A DNA stretch of 64,000 nt. It comes from Antedon mediterranea. Lineage: Eukaryota; Echinodermata; Crinoidea; Comatulida; Antedonidae. Below the pieces are notes generated by a model. That model was not told the DNA's origin, made no database searches, and was given only the letters and a program-made list of their open reading frames with translations. Of this stretch, positions 1 to 64,000 are shown piece by piece. A program made the position numbers and the translations under genes. Position 1 is the stretch's first letter, and each line of letters opens with the position of its first letter. The stretch is taken from contig NC_092676.1 of the NCBI RefSeq assembly GCF_964355755.1, forward strand, positions 16,040,288-16,104,287, written 5' to 3'.

Positions 1-852
1 TTTTCAAACATTTTTTTCCTTTTATTATTTGATAAAATTATACAGAGAATGTTGAAATACATAATTGTTTTGAAAGTGCTGTTGTCATTATGTAATAATT
101 ATCTAATAAATATAGTCTATATTTTTGTAATATTTACATATAAGTGTAACTGTATTTGTTGTCCGTTTATTTAAAATTCGGGTAATTTTCTTAAAAGTGA
201 GATATTATGAAACACAGGAGGCATTGGAAATTTCAAAAAGGGTTTACAGAAAGAATACAAACGTTATACCCAACATGCACCACCAACATTACACAATCTG
301 GCCTTTAACCACGCAAGCAATTTGAATAATACAGCTCTAGCACATGGCTATGTCAAAGGTCAATTCAAGTAAGCATTATTTTGATATGCGTTACAAACAA
401 GTAATATTAATGATATTAGATTGTGTATCAGCATGTTCATTTATTATTTTGCACTGCAATTATTTTTTAGCACTATGTTTGTACCTTGAACCATTGTGGA
501 TATTTCCAATAATGACATTAGTTTTGGGGAAAATTGCTGATTGATTCAATTCAAATATATCGTAAGACGATGAACGATTCGAACAGAACAACGAATACCT
601 TAAGAAATACGTAGAAAATGCAAATAAAGAAAAAGAAGAAATGTAAATTTAAGTATTATACAGAAGAGTAAAAATAAAAGGTAACAATTTCTTTCTTTCT
701 ATGGTTGCAAATTTAAGACAATTAAACATCAGTTACGAACACATTTGTATCACCAGCCATTTAGATTTTAATTGAAATTTGTATTGAATTACCAAATAAC
801 ATAATACGTACACATGGTATTTTGATTTAATGTGTTGGATTAAAATAGTTAC
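1..852. other. Left-edge intron sequence of the adhesion GPCR
   Basis: AT-rich DNA downstream of the TM1 exon on the minus strand. I looked for TM2/TM3 coding patterns on the minus strand and found none. The short open frame at 344-544 (plus) has no recognisable motif. Most likely this is intron. Confidence 0.5.
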
Positions 853-980
853 CTGCAACAAGCATAAGTCAGGAGTGTCAGTGACAAACCAAGAATGGAA
901 AGGCCACATCCAATATACGAAATGTAAGAGAGGGCTAATTGATGCTCCTCGGGCAGCTCTGCCGTATCACCATATACATC
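853..980 (-). CDS. Adhesion GPCR exon 17: post-GPS stalk and TM1
   Basis: 128 nt with an AG acceptor (TTTTCTAG) and GT donor (GTAACT). It continues in phase 0 from the GPS exon as [14 protein letters not shown]. The hydrophobic segment [19 protein letters not shown] follows, which matches the TM1 pattern of adhesion GPCRs (L-x-x-I-S-x-I-G-C). Phase 2 at the end leaves an Arg codon open. The exon for TM2 was not recognised to its left. Confidence 0.85.
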
Positions 981-3900
981 CTAGAAAACAAAATGCATTT
1001 ATATTTCTCTGGTAAAGAAAATTGGTAGAAATTCATAATAATCAAGCAATATAAAGAGGACAATTGAATAAGCTTTGACGGGTTTATAACTGGAATGGAG
1101 GAGCCAAGATATCAGCTGCAATATACGTAGCTAGATGTCTATAAATAGCATCAGACACGGACTAATGCCTAGATATCTATAAATAGCCAAGACATCAGCT
1201 GCAATATACGTAGCTATAAGATGTCTATAAAATAAATAATAAACAACAGTATTTATATAGCGCCTAATGGATCACTGACCCCTCTAGGTGCATTACATTA
1301 GACCTTAACTAATGGTAATAAACTATCCCCCGCCGGTTCTATACATAGCATCAGACACGGACTAATGCCTAGATGTCTATAAATAGGCAAGATATCAGCT
1401 GCAATATACGTAGCTATAACATGTCTATACATAGCATCAGACACGGACTAATGCCTAGATGTCTATAAATAGGCAAGATATCAGCTGCAATATACGTAGC
1501 TATAACATGTCTATACATAGCATCAGACACGGACTAATGCCTAGATGTCTATAAATAACCAAGGTATCAGCTGCAATATACGTAGCTATAACATGTCTAT
1601 ACAGAGCATCAGACACGGACTAATGCCTAGATGTCTATAAATAGGCAAGATATTAGCTGCAATATACGTAGCTATAACATGTCTATACATAGCATCAGAC
1701 ACGGACTAATGCCTAGATGTCTATAAATAGGCAAGATATCAGCTGCAATATACGTAGCTATAACATGTCTATACATAGCATCAGACACGGACTAATGCCT
1801 AGATGTCTATAAATAGGCAAGATATCAGCTGCAATATACGTAGCTATAACATGTCTATACATAGCATCAGACACGGACTAATGCCTAGATGTCTATAAAT
1901 AACCAAGATATTAGCTGCAATATACGTAGCTATAACATGTCTATACATAGCATCAGACACGGACTAATGCCTAGATGTCTATAAATAGGCAAGATATTAG
2001 CTGCAATATACGTAGCTATAACATGTCTATACATAGCATCAGACACGGACTAATGCCTAGATGTCTATAAATAGGCAAGATATCAGCTGCAATATACGTA
2101 GCTATAACATGTCTATACATAGCATCAGACACGGACTAATGCCTAGATGTCTATAAATAGGCAAGATATTAGCTGCAATATACGTAGCTATAACATGTCT
2201 ATACATAGCATCAGACACGGACTAATGCCTAGATGTCTATAAATAACCAAGATATCAGCTGCAATATACGTAGCTATAACATGTCTATACATAGCATCAG
2301 ACACGGACTAATGCTTAGATGTCTATAAATAACCAAGATATTAGCTGCAATATACGTAGCTATAACATGTCTATACATAGCATCAGACACGGACTAATGC
2401 CTAGATGTCTATAAATAACCAAGATATTAGCTGCAATATACGTAGCTATAACATGTCTATACATAGCATCAGACACGGACTAATGCCTAGATGTCTATAA
2501 ATAGGCAAGATATTAGCTGCAATATACGTAGCTATAACATGTCTATACATAGCATCAGACACGGACTAATGCCTAGATGTCTATAAATAGGCAAGATATT
2601 AGCTGCAATATACGTAGCTATAACATGTCTATACATAGCATCAGACACGGACTAATGCCTAGATGTCTATAAATAACCAAGATATTAGCTGCAATATACG
2701 TAGCTATAACATGTCTATACATAGCATCAGACACGGACTAATGCCTAGATGCCTATAAATAGGCAAGATATTAGCTGCAATGTACGTAGCTATAACATGT
2801 CTATACATAGTATCAGACACGGACTAATGCCTAGATGTCTATAAATAACCAAGATATTAGCTGCAATATACGTAGCTATAACATGTCTATACATAGCATC
2901 AGACACGGACTAATGCTTAGATGTCTATAAATAACCAAGGTATCAGCTGCAATGTACGTAGCTAGATGTCTATAAATAGCAAAGCCACTAGTAGCTGCAA
3001 CCACATTTTGTAAGCTGTTTTCATAAATATTTCTCTGTTTTTTACACATAGCTCTAATTATTCATATAATGAAATCACTTACCATAAGTAAAGCAAAGTT
3101 TGTGAAATGGTTGCATTGACACGTTGTACTTGTATCATTTGTTGAATCAACCCAGCACCCATTAGTTGACCAACCTCCGATTCCTCCTGAAATTTTGGAT
3201 TGTAAAAGAAAATTGTTAAAATGAGCAACTGATTGCCATCTACAAAACTACCCCAATGCAAAAACCTTTACAAAATTGCTATTTTATAACATTACCGTTA
3301 GCAGTAAAATTCCAGAATACACATTTTGGATTTCCAACATTCTGAAATAACGAAAAATAATAATTCAAGTTAAACAAAAAACGAAACTGTATAATTCAAA
3401 GAAACGTTATTATTAGAATAAAAAACATTCTTGTCACTATTTTATGCAAGTGTACATTGTGCTTTACGAATGAAATAAAAACATGCACACAGTATCTTCA
3501 CCTAATATATCTATGGCATAAACACAGATTAAAAACTTACGTCTGTTTGTCTGTGAATAAGAGTTATAGAAATTGGCTCCGACAGATCCGTTATCTTCAA
3601 GTCCCCAATTGTAGCCGATATAATAAAACTGTTCAGTACGTTTGTTTGAATTGGTTCTTCAAAGGTTTCGTTTAAAAATTCATCTGTTGTCGAATTGGTG
3701 ATGTAAACTGGTTGATCTGTGAGATTCATGTTTGTATCCACAACTTCACCGATTACCTAAAACGAATAAGTACATCTGAATAAGAGATAGTATAATGACT
3801 AGAAGAGGAATAACTGGTAATAAAATAAAACCTAATTAGAAAAAAGAAAAACCAGCACTTCTGATTGACAATATTATTATATAAAACTACAAGTTACAAT

Positions 3901-6900
3901 ATTAAAAACATGACTATAAATGAATACTTTTTCAATACATAATAATTATTTTGTTATAAATAATTTTAACTTCGATTCAATTTTTTGTTAAAGATGAAAA
4001 CGTTCTCATTTACATAAAAGAACTTTGACAGCACTTACATCAAAGTAAACTGTGTCTGAAAAGATAACAAACTGGCATCTTGGTATCGGTCCGATTTGCT
4101 CGAATATAGACCTCGGCATAGTAACAGATGTAATATCACTCGCAATATCATCAATAGTAATATTGACAAATATATTTGCCTTTTATGAGAAAAAACATAG
4201 TGAGTATTATTACAACGAAAAGCAGCTGCTTATTACTATTTTGTCAACATATTTTTAACTGACGTCATATTTAAATGAATCAGTTTTAAACTTGTTTGTT
4301 TCACTTGCTCCATTTTATCCCAAGTAAAAAAATATATAGAAGCCTAATTTAACTCCAGTGGCCTTAGACAATGGCTTGTAATTTAGTATCGATACATACT
4401 TATAGTGCTAGCATACCTGTGAATCTGGTCCTCCAACAAAGACAACGTTTTCATCGAGTGTGCCATCAACATCAAGAACGGCAACATCAAAAGTCTTCGT
4501 AGAAACACCTAGGGTTGTATCATTTAAGATGACATCACGTGCAAACACATCGATGTTGTGTAATATTCTGTAAATATACATTTATTTAAAGTATACTTTT
4601 TCAGGCAATGTTTCGTTTATTTACAGATATCAGTATTGAGTGTCATATCACTAATAATATTTATTACACAATAGTTCATGCAGAATATCTTTCTTAGATC
4701 ATTTATCTAAGGCTGCTGAACTAATATTCCAGAATATTTTTCTCCGGAATAATGTGAAAATAACTGAATTGAGGAATGTATTGAGCAAAATATCAGTATT
4801 TGTGACAACCTTTCACCTGGGTCGTCGTCGTTTTACGAAAGATCGCCAATCATTTGGGAACGCAATGGAGAATAATATGCTAATATAAACGTCGCACACT
4901 CGAAAGCGGAGCAGACTACAGCCTCTCGTGGTAGAAAGATCTCAAGCATTTAACAACAGGATACACGGCGGTTTGTACTATTCATTATCATCATCACTTT
5001 GCCATTCAGTAGAACGAATACTGAACGACACGTGATACTTAATTAACCAATAAAATGGCAAAGATGGTGTGTTATAAACTTTGATGACGTACGAATTGCT
5101 GCTTTTCTTTGTGCAGCTTTTAGGCATACCTGGTACTGGATTGTGATTCTTCCTCGCCGTCATGCAGTACTTGCTGGTCTACATCTTCTGCCATTTGACT
5201 TGCACTTTCCATCACGTTCCCCATAACCGGTCTGCTAGAATTTTCATAAACAGCAATATTGTTTGCCAAGTTTTCCATTACCGTAACGACAATCTCGACG
5301 TCATCGGCCGTGAAGTCACCAGCAGAGGACGTCATATCCATCAGCATAGTAGAAAGTGGCAATGCACTTTCTGAAAAAAAAGTATAATAATTACCGATAC
5401 ACCACTGATGTAAAGTTGTTTGAAAACAATTTTTTAGGAAAAAAAAACTTTACTGTTGGCGCAATATATTGCGCCGACAGCATAGCATATTATGGCATAG
5501 CATATTATGCTATGCCACACCCATCGATTAACTTTGATCACCTTTGAACATATTGGTAGCTGCTCCAATATTTCTGTGTCGATACAAATTATCTGGTGTT
5601 ATGAAAGTTAGGCGCGGGATCCATCATCCGATTGTATGTATTTCTGATAGATGGAGAATATATGCTAATATAAACGTCGTCGCACACTCAGAAGCGGAGC
5701 AGACAACAGCCTCTAGTGGTGAAAAATCTCAAACATTCAACAACAAGATACACGACGTTTTGTACTATTCATTATCACCATCACTTATAAAAATATTCAT
5801 AATATGCATATTATTTTGTGCAAGTTTGACTTACCTGCAGTGACCTCTGTGGACACCAAAGCCTGCAAATCTCGTGTCAAGACGCTTTCGTAAGCACAAT
5901 TTGTGGTGTTCATCTCACTCCATTCTACCGCACCAGATTCCGATATGATCAAGCTGTACAGTACATATATTAATGATTTCAATTTTCTTTGCAAACTTAA
6001 AGATGTATTGTCCCTTTGACTAATTCTCCCCCCCCCCCATTTTTTTTTTATTTTGAAAAAAAGTGGGTAATTTTGAAGTATCATAATAGTTATTAACTTT
6101 CACCAAAAATTAGTCGAAAAAAAAAATAATTTAACCGAAATACAGATGTTTTTTTGTTCAAAAAATAACTTTGACTTCCAGTCAAAGTTTACAATTTAAA
6201 CATATCTCATAATGCAACGCGCTTGTTTGGCTACTCTGTATGCATAATCATAAATAACTTCCTCGCGATCTGTGTGAAACACCTTCTCAACCGCGACGAG
6301 TTGTAAACAATCCTAATTAGCATCATGCATAATGCATACTCACGGTTTAAAATCTTTGTTTACTTTCGCTTGCGACGATTTCCCAGACGAAATGTAATCT
6401 AATTAATTTACCTGTTAATTACGTAAACTTGTTGTTTTTGGCTCGAATTTTTGATTTTAATATTACTTTGATATGGCTAATTAAAATTTAGAATATTTTT
6501 TTTTTCATTTTTTGTGTTTCAAGGGACAATACATCTTTAACTTAGTAAAATGTTTTGCCAACACTTTACCCCTTACTGACGTACTCGTTGTTGGGACCCA
6601 TGACCTCCATATTTGATTTCCAAACTAGGTTTACCTGTAATTTGTTTTATCAACTTCTAGAAAGTACTGAGAATTTGGTACGATTTAAATTTAGAAAACA
6701 TCTCTGATTTATTTTGAAAGAATGAAATATAGAAATAGATATATTGGTGACAAAAAAAAAGGAGAAAGTATGCAACATTTTCGATGTTATAAATGAAAGA
6801 TTGAAAAGCAGAGGAAGAAAAACTAAAAGAATGTAAACGATAACGAAATACTATCTTCTGTAGATGTTTTCAGCTAATGGTGACATGGACACAATATAAG

Positions 6901-9900
6901 ACGAGAAGTAATAAAATAATTCTGAAAGAATTATATTTTAGGTTAATTGATAGATATGTATATTTAAACATTTGTATTGGTAGTACGTCATAGTTGTATT
7001 TACCATTTTCTTGTTGAAAAGTTGCCTGAGTTGTACGGACATTCGACTTTTGCTATGGTTTCGCCTTCAGTTTGTAGCCAAACAAATGTGCCCTTGAGAT
7101 CTGTCAACGTTTCACCTGGACATGTCTGCACTGTCTCTTGTCCAGATGTTTCATTAAAAAAATGAGTTGTTGAATTCTGAAGTGATGTGGTCATTAGAGT
7201 TGTTGAGGCAGTCGTATTATTCATTGATAGTGTGGTTGAAGAAGAATTAGTAAGAGTAGTTGACAATGATGGTTCTGTAGGTTCTGCCCCAGGCTGAGTA
7301 GAAAGTGGTTGTGAGGTAACATTACTTTCTTCTTCATCACTATCATCATCGTCATCATTATTTTCCCCACCATTACCACCACCACCATTACCACCACTAT
7401 TACCAGGACCAACAACATCACCTTCGCTGATGTCATCATCAAAATCGTCAGTGCAATTTAATCCAATTACATCTTCGAGTGTATGGTTGCAGGCGACATA
7501 AAGGAATGTACAGTTGACAGCAGTATCGTTGTTACCGGGAAGTTCACATGGTGACGCTGTGGTCGTCATAATAGGCGGTAAAGTTGTTAGCTCATTTACT
7601 AATAATATAAAAGAATTATAACATATATAAGTGTATGCTTTCTATATGATTAGTTATACTGAACGGAAAATGATATAATGGTGATAATGAACGGGTAGGC
7701 CTACTAATGAACGTTCAGGTTTTGTAAACATTTTTGAGAATTCAAAAAACAAAATATATAATGAATGTTTGTATTCGTTGAATTAAAATGAAGAAGATAT
7801 TTTATTCGTTGAAAGATTGACTGCTCTATTTAACAAGGCTCGGCATCGTTAAATAAAGCAGTCAACATTTGAAATATTCTCTTCATTTAACGGTACGGAT
7901 AAATGATTATTTGTATAATAATTTAAAAAGATTAAACAGTTAAATTAATAGTTAAACACAAATAAATAAAAATATCTCCGAGTACCAATCCTGGGCGGGT
8001 CTCTAACGAAAATAATATAGAATATTTATATTTAACAGCTCTATTTTATTGCATCAATATTTTAGATATTAATTTTTGAAATAATATCACAGTAAAGTTA
8101 TATGATATTCATTCGCTTTTTATTTAATTTAAATAATTAGGCCTTCAGTAGGATAATTGTAAAAGATAAATATTAGTAGAGATTCCACAAGCTGTTGCAG
8201 ACCACTGGCGTAAAGTTGCATTTTGTTGAATTCCAATAACTACCGGTAATTAACTGGAAACATTAAAACGAAAAAGGTGACGTAGTAATGCGTCATTAAA
8301 AACTGTAACAGACTGAATAGTCATCATGTGTGATGGGCTGGTGGCCGTTTAATTGCTTTATTTGTTTAGTTGCTTATTGTTTTTCTCTCATTAACCCTGA
8401 GGAAAGATTGTTTAGTTTCTTTCTGGTCGTTTTTACTTTTTCACTTTGATTTTTTGCTTTTTTTTTTAATCCAGCCACTGATACCTATTTTCTCTAGTAA
8501 TTTGGATTTATATTAGGCCTAATGTTAACAGTGAACATGTTACATTTCTCATAGACTTCCAAACTCCAAAACTTCCAAAAGCCTTTATTTTTTTGTATTT
8601 TTTTTTGTGTTTTGTATTAATATTTGTCCTCAGTGAGGAAATTCGGATTAGGCCCTCCACGGACCCACGGCAGCCAGCAGTGCAGCGCCTACCAGATTAG
8701 GCAATGAGAGTTAAAGCATCTTGCCTAAGGATGCAATTAGTATGGTACAGATAACCTCGAACCCATGCCTATCACATGCTAGTCCGATATTACCATTACA
8801 CCATCACTCTCCAGTATATACAGCACCCGCCACGATTTCTAGACGGTCTCCCATCCAGAACGCAACCGGGCCCAACGTTGCTTAACTTCGGTGATCTGAC
8901 GAGAACCGGTGTTTCAACGCAGTATGGTTTGTAGTAGTTTGACCCACTTATCATTCTTATTCAAGTTTATAATATCTTTGTATTTGGACATGTACAGTAG
9001 ATACAAGCTGCCCGATACCTACCTCCATATGCCTTCTCCAAATCATTACACACGCTTCCTTGGCAGCAGTAACGGCATACAGACGTTACGCCCGGGCTGT
9101 CCGAACAACTATTATAGTTTTCGTAAGTTTCGAACACGCATGAGCTGAGTTCTTGGCAACCTTTTGTTATAGTGTATACACCGTTGACGACAGAAATTTT
9201 ATTCTTACACGCCGTCTGGAAAAAGGTGAGAAGAAAAGTGTCATAATGTCATCAATCATGATATGATATTTTAATTGAAGTGTGTTTTTTTTTAACGAAC
9301 TTGTTCTCCTCTTTTTGCCAAGAATTTGTATTTCAATCAATTCAATTCATCGACATTTTTATTCCATAATCAAAATAAAAACATATACAAATACAATACA
9401 GATAATAAGATAATGGAATGGGATACAAAATAAGCACAAGTGCTTTAAGCATGTAACCCTAACAAAAAAGATCAAACAATTAGTACAAACAAAAAGAACA
9501 AACCAAAATAACATAATGTGATTTACTTAAGTATTTCTATTGTTATAATATTGCTTTAATCTCTGTTTAAACAAACTTAAAGTGGGGGATTGTTTTATAT
9601 AGTCTGTTAAATTATTCCAAATATGTGTTCCTGGTAGGAAATACATTGCTTTCCGACTTTGGTGCGTTTTAGTTGTGGACAGTAGTTTGACCTGTTTCTA
9701 GTTGAGTAATTATGGAATGAGGCAGATGTACTAAATAAGTTATTAAATGATTCAGGTAATAGATTATGTTTATATTGATACATAAATATAGCAGTGTGTT
9801 TCATATAAAGGTCAACAATATTTAATGTTTGGGTCGAAATAAAAAGTGGATGAGAAGGATGCATAAAATAAACATGACAAATATTTCTAAGTGCTTTTTT

Positions 9901-12900
9901 CTGGAGAATATGTATACGGTTTAAATTTGTAGCAGAAGTAGCACCCCATACTGTGATAGCATACGTTATTCTAGGTAATATAAGTGCATTGTATACCGTT
10001 AACAAGATTTTACTTGATAACATAGACTTCACTTTGTTTAAGACACCAATTATTCTAGAAATACTGTTTGCTACCTCATTTTTACATGAAAATTAAACGA
10101 TAAAGTTTCATCCAGAAATAAGCCTAGAAATTTAACTTCAGTAGCTTTTACAATACATTCATTTCCCATCCTCAATTCTTCTGAGGTAGTGTCAGCTGAA
10201 TTATTTCTAGCCTTAAATATAACATATTTTGATTTGTTTACATTTAGCGTTAATTTGTTAGCAATAAACCAATCCGAAAGTATAGATAACTCCTGGTTCA
10301 TTGTATCAAAAGCTTGACTAATATCATTGTGACTGTACTATAAAACACATTTGTGTCATCTGCATACATAATCATGTCTACATGGTAACATGCTAGACTA
10401 ATATCATTAATGAATATAAGAAATAATAATGGACCCAATATGGATCCCTGAGGAACTCCAGTGTTTACTGTCATTTTACTAGATGCAGTATTAACAATAA
10501 ATGTGTATTGTAGTCTTTTTTTAAGATAGTTTGAGAACCAGTTTAGCGGAACTCCTCTTACACCATAAAATCTTAACTTATCTAATAATATATCATGATC
10601 GATTGTATCAAACGCTTTTGATAAATCAAGGAAAACTCCTAGTGTGAAATCTTTATTCGCAATAGCGTTTGTGATTTTTTCAATCGATTGTATTAAAGCA
10701 TGACTAGTTGAATGGTGTTGTCTAAATCCATACTGTGTCTTACTCAGTACGTTATATTTTGAGAGGTAACAAATCGTTTGATCATACACAATCGTCTCAA
10801 ATATTTTGGAAAAAAGGGTAAATGGAAATAGGCCGATAATCATTTATATCTGAGATGTCACCATTCTTAAATACCGGGATAACTTTAGCAATTTTTATAT
10901 CAGCCGGGACACAGCCCGATGATAATGACGTATTAATAATATGCAATAAAGGTTTTAAAATAAACGGGGAAGCAGATTTTATGAGTTGGGCACTTATACC
11001 ATCATGGCCAGGAGAAGTATTCTTTGTTTTTTAAATATAGTGGTTAAGTTCATGTTCAGTAACAGGTTTAAAAAAAAATCGAAGAGGTAAAATTTCCCTT
11101 TAAGAAAGTTCTGTGGGTGATTTGATCATTTTGACATTCATGCCTAAATTTATTATTTAGTTTTTCTCCAATATTAATAAAAAAAAGAGTTGAATGCATC
11201 AGCTTTCTCATCCTTATCAGAGAAAGTCTCAGTACCCAATTTTATTTTTGTAGGCAAATTGGTTGTCTTTTTCCTACCCATTATATCATTTAGGATTGTC
11301 CACGTTTTTTTTAATATCTTGTTTATTTTGTTCAAACTGGACCATATAATATTCTTTTTTCCGATTTCTAATAGTAGTGGTTAACTTGTTTCTAAAATGT
11401 ATGTACGTGATTTTATTAGTAGTGGTGTTATTTTGTTTGTACTTTTTATATAATTTATGTTTTTGAGAGATAGCGCTGGCAATTTCAGCTGTGATCCAAG
11501 GAGATTTCAACTTGGTCGCCTTATTTCTAATTCGTTTTAAAGGGAAACAATTATCAATTGCTTTATTTAAAGTGTTTGTAACATTTTGATAAGCAACATT
11601 CGCATTATTTGAGGATAGCACATCATTCCACTGATTGCTTTGTAATTCTTGGAAAAAATACTCCGTTTGTTGAGGAGAGTATTTTCGTTATATACAAATC
11701 GAGGATATTGCTTATTATGTTTTTCCAAAGTATCTACACAGAATATTGGGAAGTGATCAGAAATATCAGTAATTAGTATTCCACTTTTAAGGGACGTAGT
11801 AAAAGAATCGATGTTTCAATAAATGTTATCAATTATTGAAGCACAATTATCGGATATTCTAGTAGGACTTTTTATGATTGGCTGAAATGACAAATATTGT
11901 GTCTAAGTGTGATTGGATAGTGTTGTCGGTAGATTGTTGGAGTAAGTTTATGTTATAGTCTCCCACAAGGTAAGCTTTCCTTTTTTCTAGATTAATCATT
12001 TGCATTACACATGTTAATTCATCATCAAACTGTTGCAAGGAACGTGAGGGTGGTCTATAAACTATACCACAAATAACATTATTTCCTGATTCTAACTCAA
12101 TCTCAATAAAAATAGTCTCTGCTTCAGTCATACAAGATGACAGATCATTTCTAATAATATATGTTAGTTTGTTGGTAACATAGAACGCTACCCCACCACC
12201 TCTCTTATCCTTCCTATCATTGTGAATCAAACTGTATCCTGGTAACTGGTATAGATTAATATTATCTTTTTCGGTTAACCAGGTTTCACTGAAGGCAATG
12301 ACGGAGAATAGTTTGAGATTAAGTCAAATTATTATTAACAACACTACGACAGTTTAGTCCAAATATAGAAAAGTTTGATGATAAATTAGAATGTTCAGTG
12401 AAGTTACAATATTCTATGCTCACATTTACATTATCAAAAAGGTCACATTTAAACATTTAAATTAGACAGAAAAGGAAATGACAAATAAATACAACCGAGC
12501 AAGCTGCTTACAGCAGATAATGGTTTCTGAACCGAATACGGTGATTTTAGGACAATTGAGTTAACACTATATAGCCCAAGTTAACAAGTATGTACAATAA
12601 ATTACAATATATACAATGTAATATGAATTGTTTTATCATGACATACCAACAACAACTAAACGACAGGCAATAAAACAATAATGATGATCATGGACGCCAA
12701 TTAAGTATTTGGTTAACTTAAACGATTTTGATCAATCTAACTCACCGATGTCCAGAATGTATTATTATGGCAAATTACTGGTGTGTCAAAGCAGGGAGTG
12801 GTCAAAGCATCACCGGTAAACAGCTACGTTGAAACGGTCTCACTTATTAATCACATCAGCCACTTAATGTTGTTATTATTTGTCATTATACATCACTAGT

Positions 12901-15900
12901 AAAGTACGGATAGTGTAACTTACATTTAGTTGTGTTGTGTTTCATTAAAATGATGTGTTTAACGTTTACGAGTTTGATCAACCCAGTAACTCATCGATGA
13001 ATTACCGGGAAACAACTACGTTGAAACTTACATCATCAACAGCCACTTAATTGTTGTTGGTATTTCTCATTATGTAACACTATCGTCGCACACCTGCCGT
13101 GGGTCACCTGATTAAAGCATGAATGGACAGAGATATCCAGAACATAACAGCCAGGTGCGCGACATAAACAAACAAACTGCGTTTATTTACATATAACGGT
13201 AGAAATACTACTATCTACAATCACATAATTAGTCTACGTTCTACAAGACTGCGGTAATGTAGGTATGAAATATAATTCATAAACATTAATTAATTGTGTT
13301 TAATTGAACATTAATTAATTTGGCTTAATGACTTAATTATAGTTATTTTAGTGGCTTGTATGGCTTACCGTCGATAAACAGTTGTGCATTTCTGAATACG
13401 GGCTTACGTTTTTCGGCATATGCCTGCGCCATAATTATAGATAATTCTCTCTTTTTCTTCATGTCCGCATCAGGTAAATCTTCAGTAATAAATACGTTTT
13501 GTGATTTACTTTTTAATTTTACTTTTCCTAGTTTTAGGACTTGGTTTCTTTGTGGACGGTACAGAAATTTAGATATTATATGCCTCGGTTTTTTATCTAA
13601 ACGGCGTTTCCCGGTGCGATGGCAATTTTCAATTTCGATGTCCTCGAGAGTCCGAGTTCTTCGCGTAGTACTTTTTGTAATAAGTCCTGGGTGTTTTCTG
13701 TAGCATTTTCTATAACTCCTCCAAACCTTAGATTAAAACTCCTACTGTATCTTTCTTGTTTTAGGATTGAATTTTCCATGTCCGCCATTTTATCCTGATA
13801 AGCCGCCATTTTGTTTTCATACTCCTCCATTTTCTTGATTTTATTTCCAATTAATCAACTTTCTACGCGTTTCTTGTCATTTTGAGCATGTCAAAAATTC
13901 CCATACGCGCGCGGTGCGCACGTAACGTTAAATACATACTTTTTTCGCGTGATTTATGTTTTGGCAGCCTTTTATAATAATTTTACCAACTTTTAAACAA
14001 TTTCGACTTAAAATTACGTCATATGAGCACGTCGAATTGAATAATTTGCGCACGTTTTTGATGAAAAAGTTCAAAAATTCGTCAAAATTATGCCTTTTTC
14101 GTCGCGTGGACGCGACTCTATAGTTCACTATGTCGGTCAGTCTGTCTGTCGGTCTGTCTGTCGGTCCGGTATCACTATGCATTGTAGCACGCGACTTAAT
14201 GGCTGTTGGCCTTGTTTTTATTTCATCCTTCGTTTTGTTAGTTGAATCATGCGCATATTCCACACTTTTTTCTAGATCTTTGACAGTTGTTTCCAGTTTG
14301 GTAAGACTTTTGTTGTAGTTTTTTTTTTATTTTCTAGGACTTTATCTAGTTTACCATTAAGTTGTTCTGATAGCCTACCTAGTTGATCGGCAAGCGTTTG
14401 AGTTTCCCCCTCTCGATCGCCGGAGGCTTCGATTGGATCATCTGCTTCTGGACTTTTGGAGGGTCTAGCTTTTCTTGTTAAGTCAATTGATTTAGTATTT
14501 GCCCTAGTAGGCCTATTATTCGCCATCATGGAGTCTTCTTTTAGTTAGGGTATACAACTTTTAAAAAAATAGTAGAGTTTGTTGGCTATATATTACCTTT
14601 AGTCTGAATTTAAGATCTTTTTCCTCTGCGTGTAAAAGTTAGGTGTTGTCTCTACTCGCGCATACCATTTGATGAACCAATGAAACATATTTGAATCTAT
14701 TCTTCCCATTGATAATAAATAATTACAAAATACTGGAAATAAATTAAATACCTAAAGTCTAATAAGAACAAAGTAAACATTGTGTAGGCCTTGGCTTAGA
14801 ATTATGTGTTTAATATAGCTATCGAACTAGACTGTAATATGCCTAATTGATGTGATGAGAGTATCATGCAAGGGTTTTTCTGTAATTTAGGCCTAAACAG
14901 TGTATATAAATTGAAGTTTAGAATCAAGAAAGTACGGTATATGAGCCATTAGTAAAGTTAACAATGATGGGAAACATTGTGGAACATGCCAATTAAGTCC
15001 AATATTCATACATTTAGGCCTAATCAAACGTTTTCAAATATACATGTAACTATGCAAAGTATGGAAATGGGAGATATTGTAAAGAATTCTCTAATAATTT
15101 ATAATTATTACATATAGTATAGGCGTACAGCAGTATTATACCGAACAGTAGTAAGTAGTAGTAAGTTTTGGCAAGGTTTAGGATGAGTATTTTCATACAT
15201 GCAGATGACACACCGTGGTTTCATATACATAATTGAAACACTATATGCACGCTACAAAACCAGAAAACATACAATCATGCTGCTACATATGTAATAGTTA
15301 TGTACCTGATACAACGGCGTATACGATGCGTGTAGAAGAATCAACGAGGAATATTCCCGTCAGACAGACCTCATATCAGAAATGGTAAAGTAATTATAAA
15401 GCGAATTGTATTCCATAGGCCTATATTAGGTCGTTACCCGCGAGGAATGTTATAAATGCGATATCTCAAGGAAAAAAAATGTGGGAGCTAGAATATGAAG
15501 TAAAGTATGATGTGGATATGTGGAGGAATGGAAACTTTTAAGTAACAACTTTTTATTTTATTTTATTTCCCAACCCAACCAACAGCAAAAGAAATTCACC
15601 AATAATTATATGTATGAAAAAAGTAGGCATACAGACTATTGGTATAATGAAAAAAGAGTTATACGGAAATTGACCGATTGTCGATGTAGTATAATAGGCC
15701 TACATTACAATATGCATAACAATAAATAACAGTAAATATAATACATTTTACTAATATATACTATGTGTATAGAATAGAACTGATGTTGGAATGGCTTGGA
15801 TTTATAAAGCCATATGTATAATTAAATTAGTTTACCTCTGAATCAGAACATTCACTAACTCCCTGTCGATTGCATTCTGCATTCGAACTTGCCCCCGAAC

Positions 15901-17889
15901 ACGTGTAGCAAGAAGGATCTGAAAATGTAAGTAATATAAACTATAAACTAGTTTGACAAAAAAGGGTGATGTGCCCAAATATGGTAGTGATATGACATCA
16001 TCATATCCATATATGGGCACATCACATTTTATAGTCACATAAACTTTGGTAGTGCACACAGAGCTTAATAGAACTTCTCCAAAACACTGGCAAACTCCGA
16101 GTTTTCTTACAAAGGTTTGCAAAGGTATACTAGTAGTGTTACTAAAACTTGAACAATAAAAATAACAAATAAAGCATCACTGAATTACGTTCACATACCG
16201 TACTAAAAGAAAGACATAGATTTAAATTCGAAGTAAATAATACAAATAGAGTAGACAAAACTGTTCTTACTTTGTAAACAGAACTCAGCGACGCTTATGT
16301 CCAAAGTTGCAGTTTGAGGCGGCGAGGAACATTTAGCGTTGGCGACAGTAGGGAGGTCTGCAGGAAACTTATTTAACAGCCAATTACGCATCCACAGCAT
16401 ATCACAATTACATACAAATAAGTTGCTTGCAAGATCCCTGCGAAACAAAAAAGAATAAGCCCTAATTGATTAATAACGTAATTTATAGTAAACATAAAAT
16501 ACAACTAAATAAGATTACAATGTTTACATGGATGATAAATAACACTTACAGTAACTTTAATTGAGAGAAGACGTTGAACAGACTTTCATCTAATGTAGTT
16601 AGACGATTATTGGTCAAAGATCTGAAAAAGGGTGTGATGGTAATAAAAACGATTACTTTAATTGTAATTAATAGTATTTAACTAAGCTAAATTAATTTAA
16701 CAAATTTATTGTAATAATGTGCCAATATCAATCCACAAAAATGTAATACTTACAGAGAGTGTAGGTTTACAAGAGGCTCAAACAAGGCACCCGTTAAATA
16801 ACGTGTTTCAATATTGTTTTCATTCAGGTTTCTGTATTTTAAGATAATTATAATATATTTCGTTATTTGTTTTTGTAACGGTTGAAAATGATTAAATAAA
16901 TATCAACTTATTAATGTTGGTTTTTACCGCGTGGGCTTATTGTTGCAAACTTATCACATGTTCCAGTTTATGTATGCATATTTATATTACTTATCGAATC
17001 TATCAATGTTGGTTTAATATTTAATACTTACTTAATATTCCCTACAATAAAAAAAAAACAAACAAAAACAACAAAATTGTAATAAAGGCAATTCTAAGTG
17101 AAAATGTGTTGTTGTTCATTACTTCATCTAAAATATCCACGCCTTATCCTCCTGTTTCGAAATCCTTCAAGTTATGCCATTGTAATATAATTGTTTGTTC
17201 CAATCCACCCATAAAAGGTATTTTATGGACAATATAATAATAAGTAACTGCGATACAGAATTTAATTCAATTAAAAATAATTTTATTTCTGAAAGTAAAA
17301 ACAATAAAATCTCCTACAATAATACAGTTATAACAACAATAAGTTTTGACAAAAAGTCACCCCACTGTTGATGAATGTGGATGTTATACTTACATCTGAA
17401 CCAATTCTTGAAGGTTTGCAAAGGCATCCACTGGAATCTTTTGCAATTCATTATTATTCAGTTTTCTACAGTAAAGAAATTAAGTAATATATGTACATTT
17501 TTTGACACGGTATCATATCATTTCAATATACACAATAAATTAATTTAAAATAACTTTGCACACTAATATCGACTCCTACTTCGAACACACAAAACACGAT
17601 AATTGAAAAAGTGTTTGTTCAATCTAGATTCAGAAAAGGTTCAATTACAACAAAATTGAAGCACTTACAAAATTTGAGTATTATTTGGAATACCGTCTGG
17701 TACGCTTATTAAGCCTCGATTCGAACAATCTACAGTCAGCCGGCCATCTTCTGTAGTACAGGAACAGACACCTTCCACAGCACAAACATCTTGCGTTTTA
17801 ATATTTTCCACAAAACACAATAAAACTATAAATCCTACGATGTATGTTATTATATGTGGTGGATGCATAATGTCTATCGTAGAAGTCAT
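853..17889 (-). CDS. Adhesion GPCR, LRR + Ly6/uPAR + HRM + GAIN/GPS + 7TM (3' part beyond window)
   Basis: Predicted cell-surface receptor. Coding exons, high to low coordinate: 17889-17669, 17465-17395, 17041-17032 (10-nt microexon, tentative), 16831-16754, 16621-16550, 16437-16271, 15918-15836, 9215-9023, 7598-7004, 5953-5835, 5370-5130, 4567-4417, 4179-4039, 3756-3541, 3341-3296, 3186-3083, 980-853. Every junction has AG/GT borders and the phases chain without a stop, giving about 878 residues up to the end of TM1. Modules in order: signal peptide, LRRNT, LRRs, LRRCT, Ly6/uPAR fold, acidic and Thr/Ser-rich linker, HRM, GAIN, GPS, TM1. The closest known plan is the ADGRA group (LRR-Ig-HRM-GAIN-7TM), with Ly6/uPAR here in the place of Ig. 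TM2-TM7 were not found in bases 1-852 and should lie to the left. Ligand and G protein cannot be inferred. The single-gene reading is strong from phase continuity; cDNA would settle it. Confidence 0.85.
1090..2990. repeat. 86-bp tandem satellite array (19 regular units)
   Basis: The marker TCAGACACGG occurs at 1351 and at 2899, exactly 18 x 86 bp apart. Intervening units have the same spacing, so there are 19 units without indels. Units differ only by scattered substitutions (gatatcagct/gatattagct, aggcaag/aaccaag, gcctag/gcttag). An outlying partial unit at 1100-1230 is separated from the array by an inserted fragment. Each unit contains two ATGTCTATA words. The array sits inside the intron between the GPS exon and the TM1 exon of the adhesion GPCR. 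Confidence 0.95.
1228..1343 (-). mobile_element. LINE/SINE 3'-tail fragment inside the 86-bp array
   Basis: About 115 bp with an AATAAATAAT end and TATATAGCGCCTAA. The same GCGC(C)TA tail motif occurs at 47800-47870 and near the LINE end at 50660-50690. It interrupts the satellite unit between ATGTCTATAA and ATACATAG. It looks like the 3' tail of an L2/CR1-type non-LTR element that inserted into the satellite before or during its amplification. Confidence 0.5.
3083..3341 (-). CDS. Adhesion GPCR exons 15-16: GPS motif
   Basis: Exon 3341-3296 gives [12 protein letters not shown]. Exon 3186-3083 gives [12 protein letters not shown], then [15 protein letters not shown]. Together they hold the four Cys and two Trp of a GPCR proteolysis site (C-x-F-W ... 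W-x3-GC ... C-x-C-N-H). The expected cleavage tripeptide is H-F-T (consensus H-[LIM]-[ST]). Phe at the second position is uncommon, so autoproteolysis is plausible but not assured. The following residues TNFALLM would be the tethered agonist (Stachel). Confidence 0.9.
3541..5953 (-). CDS. Adhesion GPCR exons 10-14: end of HRM and GAIN domain
   Basis: Exon 5953-5835 completes the HRM (Cys codon split over the intron, then W-S-E and NTTNC). Exons 5370-5130 (helical, [16 protein letters not shown]), 4567-4417 ([21 protein letters not shown]), 4179-4039 ([24 protein letters not shown]) and 3756-3541 ([25 protein letters not shown]) read as the helical subdomain A and then the beta-sandwich subdomain B of a GAIN domain. 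The phases are 1, 2, 0, 0, 0 and close exactly. The SxxMPxxLF-like segment just before the strands is typical of GAIN domains. Confidence 0.83.
4867..5004 (+). repeat. Dispersed repeat, copy 1 (about 138 bp)
   Basis: Shares long runs with 5651-5785 in the same orientation: TATGCTAATATAAACGTCG, GCGGAGCAGAC, TTGTACTATTCATTATCA. The two copies lie in neighbouring introns of the adhesion GPCR. Family unknown. Confidence 0.8.
5651..5785 (+). repeat. Dispersed repeat, copy 2 (about 135 bp)
   Basis: Second copy of the repeat at 4867-5004, about 85-90% similar by eye. Differences include an extra CGT in the CGTCGTCGC stretch and AGTGGTGAAAAA for CGTGGTAGAAAG. Confidence 0.8.
5997..6540. mobile_element. 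Non-autonomous DNA transposon with 20-bp terminal inverted repeats
   Basis: The 544-bp stretch begins TTAAAGATGTATTGTCCC and ends with its exact reverse complement (GGGACAATACATCTTTAA). The interior has no long ORF. It carries a C-run followed by a T-run (about 6029-6050). It lies in the intron between the two HRM-coding exons. A TTA/TAA end or duplication is compatible with several superfamilies, so I do not assign one. Confidence 0.8.
7004..7598 (-). CDS. Adhesion GPCR exon 9: acidic, Ser/Thr-rich linker and start of HRM
   Basis: The longest coding exon of the gene (595 nt). It begins [19 protein letters not shown] with several N-glycosylation sequons. A run of Gly/Asn and then Asp/Glu ([22 protein letters not shown]) follows, then a mucin-like Thr/Ser stretch. 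It ends with the first part of a hormone-receptor motif: [16 protein letters not shown] and [13 protein letters not shown]. The linker probably is an O-glycosylated spacer holding the LRR/Ly6 head away from the membrane-proximal domains. The CAC/CAT-rich plus strand at 7330-7440 is the DNA side of the Asp/Gly codon runs. Confidence 0.85.
7783..7890. repeat. Palindromic hairpin element
   Basis: GATTGACTGCTCTATTTAAC at 7815-7834 pairs with GTTAAATAAAGCAGTCAAC at 7848-7866. An outer arm (TTAAAATGAAGAAGATATTT with AAATATTCTCTTCATTTAA) extends the fold. It is probably a small palindromic MITE in the intron between the Ly6/uPAR and linker exons. Confidence 0.7.
8605..8935 (-). mobile_element. Composite SINE with 5S rRNA-like head, tRNA-like middle and unique tail
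   Basis: On the minus strand a near full-length 5S rRNA-like sequence (8935-8819) is followed at once by a tRNA-like segment (about 8812-8745, box B GGGTTCGAGG). Next comes a body containing CCTTAGGCAAGATGCTTTAA and an A-rich tail. A 5S-then-tRNA head is the plan known from AmnSINE1 of the Deu-SINE superfamily. I cannot confirm a Deu domain here by eye. It lies in the intron just downstream of the second Ly6/uPAR exon. Confidence 0.7.
8819..8935 (-). rRNA. 5S rRNA-like sequence (SINE head or pseudogene)
   Basis: About 117 nt matching the 5S plan end to end on the minus strand: ACCATACTGCGTTGAA, GTCAGATCACCGAAGTTAAG, GGATGGGAGACCG and a GGGTGCTGTA end. The internal promoter blocks (box A AGTTAAGCAACG, box C GATGGGAGACCG) are recognisable but differ from consensus. 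No T-run terminator follows; a tRNA-like segment does. That favours a SINE head over a functional 5S gene. Confidence 0.75.
9023..9215 (-). CDS. Adhesion GPCR exon 8: second half of Ly6/uPAR domain
   Basis: 193 nt, phase 0 in and phase 1 out. The reading is [12 protein letters not shown], then a KGC...SSC segment, and it ends [11 protein letters not shown]. The last motif, C-C-x4-C-N, is the hallmark C-terminus of Ly6/uPAR domains. The phase-1 end (GGA G) completes a Val codon with the first two bases of the exon at 7598, which supports the link to the GPCR ectodomain and not to a separate GPI-anchored Ly6 protein. No hydrophobic GPI signal follows. Confidence 0.8.
9607..11621 (-). pseudogene. 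LINE ORF2, reverse transcriptase and C-terminal parts
   Basis: From 11621: a linker ([19 protein letters not shown]). From 10843: RT with [40 protein letters not shown] and catalytic YADD at 10366-10355. Then [13 protein letters not shown] and [10 protein letters not shown] (10301-10071). Finally, in a shifted frame, [13 protein letters not shown] and [13 protein letters not shown] (10032-9607). At least three frame changes separate the blocks, so no single protein is encoded. Confidence 0.88.
11859..12360 (-). pseudogene. LINE ORF2, AP-endonuclease part
   Basis: Fragments [11 protein letters not shown], then (after an in-frame stop) [13 protein letters not shown], then [16 protein letters not shown] and [11 protein letters not shown]. 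These are the N-x-RS, ETWL and GDYN signatures of an apurinic endonuclease domain that nicks target DNA. A stop and frame changes break the reading. Confidence 0.8.
12808..13090. repeat. Two imperfect copies of a ~90-bp unit between LINE ORF1 and ORF2
   Basis: ACCGGTAAACAGCTACGTTGAAAC (in part) with CAGCCACTTAATGTTGTTATTATTTGTCATTAT at about 12812-12890 recurs at about 13005-13077 as a diverged copy (ACTACGTTGAAAC, CAGCCACTTAATTGTTGTTGG). The offset is about 195 bp. It may be the inter-ORF/5' ORF2 control region of the LINE or an older insertion. Confidence 0.6.
13350..14529 (-). pseudogene. LINE ORF1 (coiled coil + C-terminal domain), disrupted
   Basis: The N-terminal part (14529-14272) is charged with a heptad-like stretch ([20 protein letters not shown]). 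A one-base shift then continues the coil ([15 protein letters not shown]). A 370-bp insertion interrupts it, after which 13830-13597 resumes with the coil and NLRFGGV. The end (about 13600-13350) reads [18 protein letters not shown] and LFIDGKPYK, the typical C-terminal domain of L1-type and related ORF1 proteins. It would bind element RNA; as it stands it cannot be made. Confidence 0.75.
13846..14215. mobile_element. Short element with (NGTC)n microsatellite, inserted in LINE ORF1
   Basis: Flanked by similar 14-bp words, CTTGATTTTATTTC (13834-13847) and CTTGTTTTTATTTC (14211-14224), likely a target-site duplication of the ORF1 sequence. The element contains a GTCGCGTGGACGCGAC palindrome, CTATAGTTCACTATGTCGGTC and a GTCTGTCTGTCGG run. 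The same order recurs on the other strand at 18600-18781. Confidence 0.6.
15836..15918 (-). CDS. Adhesion GPCR exon 7: first half of Ly6/uPAR (three-finger) domain
   Basis: 83 nt between AG and GT borders, encoding [15 protein letters not shown] then [12 protein letters not shown]. The opening C-Y-x-C plus the spaced Cys that follow are the start of a Ly6/uPAR fold. The exon joins the LRRCT exon in phase 1 and the next exon (9215-9023) in phase 0. The second half of the fold lies 6.6 kb away, across an intron holding a LINE. Confidence 0.8.
15941..16066. mobile_element. Palindromic MITE, family P1, copy C
   Basis: Contains TAGTTTGACAAAAAAGG, GATGTGCCCAAATATGG, CATATATGGGCACATCAC and ends CACACAGAGCTTA. 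The left terminus is degraded. Other copies are at 37466-37586, 46178-46361 and 62937-63100. It lies in the intron before the first Ly6/uPAR exon. Confidence 0.75.
16271..17889 (-). CDS. Adhesion GPCR exons 1-6: signal peptide, LRRNT, LRRs, LRRCT
   Basis: Exon 1 (17889-17669) starts at an ATG followed by a hydrophobic stretch ([15 protein letters not shown]) and a Cys cluster (CAVEGVCSC then DCSNRGL) typical of an N-terminal LRR cap. A second in-frame Met lies 7 residues on, so the exact start is open. LRR exons follow: 17465-17395 ([11 protein letters not shown]), 16831-16754 ([12 protein letters not shown]) and 16621-16550 ([15 protein letters not shown], exactly 72 nt, the usual size of one LRR exon). 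Exon 16437-16271 finishes the last repeat ([16 protein letters not shown]) and gives the C-terminal cap, with Cys pairs CNC and KCSSPP...FC. The phase from 17395 (phase 1) to 16831 (needs phase 2) closes only if 10 nt are added; 17041-17032 supplies them. A pyrimidine-rich AG at about 17924 suggests a 5'-UTR exon further upstream. Confidence 0.87.
17032..17041 (-). CDS. Candidate 10-nt microexon in the LRR block
   Basis: On the minus strand the bases GGAATATTAA are preceded by a T-rich tract ending ATTGTAG and followed by the strong donor GTAAGTATT. Including these 10 nt converts the phase-1 end of the exon at 17395 to the phase 2 needed by the exon starting at 16831. It yields a leucine-rich-like join (LVRWNIKNLNENN). 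Omitting it gives an immediate TAA stop at the junction. A missed larger exon in the same intron is the alternative, but I saw none. Confidence 0.5.
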
Positions 17890-18599
17890 TTATAAATTCT
17901 TTTATAAATGCAGTTATATATTCCTGTAATAGAAGAAAATTTAGTGTTACTGTGAAATTATCACCAATCCAGTTTGGAATTGAAGAACAGGAAAAATGTG
18001 TCTAATATAGGCCTATAGGTCACATGACCATTGTAAGAAAGTTGGTTTGACGAACTACTAAAGTAACACTATAAAAAGTGGTGACCTGTGCTTGTTGAAA
18101 GTAACTTGCATAGTCGTTACGTATTCACTTATATTATTCCTGATTATTACAATATATTAAAACGCCTACGTTAATAACTACATGAACATCAACATTAAAG
18201 TTCTTTTTAGAAGCCGCTGGAAAGAAACAAACCGAGTATCAACCGGCTTATATGGGTTTTGTGCGCGAGTGCATTTAGTGACACTTCATGCGGTTTGTGC
18301 TAAACACTTAAACATAATACAATTTTCTCCAACTGTTGTGCACGTTAACATATATTTAATTTGCAGTTAGGTAATTGTTTTTTTATAATCTATTTAGAAT
18401 TCACGAAGCACCGTCTGAAGGATAAACACAACAATATTCAGGGTTGTCACACTTGAAAACAATATCTCTGGAAATATCAGCAACAGATGTTGAATACTGT
18501 AAACATCATCGTCATATATTCTAGTAGATTATTATGTTACCGCGAACATTATAATTTTCATTTCTGTTTTAAATAGACCGCTTATTAGGCCTACTACAC

Positions 18600-18781
18600 A
18601 ATGATCTAAAAACCCCAAAGTTGCGCAAACTCACAAACATTTGCTTAACAACGAGGCAAAGAAAATAACAAGGCCATATACATGGCTGCAGTCGCGTGCG
18701 CAAATAGTCTTTACACCGACCGACCGACCGACCCACCAACCGACCGACATAGTGAGCTATAGAGTCAAGTTGCACGCGACT
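18600..18781 (-). mobile_element. Second copy of the (NGTC)n element
   Basis: On the minus strand: GTCGCGTGCAAC, CTATAGCTCACTATGTCGG, a CGGTC run, GCGCACGCGACTGCAG and GGCCTTGTTATTTT. This matches the layout in 14101-14224, so these are two copies of one family whose core is an unstable tetranucleotide run. Confidence 0.65.
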
Positions 18782-19084
18782 AAAAATGTACCGTACCGGT
18801 ACGTCATACATTAAAAGATTATCTTTCACTTGTATTTAGGACATGGGTCATTATGCTTATCATTATGTATTTATGGCAAATTTATAAAAAAATTATAGCA
18901 TAGAATAGCATAACCTACGGCCATTTTGTAAACTATTTATGGTAGTTTGTAGTGTACACTGAGTAATAACAATACTCATTACCATATTATTTTATTTTTC
19001 TTAATATTCAGTATTTTGAAGATGTGGTCACTGATGGTACGTTACCAAGAACTACATAATGATGCGTGATCGGCGTTGTGAATG

Positions 19085-19805
19085 ACTGATATGGCTACAT
19101 ACAATATATAATATACATATTATATGGCTACATATAATATATAATATACATATTAAATGGCTACATATAATATATAATATACATATTATATGGCTACATA
19201 TGATATAATATACGTATTATATGGCTACATATAATATATAATATACATATTATATGGCTACATATAATATATAATATACATATTATATGACTACATATAA
19301 TATATAATATACATATTATATGACTACATATAATATATAATATACATATTATATGACTACATATAATATATAATATACATATTATATGGCTACATATAAT
19401 ATATAATATACATATTATATGACTACATATAATATATAATATACATATTATATGACTACATATAATATACATATTATATGACTACATATAATATATAATA
19501 TACATATTATATGACTACATAATATATAATATACATATTATATGACTACATATAATATATAATATACATATTATATGACTACATATAATATATAATATAC
19601 ATATTATATGACTACATATAATATACATATTATATGGCTACATATAATATATAATATACATATTATATGGCTACATATAATATATAATATACATATTATA
19701 TGACTACATATAATATATAATATACATATTATATGACTACATATAATAAATAATATACATATTATATGACTACATATAATATATAATATACATATTATAT
19801 ATAAT
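19085..19805. repeat. 33-bp AT-rich tandem array
   Basis: About 21-22 copies of a unit around GGCTACATATAATATATAAT plus ATACATATTATAT. GGCTACAT starts at 19093, 19126 and 19159, which sets the period. Some units are shortened. Units are themselves near-palindromic, so the array should extrude hairpins easily. Open frames across it are artefacts of the period being a multiple of three. Confidence 0.95.
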
Positions 19806-20262
19806 ATATAATCTTTAATAGGCCTACTACAATCCAATGCGTAAGGGGTACTACAGTGTTCTGTAGCAACATTATTTACTACTTGATTTCAGTTTTTTTT
19901 TAAAATATAAGTTATGCATAATGCCTTAAATAGATGTGAAGAAGAAGCAAAACAAATAATGATTTTGTTTTACATAAATTATTATTCAAATTAGGCCTAA
20001 TGTTTAAATACAAAATATTTTTATTATTGTGTTATTAACTGTTCTTTGTAAATATGTGATAAAATGAAAAGCAAAGGCAACAAATATTTAAGAAATACGT
20101 GTTAACACTAACAGTTGGTATTAATTTATGCCAAGATATTGTTCAAGTTTAAACATTTAATAACATTTTATATTTATTGTAGCCTATTGTTATATCAAGA
20201 TTTTGTACATTTTTGTGTTAGGCCTTTGATTATTTTTACCGGATTTGTAATAAATAATATAA

Positions 20263-20498
20263 TATAAATGAATAAAATATGTAGTAATATTATTTTTCCT
20301 GCTTTTATCTTGTACAATATTATTACATTGTGAGTTTTCTGTTATATATCTAGCATGAACGAACGTAATCAAAATATCTATATAAATGAATAAAATATGT
20401 AGTAATATTATTTTTCCTGCTTTTATCTTGTACAATATTATTACATTGTGAGTTTTCTGTTATATATCTAGCATGAACGAACGTAATCAAAATATCAA
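20263..20498. repeat. 118-bp tandem duplication
   Basis: TATAAATGAATAAAATATG begins at 20263 and again at 20381. The sequence in between, including TTCCTGCTTTTATCTTGTAC and GCATGAACGAACGTAATC, is repeated essentially without change, so the duplication is recent. Confidence 0.95.
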
Positions 20499-22486
20499 AA
20501 ATATAACTATTTATTTGCATTTCGTCTATAGAGACATATACAATTCGATGTTGAGTCAATTGTCTTCCTTAAATACAAAATACATTTAAAATGTCATGAA
20601 TCTACTCAATTCATTAACAAAAAATTGTTTGTTTACTGTAGGCCCTATTCCGTGATTCCCGTTTGTATATTATAAACATATGGGCTTACAAACTATTTAA
20701 AAACTAAGTGATGTAAAGTTTAACAAACTATGCGGTCGTGATATTAAGAAAGTAAACAATTTTACTTACAATTTTAGCACAAAAATCTTCTCAAGTGTAC
20801 AACTCTGACATTTGCTTTTAGATTTGTAGACGAGTCAGAGCATGACGAAAAGCAATGTAACGCGAATGAGTTATCAAACACAATGTAATTGGAAATTGAT
20901 CAGTTTATACAGGCAAAACATAACATATACATACCTTATTTGTTACACCTTGTTCCTTCGATTGCACACTTTAGTGAATACTGTGAGATATGTTCTTATT
21001 TTAAACTAGTTTTATATATTCAATTTCCAGACTACATATCATAAATAATTAACATACATAAAATCGACACTATCGAATTAGAGGGCGAGGAGGATTGTGA
21101 CGCAGTACTGTATTGTGTTTACAACAGCTTTCATTGTTTCAGGATGATTACCTGGCAACAAAAACTCGGATTTATTAATCTATAACTGATACAATAAGCG
21201 ATCGACGAAACTGCCCATCCATATACAAATCGAGGGAGTTTGGCTCCAAATGGTGTATGATTCACAGGGTCAACTATACCTCCATGAGTTAGATTGAAAC
21301 GATGACGAAAAGTGTAAAATCTAAAGAGCTAAAAGATCGGTCGATTTCCCCACAGAAACAAATCAAGGTGATATTGCTATACTAAATTAATAAGCCTTTT
21401 TTATCTACATTTTCAACAATGTGTACTTGATTTGGACTAATAAAAGCATTAACATGCATTGAGAGCTTGCGTATGCGCTATATAAGAATGAACTATTATT
21501 ATAAGACAAATACCAACATCCAATAGCTGATTTAGGGTGGGACTAACCTTGCTGAAGTGGAACTAAAGTAAGAAAAGCAAGAACAGATACCACATGACAA
21601 GTAAAGTTTTTACTATTAGATACATAGTAAAAGCGGAACCAATACATATCCCATCGGTAACTGTTTAATAAGTTATCAAAATTAGCAAAAATATCCAATT
21701 TTGTCGTGTAAACAGAATTAAAAGTCAGAGTATTAGACCTATTTTGTTTATAATATGAAATTCACTGCAGCCGTGCAACAATGAATATGCAATTAAATTA
21801 AGACATAGCGAGACAATTATAGGATTGCGTTATGAATATATCGGAGTAAAAACAGGAACCCATATATTGTCACTACTCATTTTATTATACGTTTATACAG
21901 TATTTCATTTTCAACATTTCTTTAAAACTTTGTCAAAACCAATCTTCCAAATGCCAACACTTGTATGTTAAACTGTTAAATCATAGTGACTCAGTGACAC
22001 TAACCACGTTTCTGAAAAACGCGATGTATAGTGCTACACCAAACTTTAGCTTGATTAAATTTCCATTTATTGGTCTTATTTGCATGCATGCTAAATTATT
22101 AAAACGTGTAATTTAATTGTAATCTTAATTAATTTAGTAGTATATTGAGCCTAAATATATAGTGGAAATTATTGCTATTAGTTGGAATTCGTGAAAAACA
22201 AAATCCATTTCACATACATAATGTCTGTCATAAAATTAGTGTCATTTGTGGTGATCACTGTCGATTTTGTAAACATTTATTAGTTTAGCAACATGTTTAA
22301 AAATCACTTGTTATTTATATAGGTGACGCATATAATATTACATTATTACAGCAACCGTTGTTGTTCTGTGTGATGATTGGAATTCTCTTAACACTGACAT
22401 CTTCACAGACCATGATTCACATCAACTGTAGTCAGAATAAACATGATCAAGTCTTGTGGTTAGTTAGAGGTCAAGTCTAACCAACA

Positions 22487-22492
22487 TTTATT
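22487..22492 (-). promoter_or_regulatory. Polyadenylation signal AATAAA of MRPS6
   Basis: TTTATT on the plus strand is AATAAA on the minus strand, 56 nt after the MRPS6 stop codon, a normal distance for a 3'-end signal. Confidence 0.55.
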
Positions 22493-22547
22493 GTTCATAA
22501 AATCATTTAGACTTCTATTAGTAATTCAGCACTACAGTGTAATGTCA

Positions 22548-25500
22548 TCATTCAATAACACCAAGTTTCTTCCGTAACTTTTTGTCCGTTTCTAATTTCT
22601 TTGATTCTGGTGCGTACATTCCAGTATAGGGACCAGTACATTCAAACGGTTTATATTTAATATAATGTGGAACAATAAAGTGTTTTCTTATGATGTCAAT
22701 ATCCCTCTTGAAGTAAGGGTTGATATTGTGACATAACCGTGTTGACGCTTCAATATCTAAAATAAAGTAACTGTAAAGGAAAGAATAAAACCAAATTGTT
22801 AACATATATTTTTCAGCAAAAACATTAAGCATGATGATGAATCAAAATTTGCTGTTAATATTTATTTTTTGTCTGATATTTAAAAACTTGTTATTTTATT
22901 TGTTTTCACCAAAAAAAAACTCAATACTAGTAGAGTAGTAGTAGGTTAGGCCTAGCCATTACAAACAGCAGAGCAACAAAGAGCAACAAAGGCTATATTT
23001 TGTCAATTGTATAGACCAGTATTTTTCACTCTTCCCTGGATAGACAAATACTTGTGTATATTATTTAGTAGATTAGTTACATCATAATAGTCAATAATTT
23101 GGTACTTTTCGGGAATTGATTTTTTTATTTGGACAAGACTAGTATGTACATGAATTGAGGATAAAAACACAACTGAAGTGGAATCATTATACTGTAAAGG
23201 ATCATTATTATCAATGGGAATGCTGTGGTCCTCTCCAACTACCCATAAAAAAAACCTGAAAATACTTTTTAAAACATATTATAATCATGTTTTTGAGGCC
23301 CAATTTTACTCAATTGGTTTTGTTAATACATTACTTACTGTCCATAATAAAACTTTTGAGCATGGGCCATCATTGTATATGGTAGCTGTCGCTCTCCAAG
23401 ACTTTCCATACCTCGTACAATGGCACCTTGATTAATCAATTCACTCACAACTCGTTTCATGGCCTCAACAAGTGTTGGCTGAAACCAAATTTAAACATTA
23501 CACTAAATCACTGCTAATTTGAGTGTTACCAACACTCCGTTTGGAGACGTTTAAGCTAAAATATCTTTTTTGTAATCACTTGCTGCCTTTGTATACAATT
23601 GAAGCATAATAATATATATTAATTAATTATATATTTAGTTAGGCCTTTTATTTTAGTTTTTTTGGTCTCCTAGGGCCAGGCCTATAAAGGTTAAATTTCT
23701 AGTCTACAGACAGTAATTTCGGACACATAGGCCTAGGCCTAGTAATAATAATTGATAATATAATATTTTTTAATTTTTGAAATTTGCATATGTGTTAACA
23801 TGTTGAATTGTTATATAGGCCTATAGTATGTCACTTCAATAATAATTTTTTTTCCCTCTTTTGTGGTTAACCACCACCTTTATTCATTCAATATTTCATA
23901 CATATTTCGTTCACATTTCATTTTCGTACATTAAATTTCCGTTTTCTACTTTTTTCGTTATTTTCTGATTTTTACTCTTTTAACCTTTATACATAGTGTT
24001 TTAATTATATGCATACAGAAACCATAAAAATCTACACTTCATTTTGTACATGATATAATACTGTACATTTTAAAATACAAATATGGATGCCACTTATAAG
24101 TTACAACATGCCTAGTGTATTCATATTATTTAAACTGAATCCAGGGATTCTGGCATACAGGTTTTTTAAGTTCAGTTTTAATTTTAATTATGTATATGAC
24201 GTACACAGCCATTGAATACAATTGATTTTTTAATTGACATTTACTTCCTAACAGGAGTTCTTTGAACGAGCTACTGCTGTTATCTAGCTTTTTTAAATAT
24301 ATTGTCAATTTTTTCCACAGTATTACGTCTACAGTACAATAGTAAAACATATGTTTTTCGTCTTCAATGACTCCACAATTGTTAGATATGTTATTATTTT
24401 TCAGTTTCCAGTTATACAGTTTTAGATTTGTAGGTACAATTCTATTTAGTAATTTGTAATTCAACTGGGCAAATTTCTTAGTTTTTTCGTTTTTCACTTT
24501 TCTTTTCCAGACATCACACCACTTGATATCTTTGTTAAAAATGTTATTCCATTTAAGTATGCTTTTCGGGGGTATAAAAACATTATTAACAAAGTTAGAA
24601 TAAACATCTTTTGTCGTCATCTTAATTATATTGTTGATATTGTATTCCAGCTTCACATTCATATATTGGTTCATATTTGGCATATTATGTTTAATTATAC
24701 TTAACCACTCTTTTGGAATAGCTCTAGTTAAAGAAACATATTCAGCTATCCAGTTTTTCTTAATACGTAGTTGTTTAATTATTTCTATAGGTTTCATTAG
24801 ACGACTGAAAATAATTATATCTCCAATTTGATTAAAACCTGCATCTATCCAGTTCTTAAAGAATAGTGGTTTGTTTCTATATTTAATATAATTATTACCC
24901 CATAAGTTTTGCTTTATCACTTCTTCATACTTGTTAATTGTACCTTCATTATTCATATTATTAAATTCAACACAACACTTTAGAACATTATAATAAAAAG
25001 ATGGTATATTATCTAAGCCCATGTTATTTTTTAAATTGATATTTGACATACTTAAAATTAGTTGTTCGTTTCCAAATTTGTTAAAATAGTATAGTGGTAA
25101 GAGTTTCCATCTTACATGTTTTCTACACAGTAATTTTCTTGCCCATATCATTTTCAGAGAGTTTATGTGTAATGCGAAATCAGGCATACCTATGCCCCCT
25201 TTAATCATTTTACCGATTAAAGTTTTTCTTTTTATTTTTTCTGTTTTTCCATTCCATAAAAAGTTATATATCAATTTATTTATTTTAAAATAACATCATC
25301 TGGTACATCAATTATACATGCATTGTATGTTAGTTTAAACAAAGCTAAACTTTTTTAAATGGTAACTTTGCCAAAAAAGGTTAGGTTTCTTCCTTTCCAT
25401 CTATTGAGTAGCATTTCTAAGTTCTTTAATAATATTAGTGTAATTAAAATTTTTTTTAAACGATGAAAAAAACCCCAAATGAAGCAAAAATGGCTAGCCT

Positions 25501-28271
25501 AGGCCTCTCTAGTAGTAGACTCTAGCTAGACTAGGCCTAGGGCCTAGTTGTAGTACTGTGTAGTAGTTAAGAGAAGTAGGTCCAGCAGAAGGCTGACTGA
25601 GTTTGACGTTTCCCTATCTCCTAATAGGCATAGGCCTATGGGGCAATGCAGGGTAGGCCTAGCTAGTAGTAATAGGCGAACCCTAGCCTAGCTAGTTAGG
25701 GCCTAGCTAGCTAGGGATTTCGGCCATAAACCGTCTCGGCCAAAGTCAAGTCGGCCCCAAGTCAAGTCGGCCCCAAGTCAACTCGGCCTCAAGTCAACTC
25801 GGCCTCACGTCAACTCCGCCAAAAAATAATCGGTCAACTCGGCCCCGTTAAAGTATGGAATGCAAAAGGTGCAAAGGAAGGGGATTGATAAAATAATATT
25901 TTTTACCTATGACTTTTTTTTAATGAATATTAATATTTAGACAATACTACATTTAGCAAAAAAAATAAGGAGGATTTCACCATCTTTCCTTTATTTACGT
26001 TTAATAAAATTAACAAACAATTGATTAATAAGCTAGCATTCATACTATTATTAATGATTACAATATAAACATTTTGAATTTGGAACATTGTAGACCCAAT
26101 AATGATGATGCACGTACGTGGGCACGTATGTTCGTAAGTGCGTCAAAATTCAATAAACATGTCCGATATGCGAGGACATTTATTAGGTGTAATAAGATTG
26201 TTTGGTTGAATCATTGAGGTATTAAATAATGTTAAAGACCCCTTCCATGCAATTTTGGACGTTTTTTGGAAAATAATACATATATTTCACTTTAAAAACA
26301 TTAAACCATGTCATTCCTTGTCTTAAATGTACGTTTTATGGTAAATTATGATAAAAAGTGAGAAACAATGCACTACAGTACCTAAGTAGCTCGCGGCGAT
26401 CGACCTCTCGTGGACGGTCTTAGGCCTAGCCTAGCTAGGCTTAGTTTTGTAGGCCTAGCTGGTAAACATCGGTAACGTACGAACATCGTACGCTAGCTAT
26501 ATACCTAGCCTGACGTTGTATAGTTGCTGCATTAATTGTCTTTCTATTTTTGCCAGACTCAGTTGATACAAATTGGGGAAAACACGGTATTTTCGCTGAA
26601 AAGTTAAAGACGAAAAAAGTTATCGCAATAGGACCATATAGTATTATTTTTACATTAAATATAGTTTGTGATCTTAAATTAGATCTAAAAAATGTAGGGA
26701 AGGGGGCTTTAACTCCATGGTTGAATCACGCGTAGATTTCTTCAGTGTATGCATTTGATTAGGCGACAACATCTGAAACCAATTCGTAGCTGCGCATTTG
26801 GCAGCTATTTCGATATCTACAAGTGCTACGTGTTTTCGCTGACCGGGGGATTCCCCTTTTTTAAAAACGCAAATCATGGACAAAAACGATATGTACGATA
26901 ATTTTTCTATGACCAAATGGTGGAACCATGGAGCTATAATATCGGCAATGACATCATTTTTTTCACGCTGCTGCTCTAGCCGGCTACGTCACACAAGATG
27001 ACTCATTCATTAGATGAAATCAAGCAGCTTTATAGTACTACACTTTGACATTTTTGTTAAAATGGAAACTCCACTGTAATTTATTGGTACCACCTGTTGA
27101 ATCCAAAAACGGCTGAGAAAAGAGTCTAACGACAAATCCCAAAGCATTCTGGTATTTATGAGTCCCATGATATAATTCGCTGTCAGATAATCATTGAATT
27201 ATTATCAAAACAGTCCATTGAAGTTTTTGTTTGTAATAGGATACTTGAATGAAGTATCTAGGCGTGATGAAGCGATCCCCAGACTTGACCTTAGCAATAA
27301 CAATAAGCGAGCAGCGTTTTTTGTAAGAAATATTCTTGTATATGAGTATTTTTCTTATTTTTTTTTTCGCCGTTGCTAAAGATACGGTACCGTATCCATG
27401 CTTTTAAAAACTAAAGATACGGTAATTATAGAGGGCGCTTCCGTTTGCTAAAAGTACGGTAAAATTGCATTCCTAAAACTCGTACCTAAATATAAAACTC
27501 GTTCCTAAATATAAAACTCCTTCCTAAATATTAAACTCCTTCCTAAATATTAAAAACCTAACCCTCTAAATAATCTCTCTTAAATTAAAAACTAAAAAAA
27601 AAAAAAAAAAGACGTCAAGAAGAGTATCGAACCCCCAACCCCTTAAGCCAAAGCCTCATCACATGCCCACTAGGCTACACAGCTGGCTTGCAGAAAACCA
27701 ATGCAATAACCTATTTGATTAACATCCACATTACATAGCGCCCTCTATAATTACCGTACCTTTAGTTTTTAAAAGTATGGATACGGTACCGTATCTTTAG
27801 ACATAACGTTTTTTTTTAAGAGTGGATAAATAGTAATAATAAATCATAATAATATTAAGTACTTTTTGCGTTCCATACTTGATTGTGGCCGAGTTGACCG
27901 ATTAGTTTTTGGCCGAGTTGACGTGAGGCCGAGTTGACGTGAGGCCGAGTTGACTTGGGGCCGACTTGACGTGGGCCGACTTGACTTTGGCCGAGACGGT
28001 TTGGGGCCGACTTGACCTGCACCCTAGCTAGGCTAGGGCCTAGTCTAGCTAGCTAGTTAGGCTAGGCCTGCCTAGGTAGTAGTACTAGGCCTAGGCCTAG
28101 CCTACTAGATAGAGGCCTAGCCTAGCCTAGCTAGTTAGTAGGCCGGCCTAGCATACAATTAAATTATCGTTTCCATATTATTAAGTCACTAACATAGAAG
28201 AAATTCAAAAATCAAAGCTGACGAACCCTTTCTAAAGCTCGCATTATAAGAGACAGTTCATATCGAGGCAT
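22548..28271 (-). CDS. MRPS6: Mitochondrial small ribosomal subunit protein bS6m
   Basis: Component of the mitochondrial 28S ribosomal subunit, imported into the matrix. Three exons: 28271-28227 (MPRYELSLIMRALER), 23478-23339 (LINQGAIVRGMESLGERQL, PYTMMAHAQKFYYG) and 22770-22548 (YFILDIEAS, RDIDIIRKHFIV), ending in TGA at 22550-22548. Phases are 0 then 2 and close exactly, giving about 135 residues against about 125 in human. The start MPRYELSLI and the G-A-I-V-R / L-G-E-R-x-L-P-Y core are characteristic of the family. The donor of exon 1 (AGG|GTTCGT) is weak. Intron 1 (about 4.7 kb) hosts an L1/Tx1-like LINE and a foldback-like element. The gene is head-to-head with ATP5PO, 1.66 kb away. Confidence 0.92.
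23860..25470 (-). mobile_element. 5'-truncated L1/Tx1-like LINE (ORF2 C-terminal part)
   Basis: The long minus-strand frame 25274-24126 begins IYNFLWNGKTEKIKRKTL, then KGGIGMPDF, and ends with a Cys/His-containing tail (NNCGVIEDEKHMFYYC). F-L-W-N-G-K...K-R-K-T-L...G-G-x-x-x-P-x-F is the post-RT signature of L1/Tx1-type ORF2. Upstream, in other frames, LLNRWKGRNLTFFGKV and ALFKLTYNACIIDVPDD extend the match to about 25470, where it stops. The RT core is absent (5' truncation). It sits in MRPS6 intron 1 in the sense orientation. Confidence 0.85.
27376..27800. mobile_element. Nested 425-bp MITE with 63-bp inverted repeats
   Basis: It starts CTAAAGATACGGTACCGTAT and ends with the reverse complement. 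The matching arms run to ATAATTATAGAGGGCGC-type words at about 27440 and 27737. Each arm carries CTAAAG(A/G)TACGGTA twice. The interior has a ~20-bp tandem repeat (CCTAAATATAAAACTC-like, 27483-27560), an A-run (27592-27610) and a tRNA-like stretch. Confidence 0.88.
27615..27692 (-). other. tRNA-like pol III promoter segment inside the nested MITE
   Basis: On the minus strand, box A TAGCCTAGTGGG (27676-27665) and box B GGTTCGATACTC (27633-27622) are about 31 nt apart. They are followed 12 nt later by a run of about 18 T, a pol III terminator. No full cloverleaf acceptor pairing is visible, so I call it tRNA-derived and not a tRNA gene. Confidence 0.5.
28020..28155. repeat. CTAG/AGGCCTAG-rich low-complexity tract
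   Basis: Dense repetition of TAGGCCTAG and CTAGCTAG words, mirrored on the other side of the foldback element at 25500-25715. It is either the target of the insertion or part of a longer, decayed arm. The same word is scattered singly through the window. Confidence 0.7.
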
Positions 28272-29929
28272 TTTAAAGTTTGTTTTTACGACTAGGCCTA
28301 CTTCCTTACAGGCAAAAAGTCCATGTGTTGTGTTTCGTTAATAATCGTTGGTTGGTGTCGCCGTTTGAAATGCGTTGACATCAGAGGAAATACGTTTTGC
28401 GCGTTAACTTCAGGAAGTTTGTTTTTAGTATGCGTGGGGTTATTCATTTTTTAGTGAATACATGTAGCTATAAATTAATTAATAATTTATAGCGCCATGT
28501 TAATACAGTACAGTCATTTTATTCTAAATGAAGAGAAAATTAAAGAGTTCATTCATCAAGCACATTTTAATGAATCAAATCCTAAGAAAGTGATAGAATA
28601 GTATCAGTATGCCTCCTAGGCTATACATATTTATTCATTCCTCCACCATGTATGGGCCAATTAACAAAAGAAGGAGATGGATGACATCAGCTTACAATAA
28701 AAGTACAAATTACAACATCAAAAATAAATATAAAACTCTTTAAGAATTATAAAAGACCTATAGGCCTATAGACCCTAATAAAAAGTTAACATTTAATAAA
28801 AAGTTAAAATTAACAATAAAAAATTGAAGAAAGACAATGAATCATAAAAAAGCAAAGTCGAAGAAATCATTTAGAGAAGGCGCGAAGAATGAAGCTAATG
28901 ACCTTTAGGGCTATCCTAGAAAATCTTTTATAAATGTATTTATTTGTAATGTTTTTTCGCGCCGCGCCTTTAGGCAGTTATATTCAAGAGGGATTCAAGA
29001 GGACGGAACTATTACTGAAATTGCCATCACATCATCACGCTGAAAAAACGGAACTTGTAAACTCGGACTGGGCATGCGAAAACCCCACAGCACGTTTGGG
29101 AGTCTATGAAATGATGTATGCAGACAGTGTATTCTGTAAGAAGACCCTGTTAAATAACAATTTCGTTTTGTCTGTCAACGTAGACCGGGCGGGTAGCCTA
29201 TTGAATAATTGTCCAAAAAATCCTTCTTCGGGTAAATTTTGGCGAATGGTGGTGTAAATGAACTTTTGTTTGATTAGTGAGTAGGCCTACGATTGTTGGC
29301 GACTAGAAATTATAATTTTGTTTACTGGTTGGGGTAATGTGGGGACCCAACCCGAGCCGGAATATGTACAGTATAGTATAACTTAGGATTATATATTTGT
29401 TCTGAGTAGGCCACGGTCGACTTTGTTCATTTCAGATTGTTTACTACTGCCATCGTTAACACAAATAATTGATAATAAAATCATCATTTCTTAAATTAGC
29501 AAATAGAATACCTATAAAAAAAAAGCATGAATAAAGAAAGAACAGTAAACTATTACGTCAAAATTTGAATGGCGTTTTTTGTAAGAAATATTTCTTGTTT
29601 ATAATGATTTTCCAAATAAATTCAAATCAAATATAGTTTGACGGATGATCACAAATGTACACGCATTTAAAAAGGCATTCTTTCATTTTATGCAAAACAT
29701 CAGTGCGCAGGCGTAACCAAATACTGCAACAACATTTTTTTTTAAATAAATAAAACATTCTTCTTCTTATATCAAATTTTACATTTTTAATGTGTCATAA
29801 ATTAAAAGAAAATATAAAACATTTACAATTAGCTTAAATGAAGCAATACAAAAACGTTACAGTAATTAAAACCCAAAATATAAATACTATTGGTTTAGTG
29901 GCTCGCTCGGACGTGAAAAAACTAAAAAC
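28272..29929. promoter_or_regulatory. Divergent intergenic region between MRPS6 and ATP5PO
   Basis: 1.66 kb separating two head-to-head start codons of nuclear genes for mitochondrial proteins. A shared promoter region is plausible. No TATA box or other site was fixed by eye. The open frame 28934-29257 (107 codons, plus) has no recognised motif and is not supported as a gene. Confidence 0.4.
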
Positions 29930-32900
29930 ATGGCTTCACCGGCAAAATTTTCTGTTTTGGTAAAGTTGTAAAATACTGATTAATATAGGCCTACAATACA
30001 AGTATTTAGTAGTATCAATTATCAATGTCTGTAATAAATATATTTTTAACGTATACAGATAAAAAAGTGACTTATTACTGCCGAGTCCTAGGCCTAGCCT
30101 TAGGCCTCCTCTCCCTGGATTACGGTCGAAGCGGCCGCCAACTAAAGCGGCCGCTAGTTCAATAACGGTAATCTGTATGGAACGCCGTGTGCGCTTTGAT
30201 TGTCGTTGTTTTGTAATCTTTGATTGTCATTGTTTCGACAGGTTTTCTTTACCTCGGACGTAAATAACAATCTACATTATTATGTAATTTATTCTCTTTT
30301 TTTTACAGATTGAATGTGATACGCGTACGTTCTTTTAAATGAAATGGCGAATCGATGATTACTTATTTTAACTGTTCTAAATGATATACATATGTTTAAT
30401 AAAGTCTAAAATACATTGTGGTGTTTATATTGTATATTAATATAATATAATAATAAGCCAATTATTAAGAATTATATATAAATAAACCAATCAATAAAGT
30501 ATATCAAAATATATAAATATATTAATAATTAAAAATATTTGTTATTGTATATTAATTAATTAGTAAAATAACTAGTAGTGTTCGCAATCATAATTTAATT
30601 ACAATAACATGATGACAGCAATTTATTTGTACGTAAATTATTAATGCAATACTGTATAAAGATTCAATAGTACATAATATGTCAAATGAGATATCAAGAT
30701 TCGGCAATACCGTACGTAAATTATTAATGCAATACTGTATAAAGATTCGATAGTATGTAAAAATGAGATATAAAGATTCGGCAATACCGTACGTAAATTA
30801 TTATTGCAATACTGTATAAAGATTCAATAGTATGTAAACGAGATATAAAGATTTGGCAATACCGTATACGTAAATTATTAATGCAATACTGTATAAAGAT
30901 TCGATAGTATGTAAACAAGATATAAATATTCGGCAATACCGTACGTAAATTATTAATGCAATACTGTATAAAGATTCGATAGTATGTAAACGAGATATAA
31001 AGATTCGGCAATACCGTATACGTAAATTATTATTGCAATACTGTATAAAGATTCGATAGTATGTCAAATGAGATATCAAGATTCGGCAATACCGTACGTA
31101 AATTATTAATGCAATACTGTATAAAATTCGATAGTATGTAAATGAGATATAAATATTTGGCAATACCGTACGTAAATTATTATTGCAATACTGTATAAAA
31201 TTCGATAGTTAAATGTAAATGAGATATAAATATTCGGCAATACCGTACGTAAATTATTATTGCAATACTGTATAAAATTCGATAGTTAAATGTAAATGAG
31301 ATATAAATATTCGGCAATACCGTACGTAAATTATTATTGCAATACTGTATAAAATTCGATAGTATGTAAATGAGATATAAAGATTCGGCAATACCGTACG
31401 TAAATTATTATTATTGCAATACTGTATAAGGATTCAATAGCATATAAACGAGATATAAAGATTCGGCAATACCGTATATGTAAATTATTATTGCAATACT
31501 GTATAAGGATTCAATAGTATGTAAACGAGATATAAAGGTTCGGCAAAATATATTTCGATATATGTATTAGTTAATAGTAAATACAAATAAAATATACATT
31601 GATTTATCGGCAGGCAAACTTAATTATTATAGAAATATAAAGATTTGATAGTACATGAGTTGGCTTATATTTATTTAGCTGTAACTCAACTCGCCATAGG
31701 CCATGGCGTTGACAACGACAATCAAAGATTAAAGCGCACATGGCGTTCCATACAAATGACGATATTAAACTGGCGGCCGCTTTGGTTGGCGGCCGCTTCG
31801 ACCATACTCCCTCTCCCTGCCCTGCTGAATATGAATCTGGTAGCTACTCTACTGTCTGTAAAAACGCTGTTCCATCTCCATATAGCTAACCTATATGCTT
31901 AGTTTTTCGGCTGTCGATTATGGAAGGGCCAAATTTATATCCTCTCAAGTTCAACCAAATAGCCTAGAGTTTTAATTTTCCATTTCCAATATGTTTAGAC
32001 TAGGCTAGGCTTGGACCTAATCTAGGCCTAGAAATAATATAATTTAGTAAATTAAATTAGCCTTCAGAAACTGTCGGTGTCATCACATCATTTCGCAAAG
32101 AAAGGAGATTTGTTGTACGAGATGAATAGTATGTGCACGGTGTGCTCACATCATCAAAACTAAGCATAGCGCATGTGCATCATCTTGGTTGTTAAATTTA
32201 GACAAACTTGATTTGTTTTAATTGTAACACCACAACGTCGTCAAAGCAAACTCTGATTAGAGCGTGCCTTCTCTAACACTGAAACAGTATTCTGAAACCA
32301 TCTCCTCCTCCTGTCTTCTGTCATCCTACTTGCTTGCTCCCTAGTCTTTTCATAACACCACAACACATCATTAAATTGGTTTCATTGTTTTTTTTTTCTG
32401 GATGTAGGCAAGAAAGCTGTCAACTTCAGCCATTCGACAGGGTCAATTGGTCAAGGTATGAAAAACTTCATTAACTTTTTTCGTTCACCTTTAAATGTAC
32501 CCCTGTATAAAGTGGATGTACCCACTTATGTTATAAATTATTGTTTGGTTATATTTATTTAGACGCCTCTACAAGTATATGGAGTTGGTGGACGGTATGC
32601 TACTGCCCTTTATTCAGCTGCTACAAAGGAAAAACAACTTGATCAAGTCAATAAAGAGCTTGTAGAGTTCCAAGTAAGTGGTCCAATTGTTAGCTTTTAG
32701 TATCTGTACACGCAATATTCAAATGCCAACTTTTGTCAAAATGTGAGGCAAATGTACACCAATCATACATGTATGTTAAAGCGTGTAATAATCACTCTAG
32801 CCTCCACTGAGCCCATGCCGCATATACCGCATCCATGGTTGAGAATACACATTAAGAGGATGACTGTAATGAACAAACACACACAAGGAAGAAAAGTGTT

Positions 32901-35900
32901 GGTGAGTGATCACCTTCTTCCCTCAGTAGTATTTGTGTTACTGATTTTAACATTTTACTACATTATATACATCATTTCATTGTTTAATAGAATTTATTGA
33001 AGAAGGATGTAAAATTGGCAGATTTTGTTGGTAATCCAGTCATAAGGAAGCAAGATAAATCAGGTATGTAAAATTGAGATTAGGTTACTGGGATTTTTCC
33101 TTTCTGAATAGATGTTTTTAATTTGATTAGAAGATTGTGGGTCACATGATATTCACTAAATACTCTATTGAACTCTTACCTCACAGTGCAATATCCTTGC
33201 CACATGAAAATATAACCTTTCATCTTTCACCCTGTGAAATTAATTGTACCATTGCACTCGTAAATATTCCTTTTTTGTATAATAATCCACTTCTCATACA
33301 AACTATTTTAGTTTATTATCTAAACTCCATATTTCTAAATTCCTTTCTGAAAGTTTGTTAGTTCTACTATATGTTACCAAATTGTTCCCATATTTATTAT
33401 TAACTTGAATAAAATATTTTGTTAAAACATTTTTCAGGAGTCTTAGGGAAATGGATGAAGGAGAAAAAGTATTCAAAGGTTACAGAAAACTTTGTTACGA
33501 TGTTGACTGAAAACAATAGAGTAAAAGAGCTGAATGATATCTTCAGTTCCTGGAACCAGATCATGGGAGCACACAAGGGAGAAGTTGTCTCTACAATCAC
33601 AACAGCTACTGTAAGAAGATTCAGTATAGTATAAAAACAATACACTCACGAAATCAGACTGATGGAAACTATCTCAAATATATATAGTGTAACCTCTCCT
33701 TTGGGACATGCCTACTGTAAAAACAATCAAGAAAAAATATGTTTCGACAATCCTATTCAGGGGAAACCTCTAATGCCCTAGCAAACAAATTTCTAGTAGA
33801 TTTTTAATATTATCACTAGTTGAAAATTTCAAAGGTAGCTAATGTTTGCTGGTTGTAATTTATTACAGAAAAAACCTTTCTTTTTAGTCCAGCAAATGTA
33901 CACTATGTTATGCTTATTTATGGTATTTATTAACATTTGCTTGCTTGCTTGCTACAGTTGTTGTGTTCTTTATTTTGTTAGTTATATTTTGTAGAACTAG
34001 CAAGGATTTGCTTGTGGATAAAAAACTAAATTTCTAGCCATGTTAGACCTGATATAGAACCTTTTCCTGTGACTATAAACATACACTCTCGATTTTAGTT
34101 TTAGTAAAATCATGACATTGTATGTTTAATGGACTAGGAGACTTTGATATACCCACTCTTGGTTTATTTTGTAATAATGTAATTTTATATTTAGAGGTGT
34201 TGTAGATTCTTGTTTATTAAATTCTGCCTCCTATAATTTTCTGCGTCTCCTATAATTTTCTTTTGGCCTACAGATTAGTTATTACCATTCATGTATACCA
34301 TGTATAGTAGAAACAATTATGATAGAATATTACCTGCATACATTGGATTGTAAAAGAATACAGTAGCTGTTTAATTTTAGAAGGAGTATTTTCTCATACT
34401 GATAATGTATTTCTATTTCAGGCCCTTGATGCAGCTGCTAAAAAGTCTCTAGAAACGTCATTGGCTGGCTTTATAAAGAAAGGTGAAACACTCAACCTGA
34501 CCTTAAAGGTAAACACTTTATCGTTTCTTTGTAGTTTTTAGTTTAAAATAATAAAATTACAAAGTATTTTGGAAAGAAACATACAATTTTTTCGCTATAC
34601 TTTGACATTTTAACCTTTCAGTTCATGTAAAATTTCAGAATAGTATACAAATAATGAATATTTATGAGTTGGATGGATATTTCATGAGCACCTACTTTTA
34701 TTCAATTTATCCATCGTAAAGTTAGAAAAGCTAGGCCATTCAAAGAGACAGTGCTTACTTTAATCATGGAGTAGAACAGTTATAAGACAGCGCACATAAC
34801 AATTTCCGAACACGATTAGTCAATGTCGCGTGGCAAAAATAAAGTGTTAATTATCACCAATAGATATCACTTTGCTTTAGGTAGGGTTAACAGCAAATTA
34901 CATGTGATGCGTAATTAATCAATTAAATTGCAAGAATACAATCAGCTCTGTTAAAATAATAGAATTAGAAGGTCATGGAAGTCATGAAAATTAACTCTTT
35001 GAGATAGCATATGAACCATTTGATGTGAAATGAAGGAGAATGGGTAGTAAGATTACATTTGTCCAATGCCACTAGGTTATTAATTACTGCAGTCTAAGGG
35101 CCTGTTCGTAGGGGTTGAAAATACCAGGTTATTCCCGATTTCCGTTCGCGTGACCCAAATAACTTTTGCCTCAGGCTACAAAAAATTTGAGGCAAAATGT
35201 TCACCAAATTTGCAGGTTATTTCAGCGATAATCCAATTATACTCGGCCTTCGAGGATAATAAATCTCCGATAGAGGCAATGTGTCAAATTTTGACAAACG
35301 TTCGCTGCCTAGGCCCGTCATTTCTCCTACGAAGCTCTTCCATACACGCTTCGAGAGCGATCGTCAGCTGGTGCTGTCCTTGTTGGTGTAGACCGCTTAG
35401 TAGGCCTAGCTGGTCGGTGGTGTTTCGTGTAACATTGGGCTCAAATTCTTTGTCAAGGAGTAAAATAATGGTTGTCAGGAGAAGGCATATTTCGGCAGGA
35501 TTATCGGCGTTAAGAGGCATAAGGTTTGTCGCAAGGATAAGCAGTGTAAAAGGTAGCAAGTAATTGTTATTGTAAAGAAAGATCGCGACTATAAAATATA
35601 CAACACGAAACTAGCGTGCGAAAATGGGGTCGTAGGTTGTAAAAAGACAACTGACCTTAAAACGTAATTTCCGGTTTGTGATTCGTCGATTAAAAATTTA
35701 AGCGGTTAAATATTTCAAGTACGAACAACGCTCAATTTATAACCCGAGGCATGGGTGAAATTAAGCGCTTATTTTAACCACCGTACGAACACGACCTAAA
35801 TGTATAATGTTTTTTTTTTCGCCAACAGGTGGATCCATCTATTATTAGCGGTATGATTGTAGAGGTTGGTGACAAGTATATTGATATGTCTACAGCTACT

Positions 35901-35942
35901 AAAGTGAAAACCATGACAAATCTATTAAAAGAAAATGTTTAA
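29930..35942 (+). CDS. ATP5PO: ATP synthase peripheral stalk subunit OSCP
   Basis: Links F1 to the peripheral stalk of mitochondrial ATP synthase. Seven exons: 29930-29959, 32408-32455, 32563-32673, 32991-33063, 33438-33610, 34422-34508 and 35829-35942 (TAA at 35940-35942). All borders are AG/GT and phases close, giving about 211 residues (human 213). The N-terminus [10 protein letters not shown] + [12 protein letters not shown] is a basic/Ser mitochondrial presequence. Mature-protein motifs: [19 protein letters not shown] (exon 3), [16 protein letters not shown] and [12 protein letters not shown] (exon 5), LNLTLK + [19 protein letters not shown] (exons 6-7), [11 protein letters not shown] at the end. 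The first coding exon is only 30 nt and was found by matching phase and presequence. Intron 1 holds a 1.7-kb inverted-repeat element and intron 6 a Harbinger-like element. Confidence 0.95.
30117..31809. mobile_element. 1.7-kb TIR element with GCGGCCGC-bearing arms and minisatellite core
   Basis: The left arm (about 30123-30220) and right arm (about 31704-31808) are reverse complements: GGTCGAAGCGGCCGCCAAC, AAAGCGGCCGC, GTATGGAACGCC, TGTGCGCTTTGATT-like words and GATTGTCGTTG. Each arm has two GCGGCCGC sites, striking in such AT-rich DNA. Between the arms is AT-rich DNA dominated by the array at 30635-31545. No transposase was seen. It lies in ATP5PO intron 1. Confidence 0.88.
30635..31545. repeat. 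~76-bp tandem minisatellite inside the TIR element
   Basis: About 12 copies of GCAATACCGTACGTAAATTA, then TTATTGCAATACTGTATAAA, GATTCGATAGTATGTAAA and GAGATATAAAGATTCG. Copies vary in length by 2-4 bp and by GATTCG/ATTCG. The open frames on the minus strand across it are periodic artefacts. Confidence 0.92.
35098..35796. mobile_element. PIF/Harbinger-like non-autonomous transposon
   Basis: The 699-bp element begins GGGCCTGTTCGTAGGGGTT and ends with the inverted counterpart (AACCACCGTACGAACACGACC). It is flanked on both sides by TAA (35095-35097, 35797-35799), the 3-bp duplication typical of PIF/Harbinger. It is more GC-rich than the surrounding intron. Two overlapping frames lie inside: plus 35150-35563 and minus 35559-35284. 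The minus one ends [20 protein letters not shown] and could be a remnant of a protein-coding exon. I do not recognise a transposase core. Confidence 0.75.
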
Positions 35943-36571
35943 GAAAATCTAGTTATTCTATAGGTAGAATGTATTACTGTATCTCAATACGAGATTGCAT
36001 GATAACAAACTGAATATCCTTACTACAGAAAAATGGTTTTAGAAGGTTTAGTAATTCAAATATTTCAAACCATAATTTACCCATAAACTGAGCATATACC
36101 TTTGCTGTGGATGACACTAGACAATTAATAATATGATTGGATGAAATTGTTGATGTATGTTAAAATTAAAATTTATTAACTTTAATTTATCTGTGTGTTT
36201 GTATTCATTTAAGTACTTGTACTATTTAAATGTATGTAAGCTGATATGTAGCAATTCATACAGAACATGTTCACACAATCTCATGGTAGAAGATGATTGT
36301 GATGATGTATGCGTCCATTAGATGATACATCTATCAAGCAGCAGGGAGGTAATAATGGTGTCAATTGGCATATTGGAAGCATTTTTGGTCAACATAAATC
36401 AGTTTATTTATTAGAATGTTGAACATTAATCATTAAAGCCACATTACATTGCCAAGACTGACAGGGGCTGAGATTGACCAGTACACCGGGGTAACTCCTC
36501 TCTCTTCCGAAAGATGCACCATAGACGAACCATATGTTTGTCTTTATCCGACCTATATCCAAGAAGACCTG

Positions 36572-36898
36572 GGGTCTGTTTCTGCTGCATACTGCTGAAT
36601 AAACCGTTTATATCAAAATAGAGTTAAAATATAATTTTTATATCGACTGCATTTCTGCTAATTGTTTTCTCCTAAATAACCTATCAGTGTGTGGTCGTCG
36701 ACCGAAATTTTTGGTACTACCCAGAATGCAATGGCCACTGGCGTTAATTCAAAAGTTACTGCAGTGTAGTTGACACAAAGTCAGTGGATGTCAATCAAAT
36801 AACTGTTATTTTGCGTTTCAACTAAAGTTGTCCTGTTTCTGCTTGGTTCACTTTATTCACACGTTATTAGGCATATTTTTTGCAGCAGAAACAGGACC
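36572..36898. mobile_element. 327-bp MITE with TCTGTTTCTGCTGCA termini
   Basis: The left end GGGTCTGTTTCTGCTGCAT pairs with the right end TGCAGCAGAAACAGGACC. A third internal TCCTGTTTCTGCTTGG word lies at 36831. No ORF. The superfamily is undetermined. Confidence 0.75.
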
Positions 36899-37465
36899 TT
36901 GTTCTACTAGCAGGAGAGCCAGAACATGTCCTGATATTATGGCTACAGTACAATGGTTTGTAGTGCCCATGCCTTAACCGCTCGACTCTATATCAGATGA
37001 TACAATTAAAATAACCAGACTTTATATGCTATAAATCTTTTACATTTTTAATATTCAAAATTATTCCGTTTTTACATTTTAGATCAATTAAGTGATTAAC
37101 GCCGCAATACAACTAAATGTGAGGTTGTGCTTTTAAATTCTAAAACATTCACTGGCTTCTGTCTTCTTTATAGAGGCAATTAGAATAACTTAAGTAACTT
37201 TGTCATATGTGGTATAGCACTGTGACATGTAAAGGTAAATGTGCACATGAAATACAAATGAAATTTGCCCATAATACTGTTAAATCATTAAATGAATGTA
37301 ATTGCCAAAATGTCCCCTGATCGACTTCTAATAGCATACATAATTGAGGCTTGCAATCAAGGAAACATGCCATTTTTCTGCTAGGAGTAGGCCTTCTGTA
37401 TTATATACTATACATTTGTACTTATATTATCTGGTAAGGTAAGTGTTCATATGGATGTGATGTTA

Positions 37466-37586
37466 AGCTATATATACACTATCAAAAAGTATGCCCAAAT
37501 ATGGTAGTGATATGACGTCATCTTGTCCATATATGGGCACATCACATTTTCTATTCACATAAAGTTTATTAGTGCAGACAGAGCTT
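37466..37586. mobile_element. Palindromic MITE, family P1, copy D (shortened)
   Basis: ACACTATCAAAAAGTATGCC, CATATATGGGCACATCAC and GTGCAGACAGAGCTTA show the same layout as the copies at 15941, 46178 and 62937, but the left arm is incomplete. Confidence 0.75.
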
Positions 37587-39569
37587 AACACTATTTAGCA
37601 TAGAAGCACTTGACTTAGTCTCCATGTAATAGCACATATATGCAAAGCTGAATAAAATTAAGGCTCCTAAAATTAAACCAAGCCTTATTGGCCAGTAAAC
37701 CATCCATGTAGTTTTATTGTAATATACTGATCTAGTTTTCTGTGAATACAGTATATACCTAATATTTAAAACAAACTATTGATTAAAAATATGTCTGATC
37801 TAATTTTGCTACTATTGTATTTAAACTTTAATGCATGCACACAACTTGAATTTACAGAGCTAAAAATATCATAAATAAATTTAGTATTGAAAAGGTTAAC
37901 ACTGAATTTATTTCAAAGTTCCTTTAAAAATGCATGACCGTTATTTTGTTCATAATTTGTCAAATCCTAACATGATTCATAGGTTAATTTCATATTTTTA
38001 TTATCATTCTTTTGTGATATAATAAATATTAGTAACTATCTTCAATTTGTGAGTATTAATTGTATTTACTTTACAATAATACTTATTTATATTTTTTATG
38101 ATTCAATTATATTCAGCCCTGATCAAATTACAAAAAAACTATTTGGCAATCTTTCTTATCTAATTTACTATTCTATAAGTACCTCAAAAAGAAATATTAA
38201 ATAAGATTGGCATGCAATATAGTTTAGTCTATAGAACAAACAAAAGATTACATATAGAAATACTGTAGTAAACAAACTTAAAAAAGGTGATCATAGAGCA
38301 TACTTTAGGAAATTCCTCCACGGTATCATAGCAATCAACTTACACATCCGCATGTTATTTTCTACCTACTTCTTTATTGTATATGGCAAAAATAGAACAA
38401 TGTAAGGTCATTGTTAAAAAAATAGTAAAATAAACATCAGCTGATGGAAGGCCGATAAAATAGATAGATCATAGATAGGTCATTTATTAGGTAGCCTGAC
38501 ACCCTTATTTTAAAATCCTGGTTCTGCCTCTGGTAAAAACATGGGTTTGACAGTCAAATACTATACAGAGCTAGAAAAATCACATATTGGCATTGGTACA
38601 CGAAAGAGGTGAACCTACAGTAGCATAGACTGAATAGAAAAACCTGGTCACATAAGTTAGGTGTTTAGAAGTATGTAATGAAATATCATTATTGTAAACA
38701 ATTGGGCCATGATCAGATTTTCATAATGAGTTCTAATTGTAGAGATGATTTTGAAGCTTCAGCACGGCAAGTTTTGAGCGAAAATATGGGCATTTGGTAT
38801 TTATCAGAAAGTTTTACAATAAATAATGAGTTAGTACTATCTGAATAGTACTAAAAACACAAATAAAATGATTAAACAACTTATTCTACAAAGCGCCAAT
38901 TTACCAAATAACTGCACCATTGAATTGAAAATGCACTTTTTTTCCTAATAGGGACAAGCAATATTTAAATTACATCTATTGACCTTTATACTCTTAAATT
39001 GAATGACATGATTTTGAATATCAAATCTGTAATATGCATTTATAAGAAGCGTGACAAACGTGAAGGAATAGAACCATTGAAATATAAGAATCAATAGAAA
39101 AATAAAATATAAATCTTAAAATCTCATCTACATTATCAACTTAGCAAAAATTGTACAAATATATCACACATTTACTGAACAAAATAAAAACAATAAAACA
39201 CATTAAAAGTATATTTATAAATTTATCAGAATATACAAGATAATTATGCGAGGGAATTTTTAATCAGCAACTCCCTGTCTATTGTAGGCCTCTATTTGTT
39301 TTTATGTAGAATAGCTTATATTATGAAGAATATATCAATATAAATATACAGTAGTGTGAACACATGTTGTATTCAACCATCATTTTATTCATAATGCTAT
39401 CTTAAAAATATACAAAGATTGCTTTGCAGAGGATGTATTACATTATCTTCTAATATATAGCTATGATGTCTAGTAACTCATCTTTAAAATACAGCAATTA
39501 TTGTTATGTTTGCACATTTTTACTCTAAAAATTTGCTAGCAGCGTAGGTTAAGATGACCGGTAAACCTG

Positions 39570-41700
39570 TCATGTCTGGTCATATAAAATAAGGTCAAAC
39601 TTGACCACTACTTCGCCCGTCGATACTTCATGTAAGAGTAATCGTTTTGTAATCGGTCCTTTCCCGTAATTTTCCTTTTTGATATCTGCTATTCGAACTT
39701 CTGTTCTTCCCAGAAAATCTAAAATAACAAACCAAATAATTAATAATTGTAATATTTCAGTTTAAAAACTACAACATTACATTGTTTTGATTAACATTTG
39801 TTTCATGTGAATGAGTAATGAATGATGTACAGTAATACAGACTATTTGCAAAGAGTATCAGTAAAACAAACTCTTAATATGATTAAGATACAGGTAGGCC
39901 TATCTAACTACACTACACTATAATACAAAGAAAAAATACCATTATAATCTTTTTGCTTAAGTCAAGATACAGTAGTTAGGCAGTGCTTAAGTAAAAAACT
40001 GAAGCCTATAATTTCATCTTAAGGAATAAGCTTTGTCATCATTTGTCAAGAAAGAGTAATTTTGATTAATCAGACCCCATGTATACAATATAAACTGCAT
40101 ACACAGATGGTAGGATATATACGATTTACGATCCTCGCAGCGGTAGTCATGTGATGCAGTTTCAACCAATCACGTTCACGTATTTACATAGGCTGTGTAA
40201 TATAAGATGGTATTGCAGTGTACTGTACTACTAGTATACTACTGTATATAAATACTATGTATTTCAGATACAACAGTAGGCCTAATTCATTTTGAATTAA
40301 GAGAACAAACACACTAATAAATATATGAAAGAACCCAGAAACTGAGTGAAGTACTTGGCAAAATATTGCCACACAGAGGGTATATGTTTATATTTCGGAT
40401 CTTGTTAAAAGAAAACACATTTTTCTTTTTGTAGAAAGATAACTTAAAAATTGTAGGCACTATTGTGCTAATCAACAAACAAACAAAACAAGTACTATAC
40501 TTCATGAATAAATGAACGTTAAATGAAAAATTATTAAAAGTGAATGATTGAAATAGACACCTACCATCAGGAGAGAGGAAGTCTTTATCATAGACTGTTA
40601 AACATAGCACATCTTGGTTCAAATCTCTCACAATAAACTGCATATTATAGTTCCATTTCGGGTTCAATGTGTCTGGAATAAAACGTGTACGGTTCTCCTC
40701 ACCTCCCATACTAACCTCACAATATGGGTCAGCACGACCTTCAATAAAATGTAATGTCAAATATTATGTGTCAATAATCAGTAAAACTAAGAGAGAAATT
40801 AATTTGCTAATAAAATGCATACAAACATTCAAACATTGATAAAACTGTTGAAATATATATTTAAAAAGTCTGTAACAGCAGGACAATAAGTACCTATTTA
40901 AATAACTTTATTCCAAAATATTAGAAAATTGCACAAAAAAAGGCAACCACAACAAGTGAAGCTTGGTTGGCATACAGTAACTAAAACGAACAATAGCTTG
41001 GGTTAATAATTAATTAACTAATTAACAAATTTAACTAATGATACTGTATGTTTATACTGGGATTTTATAGTTTCAAATGAAAATTGTCCAAGTACACAAT
41101 TTATTATGAAAATGTTCATAAAAAATGGGTAGGGTGTGAAATATATAATTGTTAACTGTAATTTGATTGTAAGTATTTTAATCATTGATAAAGACAACTC
41201 GCATTCCCTTACCAGTAACAGAGTTTGATGGCTTAAGATCAGCGCCCTCAATAATCACGACAAGCAAACGTCCAATTCCCTTGCTTCGCATTGAACGTAC
41301 TAAAACAGAGAATAATTAAGAGAGATTTACATAACACAAAAGAAGAAAGGTAATCATGATCATAATCTTTCTATAACACAGAATGGGTTTATTCTTCTCT
41401 GTAAATATTTACTTGTTTTAGATTTAAAAATGTTATTTCATACGCATCTAAAAGTGGGTAAACTCAACCAATTACAGGATGGATAACCTATTTTCTAATT
41501 TATTGAAAAGAGTGGTGAGTTAAAACCCTCTTACAGTGGTCAGGATTGAACACTGTCAATCAAGTATATTAGCCACCAAGTTACAGCTTCACTAAATCAC
41601 TAGTTTACAATATTTACCTCTTTGGGCTTTCTCTCGCTTCTTCTTTTCTGTTTCAATTGAGTGTTTTGAAGCATTTTCAATTTGTTTGATCCATTTATTT
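39570..41700 (-). CDS. Intersectin exons: post-PH helix and C2 domain, stop
   Basis: Exon 41700-41618 (KKKREKAQR linker), 41299-41213 ([19 protein letters not shown]), 40738-40565 ([42 protein letters not shown]) and 39718-39570 ([32 protein letters not shown], then TGA). Asp residues in DPY and YDKD are placed for Ca2+/lipid binding as in C2 domains. Confidence 0.94.
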
Positions 41701-44700
41701 CTGTAAATTAAAAAAAAAGAAGTCAGAAATCTTTATTTGATACATTTAATAACCGGACTGCTTTTCTCATTGTGGCATATCGAGGGATGAGCACCCTCCA
41801 CCTCCCCACCTATAATCCGACATTTTTTATTCTAACATAGTATAATCAAATTTTGATCAACTGTGCAAATTATTAGTTATATACACATTTTAATTTTATA
41901 CTTTTGCCCTCCGTAATGACAAATTTCAGAACCATCACAGGTCTTTATGATGGGTAGAGCATGTATGCAGTGATGTAACGCACAGGTCTGAGGCCTTGGG
42001 TGGTTTTAGCCTTTTCGAAATATTTTAATGCCTGTTTTTTTCCTGTAGACCTCCTTGGTTTAGTCAGTGAGTGCATAGCCATCAATGCCTGTATGAAGTA
42101 GTGAGCTTGTGATAAGAGGGTTGAGGTAGGCAGGTGACTGTGTCATGGAATACCCGTGTTATGTAAGATCAACTTCTGTTGCTGTTACGCTAGTTATAGA
42201 TAATTTACCTTTGAGTTTTGATACAATGTTTGGTAATACTTACTTAATTTTCTCTGTTTCTGCTTTGAGAGCATAAACTTTCTCAATGTGAGTAAGGTGA
42301 AACACACATTCATCTTGTACATCTGATGGTACCTTCACTGTAATCTCACTCAGAAATAAAGGCTGCAAAGAAAATGTTAAATATAAATATAGTAGGCCTA
42401 TAGATATATTATAAGACATATTGAATGATAATGAGAATGATGATGATGATATCAGTGATGAATGATAAAATTAATAATGAGGTTAAAATGATGGTGTTTT
42501 TTAGGGAGTTTTCCATCAAATTTTACTCAATGAGTATTTGGTTCATATAATATCAGATTCATGCAATAATAATATTTAAAAATTAATAAAAGACATACCT
42601 GTCGATACATTTTGTACATCATTTCATTTTTGTTATCAGAGAATGAAAAAAGAAGACCAGGGCGAACTGGTTGTGTTAACAGCAAGAAATCATTAAACAA
42701 AAAGGCATACAGCTCCTTGTTACTTTTAACCTGATAACAAAACAAAACATATTATAATTACATATTATAATAAAATATTAATAATAATAATAATAATACA
42801 ATTAGTGATTTAATGAAAGGTTAAAGAGGTTCTAATATTATTCATATACTAACATGGGACTAGAAAATAAAAATCATTCCTTTTTAAAGATAATTCTTCC
42901 TTCCAAAGGCACTCTGCAATGAGGAGCATACAAATATACTATATACCGTAAGATAGATTAAAAAAAAGTAATGCAGTGGGACATTGTGTAACATACTGTA
43001 TAATGGTAGTAGATATATTTAGAATAATCAATTTAATCATTAAAAAAATGTATTCTTATTTATCTCCGCCAAGGAGGTATATGTAATCGGTAGCGTGTGT
43101 TTGTTTGTTTGTTTGTTAGCAGGATTACTCAAAAAGTAATTACAAGATCTTTACCAAAATGAATAGACAGATAGATATGTGGTCAAGGACCATTCCATTA
43201 AATTTTGGGACCATTTGGGACCACAGTCCTGATTCTGGACCACTTTTTAGTATACTTTTTTAGACCTGCTAGTGTTGAAAGATAGGACAGAATTTTTCAA
43301 AAGCCGGCGAGCAGTCTTAAAGTAACAAGTAAACTGAAATTGCATTTTCTCGAGAACTACTTGTCCAAAAAACTTCATTTTTTAACAAGAGGCAAGAGTT
43401 ATAATTTGTGATTTGTAATTTTAAAACATAATTTGATTTAATGTGCCCGTTTTTTGATGCGAGTAGTTTAGAAAACCTATTTCTTTTCAAATTCACTCGT
43501 TTGATTTTCACGTTGCTGTTCTATTGTTAGTCAACTGAAGCTATTGTTAATTGAAAGGCTTGTTACATAACCATTACACCCAACACACATGCTTGTAATG
43601 AAATTAGCCTAAATCACAAACAGCATTAAGACACACACAAATATATATATATATATATATTTTTTTTACCGGAGAAATCTTATGTAGGAGAATTTTACAG
43701 TAGGCGGAGGTATGCCCTCTCGGAGTGGGTTTCTAGTTTCAGATGTATCACGAAGATTAATATGAGATGCACACTAATCTAATAATAATGCTAATGGTAA
43801 TCATAACTATTGCTATATTGTTATCGTTTATCTGTATTTTTTTATCAAATATAAGGTCTAAAGAGACAAGAAAAATAAGTTTTTTTTTCTGGTTTTGGCC
43901 TTATTTACAGATTTATTTGCAACTAACATTATTGTATTTATATTGACTGTATATTAAATCAATTCTGCTGTCACGCAAAAATTAAAAAATTCCATATTAC
44001 TGTACTGTATATACAAAACAGTAGAATTTACATACCTTAAGTAACACACTGGAGTGTAGAAATTTTCTTGGACCTAGACAGTTGGTTAGTGAATTGAAAA
44101 CAAGTTCCTGCAGAAGTAATATCAAATTTTTTGTTAGACACACCTTGGATATATTCATATATAATAACTGCCTGTTATTATTGTTATACATCCAATAGAA
44201 TATTACAGTAGTTGGCTTTTGGTCATTGGATGTGATTTTAAGTAAAATAAAAATGAATAATTCATTATAAATAAATTATAATTATATATATATACATTAT
44301 AATAGTACCTCTGGCAATCCTGTGCAATCAATGTGTGACTGTAACCATTCTAACTTATCAGAGTTTTCTCGTTCTCTTACTCCTTCATTCACTTGCTGAC
44401 AAAGTTCTTCTGCTTTTTCAAGAGCTAATTTGATGTTATCATGGTCTATATGATCTTCACTTGTATATTTTAAAATCTTCAAGAATAAGAAAGAATTTGT
44501 TGATTTGCATATTTTTCAATGTCAAATTTTAATTTTCATAGTATAAAGACAGGTCGAGCTGAAAAAAGCGAAAGTCAATTAATGTGACATTATATAAAAA
44601 TTATACTGACCGATATATTATATCTATAGTCTTGATTAATATTGATTTATATATAATGCATCTCCTACAAAAAACTAAACTAAATGATTCCTATATGTGC

Positions 44701-47700
44701 CAAATTTCATTAAAACTTGTCAGCAGTTCTAACACCTTTTATTGAAATATACATATAAACGCATTCTATTGAGAATTTTATAACATGTGTCTGGTGAAGA
44801 ATAACATTGTGCCATGGACAAGTTAAACATGCCTCACAAAACTAATCAAAACAAAAAGTGTATCTCTTCTACGATTCTTCTTTATCTTAAATAATTAAAG
44901 ATGTATTTTTAAATTTAGATCTTGGAAGTTTTAATAAAAACAAACAACAATAATGATTTTACTTATCAAAAGACTGAATAAAGAATAATAATATCCATTA
45001 TCTGACAGAAGTATTTTTTGCTTTAAATTACAGTTTTTCAGGTAAATATATTCTTTATCCAAATTTTTTGGTCAAAGTGAATCAATTATGTAACATTAAA
45101 ATGGAATATTCAAACAATAAATAAGACAATATTATAAATGCAAATGAATGCAAAAAGATGGCATACTGCAAGAGGCAAGACTGTGTGGGAGGCAAGTCTA
45201 CTTGAATTGAAGAAAAACATAATGCACTAACAGCATGTTTGTGGCTTACTTCAACAAATTTTGTAATCGTGTAATGAAGGTTTGTTTTTTTAAATCTATA
45301 TAAAGCCAGAAAACACAACAGATTCAGACTGAACCAATTAACCCTTAACAAAGAAGTTGGGTTTTCCACACCATTCCATCAGGTAAAATGTAAATTTTGC
45401 CAGGACAGCTTTACTAGGGTACGTTTATTTTAAATGAACACTTACCTTTTCAATTAACATTGGATACCTAGTAATACGTTGCATTGGTTTGATTAAAAAA
45501 CTACTCAAAGGCATTCCTTTGGTTCTCTTGTCTCTGGCGATGTTCTAGCAATAAAAATAAAATATTTGTGAAAAGTAGTGATGGTTGAAGTACCATCAAT
45601 ATAGCTGTTTAAGGTGGAAATAAATAAAGGTGAATTTATTTAAAAAAAGAAGTTATATAGAAAATGGTGGAATTTTTTAGTTTCCTCAGATTTGTGTACA
45701 TTATCATCTTGTCTGTTTCATTGAAAAACATGTTTCTTTTTGTACCTAGATTGATTTACTCTTACATATTCTATTGCATATAGTATGTATATACAGCTTC
45801 GGACGCTGAACTTATGGTACACTGTTTGGAAAATTTCCAACATATTTTACAATGAACCAATAAATATTATATTATACTTACTGTATATTCTTATTTTTCT
45901 TTCTATGGATACTTTCTAAAATAAATAATTATCAAATGAATATAACACCATGAGCTTACCCTTAAATAGTCTTTGAAGGATGGGTCTGAATCTATCTTCT
46001 TTTGCAGCATGGCAGAAGCAGTTAGTTGACAACTGCAGAACCTTATGTAAGGGGTCAGATGAGGAAGCTAAAAAAACAAGCACGATATGAATTATTCTAT
46101 GTGGAAAACAAAATTATATATTCCATATTGACAAACCTTATCCATAATTTAATTAATTAAATTATACTTTCGAGTCTAAAGCTCTGTCTACACTATCCAA
46201 CCTCATGTGACAAAAAATGTGATCCAATAATATGGAAACAATGATGTCCCAAAACTACCATATTTGGACATGACATCACACTATTTTCGTCAAACTAATC
46301 ACGGCCGTAACCAGCTTGAAATTTTCACTTTTTAACTAGTTTGATAGTGTAGACAGACCTTAAAACATAATAAGACATAATTTTAAAAGGGTGTAGATTT
46401 TAAATCTTGTATAGGGCCTACTGTAGTTTTGTTTTAATAAGCCAATGTGGGCCACTTGTTTAGAATCTGGGAAGTATGCTAAGCTAGCTAGAAGTCAACA
46501 ATGTTTTTTACCTGTTAGCAATTGTAACTATGTCAGGGTTAAACATACAGTTTTAAACCTTACAACTGGCTAATAACAAATTAATACTAATAGTACTAAA
46601 ATACTTTTTGTAAAAACAGTGCATTATTTGCCTTTTTTGAATGTTTTTTGCATATCTTGCCTAATAAGCCTTCAGGAAATGTTAAAAGAATATGGCTTTC
46701 ATGAGGACAGAATTTTTCTAATAATGCCTCTAGAAAAGCTATATTAATGGCATATACCTTTGTAAAATTATTTGTAATCAATAGAATTATTTATATATTT
46801 GTTTTGATATATAAAGGTCATAACAATTGCAATTCATTCTCACATAAAAAATTGCCACATACAAAATCTTCAAAATTTATCATCAGTTCATGGGTCATAT
46901 ATGTGCTTAATGAAGCAGAATGAAATTGTCATGAAAACTTAATCAATGCCAAATAAAGATGACATAAAGAGAAATTCAGTCAGTGAGACTACAGTATGTT
47001 TGAACATCTCCTTATAATATTCCACGCATATATTAGTTTTATTTGCCTTTATCTCTTTCCAATTTCATATAATTTAATTACTTTCTTAGTTTTCTTTGTT
47101 CATCCTTTCAGTTTAATTAGTTAATTTTATACTGCACTGAAGTTTCACCAAATTACGTCTAATTTAAAAATCATGATAGAGATAATACATTAGTACTATA
47201 TATATACTATATTATACTATACTATGATAAAACATTCAATAATAAAAGCTTTTTTGTCAACAACAATAATCATCATCTGGAATTTCTGTAACTTATTTTT
47301 GTTTTGTTATACAAAAAGTCCTTGAAGCAGTAACATGCACTTTATTCATATTATGTCTGACTGATATACGAAGGTGGGTAGTGCCATGTGTGAAAGTGTG
47401 CCTCAAGCATTCACTAATAAATGGATAGTTTTAAATTCAGACTTAGACGAAGATGGTCGTGCTTGAATGATATGTGATAACGATGCCGGTAATATTAGCA
47501 ATCCATCATGTTGAAATTTTGAATAATACATTTGCATCATCTAATTTATTTAAGAAAGCTAAAGTCATGGGAAAGAGAATTCGGCATGAGAAGTAGAATA
47601 AAGATATCAATGATAGAAAATTATGATCCTATTGAATTTGGAAAGGTAAAAATAAGAAAATATGGAAAAATATTAACATTAAAACAATATGTATAACAAA

Positions 47701-50700
47701 TTTTTTTTAACATAATTTTCATGGTGACAATGATGTGAATATCCTCTTACTGCGGTTTGGTTTTTTTTTTTTGGCATGGTCGGAATCCACTTTTTTGTGT
47801 TAGTTTATGTACAGCGCTTAGAGGTTTCACAACATTAGGCGCTATATAAATCCAGGATATTTATTTTTTTATATGAATTTCAGGTAAAAATCGATTTAAG
47901 AAAATCATTGATAATGACAATAAAAGAATTATTATATTGCCAAGATTTACTGACACAAAATGTGATCAAAACTAGGGTTAATTATTACACATTTTAGTAT
48001 GAGTGAATTTTTATCCTTTAACCCCTTTTTATTTTAGATTTTGGCCCTGTAATTGCTTTTTTTTAAAAGCAAAATCAGATAAAAATGTTCTGACTATGTT
48101 TTTCGGTTAATGCTGGGTAACATACATGAGGCTTTAATTGAATGTTAAATGGATTGTTTTTAAATAAGCATCATTTACATAAACATTTTTGCTAAATTTT
48201 CATCAGAAACTATCATTAAAATTTACTTGAAACTGAACCTGCAGTTATTAGCCCCAATACCTATTTATTCTCCTAATGCAGTTTCCATATTTCATAAATA
48301 TGCCGGATATATTTGGTTGAAGGCATTTCATGTAATATTTAGCATAATGCTTTTGACAGACAATGTTATGGATTCAGGTCATTTGAAGTGGAACACATGT
48401 TTCCATTTCACATGGTATTCATCACGTTTAACCAACCTTGTAGGTATTACTGTCACACATCAATTTCCCTCTTGAATATTTCATATAAAATTCATATTAA
48501 ATAACTAGTAAATAAATGATGTATAACTAGACAAGTTTCTAGAATCATTAATTCAATACTTATGTAAAACCTAGATGTAGAAAAACCTGATAATATGGAT
48601 ATATTCAATCTAAATTTGTTCAGAAACAAAATGGCACGATTGGTAGAGATCAGTTTCATGCAAAGGCACGTTTCAGACATGCCTATGACTTCTTGTCTGC
48701 AGCTGTAAGCAATACGCACACATATATTGCCTCATCTTTTTGATGTGACATTAAACTGAAGGGGTTACTGTATATGCATGAAGATAAATGCCATACACTA
48801 AATAAAAAAAGAGTAGGCGATTGTCTAGCCTATTAGCCTATGCAGACTGCAGCCGATTGGTTACGTTACACTGTTAAACAATTACCAAAGTCGTACTTTA
48901 TAATATGCAATTCTGTACATTTTACCTACAGAATCTAAATCCATCAAAAAATTAATGATAAAGGGCCATGAAGTCATCTGCTGGCATATGTGATGTGCCA
49001 TGTTTGACATGTTATGCACCCATAAGATTTATCGCAAATAGCTTGATTTTGTGAGGAACGTCATTGCACAATGCACGAGAAGGGTTTGTGTGCAAACGTC
49101 ACAACGTGTACATACAAACAACAAATCATGTACGTATACAATGTGATGCTTGCTTCCAAACCTTTCCCACCATGCGTAGCACAAGCAATTTGCGATAAAC
49201 CTTAAAGTACACTTAGCTATTTCTGTTTATGTTTTGTTATGTTTTGCTTTCATTGTTTCATTTGTTTTTATTTTGGTTGCAACATAGTGACAATATGTGT
49301 CGCTGATAAAAAACTAAAAACTAATAACTACAATAGAAATCCTATTAAGGCACCCTTAGGGCCCAATAAAGTGTCCCCTAAATAGGGGTTGGTCATAGTG
49401 TTAAAGCATATATTGCACCTAGATTGTGTGCACATCATAAATAACAATGTTTTAATGATTTTTTTCACTGTACTTAAGCATATAATAATAGTATTACAAA
49501 TTGATAAGAGTGTAAGAATCAATTAGCAAACATGAAGCATGCTTTACCTGTTCACATAGAATATCACCAATCTGTTCTACGGGTTGATTCTTTCCACTCA
49601 TAGTTTTTCGTACAAGCATTGCTCTAGAAAAAAAAAGAACATTATTAATTTCAGCATTAATCTATGTGTAAGCTGCTTGGATGTATTCCCTCAGGTGATA
49701 GTGTCCTAGATATTGCACTGTTTCTAGTTTTATCACAAAGAATAACCTTGGAGAGATATATCTATTTATGATTAAATACATTTTTATATCTTAGCCTTTT
49801 AACATCATTTTGTTATGTGTGTACGCCAGATTACTACAGGTTAAAACTTCTTAGCGGTATAATAGAATAATAGAATTTATAAATAATGTTTTTGAGCATC
49901 CATTAATTATTTCGAATAAAAAATGTATGAAAGATTTTGTATGATTTATTTAATACATTGTTCAATTTCTAGATGCATCTTTCTAAAACAGGTTTCAATA
50001 TATTGGTTAAGAGTCTAATGTAATTCCAGAGAGGCTCTATGCAATGTGATTGTATAACATCGGCCAAATAGATAATCCAGTTGAAGTAGAGTTCCCTACT
50101 AAGTCATGCACCACACTGTTTGTGAGTGTATCAATGCAAGAATCTATCTTTATACAATCCTCATATGCGAAAAATGCAAGAATTTAATACCAAAAAACCA
50201 ATAATTTTCTTGCAGTACAAATAGAAGTTATTTTATAAAAACTGAAAAGTATTTATATCCTATTTTCTTAATATTTTAAGTTATTATTTTTATATACTGT
50301 ACGAAATAATTTTTTCAAAAGATATATTGGTGCAAATTTGAAGACTCCTGTTTCCATCACTGTCGGCGATGAGTTAGTTTTGCAGCCAATCTATTGACCG
50401 GCCTAATGGCTAGGACATCTGCATATGATGCAGAAGTTTTGAATCTCGGTTGGGGTGTCAAATCATTTAATTTCAAAATTAATTAATTAACATTCACAGG
50501 GCAGTTTTAAACTTCTTCTGTAAATATAAACATTCTTTTACTTATCTTATAGACAGATACAGATACTTATAGATTATAGAATACAAAAGACACTTAATTA
50601 TGTATGCAACCTTGCTAGTGAACTGCAATTGTTAATAATAATAATAATAATAATAATACTTTAGGTATTTGTATAGCGCCAGAATCAACTAAACCAAATA

Positions 50701-53700
50701 TTGGATGTTAAAAAAATGCGTTTTAAGTTCTTAAAAATAGCAATAGAAATTGAATGAGTAAAATGACGAGGGAGAGAATTCCAAAGAGAAGCAGCAGAGA
50801 ACATAAAAGACCTTTGTCCATAATATTTGGTGTTAATTCTAGGAACAGGTAGTAGGTTTTGATCAGCCGAACGAAGACAAGCAAGAGGGATGTAGGAGAG
50901 AAGAAGATCAAGGAGATAAGTAGGTTGATTAAGCAGTAGCGCTTTAAATGTTAGGAAAAGGATCTTATATTTTATACGGGAGTCAATAGGTAGCTTAGAA
51001 CTAATTTCATTATTTGCAAAATGTTAGAAAAGGTGACAATTGGTTGTCATAATGGTAATGTTAAGTACTGACCTGGGTATAATCTCACTTACTTGTGAAG
51101 TTTAGTATTGCACTGTATAAGTTCATTCCAATTAACATAAAGCATTCCAAGTTCCTGACTGCTTAATCGCTTTTGTTCTTCCATTGGTTTTTTAAATACC
51201 TGATGAAATAATTTGAATCATTGAATTTAATATGAGCTTTTTCAAATTAGTAAAATGAATTGGTAATTTTTGTTTCAAGAATCAATTGATTAAATAGTGT
51301 AAACGTTTCAAAATGGGAATAAGTTGTTTTGTCATACGACCCTTGCTGGATCCCATGAATGTGTTTCCACAGAAACAATGTTTCCATTATTGGGTTGGGA
51401 TGTGGTGACTCAACACAATATTACCTCAACCACAAGAACCATGTCATCAAGGTAAGCCTTCTCTGTGTCCAGTAGCTCATGAACACGACCTTGCCGCTTC
51501 TGCTCTGTCTCAGACATTGCCTCCAACAAATAAATATCCTTACACCCTGTATAAAAGTAATTCCAAAAAAATAAAACACAAACTTATATAAAATACTTGT
51601 TAAACCTGATTACAAATAATAAACATCAATAATCTACAATGTATAATATGCTTTTGTTTTGTTTGTCTTTTTATTGTCATTCTAATAGATTATTAACATA
51701 TAAGCCTACTTCAATGATATAATATGGTCTGCTCTTACTCATTGTAGTAAAACATTACACAGGGTATTTATACAGGATTGAACAATGTTTACACATATAT
51801 ACAATACATTACTTATGTATACATATTTGTTTTATCATATTTAGATTTCAACACAATACCAAAATATTTTCTATAATCTTTTTACCTCAGACTGTGTAAT
51901 ATTACTTATATATATTTATTGATAGATAGATAGATAATATAACCTGTATCATATTGTTTATCATTGCAATAAAAGTGGGTTTCCCCCACAAAAGAGAAAA
52001 AAATTACTTATTGCTGCAAACTAAAATAATTTATAGTTATTTACTGCATAAATATATCGCACTTTTTGTAACATAATTATTGCTACACAATATCAAGGGA
52101 TTTCGATTTTTTTCATTTGATGATGATGGTGAAGCAACACCAATTTTATATACTAAATATTGTCATTACAAACAGCAGATGCTGGTAATAGCGGGATGAA
52201 TGGTTACCTTATCAATACCGGTAATCACAAACATGTGTCTTCTGATATCATTAAATAGATATTAAATATGAATATTAATGGTCCAATTCAAGGTCCTTAC
52301 AACCATTTTACTTTTAATTAATCCATTAAGTAAAATTGCAGATGGACAAAAATCAAGAATTAATTTTAAAAAGTATACAATAATAATATTGGGAGAGCTG
52401 GGGAGTAACATCTTACCGGTGACGGCATTAGCTTTTGTCTCTCTGAATTTTCCTACAGCTGATACAGTATACTGTATTTATATTTTTAGATTATATATTT
52501 TTGTACTGTTGAAATGGATATAATAAATAAATGTATGGGACATTAGCAAAATACGTACACATTTTATTAACAAATTATCAATAAAAAACATTTAAACATA
52601 GTTATTGTTTTAAGAATACATTTATAGTAGGCCAGAATTTGGGACACTAAAGAAGAAATTTTGGAAAAATAAAAATGTATTAGTGTTTGTATTTTGGTAG
52701 AATTGGTGATGTCCAACTAAAACTGATCATATGACTTGTGAACACAAATGCCAACTGTGAGTAGAGATTTGAATTTTCATCCTGTCGAGATTAGTATGCA
52801 AATAAGCTGCTAATATTTTTTAGCATACATAAAATGACCCAAAATAGCAAAAATAACTGGGGTGTATGTAAATGAAGAATATTTAACCTGGTGAAATTGG
52901 CTCATTCCACACTGACTATAATAAAACTTTGTCAAAAAAAAAGAAAAACAAATTATAATTATACTAATTTAAAATATAATATATTTAAATAATAAAAAAA
53001 ACACAATACAGTACATTCACTCAGTAACAATGAAACAATTTTAAAATGGTGGGGTTATTAGTATAATTTATAAAATTATAATTCTATATAATCCCACTGG
53101 GAGAACAGTTTTTTTTTACTGGGAAGGTTACCCAGTATAAAGAATAAATAAATAAATAAATAAATAATAAAGATCTAAAAAAATAATAAATATTATTATG
53201 TAATCTTTAGATAAGAAAAGATGTAGATATATTCCTTTTTTTGTGTACAGTGGCATGTGCGCCTATCCCATATTCTTAAGTCAATAACCTATACTATACA
53301 CAGTGGTTATTTTTTTAAAATTATTCCAATAAAATTTAATTAATTAACAATTAAAAACATTTTTTTATTTATTACACTGTGGCTAAAGTACTTACATCGT
53401 AAATATGAAGCTGAAAGAAAATATTAAAAACCTCTGATTTCTTCTTGTGTAAATATTACTGTATATTATACAGAACAATATATTAACACACACACATAAT
53501 ACACGAACTCAAAGCCTTATCTGAATCCCATCATGCAACAGCTTCTACGACGACGATCTAATACATTCAAAGGTGAACTGCGTGTCAACTCACGAAGCAT
53601 TTTAGCTGGGGATTAACCGAATCAAAGGTAATAAATTTAACGAGGTCTGTAGCAAGTTTAACCGAAGCTCTTTGTTAAAACAGTGTTCAAAGATCCAAAA

Positions 53701-56700
53701 ACAACAGTTGTTTTTGGTTACAATGTATTTGATTTAAAACGACGTGATGTGAATAATGAATTAATTTAATAGGAAATATCAAATTGCACCAACTAAAATG
53801 ATATAATAATTTGTAATTATTACTACAGCCAGTGCAATTCGTATTCATAACACAATATTATAATCAAATATAAGATTTTTTTTTTAAGTAAAAAATTGAA
53901 CTCAAAAAGATAAAATATTTTTTGGCGGGACTGCCTAAGACAAGTTAATATCTCAACAATTAAATTTATAAGGATAATCCTGTAGTTAATAATAATAATT
54001 ATGATAAAATAATAATGATGAGCAGATCATAAATTTACTGAGCATTATACAGAATAATTTCAAATGTAAACGAATATATTAGATTCAAAAGTCATGGAAC
54101 ATGGAACCAAAGACCAACAAAAAACTAAACAATTTAGTAAGATTAAAAAATAATAAGATTATACAAGTATTACTGATCCATATTAAGGAAAGGTACATGG
54201 CAATGATTGCGATTGAGACTATACGACTATGATAATATTCTTATTATTGATATATTATAATATATCTTAATGTACATTACTGTTATAAATATTTAAATAT
54301 TTAGCACTGTAGCTTGGTGGTTGCCTTCCAATCTAAAGGTCCAGGGTTCAATCCTGACCTAGTTCCACTCATGACTCTTTCATAATATCTAAATCATTCT
54401 TGAGTTACATGGCAGATTTAAAATCATCTTTTTTAACATAACATTAACATATGACAATTAAGTACATATAATGAATAATGGAATGGAAAGAAATTTGTTT
54501 AATAGTAAAGTAGCAGATATTTTCAACCTGCGCTGTATAGATTTCATCTGTGTTTTCTATGAATTTCAACTTGAACAGATGCCTAAAATTTAATGCATTT
54601 TGTGTGTTTGATGTGGCTCAATGAATACTGATTCGTTGCTGCAAGAGATGTGTGAAATAGGCTTTTAAAATGAATCTCATATTGACAACTTATTATTCTT
54701 TAGTTTGACCAGATTGACATGCCCAAATTATTACGAGTTCACATTGTTATTGAGATTGTTGTTACACTGATTTAAGGCAACAAAAACTTTCTTTTAAATT
54801 CTAATTAATACTGTTTGTTAATATCGTAATTGCATATTATTATTAGGCTATCCCTCTCTGTAGAGTGATAGCCTATTGTAATGGTCAAAAAATTCATTTT
54901 TTCTGCTCATTTTTGTGCGCAGCAGATCTCTAAAACGGTGAAAGCTGTTCAGCTGTAACTCGGCCAGTAGGTGCACGTATATATGTAGTTGTGCACCCGA
55001 CTTTTTTGATTTTCTGAAATTCTTAAATTGACTATAACTTAAAAACTAACAGCCTTTTTTAAATGAAACTTGGACACACGTAAGCTTCATGTCAAGGGGC
55101 ATCTTCATATCATCAGCAACATTTTGAAGATTAGGTCACCATGACGAGTTTGTTTGTTTTGCTACAGACATCATACTATGATGTATAAGATGCACAACAT
55201 GAAACATGATCAATATTAATAAAGACTTAACAATCGTAATTATCTTACCATTCATTGCAAGTAATTACAATATAATCCCATTATATTATTAATATCCTTA
55301 TGATGAGCATGTAGGTAGAATTCCTACATTATGTGATAGCAGTCTGCAGTCATGCATCAAGTTGCAAACTGTGTGCATACTCTCCTTAATACTTCTAATG
55401 AATGACAATGATTTTTACTGTATTATGCCTGTTATTCATAGATGGTGATGGAACTGCTACACACGTTGTATTTGATTGGTTGTAATTTAACAGAAGCTCT
55501 TCAGTGTTTTATTTAATATAGTAATTATTGATTCTTATTGATTGTAAATTAGCGACGCGATTGACATTCCAAACTGCTACAACTACTGTAGATCAATTGA
55601 AATATTTATGCAAGACAAAGGTAGTGGAATTTGAATTAGAAATAATCCATTCTGAATATATGATACTAGATAAAAGGCACATGAAAGGAATTCCACAAAG
55701 ACAAAAAAATAATAAAAAATCCGGGAAAAAATAATAAAATAAATTTCTTGGGTAAAATATAGAATGTTATAAATGTCAAAATAAATTGGCCGTCTTATGG
55801 AAAGTTTGAGAGATTTGCTGGTTTGAGAGATTTGCTGAGTTAAATTAATTTCTCTTGTGTGTGTATGGGATAAATATAAAAAGCATAGCCATGAGATGAG
55901 CTCAAAGTGCGAGTCTAATACCACATACAAGAAAATTGGCACGAAAAAAGTGTCGATATATTATGTCCACTTGCCCGAAAATGTGGGTCTATTCATTCAA
56001 ATTGAACCTGTAACTTTAAAGCAACAAGACAAAATGCTACCATAAATGACGAAACCACTTTCAAAAGTTGCGAAAAAGTCAAATAAATATATATTACATT
56101 ACTTGCTGAACTTTTTATAGACTTTCTATATGACTTAAAGTTGTGCATTTACGAGAGCAAAGCAAGCAAGTCCTGGTTGTCTGGAGACCATCAAAGCGTG
56201 AGCCCTTGATGTTGGAAAATCTCTTAAGTAATAAATTAATGTGATAGGAAGAGAAAAGTAGTATTTATCAATGAGTTTGTCTCGTCAAAAAGGTTGAAAC
56301 GTGGCATACTGTACTGGTGACCTGTACGGTATTTGAAATCTGGTCAAGCTTACAGAAATAATAATCACAATGTTCATGTTATTGTACTGTTAATGTCAAC
56401 ACCTGCATTTATTTATTTTGACAATGAAGATACCTTTTAATACATACACGACTAAAAATAAAATACAATAAAACATGTTAAAACATTGTCATGATATTTA
56501 ACATTAATATTCTAATATATTTATTATCAACCTCTTATTACTAATGTTGCATAAAATACAAGATGAATATTCAAGAGTGTGCAGGTAAAGTTCGGATATA
56601 TAGAATCTAGACAAAATTATTACAAAGTGGATGTAAATAATTAAAAAACTAAACTTGATTTTCGGGAAATCTATTGAAGTTTTAATCAATAAAAACATTA

Positions 56701-59700
56701 GGACACATTAATTTTGGAAGTTATTCCAATGATAAACATATTTTATGAAGCATGTGTTTGCTGTTAAATGTTGTGGATAAATAAAAAACATTGGGGCAAG
56801 TATAAAGATAATATCCTTTATATAACCCATGCTTAAGTATAATTCTACCCCTATGTAGGACTTTGACCATTTCCATTTGTAATGAAATCTAAGTATAATC
56901 AACCCCCCATTTTCGCCAATTTCATATCCAGAACCTTTTTGACTATTACTTGGTCATTAAAGGAAATTGAAAAAAGCATAACAAAGACATTTAAAAAAGA
57001 ATCAGGGCTTCAATTTTCTCGTCACTGGCCAAGCTGTAGACATAAAGCTATTTAATACTGTTTTATGATACAAGACTAGATGTTTATAAAAATATAGTAT
57101 AGGTGGAAATTACAAACATGACAGCCTTGATAGAAGTGAAGGTATTTAGGTGAGAAAATTTAATTAAATAATACATATGATGGCAGGTACAAATACTCAG
57201 AATTGGAATGAGAATCAATGCTGTTATTCTACATGAATCAATAGGCAATATCACTGCTGAGTCTAGAAGCATTCTTAGGATTCAATGTACTTTCTCTACA
57301 ATATTAAATGCCTACTTCAAGGTTCGTTATTATGGCAAATTTAAGTTTGTGTACACAATAAGGTTTTTATACACATATGTGTGATGTCATCATAGCAAGT
57401 ACACAAACAGGTTTTACACATATGTGTGATGTCATAGCAAGTTATTTGTAAAAGGCCTAATCTGTTTTTTGAGAAATACTGGTATTCAAAATGTGTTTTT
57501 AAAGGTAAAAAACGAATTTAGTAGTTTTTACAATTCAAGAAAAGTCAACTTTTGGGAAAGTTTTTTGTTTTCAGAAAGTGAGGTATTGGGAAAGTTGAAT
57601 GTAAACTGGCACTATTGCTCTGATTATTCCAAATTCAGAATTTTGTTTAAAAAACCCAATTACAGTGGTAAATTTAGTGACGTGTCAAATATTCTGATAT
57701 GTGAATTCATAACAAAGTACTGTTTAGGTTAAGTATTATATGTCAAACAAATTGTTTCATATATGGTTTTACTGAGCGCGCTAAACACTTAAGCAATGCC
57801 TCCGATTGAAAAACATTCTAAGCAAATATTGCATTACAGAAACAATATTTGAAAAAATTCACAAAATATAATAAGAAGTTAAGACAGAACGTGCTACAAC
57901 ATTTATAGTGTAAAATAAAGACTACATTTGTTAGTACTAAAATTCTCAGTTAAAATATATAATTATTTATACTATATAGACATATATTATTAACATTGAA
58001 ATACAGTTATTGTTAATGAGCTGGTACCATATTAAATTCCTACAACAATTAACATTTTATACCCTTCTGTTCTACTGCGACAATCAACCGAAAAAACATC
58101 CAGGTAAAATTGATATTATCATTCCTCTCCTAAAATAATAATAATCAGAAAGGCAAACACTTACTAGGTAATGTTATTTAGTATGTAACTACAATATACA
58201 ATTATTATATTACAATTCATTAATATGTAACATATTTTGGTGCTAGTGATAATTCCCTAAATAAACAGTAACATCTCATGTAGTAAAATTACCCATTTGA
58301 AAAATAAAAAAAAAAAACATAATAAAAATAAACCCCAAAAATATTATTTTTCAAACAAAATTGTAATCATGAGCACTGCAATAAAATGCTAAATGTCAGA
58401 GAGAAAATTAAAACAAATCTCATATAGAAGTCACTAGGATTATTAAAAAAAATATTTCCTAACCCATGACATAATGCAACAAATAGGAAGGTGTGCAGTA
58501 TAGCTTTTAAAAGGGGCCTTCTACAACCAACATATCTCAACAACTTGAGAACAACTTTGGTGAAATTAATGTTAAAGTCAGACCATATGAGTACAAGGAT
58601 TTTCTGTGTTGGGTTTTATTTCGTTAAAGGCCTTTGATTACCCTGGGTTTTTTTTCATTATTGTATTTCAAGTTTTGTAGGCAATTTAGGCATTTATTAG
58701 AAATGACAGTTTGAATAAATTACTAATCTTATCTTATTTATAATAGGACGATAACGATCAACACTAACTAGTTAAATATACATTTTTCTACATAAAACAA
58801 AAGAAATTGATACAAGTTTTCATCAGTTTTTTTCAACTATTTTTGGATAACCCATTTATGCTACCTTGTCTAATAAAATTTGATTAGTAAGATCAATTGA
58901 ATAACAAATGTTATTGTTCTTATTGATCATGATGTCATTTGATTGAATTTTTAAAAATAGTATTTTTATCCAAAGCAGCATAAATGGTTATCCTATTAAT
59001 TATAGTTCTAGAATGAGAACTTTTCTAATTTCTTTTGCTAAAAAAAAATGTATGTTTATCTAGTTATTGTTGATAGGCCTTTATTTCGTTAAAACACATA
59101 ATCCTAATCTATTTTTTTTTCGCTTAGAAGTTCATTCTGAAACCAACCAAAAAATTTCCTTAAATTTCCCTTACAGCTAATTTGTAATACTAGTACTAAT
59201 AATAATTTATTATAATAAAATTTATTCCAAACACTGGTGGGATTAGAATCCTATAATATGATAAGATTAAATATTCATAATATAATTTGTACATCATTAT
59301 TACTGTTTAATTATTTTACACAGGTATTAACGATTTCTTTCGGCAAACTTGGTCTAAATAATATTAAGGATGAGATAAATAATTATTTAATTATATATTT
59401 ACTTAATATTAAATAAGAATCAAGGGATTTAAGAATGGGTGACAACAGAAAAGATGAGAAATCTGTAAAATGTAAAAAATTAGATTCGAACTCAGTCTCT
59501 TCTGCATGATATGCAAATGCCTGGTTGTTAGACCACATATGCTTTCATGGGATGGTCAGTCAGTAAATTAACCTAACTTCAAAGACTTTTAATGTAAGGT
59601 GAAAGAAAGATATTGTTCTGAAAATATTCCCTGTTTGTTTAAAGTTCACTGAAGTACTGTGAGTAACTAAATATATAATATTAATTGATAAATAAACATC

Positions 59701-62700
59701 ATTAACTGTTAGTAATTAAATATATTTTTATGGTATAGTATCTACCAAAGAAAAATGTAAACATATATTTATATTGTTAATAATATGTATATTTTTATTA
59801 CCCTAAACAATAGTGAACTCAACCTGATTAGCATAAATTAAAATGAATTATAATTGCGTATCCTTTATTAGGTAATTTGATAGCAGGTCTAAAGTTGTTC
59901 TACCAATTCTCTACTTTTTTAGTCTAATATATTGAAACTAATAAAAAATAAAATAAATCCTTGAGTTGCTTTGATGGAAGCAATCGACCCACTACCAAAC
60001 TTTACAATTTTCAAAAAGGATACATTTTGTAAATGGTTTTGTTACAAAATGACATTTGTTTTATGTCTAATAGTTAATTGCTTAAGATTCCAACACCAAA
60101 GTGTTTGTTACTTTCCATTAATCTTGTTGTCTTGCCATCTTGCATCACGTATAGCACGATAATAAACAAATCCGTGAAATGTATTCCCTAAATCAAATTT
60201 GGTAGTGAGTCGTTCGTAAACTTAATTCTGTCCTAAAAGAGAATAGAGATAGCGAGAGTGTAAATAAAGCAAATTAGAAGAGTAGCTATTTACTATAAGA
60301 AATTAAATGTAAATAAATAATGTATCAATTAAACAAAATATCAAGAAAAATTACAGAAAAAGTGTTCTGTTATCATGATTGTTTTCGTATAGTGGTCTTT
60401 TTAATAACAAATTGTTAAATAATTATGAGATGGTTGAGCGGTTAAGTCAGTGGAACCATAATACGTAGCCATAATATCAGCAAGGGTTCGAGGCTTACTT
60501 GCTCCATGGTTTAGTGGTAGTCTTCTTCGATAAGGACTATAAACCTCAAGTCCAGTGTGCACTCTAGCTCATGTGCACTTTAAGAACCTGGTACATCTTT
60601 TGAGACAAGTAGGGGGTTACCCTGGTGCACTAGTAGTATACACATTGCCACTGTCACACAGAGTCACTCATCATGACTGGGCACTTCGAGAGACCAGTCT
60701 TTGACTGAAGAGGTCACCGGTATAAATATAATTTTTTTTAAAATCCAATAAAAGTATGTAAGATCATTAATATCTTGACTTCAAAAGTGTTGTGCTAAGT
60801 TTGTACCTAAATCACGTGAAAGGAACAAGGTTTGCCCAAACAGGCAAAGACAAGTATACAAGCAATGACCATGATTTCTTTATTTATGGATCGAAGAAAT
60901 TATGATTATCATTGAGATCCAACTTAATGTTTTCTGATTATTCTACCAGATTCAATATCAGTTATAACATGTAAAATTTTCTTTTCTAAAAGTTGTATCT
61001 GGTAGAATTTTAATTTTGGAGTAAAAAGCTTTTGAATGCTGAGATATTGAATGCTAGCAATAAATAGGTTTGTTGTTTGTATCATTGTTTTTTGTATCTG
61101 TATTTTATTTGTCTCATAAGTTTTATATACTGGAACTGAAAAAAGTTACCCAGTATAAAAAAGAAATACAATTTCAATAAATTAAATAAATGTTTGCATC
61201 AAGATACTTATTTTTTGATTGAAAAAATCTATTTTATTTGGCATGTGGAAGAGGTTTAGACAAACACCCATTAGATTTGTATACTGCATCTGATAATTTT
61301 ACTGTAAAATTGCCCTTAAACGTAGAGCACTAAACACTAAAACAGCAGTAGGTCAGCACATAATATAATACATATAAAATTCTATCTATTCCTAATACTA
61401 GCATAACATAATTTTTGTATATTAATATGTATAAAAGAATCAGAGTGAATAAAGAAAACAGTTGCAGTTATAGATGAAACTGAGACAGATATTTTTTTCA
61501 TGAACTTTTTGCTCTAGCTTAATGATTTCTACATAAATAATATACACACATGCACTGTTTAAAATAATAAAACGTAACTTACAATCATTATTGGGTGTGG
61601 AGTCAGTAAGCACCTGGACATAGTTTGATGGGAAGAACCCAGTGGCACCGTTGAGTTCACCTTCCCACCAGTCTGGGTCATCTTGATTCATCACATTAAT
61701 TACAACATTCTTCTGAAATGTAAGTTCATCCTCCTTCTGACTTGTGTAGGGGTAGAGAGCAATTACTTGACAAACTAAAAGAAACAAATACCAGATGGTT
61801 ATTATATTTTTTCGATTGTAAAAAAAGACTATTATAAAATTAAATAAACTTCTTCTCACTAGGAGCATATATCTAGTGCATCCAGAAAAGGCATAGATAT
61901 GATTAGCATTAGTATTTACATCCATAGAAATAATGCCCATTTTTCATCACTCTTAATAATATGTATGTAGTAGAACCCCTCCTTTTAGATGCCCCTGTTC
62001 AGGGTACACACCTATTATGGGGAGACTTTCCCATGAAACAAATGTGGGGAGGCAAGCCATGGTTCAACATTTTGATCTTTATTTGATCATCAGGAATGAT
62101 GATGATTCCTGATGATGATGATCAAATAAAGATTGAAACATTGAATCATGAATTGCCTCTTGTTATTTGGAGTCTGTTTTATACTATGTTATTTAAACAT
62201 AATCAGTACATCTATTGGAATGTAGGGAAGTATATGTTTTAACACTACAATAGGGTTTCTACTGTATACACATAAATGCCCAAATAAGGCATCATATTTC
62301 ACACTGAAATTGGTTAGTGCAAAGGTTTGTGCATTTGATGCTATTGTGATTCAAGTTCAATTCAATGCAAGTCATGCATCAATGATCACAAAGCCAAATT
62401 ATTGTTTCGACATCAAAGAACAATCCCATTCTTTAGCCCCTCTAGTTTAACATGTGGGATAATTTCATGCAATAAAAATTGGCCTACATGTGCTGTAGAC
62501 ACAGCAAAATACATAAATGATGGGTTATATTGAAAATTTTAAAAGAGACGGTTAGTTGGCCAGGGTTTTTTGAAATGCAAGATCAGGGTAGAGTGCATTA
62601 GAAACTAAATGAACAATTTATTAGATTCTATACTACAGTAGCAATTATACTTCAAAGGAATACCAGTCAAAATAAATATAAATATCACAAACATTTGACT

Positions 62701-63422
62701 GTGAATATACAAATGATCAAGAGTGTCATTTTAATGTAGCAACTTACTCATGTTTGCAGCTGGAGTGGTTGACCTCTGAAATATAAAAACAATACAATCA
62801 GTACAGTGCATTAAAAAAATAAAACATTTCTAAACTACAAACAAAAAGAAGACAAGTATATTCAATCTTATTTAGATCAAAGTATATTGATTGAAAACTT
62901 TATATCAACATATATTCAATCAAATTTTTTATTATAAAGCCAATTGTCTACACTATCAAACTTTATGTGACAAAAAATGTGATGTGCCCATATATGGACA
63001 TGATGATGTCATATCACTACCATATTTTGGTATATCACTACCATATTGGGGTGCATCACACTTTTTTTGTCAAACTAATTTGATAGTGTAGACAAAGCTT
63101 TAATATTGTTATTATGTAATAGTACTGTAATGTGTTTTTTTAGTAGTATGTAAGAGAATGCACCTTCATGTTGAAGTGTGCAGATGTTTGTTCAATAAAT
63201 TATTATCATGATAGAATCAAGATAATGAAATAGTTGTATGTTGATAAGATGAATAAATTTAACTGAATTGATTGATAAAAAAGTTAGGTTAAAACTCACC
63301 ACATCAAGGGTTAAAGGTGAGGGTGCACCCAATGGAGTTGTCTTTCCACTACCACCACTTGAGGTTAATAAGGTAACATAATTTGCTGGGAACCAACCAA
63401 TCTGCTTCTTTTGGCCTCGTAT
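39570..63422 (-). CDS. ITSN1: Intersectin, C-terminal part (SH3D end, SH3E, DH, PH, C2)
   Basis: Endocytic scaffold and Cdc42 guanine-nucleotide exchange factor, long isoform type. Exons, high to low: 63422-63300, 62775-62748, 61774-61583, 51546-51425, 51199-51093, 49623-49548, 46067-45960, 45544-45446, 44476-44309, 44107-44036, 42730-42599, 42362-42244, 41700-41618, 41299-41213, 40738-40565, 39718-39570 (TGA). The sum is 1839 nt with all phases closing: 612 codons and a stop. Order and motifs follow human ITSN1 throughout, including the W-C pair that joins SH3E to DH and the KKKREKA linker before C2. The EH domains, coiled coil and SH3A to SH3D lie beyond the right edge. Invertebrates usually have one ITSN, so the symbol is by family, not proven 1:1 orthology. 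Confidence 0.95.
41518..41600 (-). mobile_element. tRNA-derived SINE head, family T1
   Basis: On the minus strand: GCTGTAACTTGGTGGCTAAT (box A-like) and GTGTTCAATCCTGACCA (box B GTTCAATCC). It resembles 54300-54368. It is intronic in ITSN, between the PH-end and linker exons. Confidence 0.5.
42244..42730 (-). CDS. Intersectin exons: pleckstrin-homology domain
   Basis: Exon 42730-42599: [25 protein letters not shown]. Exon 42362-42244: [32 protein letters not shown]. The C-terminal helix Trp falls in the next exon (41700-41618, KWIKQIENA), as usual for DH-PH tandems. Confidence 0.93.
43063..43737. mobile_element. Repeat with CTCCGCCAAGGAGG / GGCGGAGGTATGCCCTC ends
   Basis: The left end CTCCGCCAAGGAGGTATATG is followed by TTTGTTTGTTTGTTTGTTAG and AGGATTACTCAAAAAGTAATT. 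The right end is AGGCGGAGGTATGCCCTCTC then GGAGTGGGTTTCTAG. From general experience this begin/end pair marks a widespread animal DNA element. Interior ORFs are absent. An (AT)n run lies at about 43641-43660. It sits in an ITSN intron. Confidence 0.6.
44036..51546 (-). CDS. Intersectin exons: Dbl-homology (RhoGEF) domain
   Basis: Eight exons. Key pieces: [19 protein letters not shown] (CR1), [26 protein letters not shown]...[20 protein letters not shown] (CR2), [20 protein letters not shown] (CR3, the Cdc42-contact helix), [20 protein letters not shown] (helix 6), then [18 protein letters not shown] leading into PH. All catalytic-core segments are intact, so exchange activity on Cdc42 is expected from family knowledge. 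Confidence 0.93.
46178..46361. mobile_element. Palindromic MITE, family P1, copy B
   Basis: AAGCTCTGTCTACACTATCC at the left mirrors GATAGTGTAGACAGACCTT at the right. Internal TGTGACAAAAAATGTGAT and TTTTCGTCAAACTAAT pair likewise. It has TAA/TTA at the ends and lies in an ITSN intron within the DH-coding part. Confidence 0.8.
47795..47880 (+). mobile_element. LINE 3'-tail fragment
   Basis: TTTATGTACAGCGCTTAGAGG followed by TTAGGCGCTATATAAATCC and a TATTTATTTTTT end. This is the GCGCTATATAAAT-type tail of L2/CR1-like elements, severely 5'-truncated. Confidence 0.55.
50395..50465 (+). mobile_element. tRNA-like SINE head, family T2
   Basis: CCTAATGGCTAGGACATCTG, CATATGATGCAGAAG, then a decayed box B (TTTTGAATCTCGG). 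It shares ATTTGCATAT(C/G)ATGCAGAAG-type anticodon-arm sequence with 59490-59560 on the other strand. Confidence 0.45.
50634..51000 (-). mobile_element. 5'-truncated LINE (CR1/L2-like), extreme C-terminus and 3' tail
   Basis: On the minus strand the reading ends [40 protein letters not shown], then a stop, then GGCGCTATACAAATACC and an (ATT)n tail. Y-G-x-R-S-F...A-A-x-x-W-N-S-L-P...F-K-x-x-L-K is the classic C-terminal signature of CR1/L2-type ORF2. Coding sequence beyond about 51000 was not traced. It is intronic in ITSN, sense orientation. Confidence 0.85.
53396..53410 (-). other. Candidate 15-nt cassette microexon of intersectin
   Basis: CTTCATATTTACGAT lies between a pyrimidine-rich acceptor (ATTTTCTTTCAG) and a strong donor (GTAAGTACT). 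It falls in the 10-kb intron between the SH3E and DH exons. Inserted there it keeps phase and has no stop (would add S-S-Y-L-R before the conserved W-C). Without it the two neighbouring exons also join perfectly, so it would be optional. Chance occurrence is possible. Confidence 0.3.
54300..54368 (+). mobile_element. tRNA-derived SINE head, family T1
   Basis: CACTGTAGCTTGGTGGTTGC (box A-like TAGCTTGGTGG) and CAGGGTTCAATCCTGACC (box B exact GGTTCAATCC). Same family as 41518-41600, opposite strand. The body downstream is not delimited. Confidence 0.55.
57350..57450. repeat. Two-copy ~55-bp tandem repeat
   Basis: TTTTTACACATATGTGTGATGTCAT is partly repeated (ACACATATGTGTGATGTCAT at about 57372 and 57418), each followed by AGCAAGT. 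ACACATATGTGT is itself palindromic. Confidence 0.7.
58841..58998. repeat. Inverted-repeat element (~155 bp)
   Basis: GGATAACCCATTTATGCTAC near 58846 mirrors GCAGCATAAATGGTTATCC near 58978. Inner parts also pair (TAATAAAATTTGATTAGTAAG and AATTTTTAAAAATAG-like). It is a palindromic MITE candidate in the long ITSN intron. Confidence 0.65.
59455..59560 (-). mobile_element. tRNA-like SINE head, family T2
   Basis: On the minus strand: TGTGGTCTAACAACCAGGC, ATTTGCATATCATGCAGAAG, ACTGAGTTCGAATCTAA (box B exact GTTCGAATC). The anticodon-arm region matches 50395-50465. Confidence 0.5.
60428..60735 (+). mobile_element. tRNA-derived SINE with body
   Basis: Head: GATGGTTGAGCGGTTAAG (box A) and AGGGTTCGAGGC (box B). 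Body: GTGTGCACTCTAGCTCATG, TGCACTTTAAGAACCTGG, GTAGGGGGTTACCCTGG. It ends near GGTATAAATATAATTTTTT. This is the fullest SINE copy in the window. Part of the head may be two tRNA-like units in series (a second TGGTTTAGTGGTAG at about 60509). Confidence 0.6.
61583..63422 (-). CDS. Intersectin exons: end of SH3D, linker, SH3E
   Basis: Exon 63422-63300 gives [17 protein letters not shown], the last strands of SH3D, then a Ser/Gly/Pro linker. A 28-nt exon (62775-62748) gives RSTTPAANM. Exon 61774-61583 gives nearly all of SH3[39 protein letters not shown] (ALYPY, WW and PSNY ligand-groove residues all present). The last base T joins GG of the next exon to form the conserved Trp. Confidence 0.93.
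62051..62157. repeat. Long imperfect hairpin (~50-bp arms)
   Basis: GGCAAGCCATGGTTCAACAT, TTTGATCTTTATTTGATCAT and CAGGAAT on the left mirror ATTCCTGATGATGATGATC, AAATAAAGATTGAAACATTG and AATCATGAATTGCC on the right, around a short GATGATG loop. It is 277 bp upstream (in genome coordinate) of SH3E exon 61774. Confidence 0.8.
62937..63100. mobile_element. Palindromic MITE, family P1, copy A
   Basis: The most complete copy: AAGCCAATTGTCTACACTATC ... GATAGTGTAGACAAAGCTT (first part shortened here), with inner arms TGTGACAAAAAATGTGATGTG and CACACTTTTTTTGTCA. It is flanked by TAA-like ends (ATTATAAAGC / GCTTTAATA). It lies in the intron between two SH3-coding exons of ITSN. Confidence 0.82.
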
Positions 63423-64000
63423 CTATTGAAAACACAAAACAAAAATGAAATGAGGAGTATATGAAATATATTGAGACATTGCAACAAAGAGAATATTAAT
63501 AGAACGAACACACACATCATCAAAACATGGAAAAGAGGTCTTTAGAGATCGATATGGATGTGCAGAAGGAACAGCTTCCAAATATAGTGTAACAGGATTG
63601 TTTTGAATCTAGTCATATAAGTTTTGGGAAATGTACAGTAAGTGAATGAACGAATCAGATTATCCTTACAAATGAATTAAGGCAGCCCTGAATTGATTGT
63701 TTGCTAGTTATGAGAATAGCAAGGATGCCATACTTTAGGTCTGTTTTTAAATTTATAATGGAAATAGGAAAAAGGGTGTAATGAGATTTGTAGCGTACAA
63801 TGTATGATGTAAAACAAACATCCAAATTAACAATAATATTTTAATACAAACAAATATTAAAGTCAATAAATTTACACAAATTGATAGTTTTGATAGTGTA
63901 ACAGTAACAGTAAGCGGTAAACAAAAAAAACAGAATCTATGTTATTGCTTATGACCATTTACACAAAATGCGGAGCAGTAACCCGCTCAAATTGTACGTG
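63423..64000. other. Right-edge ITSN intron
   Basis: AT-rich; the preceding SH3D exon (with the WWEGEL part of the fold) is not present, so the gene continues beyond the window. Nothing else was recognised. Confidence 0.6.

What the first reader, a model, noticed from the sequence alone, without database searches (positions are those of the whole stretch)
853..17889. Adhesion GPCR whose ectodomain is LRR - Ly6/uPAR - mucin-like linker - HRM - GAIN
Seen: seventeen exon blocks on one strand whose splice phases chain perfectly from a signal peptide to TM1. A C-Y-x-C...C-C-x4-C-N three-finger domain sits between LRRCT and HRM. Known: ADGRA receptors have LRR-Ig-HRM-GAIN; I know of no described adhesion GPCR with a Ly6/uPAR module. 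Inference: domain replacement or shuffling created a lineage-specific receptor. Ly6 folds commonly bind other receptors, so the head may combine two protein-recognition modules.
Basis: partly seen in the sequence, partly recalled or inferred. Interest (0 to 1): 0.88.

Follow-up and report, generated by a model that had tools for sequence, protein, structure and literature searches.

The report
Adhesion receptor with three-finger (Ly6) domain
One 20-exon animal gene appears to encode a cell-surface adhesion receptor whose outer part joins a leucine-rich repeat domain to a snake-toxin-like (Ly6) domain; the pairing looks real and unusual, but similar starfish receptors have been mentioned in print since 2022.

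Summary
A single minus-strand gene chains through 16 exons in the window and 4 just outside it. It encodes 1147 aa: signal peptide, capped LRRs, Ly6/uPAR (LU) domain, acidic and S/T-rich linker, divergent HRM, GAIN/GPS with an HF^T site, and a complete 7TM. LU is supported by Pfam on the domain alone (25.0 bits, cut-off 21.2; 19.7 in the whole protein), by LYPD6 as best PDB relative (7e-5) and by its cysteines. LU sits on two exons with phases 1-0-1, like a shuffled cassette; other LU genes in this genome share the acceptor phases. No start exon with a one-piece signal peptide was found between LU and HRM.

Two readings need correction. Ly6 plus adhesion GPCR is already in print: starfish LyAr2/LyAp2 (PMC9410279, PMC11595613). 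And this is probably not an ADGRA receptor with its Ig swapped: an LRR-Ig-HRM-7TM gene exists separately on C4, and the window 7TM scores closest to ADGRG2/G6/G4.

Transcripts and orthology to LyAr2 could not be tested; the three-finger fold test was inconclusive. Verdict: real; new member of a known kind; moderate interest, mainly as a case of LU moving as an exon cassette.

The parts
17669..17889 (-). Exon 1: start codon, signal peptide, LRR N-terminal cap
   Evidence: Open frame and GT donor; LRRNT E 0.0001, 22.3 bits, below cut-off 25.8; hydrophobic core
17394..17465 (-). Exon 2: one leucine-rich repeat, phase 2-2
   Evidence: LRR_8
16754..16831 (-). Exon 3: one leucine-rich repeat, phase 2-2
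16550..16621 (-). Exon 4: one leucine-rich repeat, phase 2-2
16271..16437 (-). Exon 5: last repeat and cysteine-rich C-terminal cap, phase 2-1
   Evidence: PDB LRR relatives
15836..15918 (-). Exon 6: first half of the Ly6/uPAR (LU) domain, phase 1-0
9023..9215 (-). Exon 7: second half of the LU domain, phase 0-1
7004..7598 (-). Exon 8: acidic and S/T-rich linker, then first part of the HRM-like domain
5835..5953 (-). Exon 9: rest of the HRM-like domain
5130..5370 (-). Exon 10: GAIN subdomain A region
4417..4567 (-). Exon 11: GAIN region
4039..4179 (-). Exon 12: GAIN region
3541..3756 (-). Exon 13: GAIN subdomain B region
3296..3341 (-). Exon 14: start of the GPS motif
3083..3186 (-). Exon 15: GPS core with CNHF^TNFALLM
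   Evidence: GPS 6e-16; alignment to ADGRG6
853..980 (-). Exon 16: rest of the tethered-agonist stretch and TM1; TM2-TM7 follow outside the window in L002

Best explanation
The locus is a single intact gene for an adhesion GPCR whose signalling half is closest to the ADGRG2/G4/G6 group and whose ligand-binding head was built by exon shuffling: an LRR domain, a LYPD6-like three-finger (LU) domain inserted as a phase-1/phase-1 pair of exons, and a flexible acidic, glycosylation-prone stalk. Most likely mechanism: the LRR-LU head binds a partner on another cell or in the matrix; the stalk carries the head away from the membrane; the GAIN domain cuts itself at HF^T (after residue 826); pulling or removal of the head uncovers TNFALLMDVYG..., which acts as tethered agonist on the 7TM. 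Shown here: gene structure, domain order, cleavage motif, agonist-like sequence, complete 7TM. Inferred: expression, folding, cleavage, ligand binding, force activation, G-protein coupling, and that shuffling put the LU there. If it is the counterpart of starfish LyAr2, it would work on coelomocytes and coelomic epithelium, where LyAr2 mRNA was mainly found (PMC11595613, passages).
For: Phase-compatible model of 20 exons; Pfam domains; LU best PDB relatives LYPD6 7e-5 and LYPD6B 0.0028, with 11 cysteine columns invariant among window LU, LYPD6, LYPD6B and one LU of the same genome; LU phases 1-0-1 fit the two-exon, phase-1-flanked layout of LU genes (PMC6600238, passages), and the acceptor phases recur in the other LU exons read; between exons 7 and 8, 0 of 3 start codons with a signal-like core have any GT of the needed phase, and 0 of 1 between exons 8 and 9, while the true exon 1 is found as control; 7TM closest to ADGRG2, G6, G4 and GPS region closest to ADGRG6; GPS reads CNHF-T, in line with the H-X-S/T motif named in the abstract of PMC13062082 (listing); starfish reports of LU in annotated adhesion GPCRs.
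Against: No transcript or protein data. Intron 6, which splits the LU domain, is 6620 bases and holds a retroelement. Pfam scores for HRM and GAIN are below their cut-offs, and the three-finger family is below its cut-off in whole-protein context. AlphaFold on exon 7 alone was poor (pLDDT 49). The reverse search with human ADGRG2 is nearly tied: adding exon scores by hand, with partly overlapping stretches, the window gene gets about 152 bits and two C1 genes about 144 each. The codon-position signal of constraint is weak.
Confidence: 0.82

Rival explanations
1. Two neighbouring genes: a secreted or membrane-tied LRR-LU protein (exons 1-7) and a separate HRM-GAIN-7TM receptor (exons 8-20) that only happen to be phase-compatible.
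For: No transcript evidence; a 1424-base intron lies between exons 7 and 8. A scrambled duplicate array at C7:2.285-2.325 Mb shows pieces of exons 8-16 and no LRR or LU match.
Against: No start codon with a one-piece signal-like core and a GT of the needed phase in that gap (0 of 3; the stricter scan, which would miss 7 of this gene's 19 donors, gave 0 of 2). A signal peptide split over two exons would escape both scans. Reading on past exon 7 gives only a short tail (...[19 protein letters not shown]) without a GPI-type hydrophobic end. The array pieces start inside exon 8, so they do not mark a gene border. Starfish have LU inside annotated adhesion GPCRs.
Confidence: 0.1
2. An ADGRA-type receptor (LRR-Ig-HRM; layout recalled) in which LU replaced the Ig domain.
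For: LRR and HRM flank the LU as they flank Ig in ADGRA; the HRM's best relative elsewhere in the genome is that of the C4 gene (E 0.011 genome-wide; 8.8e-7 in a 16-kb test set in which 1 of 5 HRM loci matched).
Against: The C4 gene still has an Ig region (Ig_3 1.4e-6, 29.1 bits against cut-off 30); the window 7TM and GPS are closest to ADGRG receptors. No ADGRA 7TM is among the PDB rows shown, so the comparison is indirect, and a duplicate ADGRA gene that later changed is not excluded.
Confidence: 0.05
3. The cysteine-rich exons 6 and 7 are not a three-finger domain but another cysteine-rich insert.
For: Whole-protein Pfam score 19.7 bits is below the 21.2 cut-off; no confident model.
Against: Domain-alone score above cut-off; LYPD6 as best of the PDB sequences; cysteine pattern and shared intron phases with other LU genes.
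Confidence: 0.03

Closest known systems
Starfish LyAr2 (XP_033635706), XP_033635539.1 (Asterias rubens) and LyAp2 (Acanthaster planci)
   Same: One LU domain in the extracellular part of a GPCR-like protein; LyAr2 and LyAp2 are annotated as parts of adhesion GPCRs, with LU closer to LYPD6 than to Lynx2 by BLAST in the 2022 paper (PMC9410279; PMC11595613; passages)
ADGRG2, ADGRG4, ADGRG6
   Same: Closest 7TM sequences in the PDB; ADGRG6 closest for the GPS region
   Different: LRR-LU head; no CUB, pentraxin or SEA domain was called in the window protein (the ADGRG6 layout is recalled); reverse best hit only marginal
ADGRA receptors
   Same: LRR before HRM and GAIN (layout recalled); similar HRM in the C4 gene
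   Different: LU in place of Ig; 7TM scores not ADGRA-like as judged from the C4 gene; that gene is separate in the genome
LYPD6 / LYPD6B
   Same: LU cysteine pattern and best PDB scores
   Different: Those are small proteins without a 7TM (recalled); here LU is inside a receptor
Amphioxus adhesion GPCRs with Kringle, SMB, SRCR and other domains (PMC2246102)
   Same: Adhesion GPCR heads with added cysteine-rich modules, for which the authors suggest domain shuffling
   Different: No LU domain in the passages read; 'uPAR' and 'Ly-6' do not occur in the held text

Membership tests
Adhesion GPCR | 7TM of the secretin/adhesion type | tested here: met
   7tm_2 3.9e-46; TM1-TM7 in exons 16-19
Adhesion GPCR | GPS motif with H-X-S/T cleavage site | tested here: met
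   GPS 6e-16; CNHF-T at residues 823-827
Adhesion GPCR | GAIN domain | tested here: inconclusive
   12.7 bits, below 26.5, E 0.087, but over profile positions 5-208 of 210 and directly before the GPS
Adhesion GPCR | Autoproteolysis and tethered agonism | not testable with these tools
   Needs expression
LU / three-finger domain | Conserved cysteine pattern ending in CC-x4-CN | tested here: met
   11 invariant cysteine columns in a 4-sequence alignment with LYPD6, LYPD6B and one LU of the same genome
LU / three-finger domain | Profile score above curated cut-off | tested here: met
   Toxin_TOLIP 25.0 against 21.2 on the domain alone, but 19.7 in the whole protein; UPAR_LY6_2 19.7 against 31.5
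LU / three-finger domain | Two exons flanked by phase-1 introns | tested here: met
   Phases 1-0-1; rule from PMC6600238, which puts the inner intron at the tip of loop 2, whereas here it lies just before a conserved cysteine
LU / three-finger domain | Three-finger fold | tested here: inconclusive
   Exon 7 alone, single sequence, pLDDT 49
ADGRA | Ig domain between LRR and HRM (recalled) | tested here: not met
   LU there instead; no Ig called at E up to 1
ADGRG2/G4/G6 group | Closest 7TM | tested here: met
   G2 208.5, G6 193.2, G4 192.6, D1 155.1, L3 139.6 bits; G1 124.2, G5 103.7 and G3 96.9 score below D1 and L3
ADGRG2/G4/G6 group | Reciprocal best match | tested here: inconclusive
   About 152 against 144 bits, added by hand over exons with overlap; the best single stretch is in a C1 gene (81 bits)
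Starfish LU-GPCR (LyAr2/LyAp2) | LU domain in an adhesion GPCR ectodomain, LU closest to LYPD6 | tested here: met
   papers
Starfish LU-GPCR (LyAr2/LyAp2) | Sequence orthology | not testable with these tools
   Starfish sequences not held

The most novel reading that the evidence does not exclude
In this lineage the LU domain is a truly mobile exon module: the same phase-1/phase-1 cassette has been dropped into an adhesion GPCR between LRR and HRM and, in another gene (L005), beside an S/T-rich stretch and a PAN domain, making composite receptors in which a LYPD6-like finger domain works together with an LRR in the head of a self-cleaving mechanosensor.
Probability: 0.3. Interest if true: 0.55.

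Novelty: new member of a known kind. Interest (0 to 1): 0.42.

Why it matters
A 2019 review (PMC6600238, passages) calls LU a proto-module found in foreign protein settings in only a few proteins. A full gene structure showing LU as a phase 1-1 exon pair inside an LRR adhesion GPCR, with relatives of matching exon phases in the same genome, gives a concrete case for testing LU mobility. It also defines a receptor with two candidate protein-binding heads and a tethered-agonist-like sequence.

Tried and rejected
ADGRA with Ig swapped: lowered strongly after finding the separate gene on C4. Two-gene reading: lowered after the start-exon scans. The scrambled array on C7 as a working paralog or as a gene-border marker: rejected, since in the stretches read its pieces are out of order, the exon 9 copy has an in-frame stop, the first HRM cysteine is changed, and the pieces begin inside exon 8. 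Naming the organism: 10,000 of 13,000 bases of contig C18 are N and repeat, not a mitochondrial genome; a paper search for a 354 Mb echinoderm genome gave nothing. The profile match A1 against A2 is not used, because both alignments contain the window sequence. HRM alone against the PDB: 3 matches at E up to 10, a coronavirus spike chain first (0.028), then BAI3 (0.16), then another spike chain (1.3); not significant for HRM, and the spike matches are taken as chance. HRM in the whole protein was not called by Pfam at E up to 1, nor was the window found in the genome search with the HRM family at E up to 1. The Pfam UPAR_LY6 family found nothing over its cut-off in the genome, the window included. 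AlphaFold on exon 7 alone was uninformative, so no fold search was run. The codon-position test of window against array gave only weak support (position 2 against 3 p 0.014; 1+2 against 3 p 0.086; 2 against intron p 0.15; one stretch, L019, tested). That LU in adhesion GPCRs is unpublished is not claimed: it is in print. An LRR together with an LU in one such receptor was not seen in what I read or in the listings, several of which show only the top rows (for example 12 of 135).

Full report
Observation. The window gene lies on the minus strand of contig C7 in an unnamed 354 Mb genome. I read the sequence, fetched the DNA beyond the window's low end (read), picked exons by eye at GT-AG sites and joined them by script. 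Sixteen exons fall between 17889 and 853, and four more in L002 complete the 7TM. All 19 junctions are phase-compatible and give 1147 aa without a stop. The last exon, behind a 60-base intron, is the least certain.

Domains. Pfam on the whole protein gives 7tm_2 3.9e-46, GPS 6e-16, LRR_8 7.6e-11, LRRNT 0.0012 (below cut-off) and the three-finger family Toxin_TOLIP 0.0015 (19.7 bits, cut-off 21.2). On the LU domain alone Toxin_TOLIP reaches 25.0 bits, above its cut-off; UPAR_LY6_2 reaches 19.7 of 31.5. In the PDB the LU domain has 4 matches at E up to 1: LYPD6 twice (7e-5, 9e-5), LYPD6B (0.0028) and SLURP1 (0.46). Aligned with LYPD6, LYPD6B and one LU of the same genome, 11 cysteine columns are invariant. 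HRM is 16.4 bits (cut-off 26.2) and GAIN 12.7 (cut-off 26.5), both weak but in the right order. The HRM's nearest relative in the genome, apart from itself and array copies, is the HRM region of a C4 gene: E 0.011 genome-wide; the smaller E of 8.8e-7 is for a 16-kb test set in which 1 of 5 HRM loci matched. Residues 296-455 hold 28% Ser+Thr and 10 NXS/T sites, an Asp/Glu/Gly run, and 4 cysteines of unassigned fold near the start (no Pfam match for the first 70 residues).

One gene or two. A first scan asked for start codons with a hydrophobic core and a GTRAG donor of the needed phase: 0 of 2 candidates between exons 7 and 8, 0 of 1 between exons 8 and 9, no candidate in intron 5, and 1 of 10 in the retroelement-bearing intron 6, that one inside the reverse transcriptase frame. 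That donor rule fits only 12 of this gene's 19 donors, so I repeated it with any GT: 0 of 3 between exons 7 and 8 (24 ATGs in all), 0 of 1 between exons 8 and 9 (20 ATGs), no candidate in intron 5 (10 ATGs), and the true exon 1 found as control; intron 6 was not rescanned. A signal peptide split over two exons would be missed. The window has no N. This favours one gene, but no transcript was available.

LU as a cassette. LU exons 6 and 7 have phases 1-0-1. A review states that LU genes use two exons for the mature domain, generally flanked by phase-1 introns (PMC6600238, passages). A search of the genome with the window LU gave 8 matches at E up to 1: 2 in the window and 6 at five other places, the weakest at E 0.5. 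I fetched those five. Read by eye, 4 of 4 second-half exons begin at a phase-0 acceptor just before the same cysteine, and 2 of 2 first-half exons begin at a phase-1 acceptor; one first-half donor would be a GC donor. Comparing, none of the five places has a listed GPS match downstream on its strand within 2 Mb (the GPS list is a lower bound: 150 of 180 candidates scored, 139 matches).

Which receptor group. The window 7TM against the PDB scores ADGRG2 208.5 bits, ADGRG6 193.2, ADGRG4 192.6, ADGRD1 155.1, ADGRL3 139.6, then G1 124.2, with G5 and G3 lower (60 of 75 matches shown). The GAIN/GPS region is best with ADGRG6 (2.1e-20). A reverse search with human ADGRG2 letters copied gave exon scores that I added by hand, with overlap: about 152 bits for the window gene and about 144 for each of two C1 genes; the single best stretch belongs to a C1 gene. 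So the reverse best hit is marginal, and I do not file the gene as an ADGRG member. The genome also holds what I call an ADGRA-type gene (layout recalled) at C4:2.497-2.514 Mb: one weak LRR match (E 0.20), an LRRCT that matches LGI1 (5.9e-6), Ig (Ig_3 29.1 bits, cut-off 30), HRM (24.9 bits, cut-off 26.2), GPS over its cut-off (44 bits) and a 7TM whose best PDB scores are L3 62, D1 56, and G2 31 (TM1 missing from the query). Its exons were joined by eye. So the window gene is not that receptor with Ig replaced.

Mechanism. The GPS reads [11 protein letters not shown] with cleavage expected after residue 826, aligned to ADGRG6 CNHF-THFGVLM. The usual reading for adhesion GPCRs is that the GAIN domain cleaves itself and the new N-terminus acts as tethered agonist; that is inference here. 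Ligands of the LRR-LU head and G-protein choice are unknown; Gs coupling as in ADGRG2/G6 is recalled and speculative.

Literature. PMC9410279 (2022; outline with abstract and passages) reports starfish LU domains LyAr2 and LyAp2 that the NCBI annotator places in adhesion GPCRs, closer by BLAST to LYPD6 (48-55% similarity) than to Lynx2. PMC11595613 (2024; passages including the abstract) reports two GPCR-like A. [quoted passage not shown] PMC2246102 (passages) reports several new cysteine-rich domains in amphioxus adhesion GPCRs. The 2026 aGPCR review PMC13197933 (passages of the held first 300,000 characters) has no occurrence of 'Ly6' or 'uPAR' there. PMC4839075 and PMC6337849 (passages) gave background on LU genes; PMC13409769 (passages) did not name the LU-GPCRs.

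Limits. No RNA data, no named eukaryote genomes to compare, no starfish sequences, and a structure model of exon 7 alone with pLDDT 49.

Noticed in passing
C7:2284500-2325500 of the genome (L004, L018, L019 and edges of L021 read; 2304301-2318999 not fetched): Tandem array with 11 listed copies each of a GPS piece and a TM1 piece of this gene and 4 HRM pieces; in the stretches read, pieces are out of order and the exon 9 copy has an in-frame stop. No LRR, LU or TM2-TM7 match is listed there (lists partly capped).
   Followed up: partly
window 1052-2971: Minisatellite with 86-base spacing (21 registered overlapping copies of a 172-base double unit) in the intron between the GPS exon and the TM1 exon.
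   Followed up: no
window 9607-12323: Retroelement in intron 6 on the gene's strand; reverse transcriptase 6e-25 at 10298-10843, with further open frames nearer exon 6.
   Followed up: no
window 40314-40763 and 61440-61943: C2 domain (8.3e-14) and SH3 domain (2.4e-16) exons on the minus strand, perhaps parts of one intersectin-like gene (recalled domain order).
   Followed up: no
L005 (C11:8692300-8694600): LU second-half exon followed by an S/T-rich stretch and a PAN domain exon, possibly a second LU domain combination.
   Followed up: partly
genome-wide: Large adhesion GPCR repertoire with clusters on C9 near 18.6-19.0 Mb, C3 near 33.3-33.5 Mb and C1 near 6.6-7.3 Mb.
   Followed up: no
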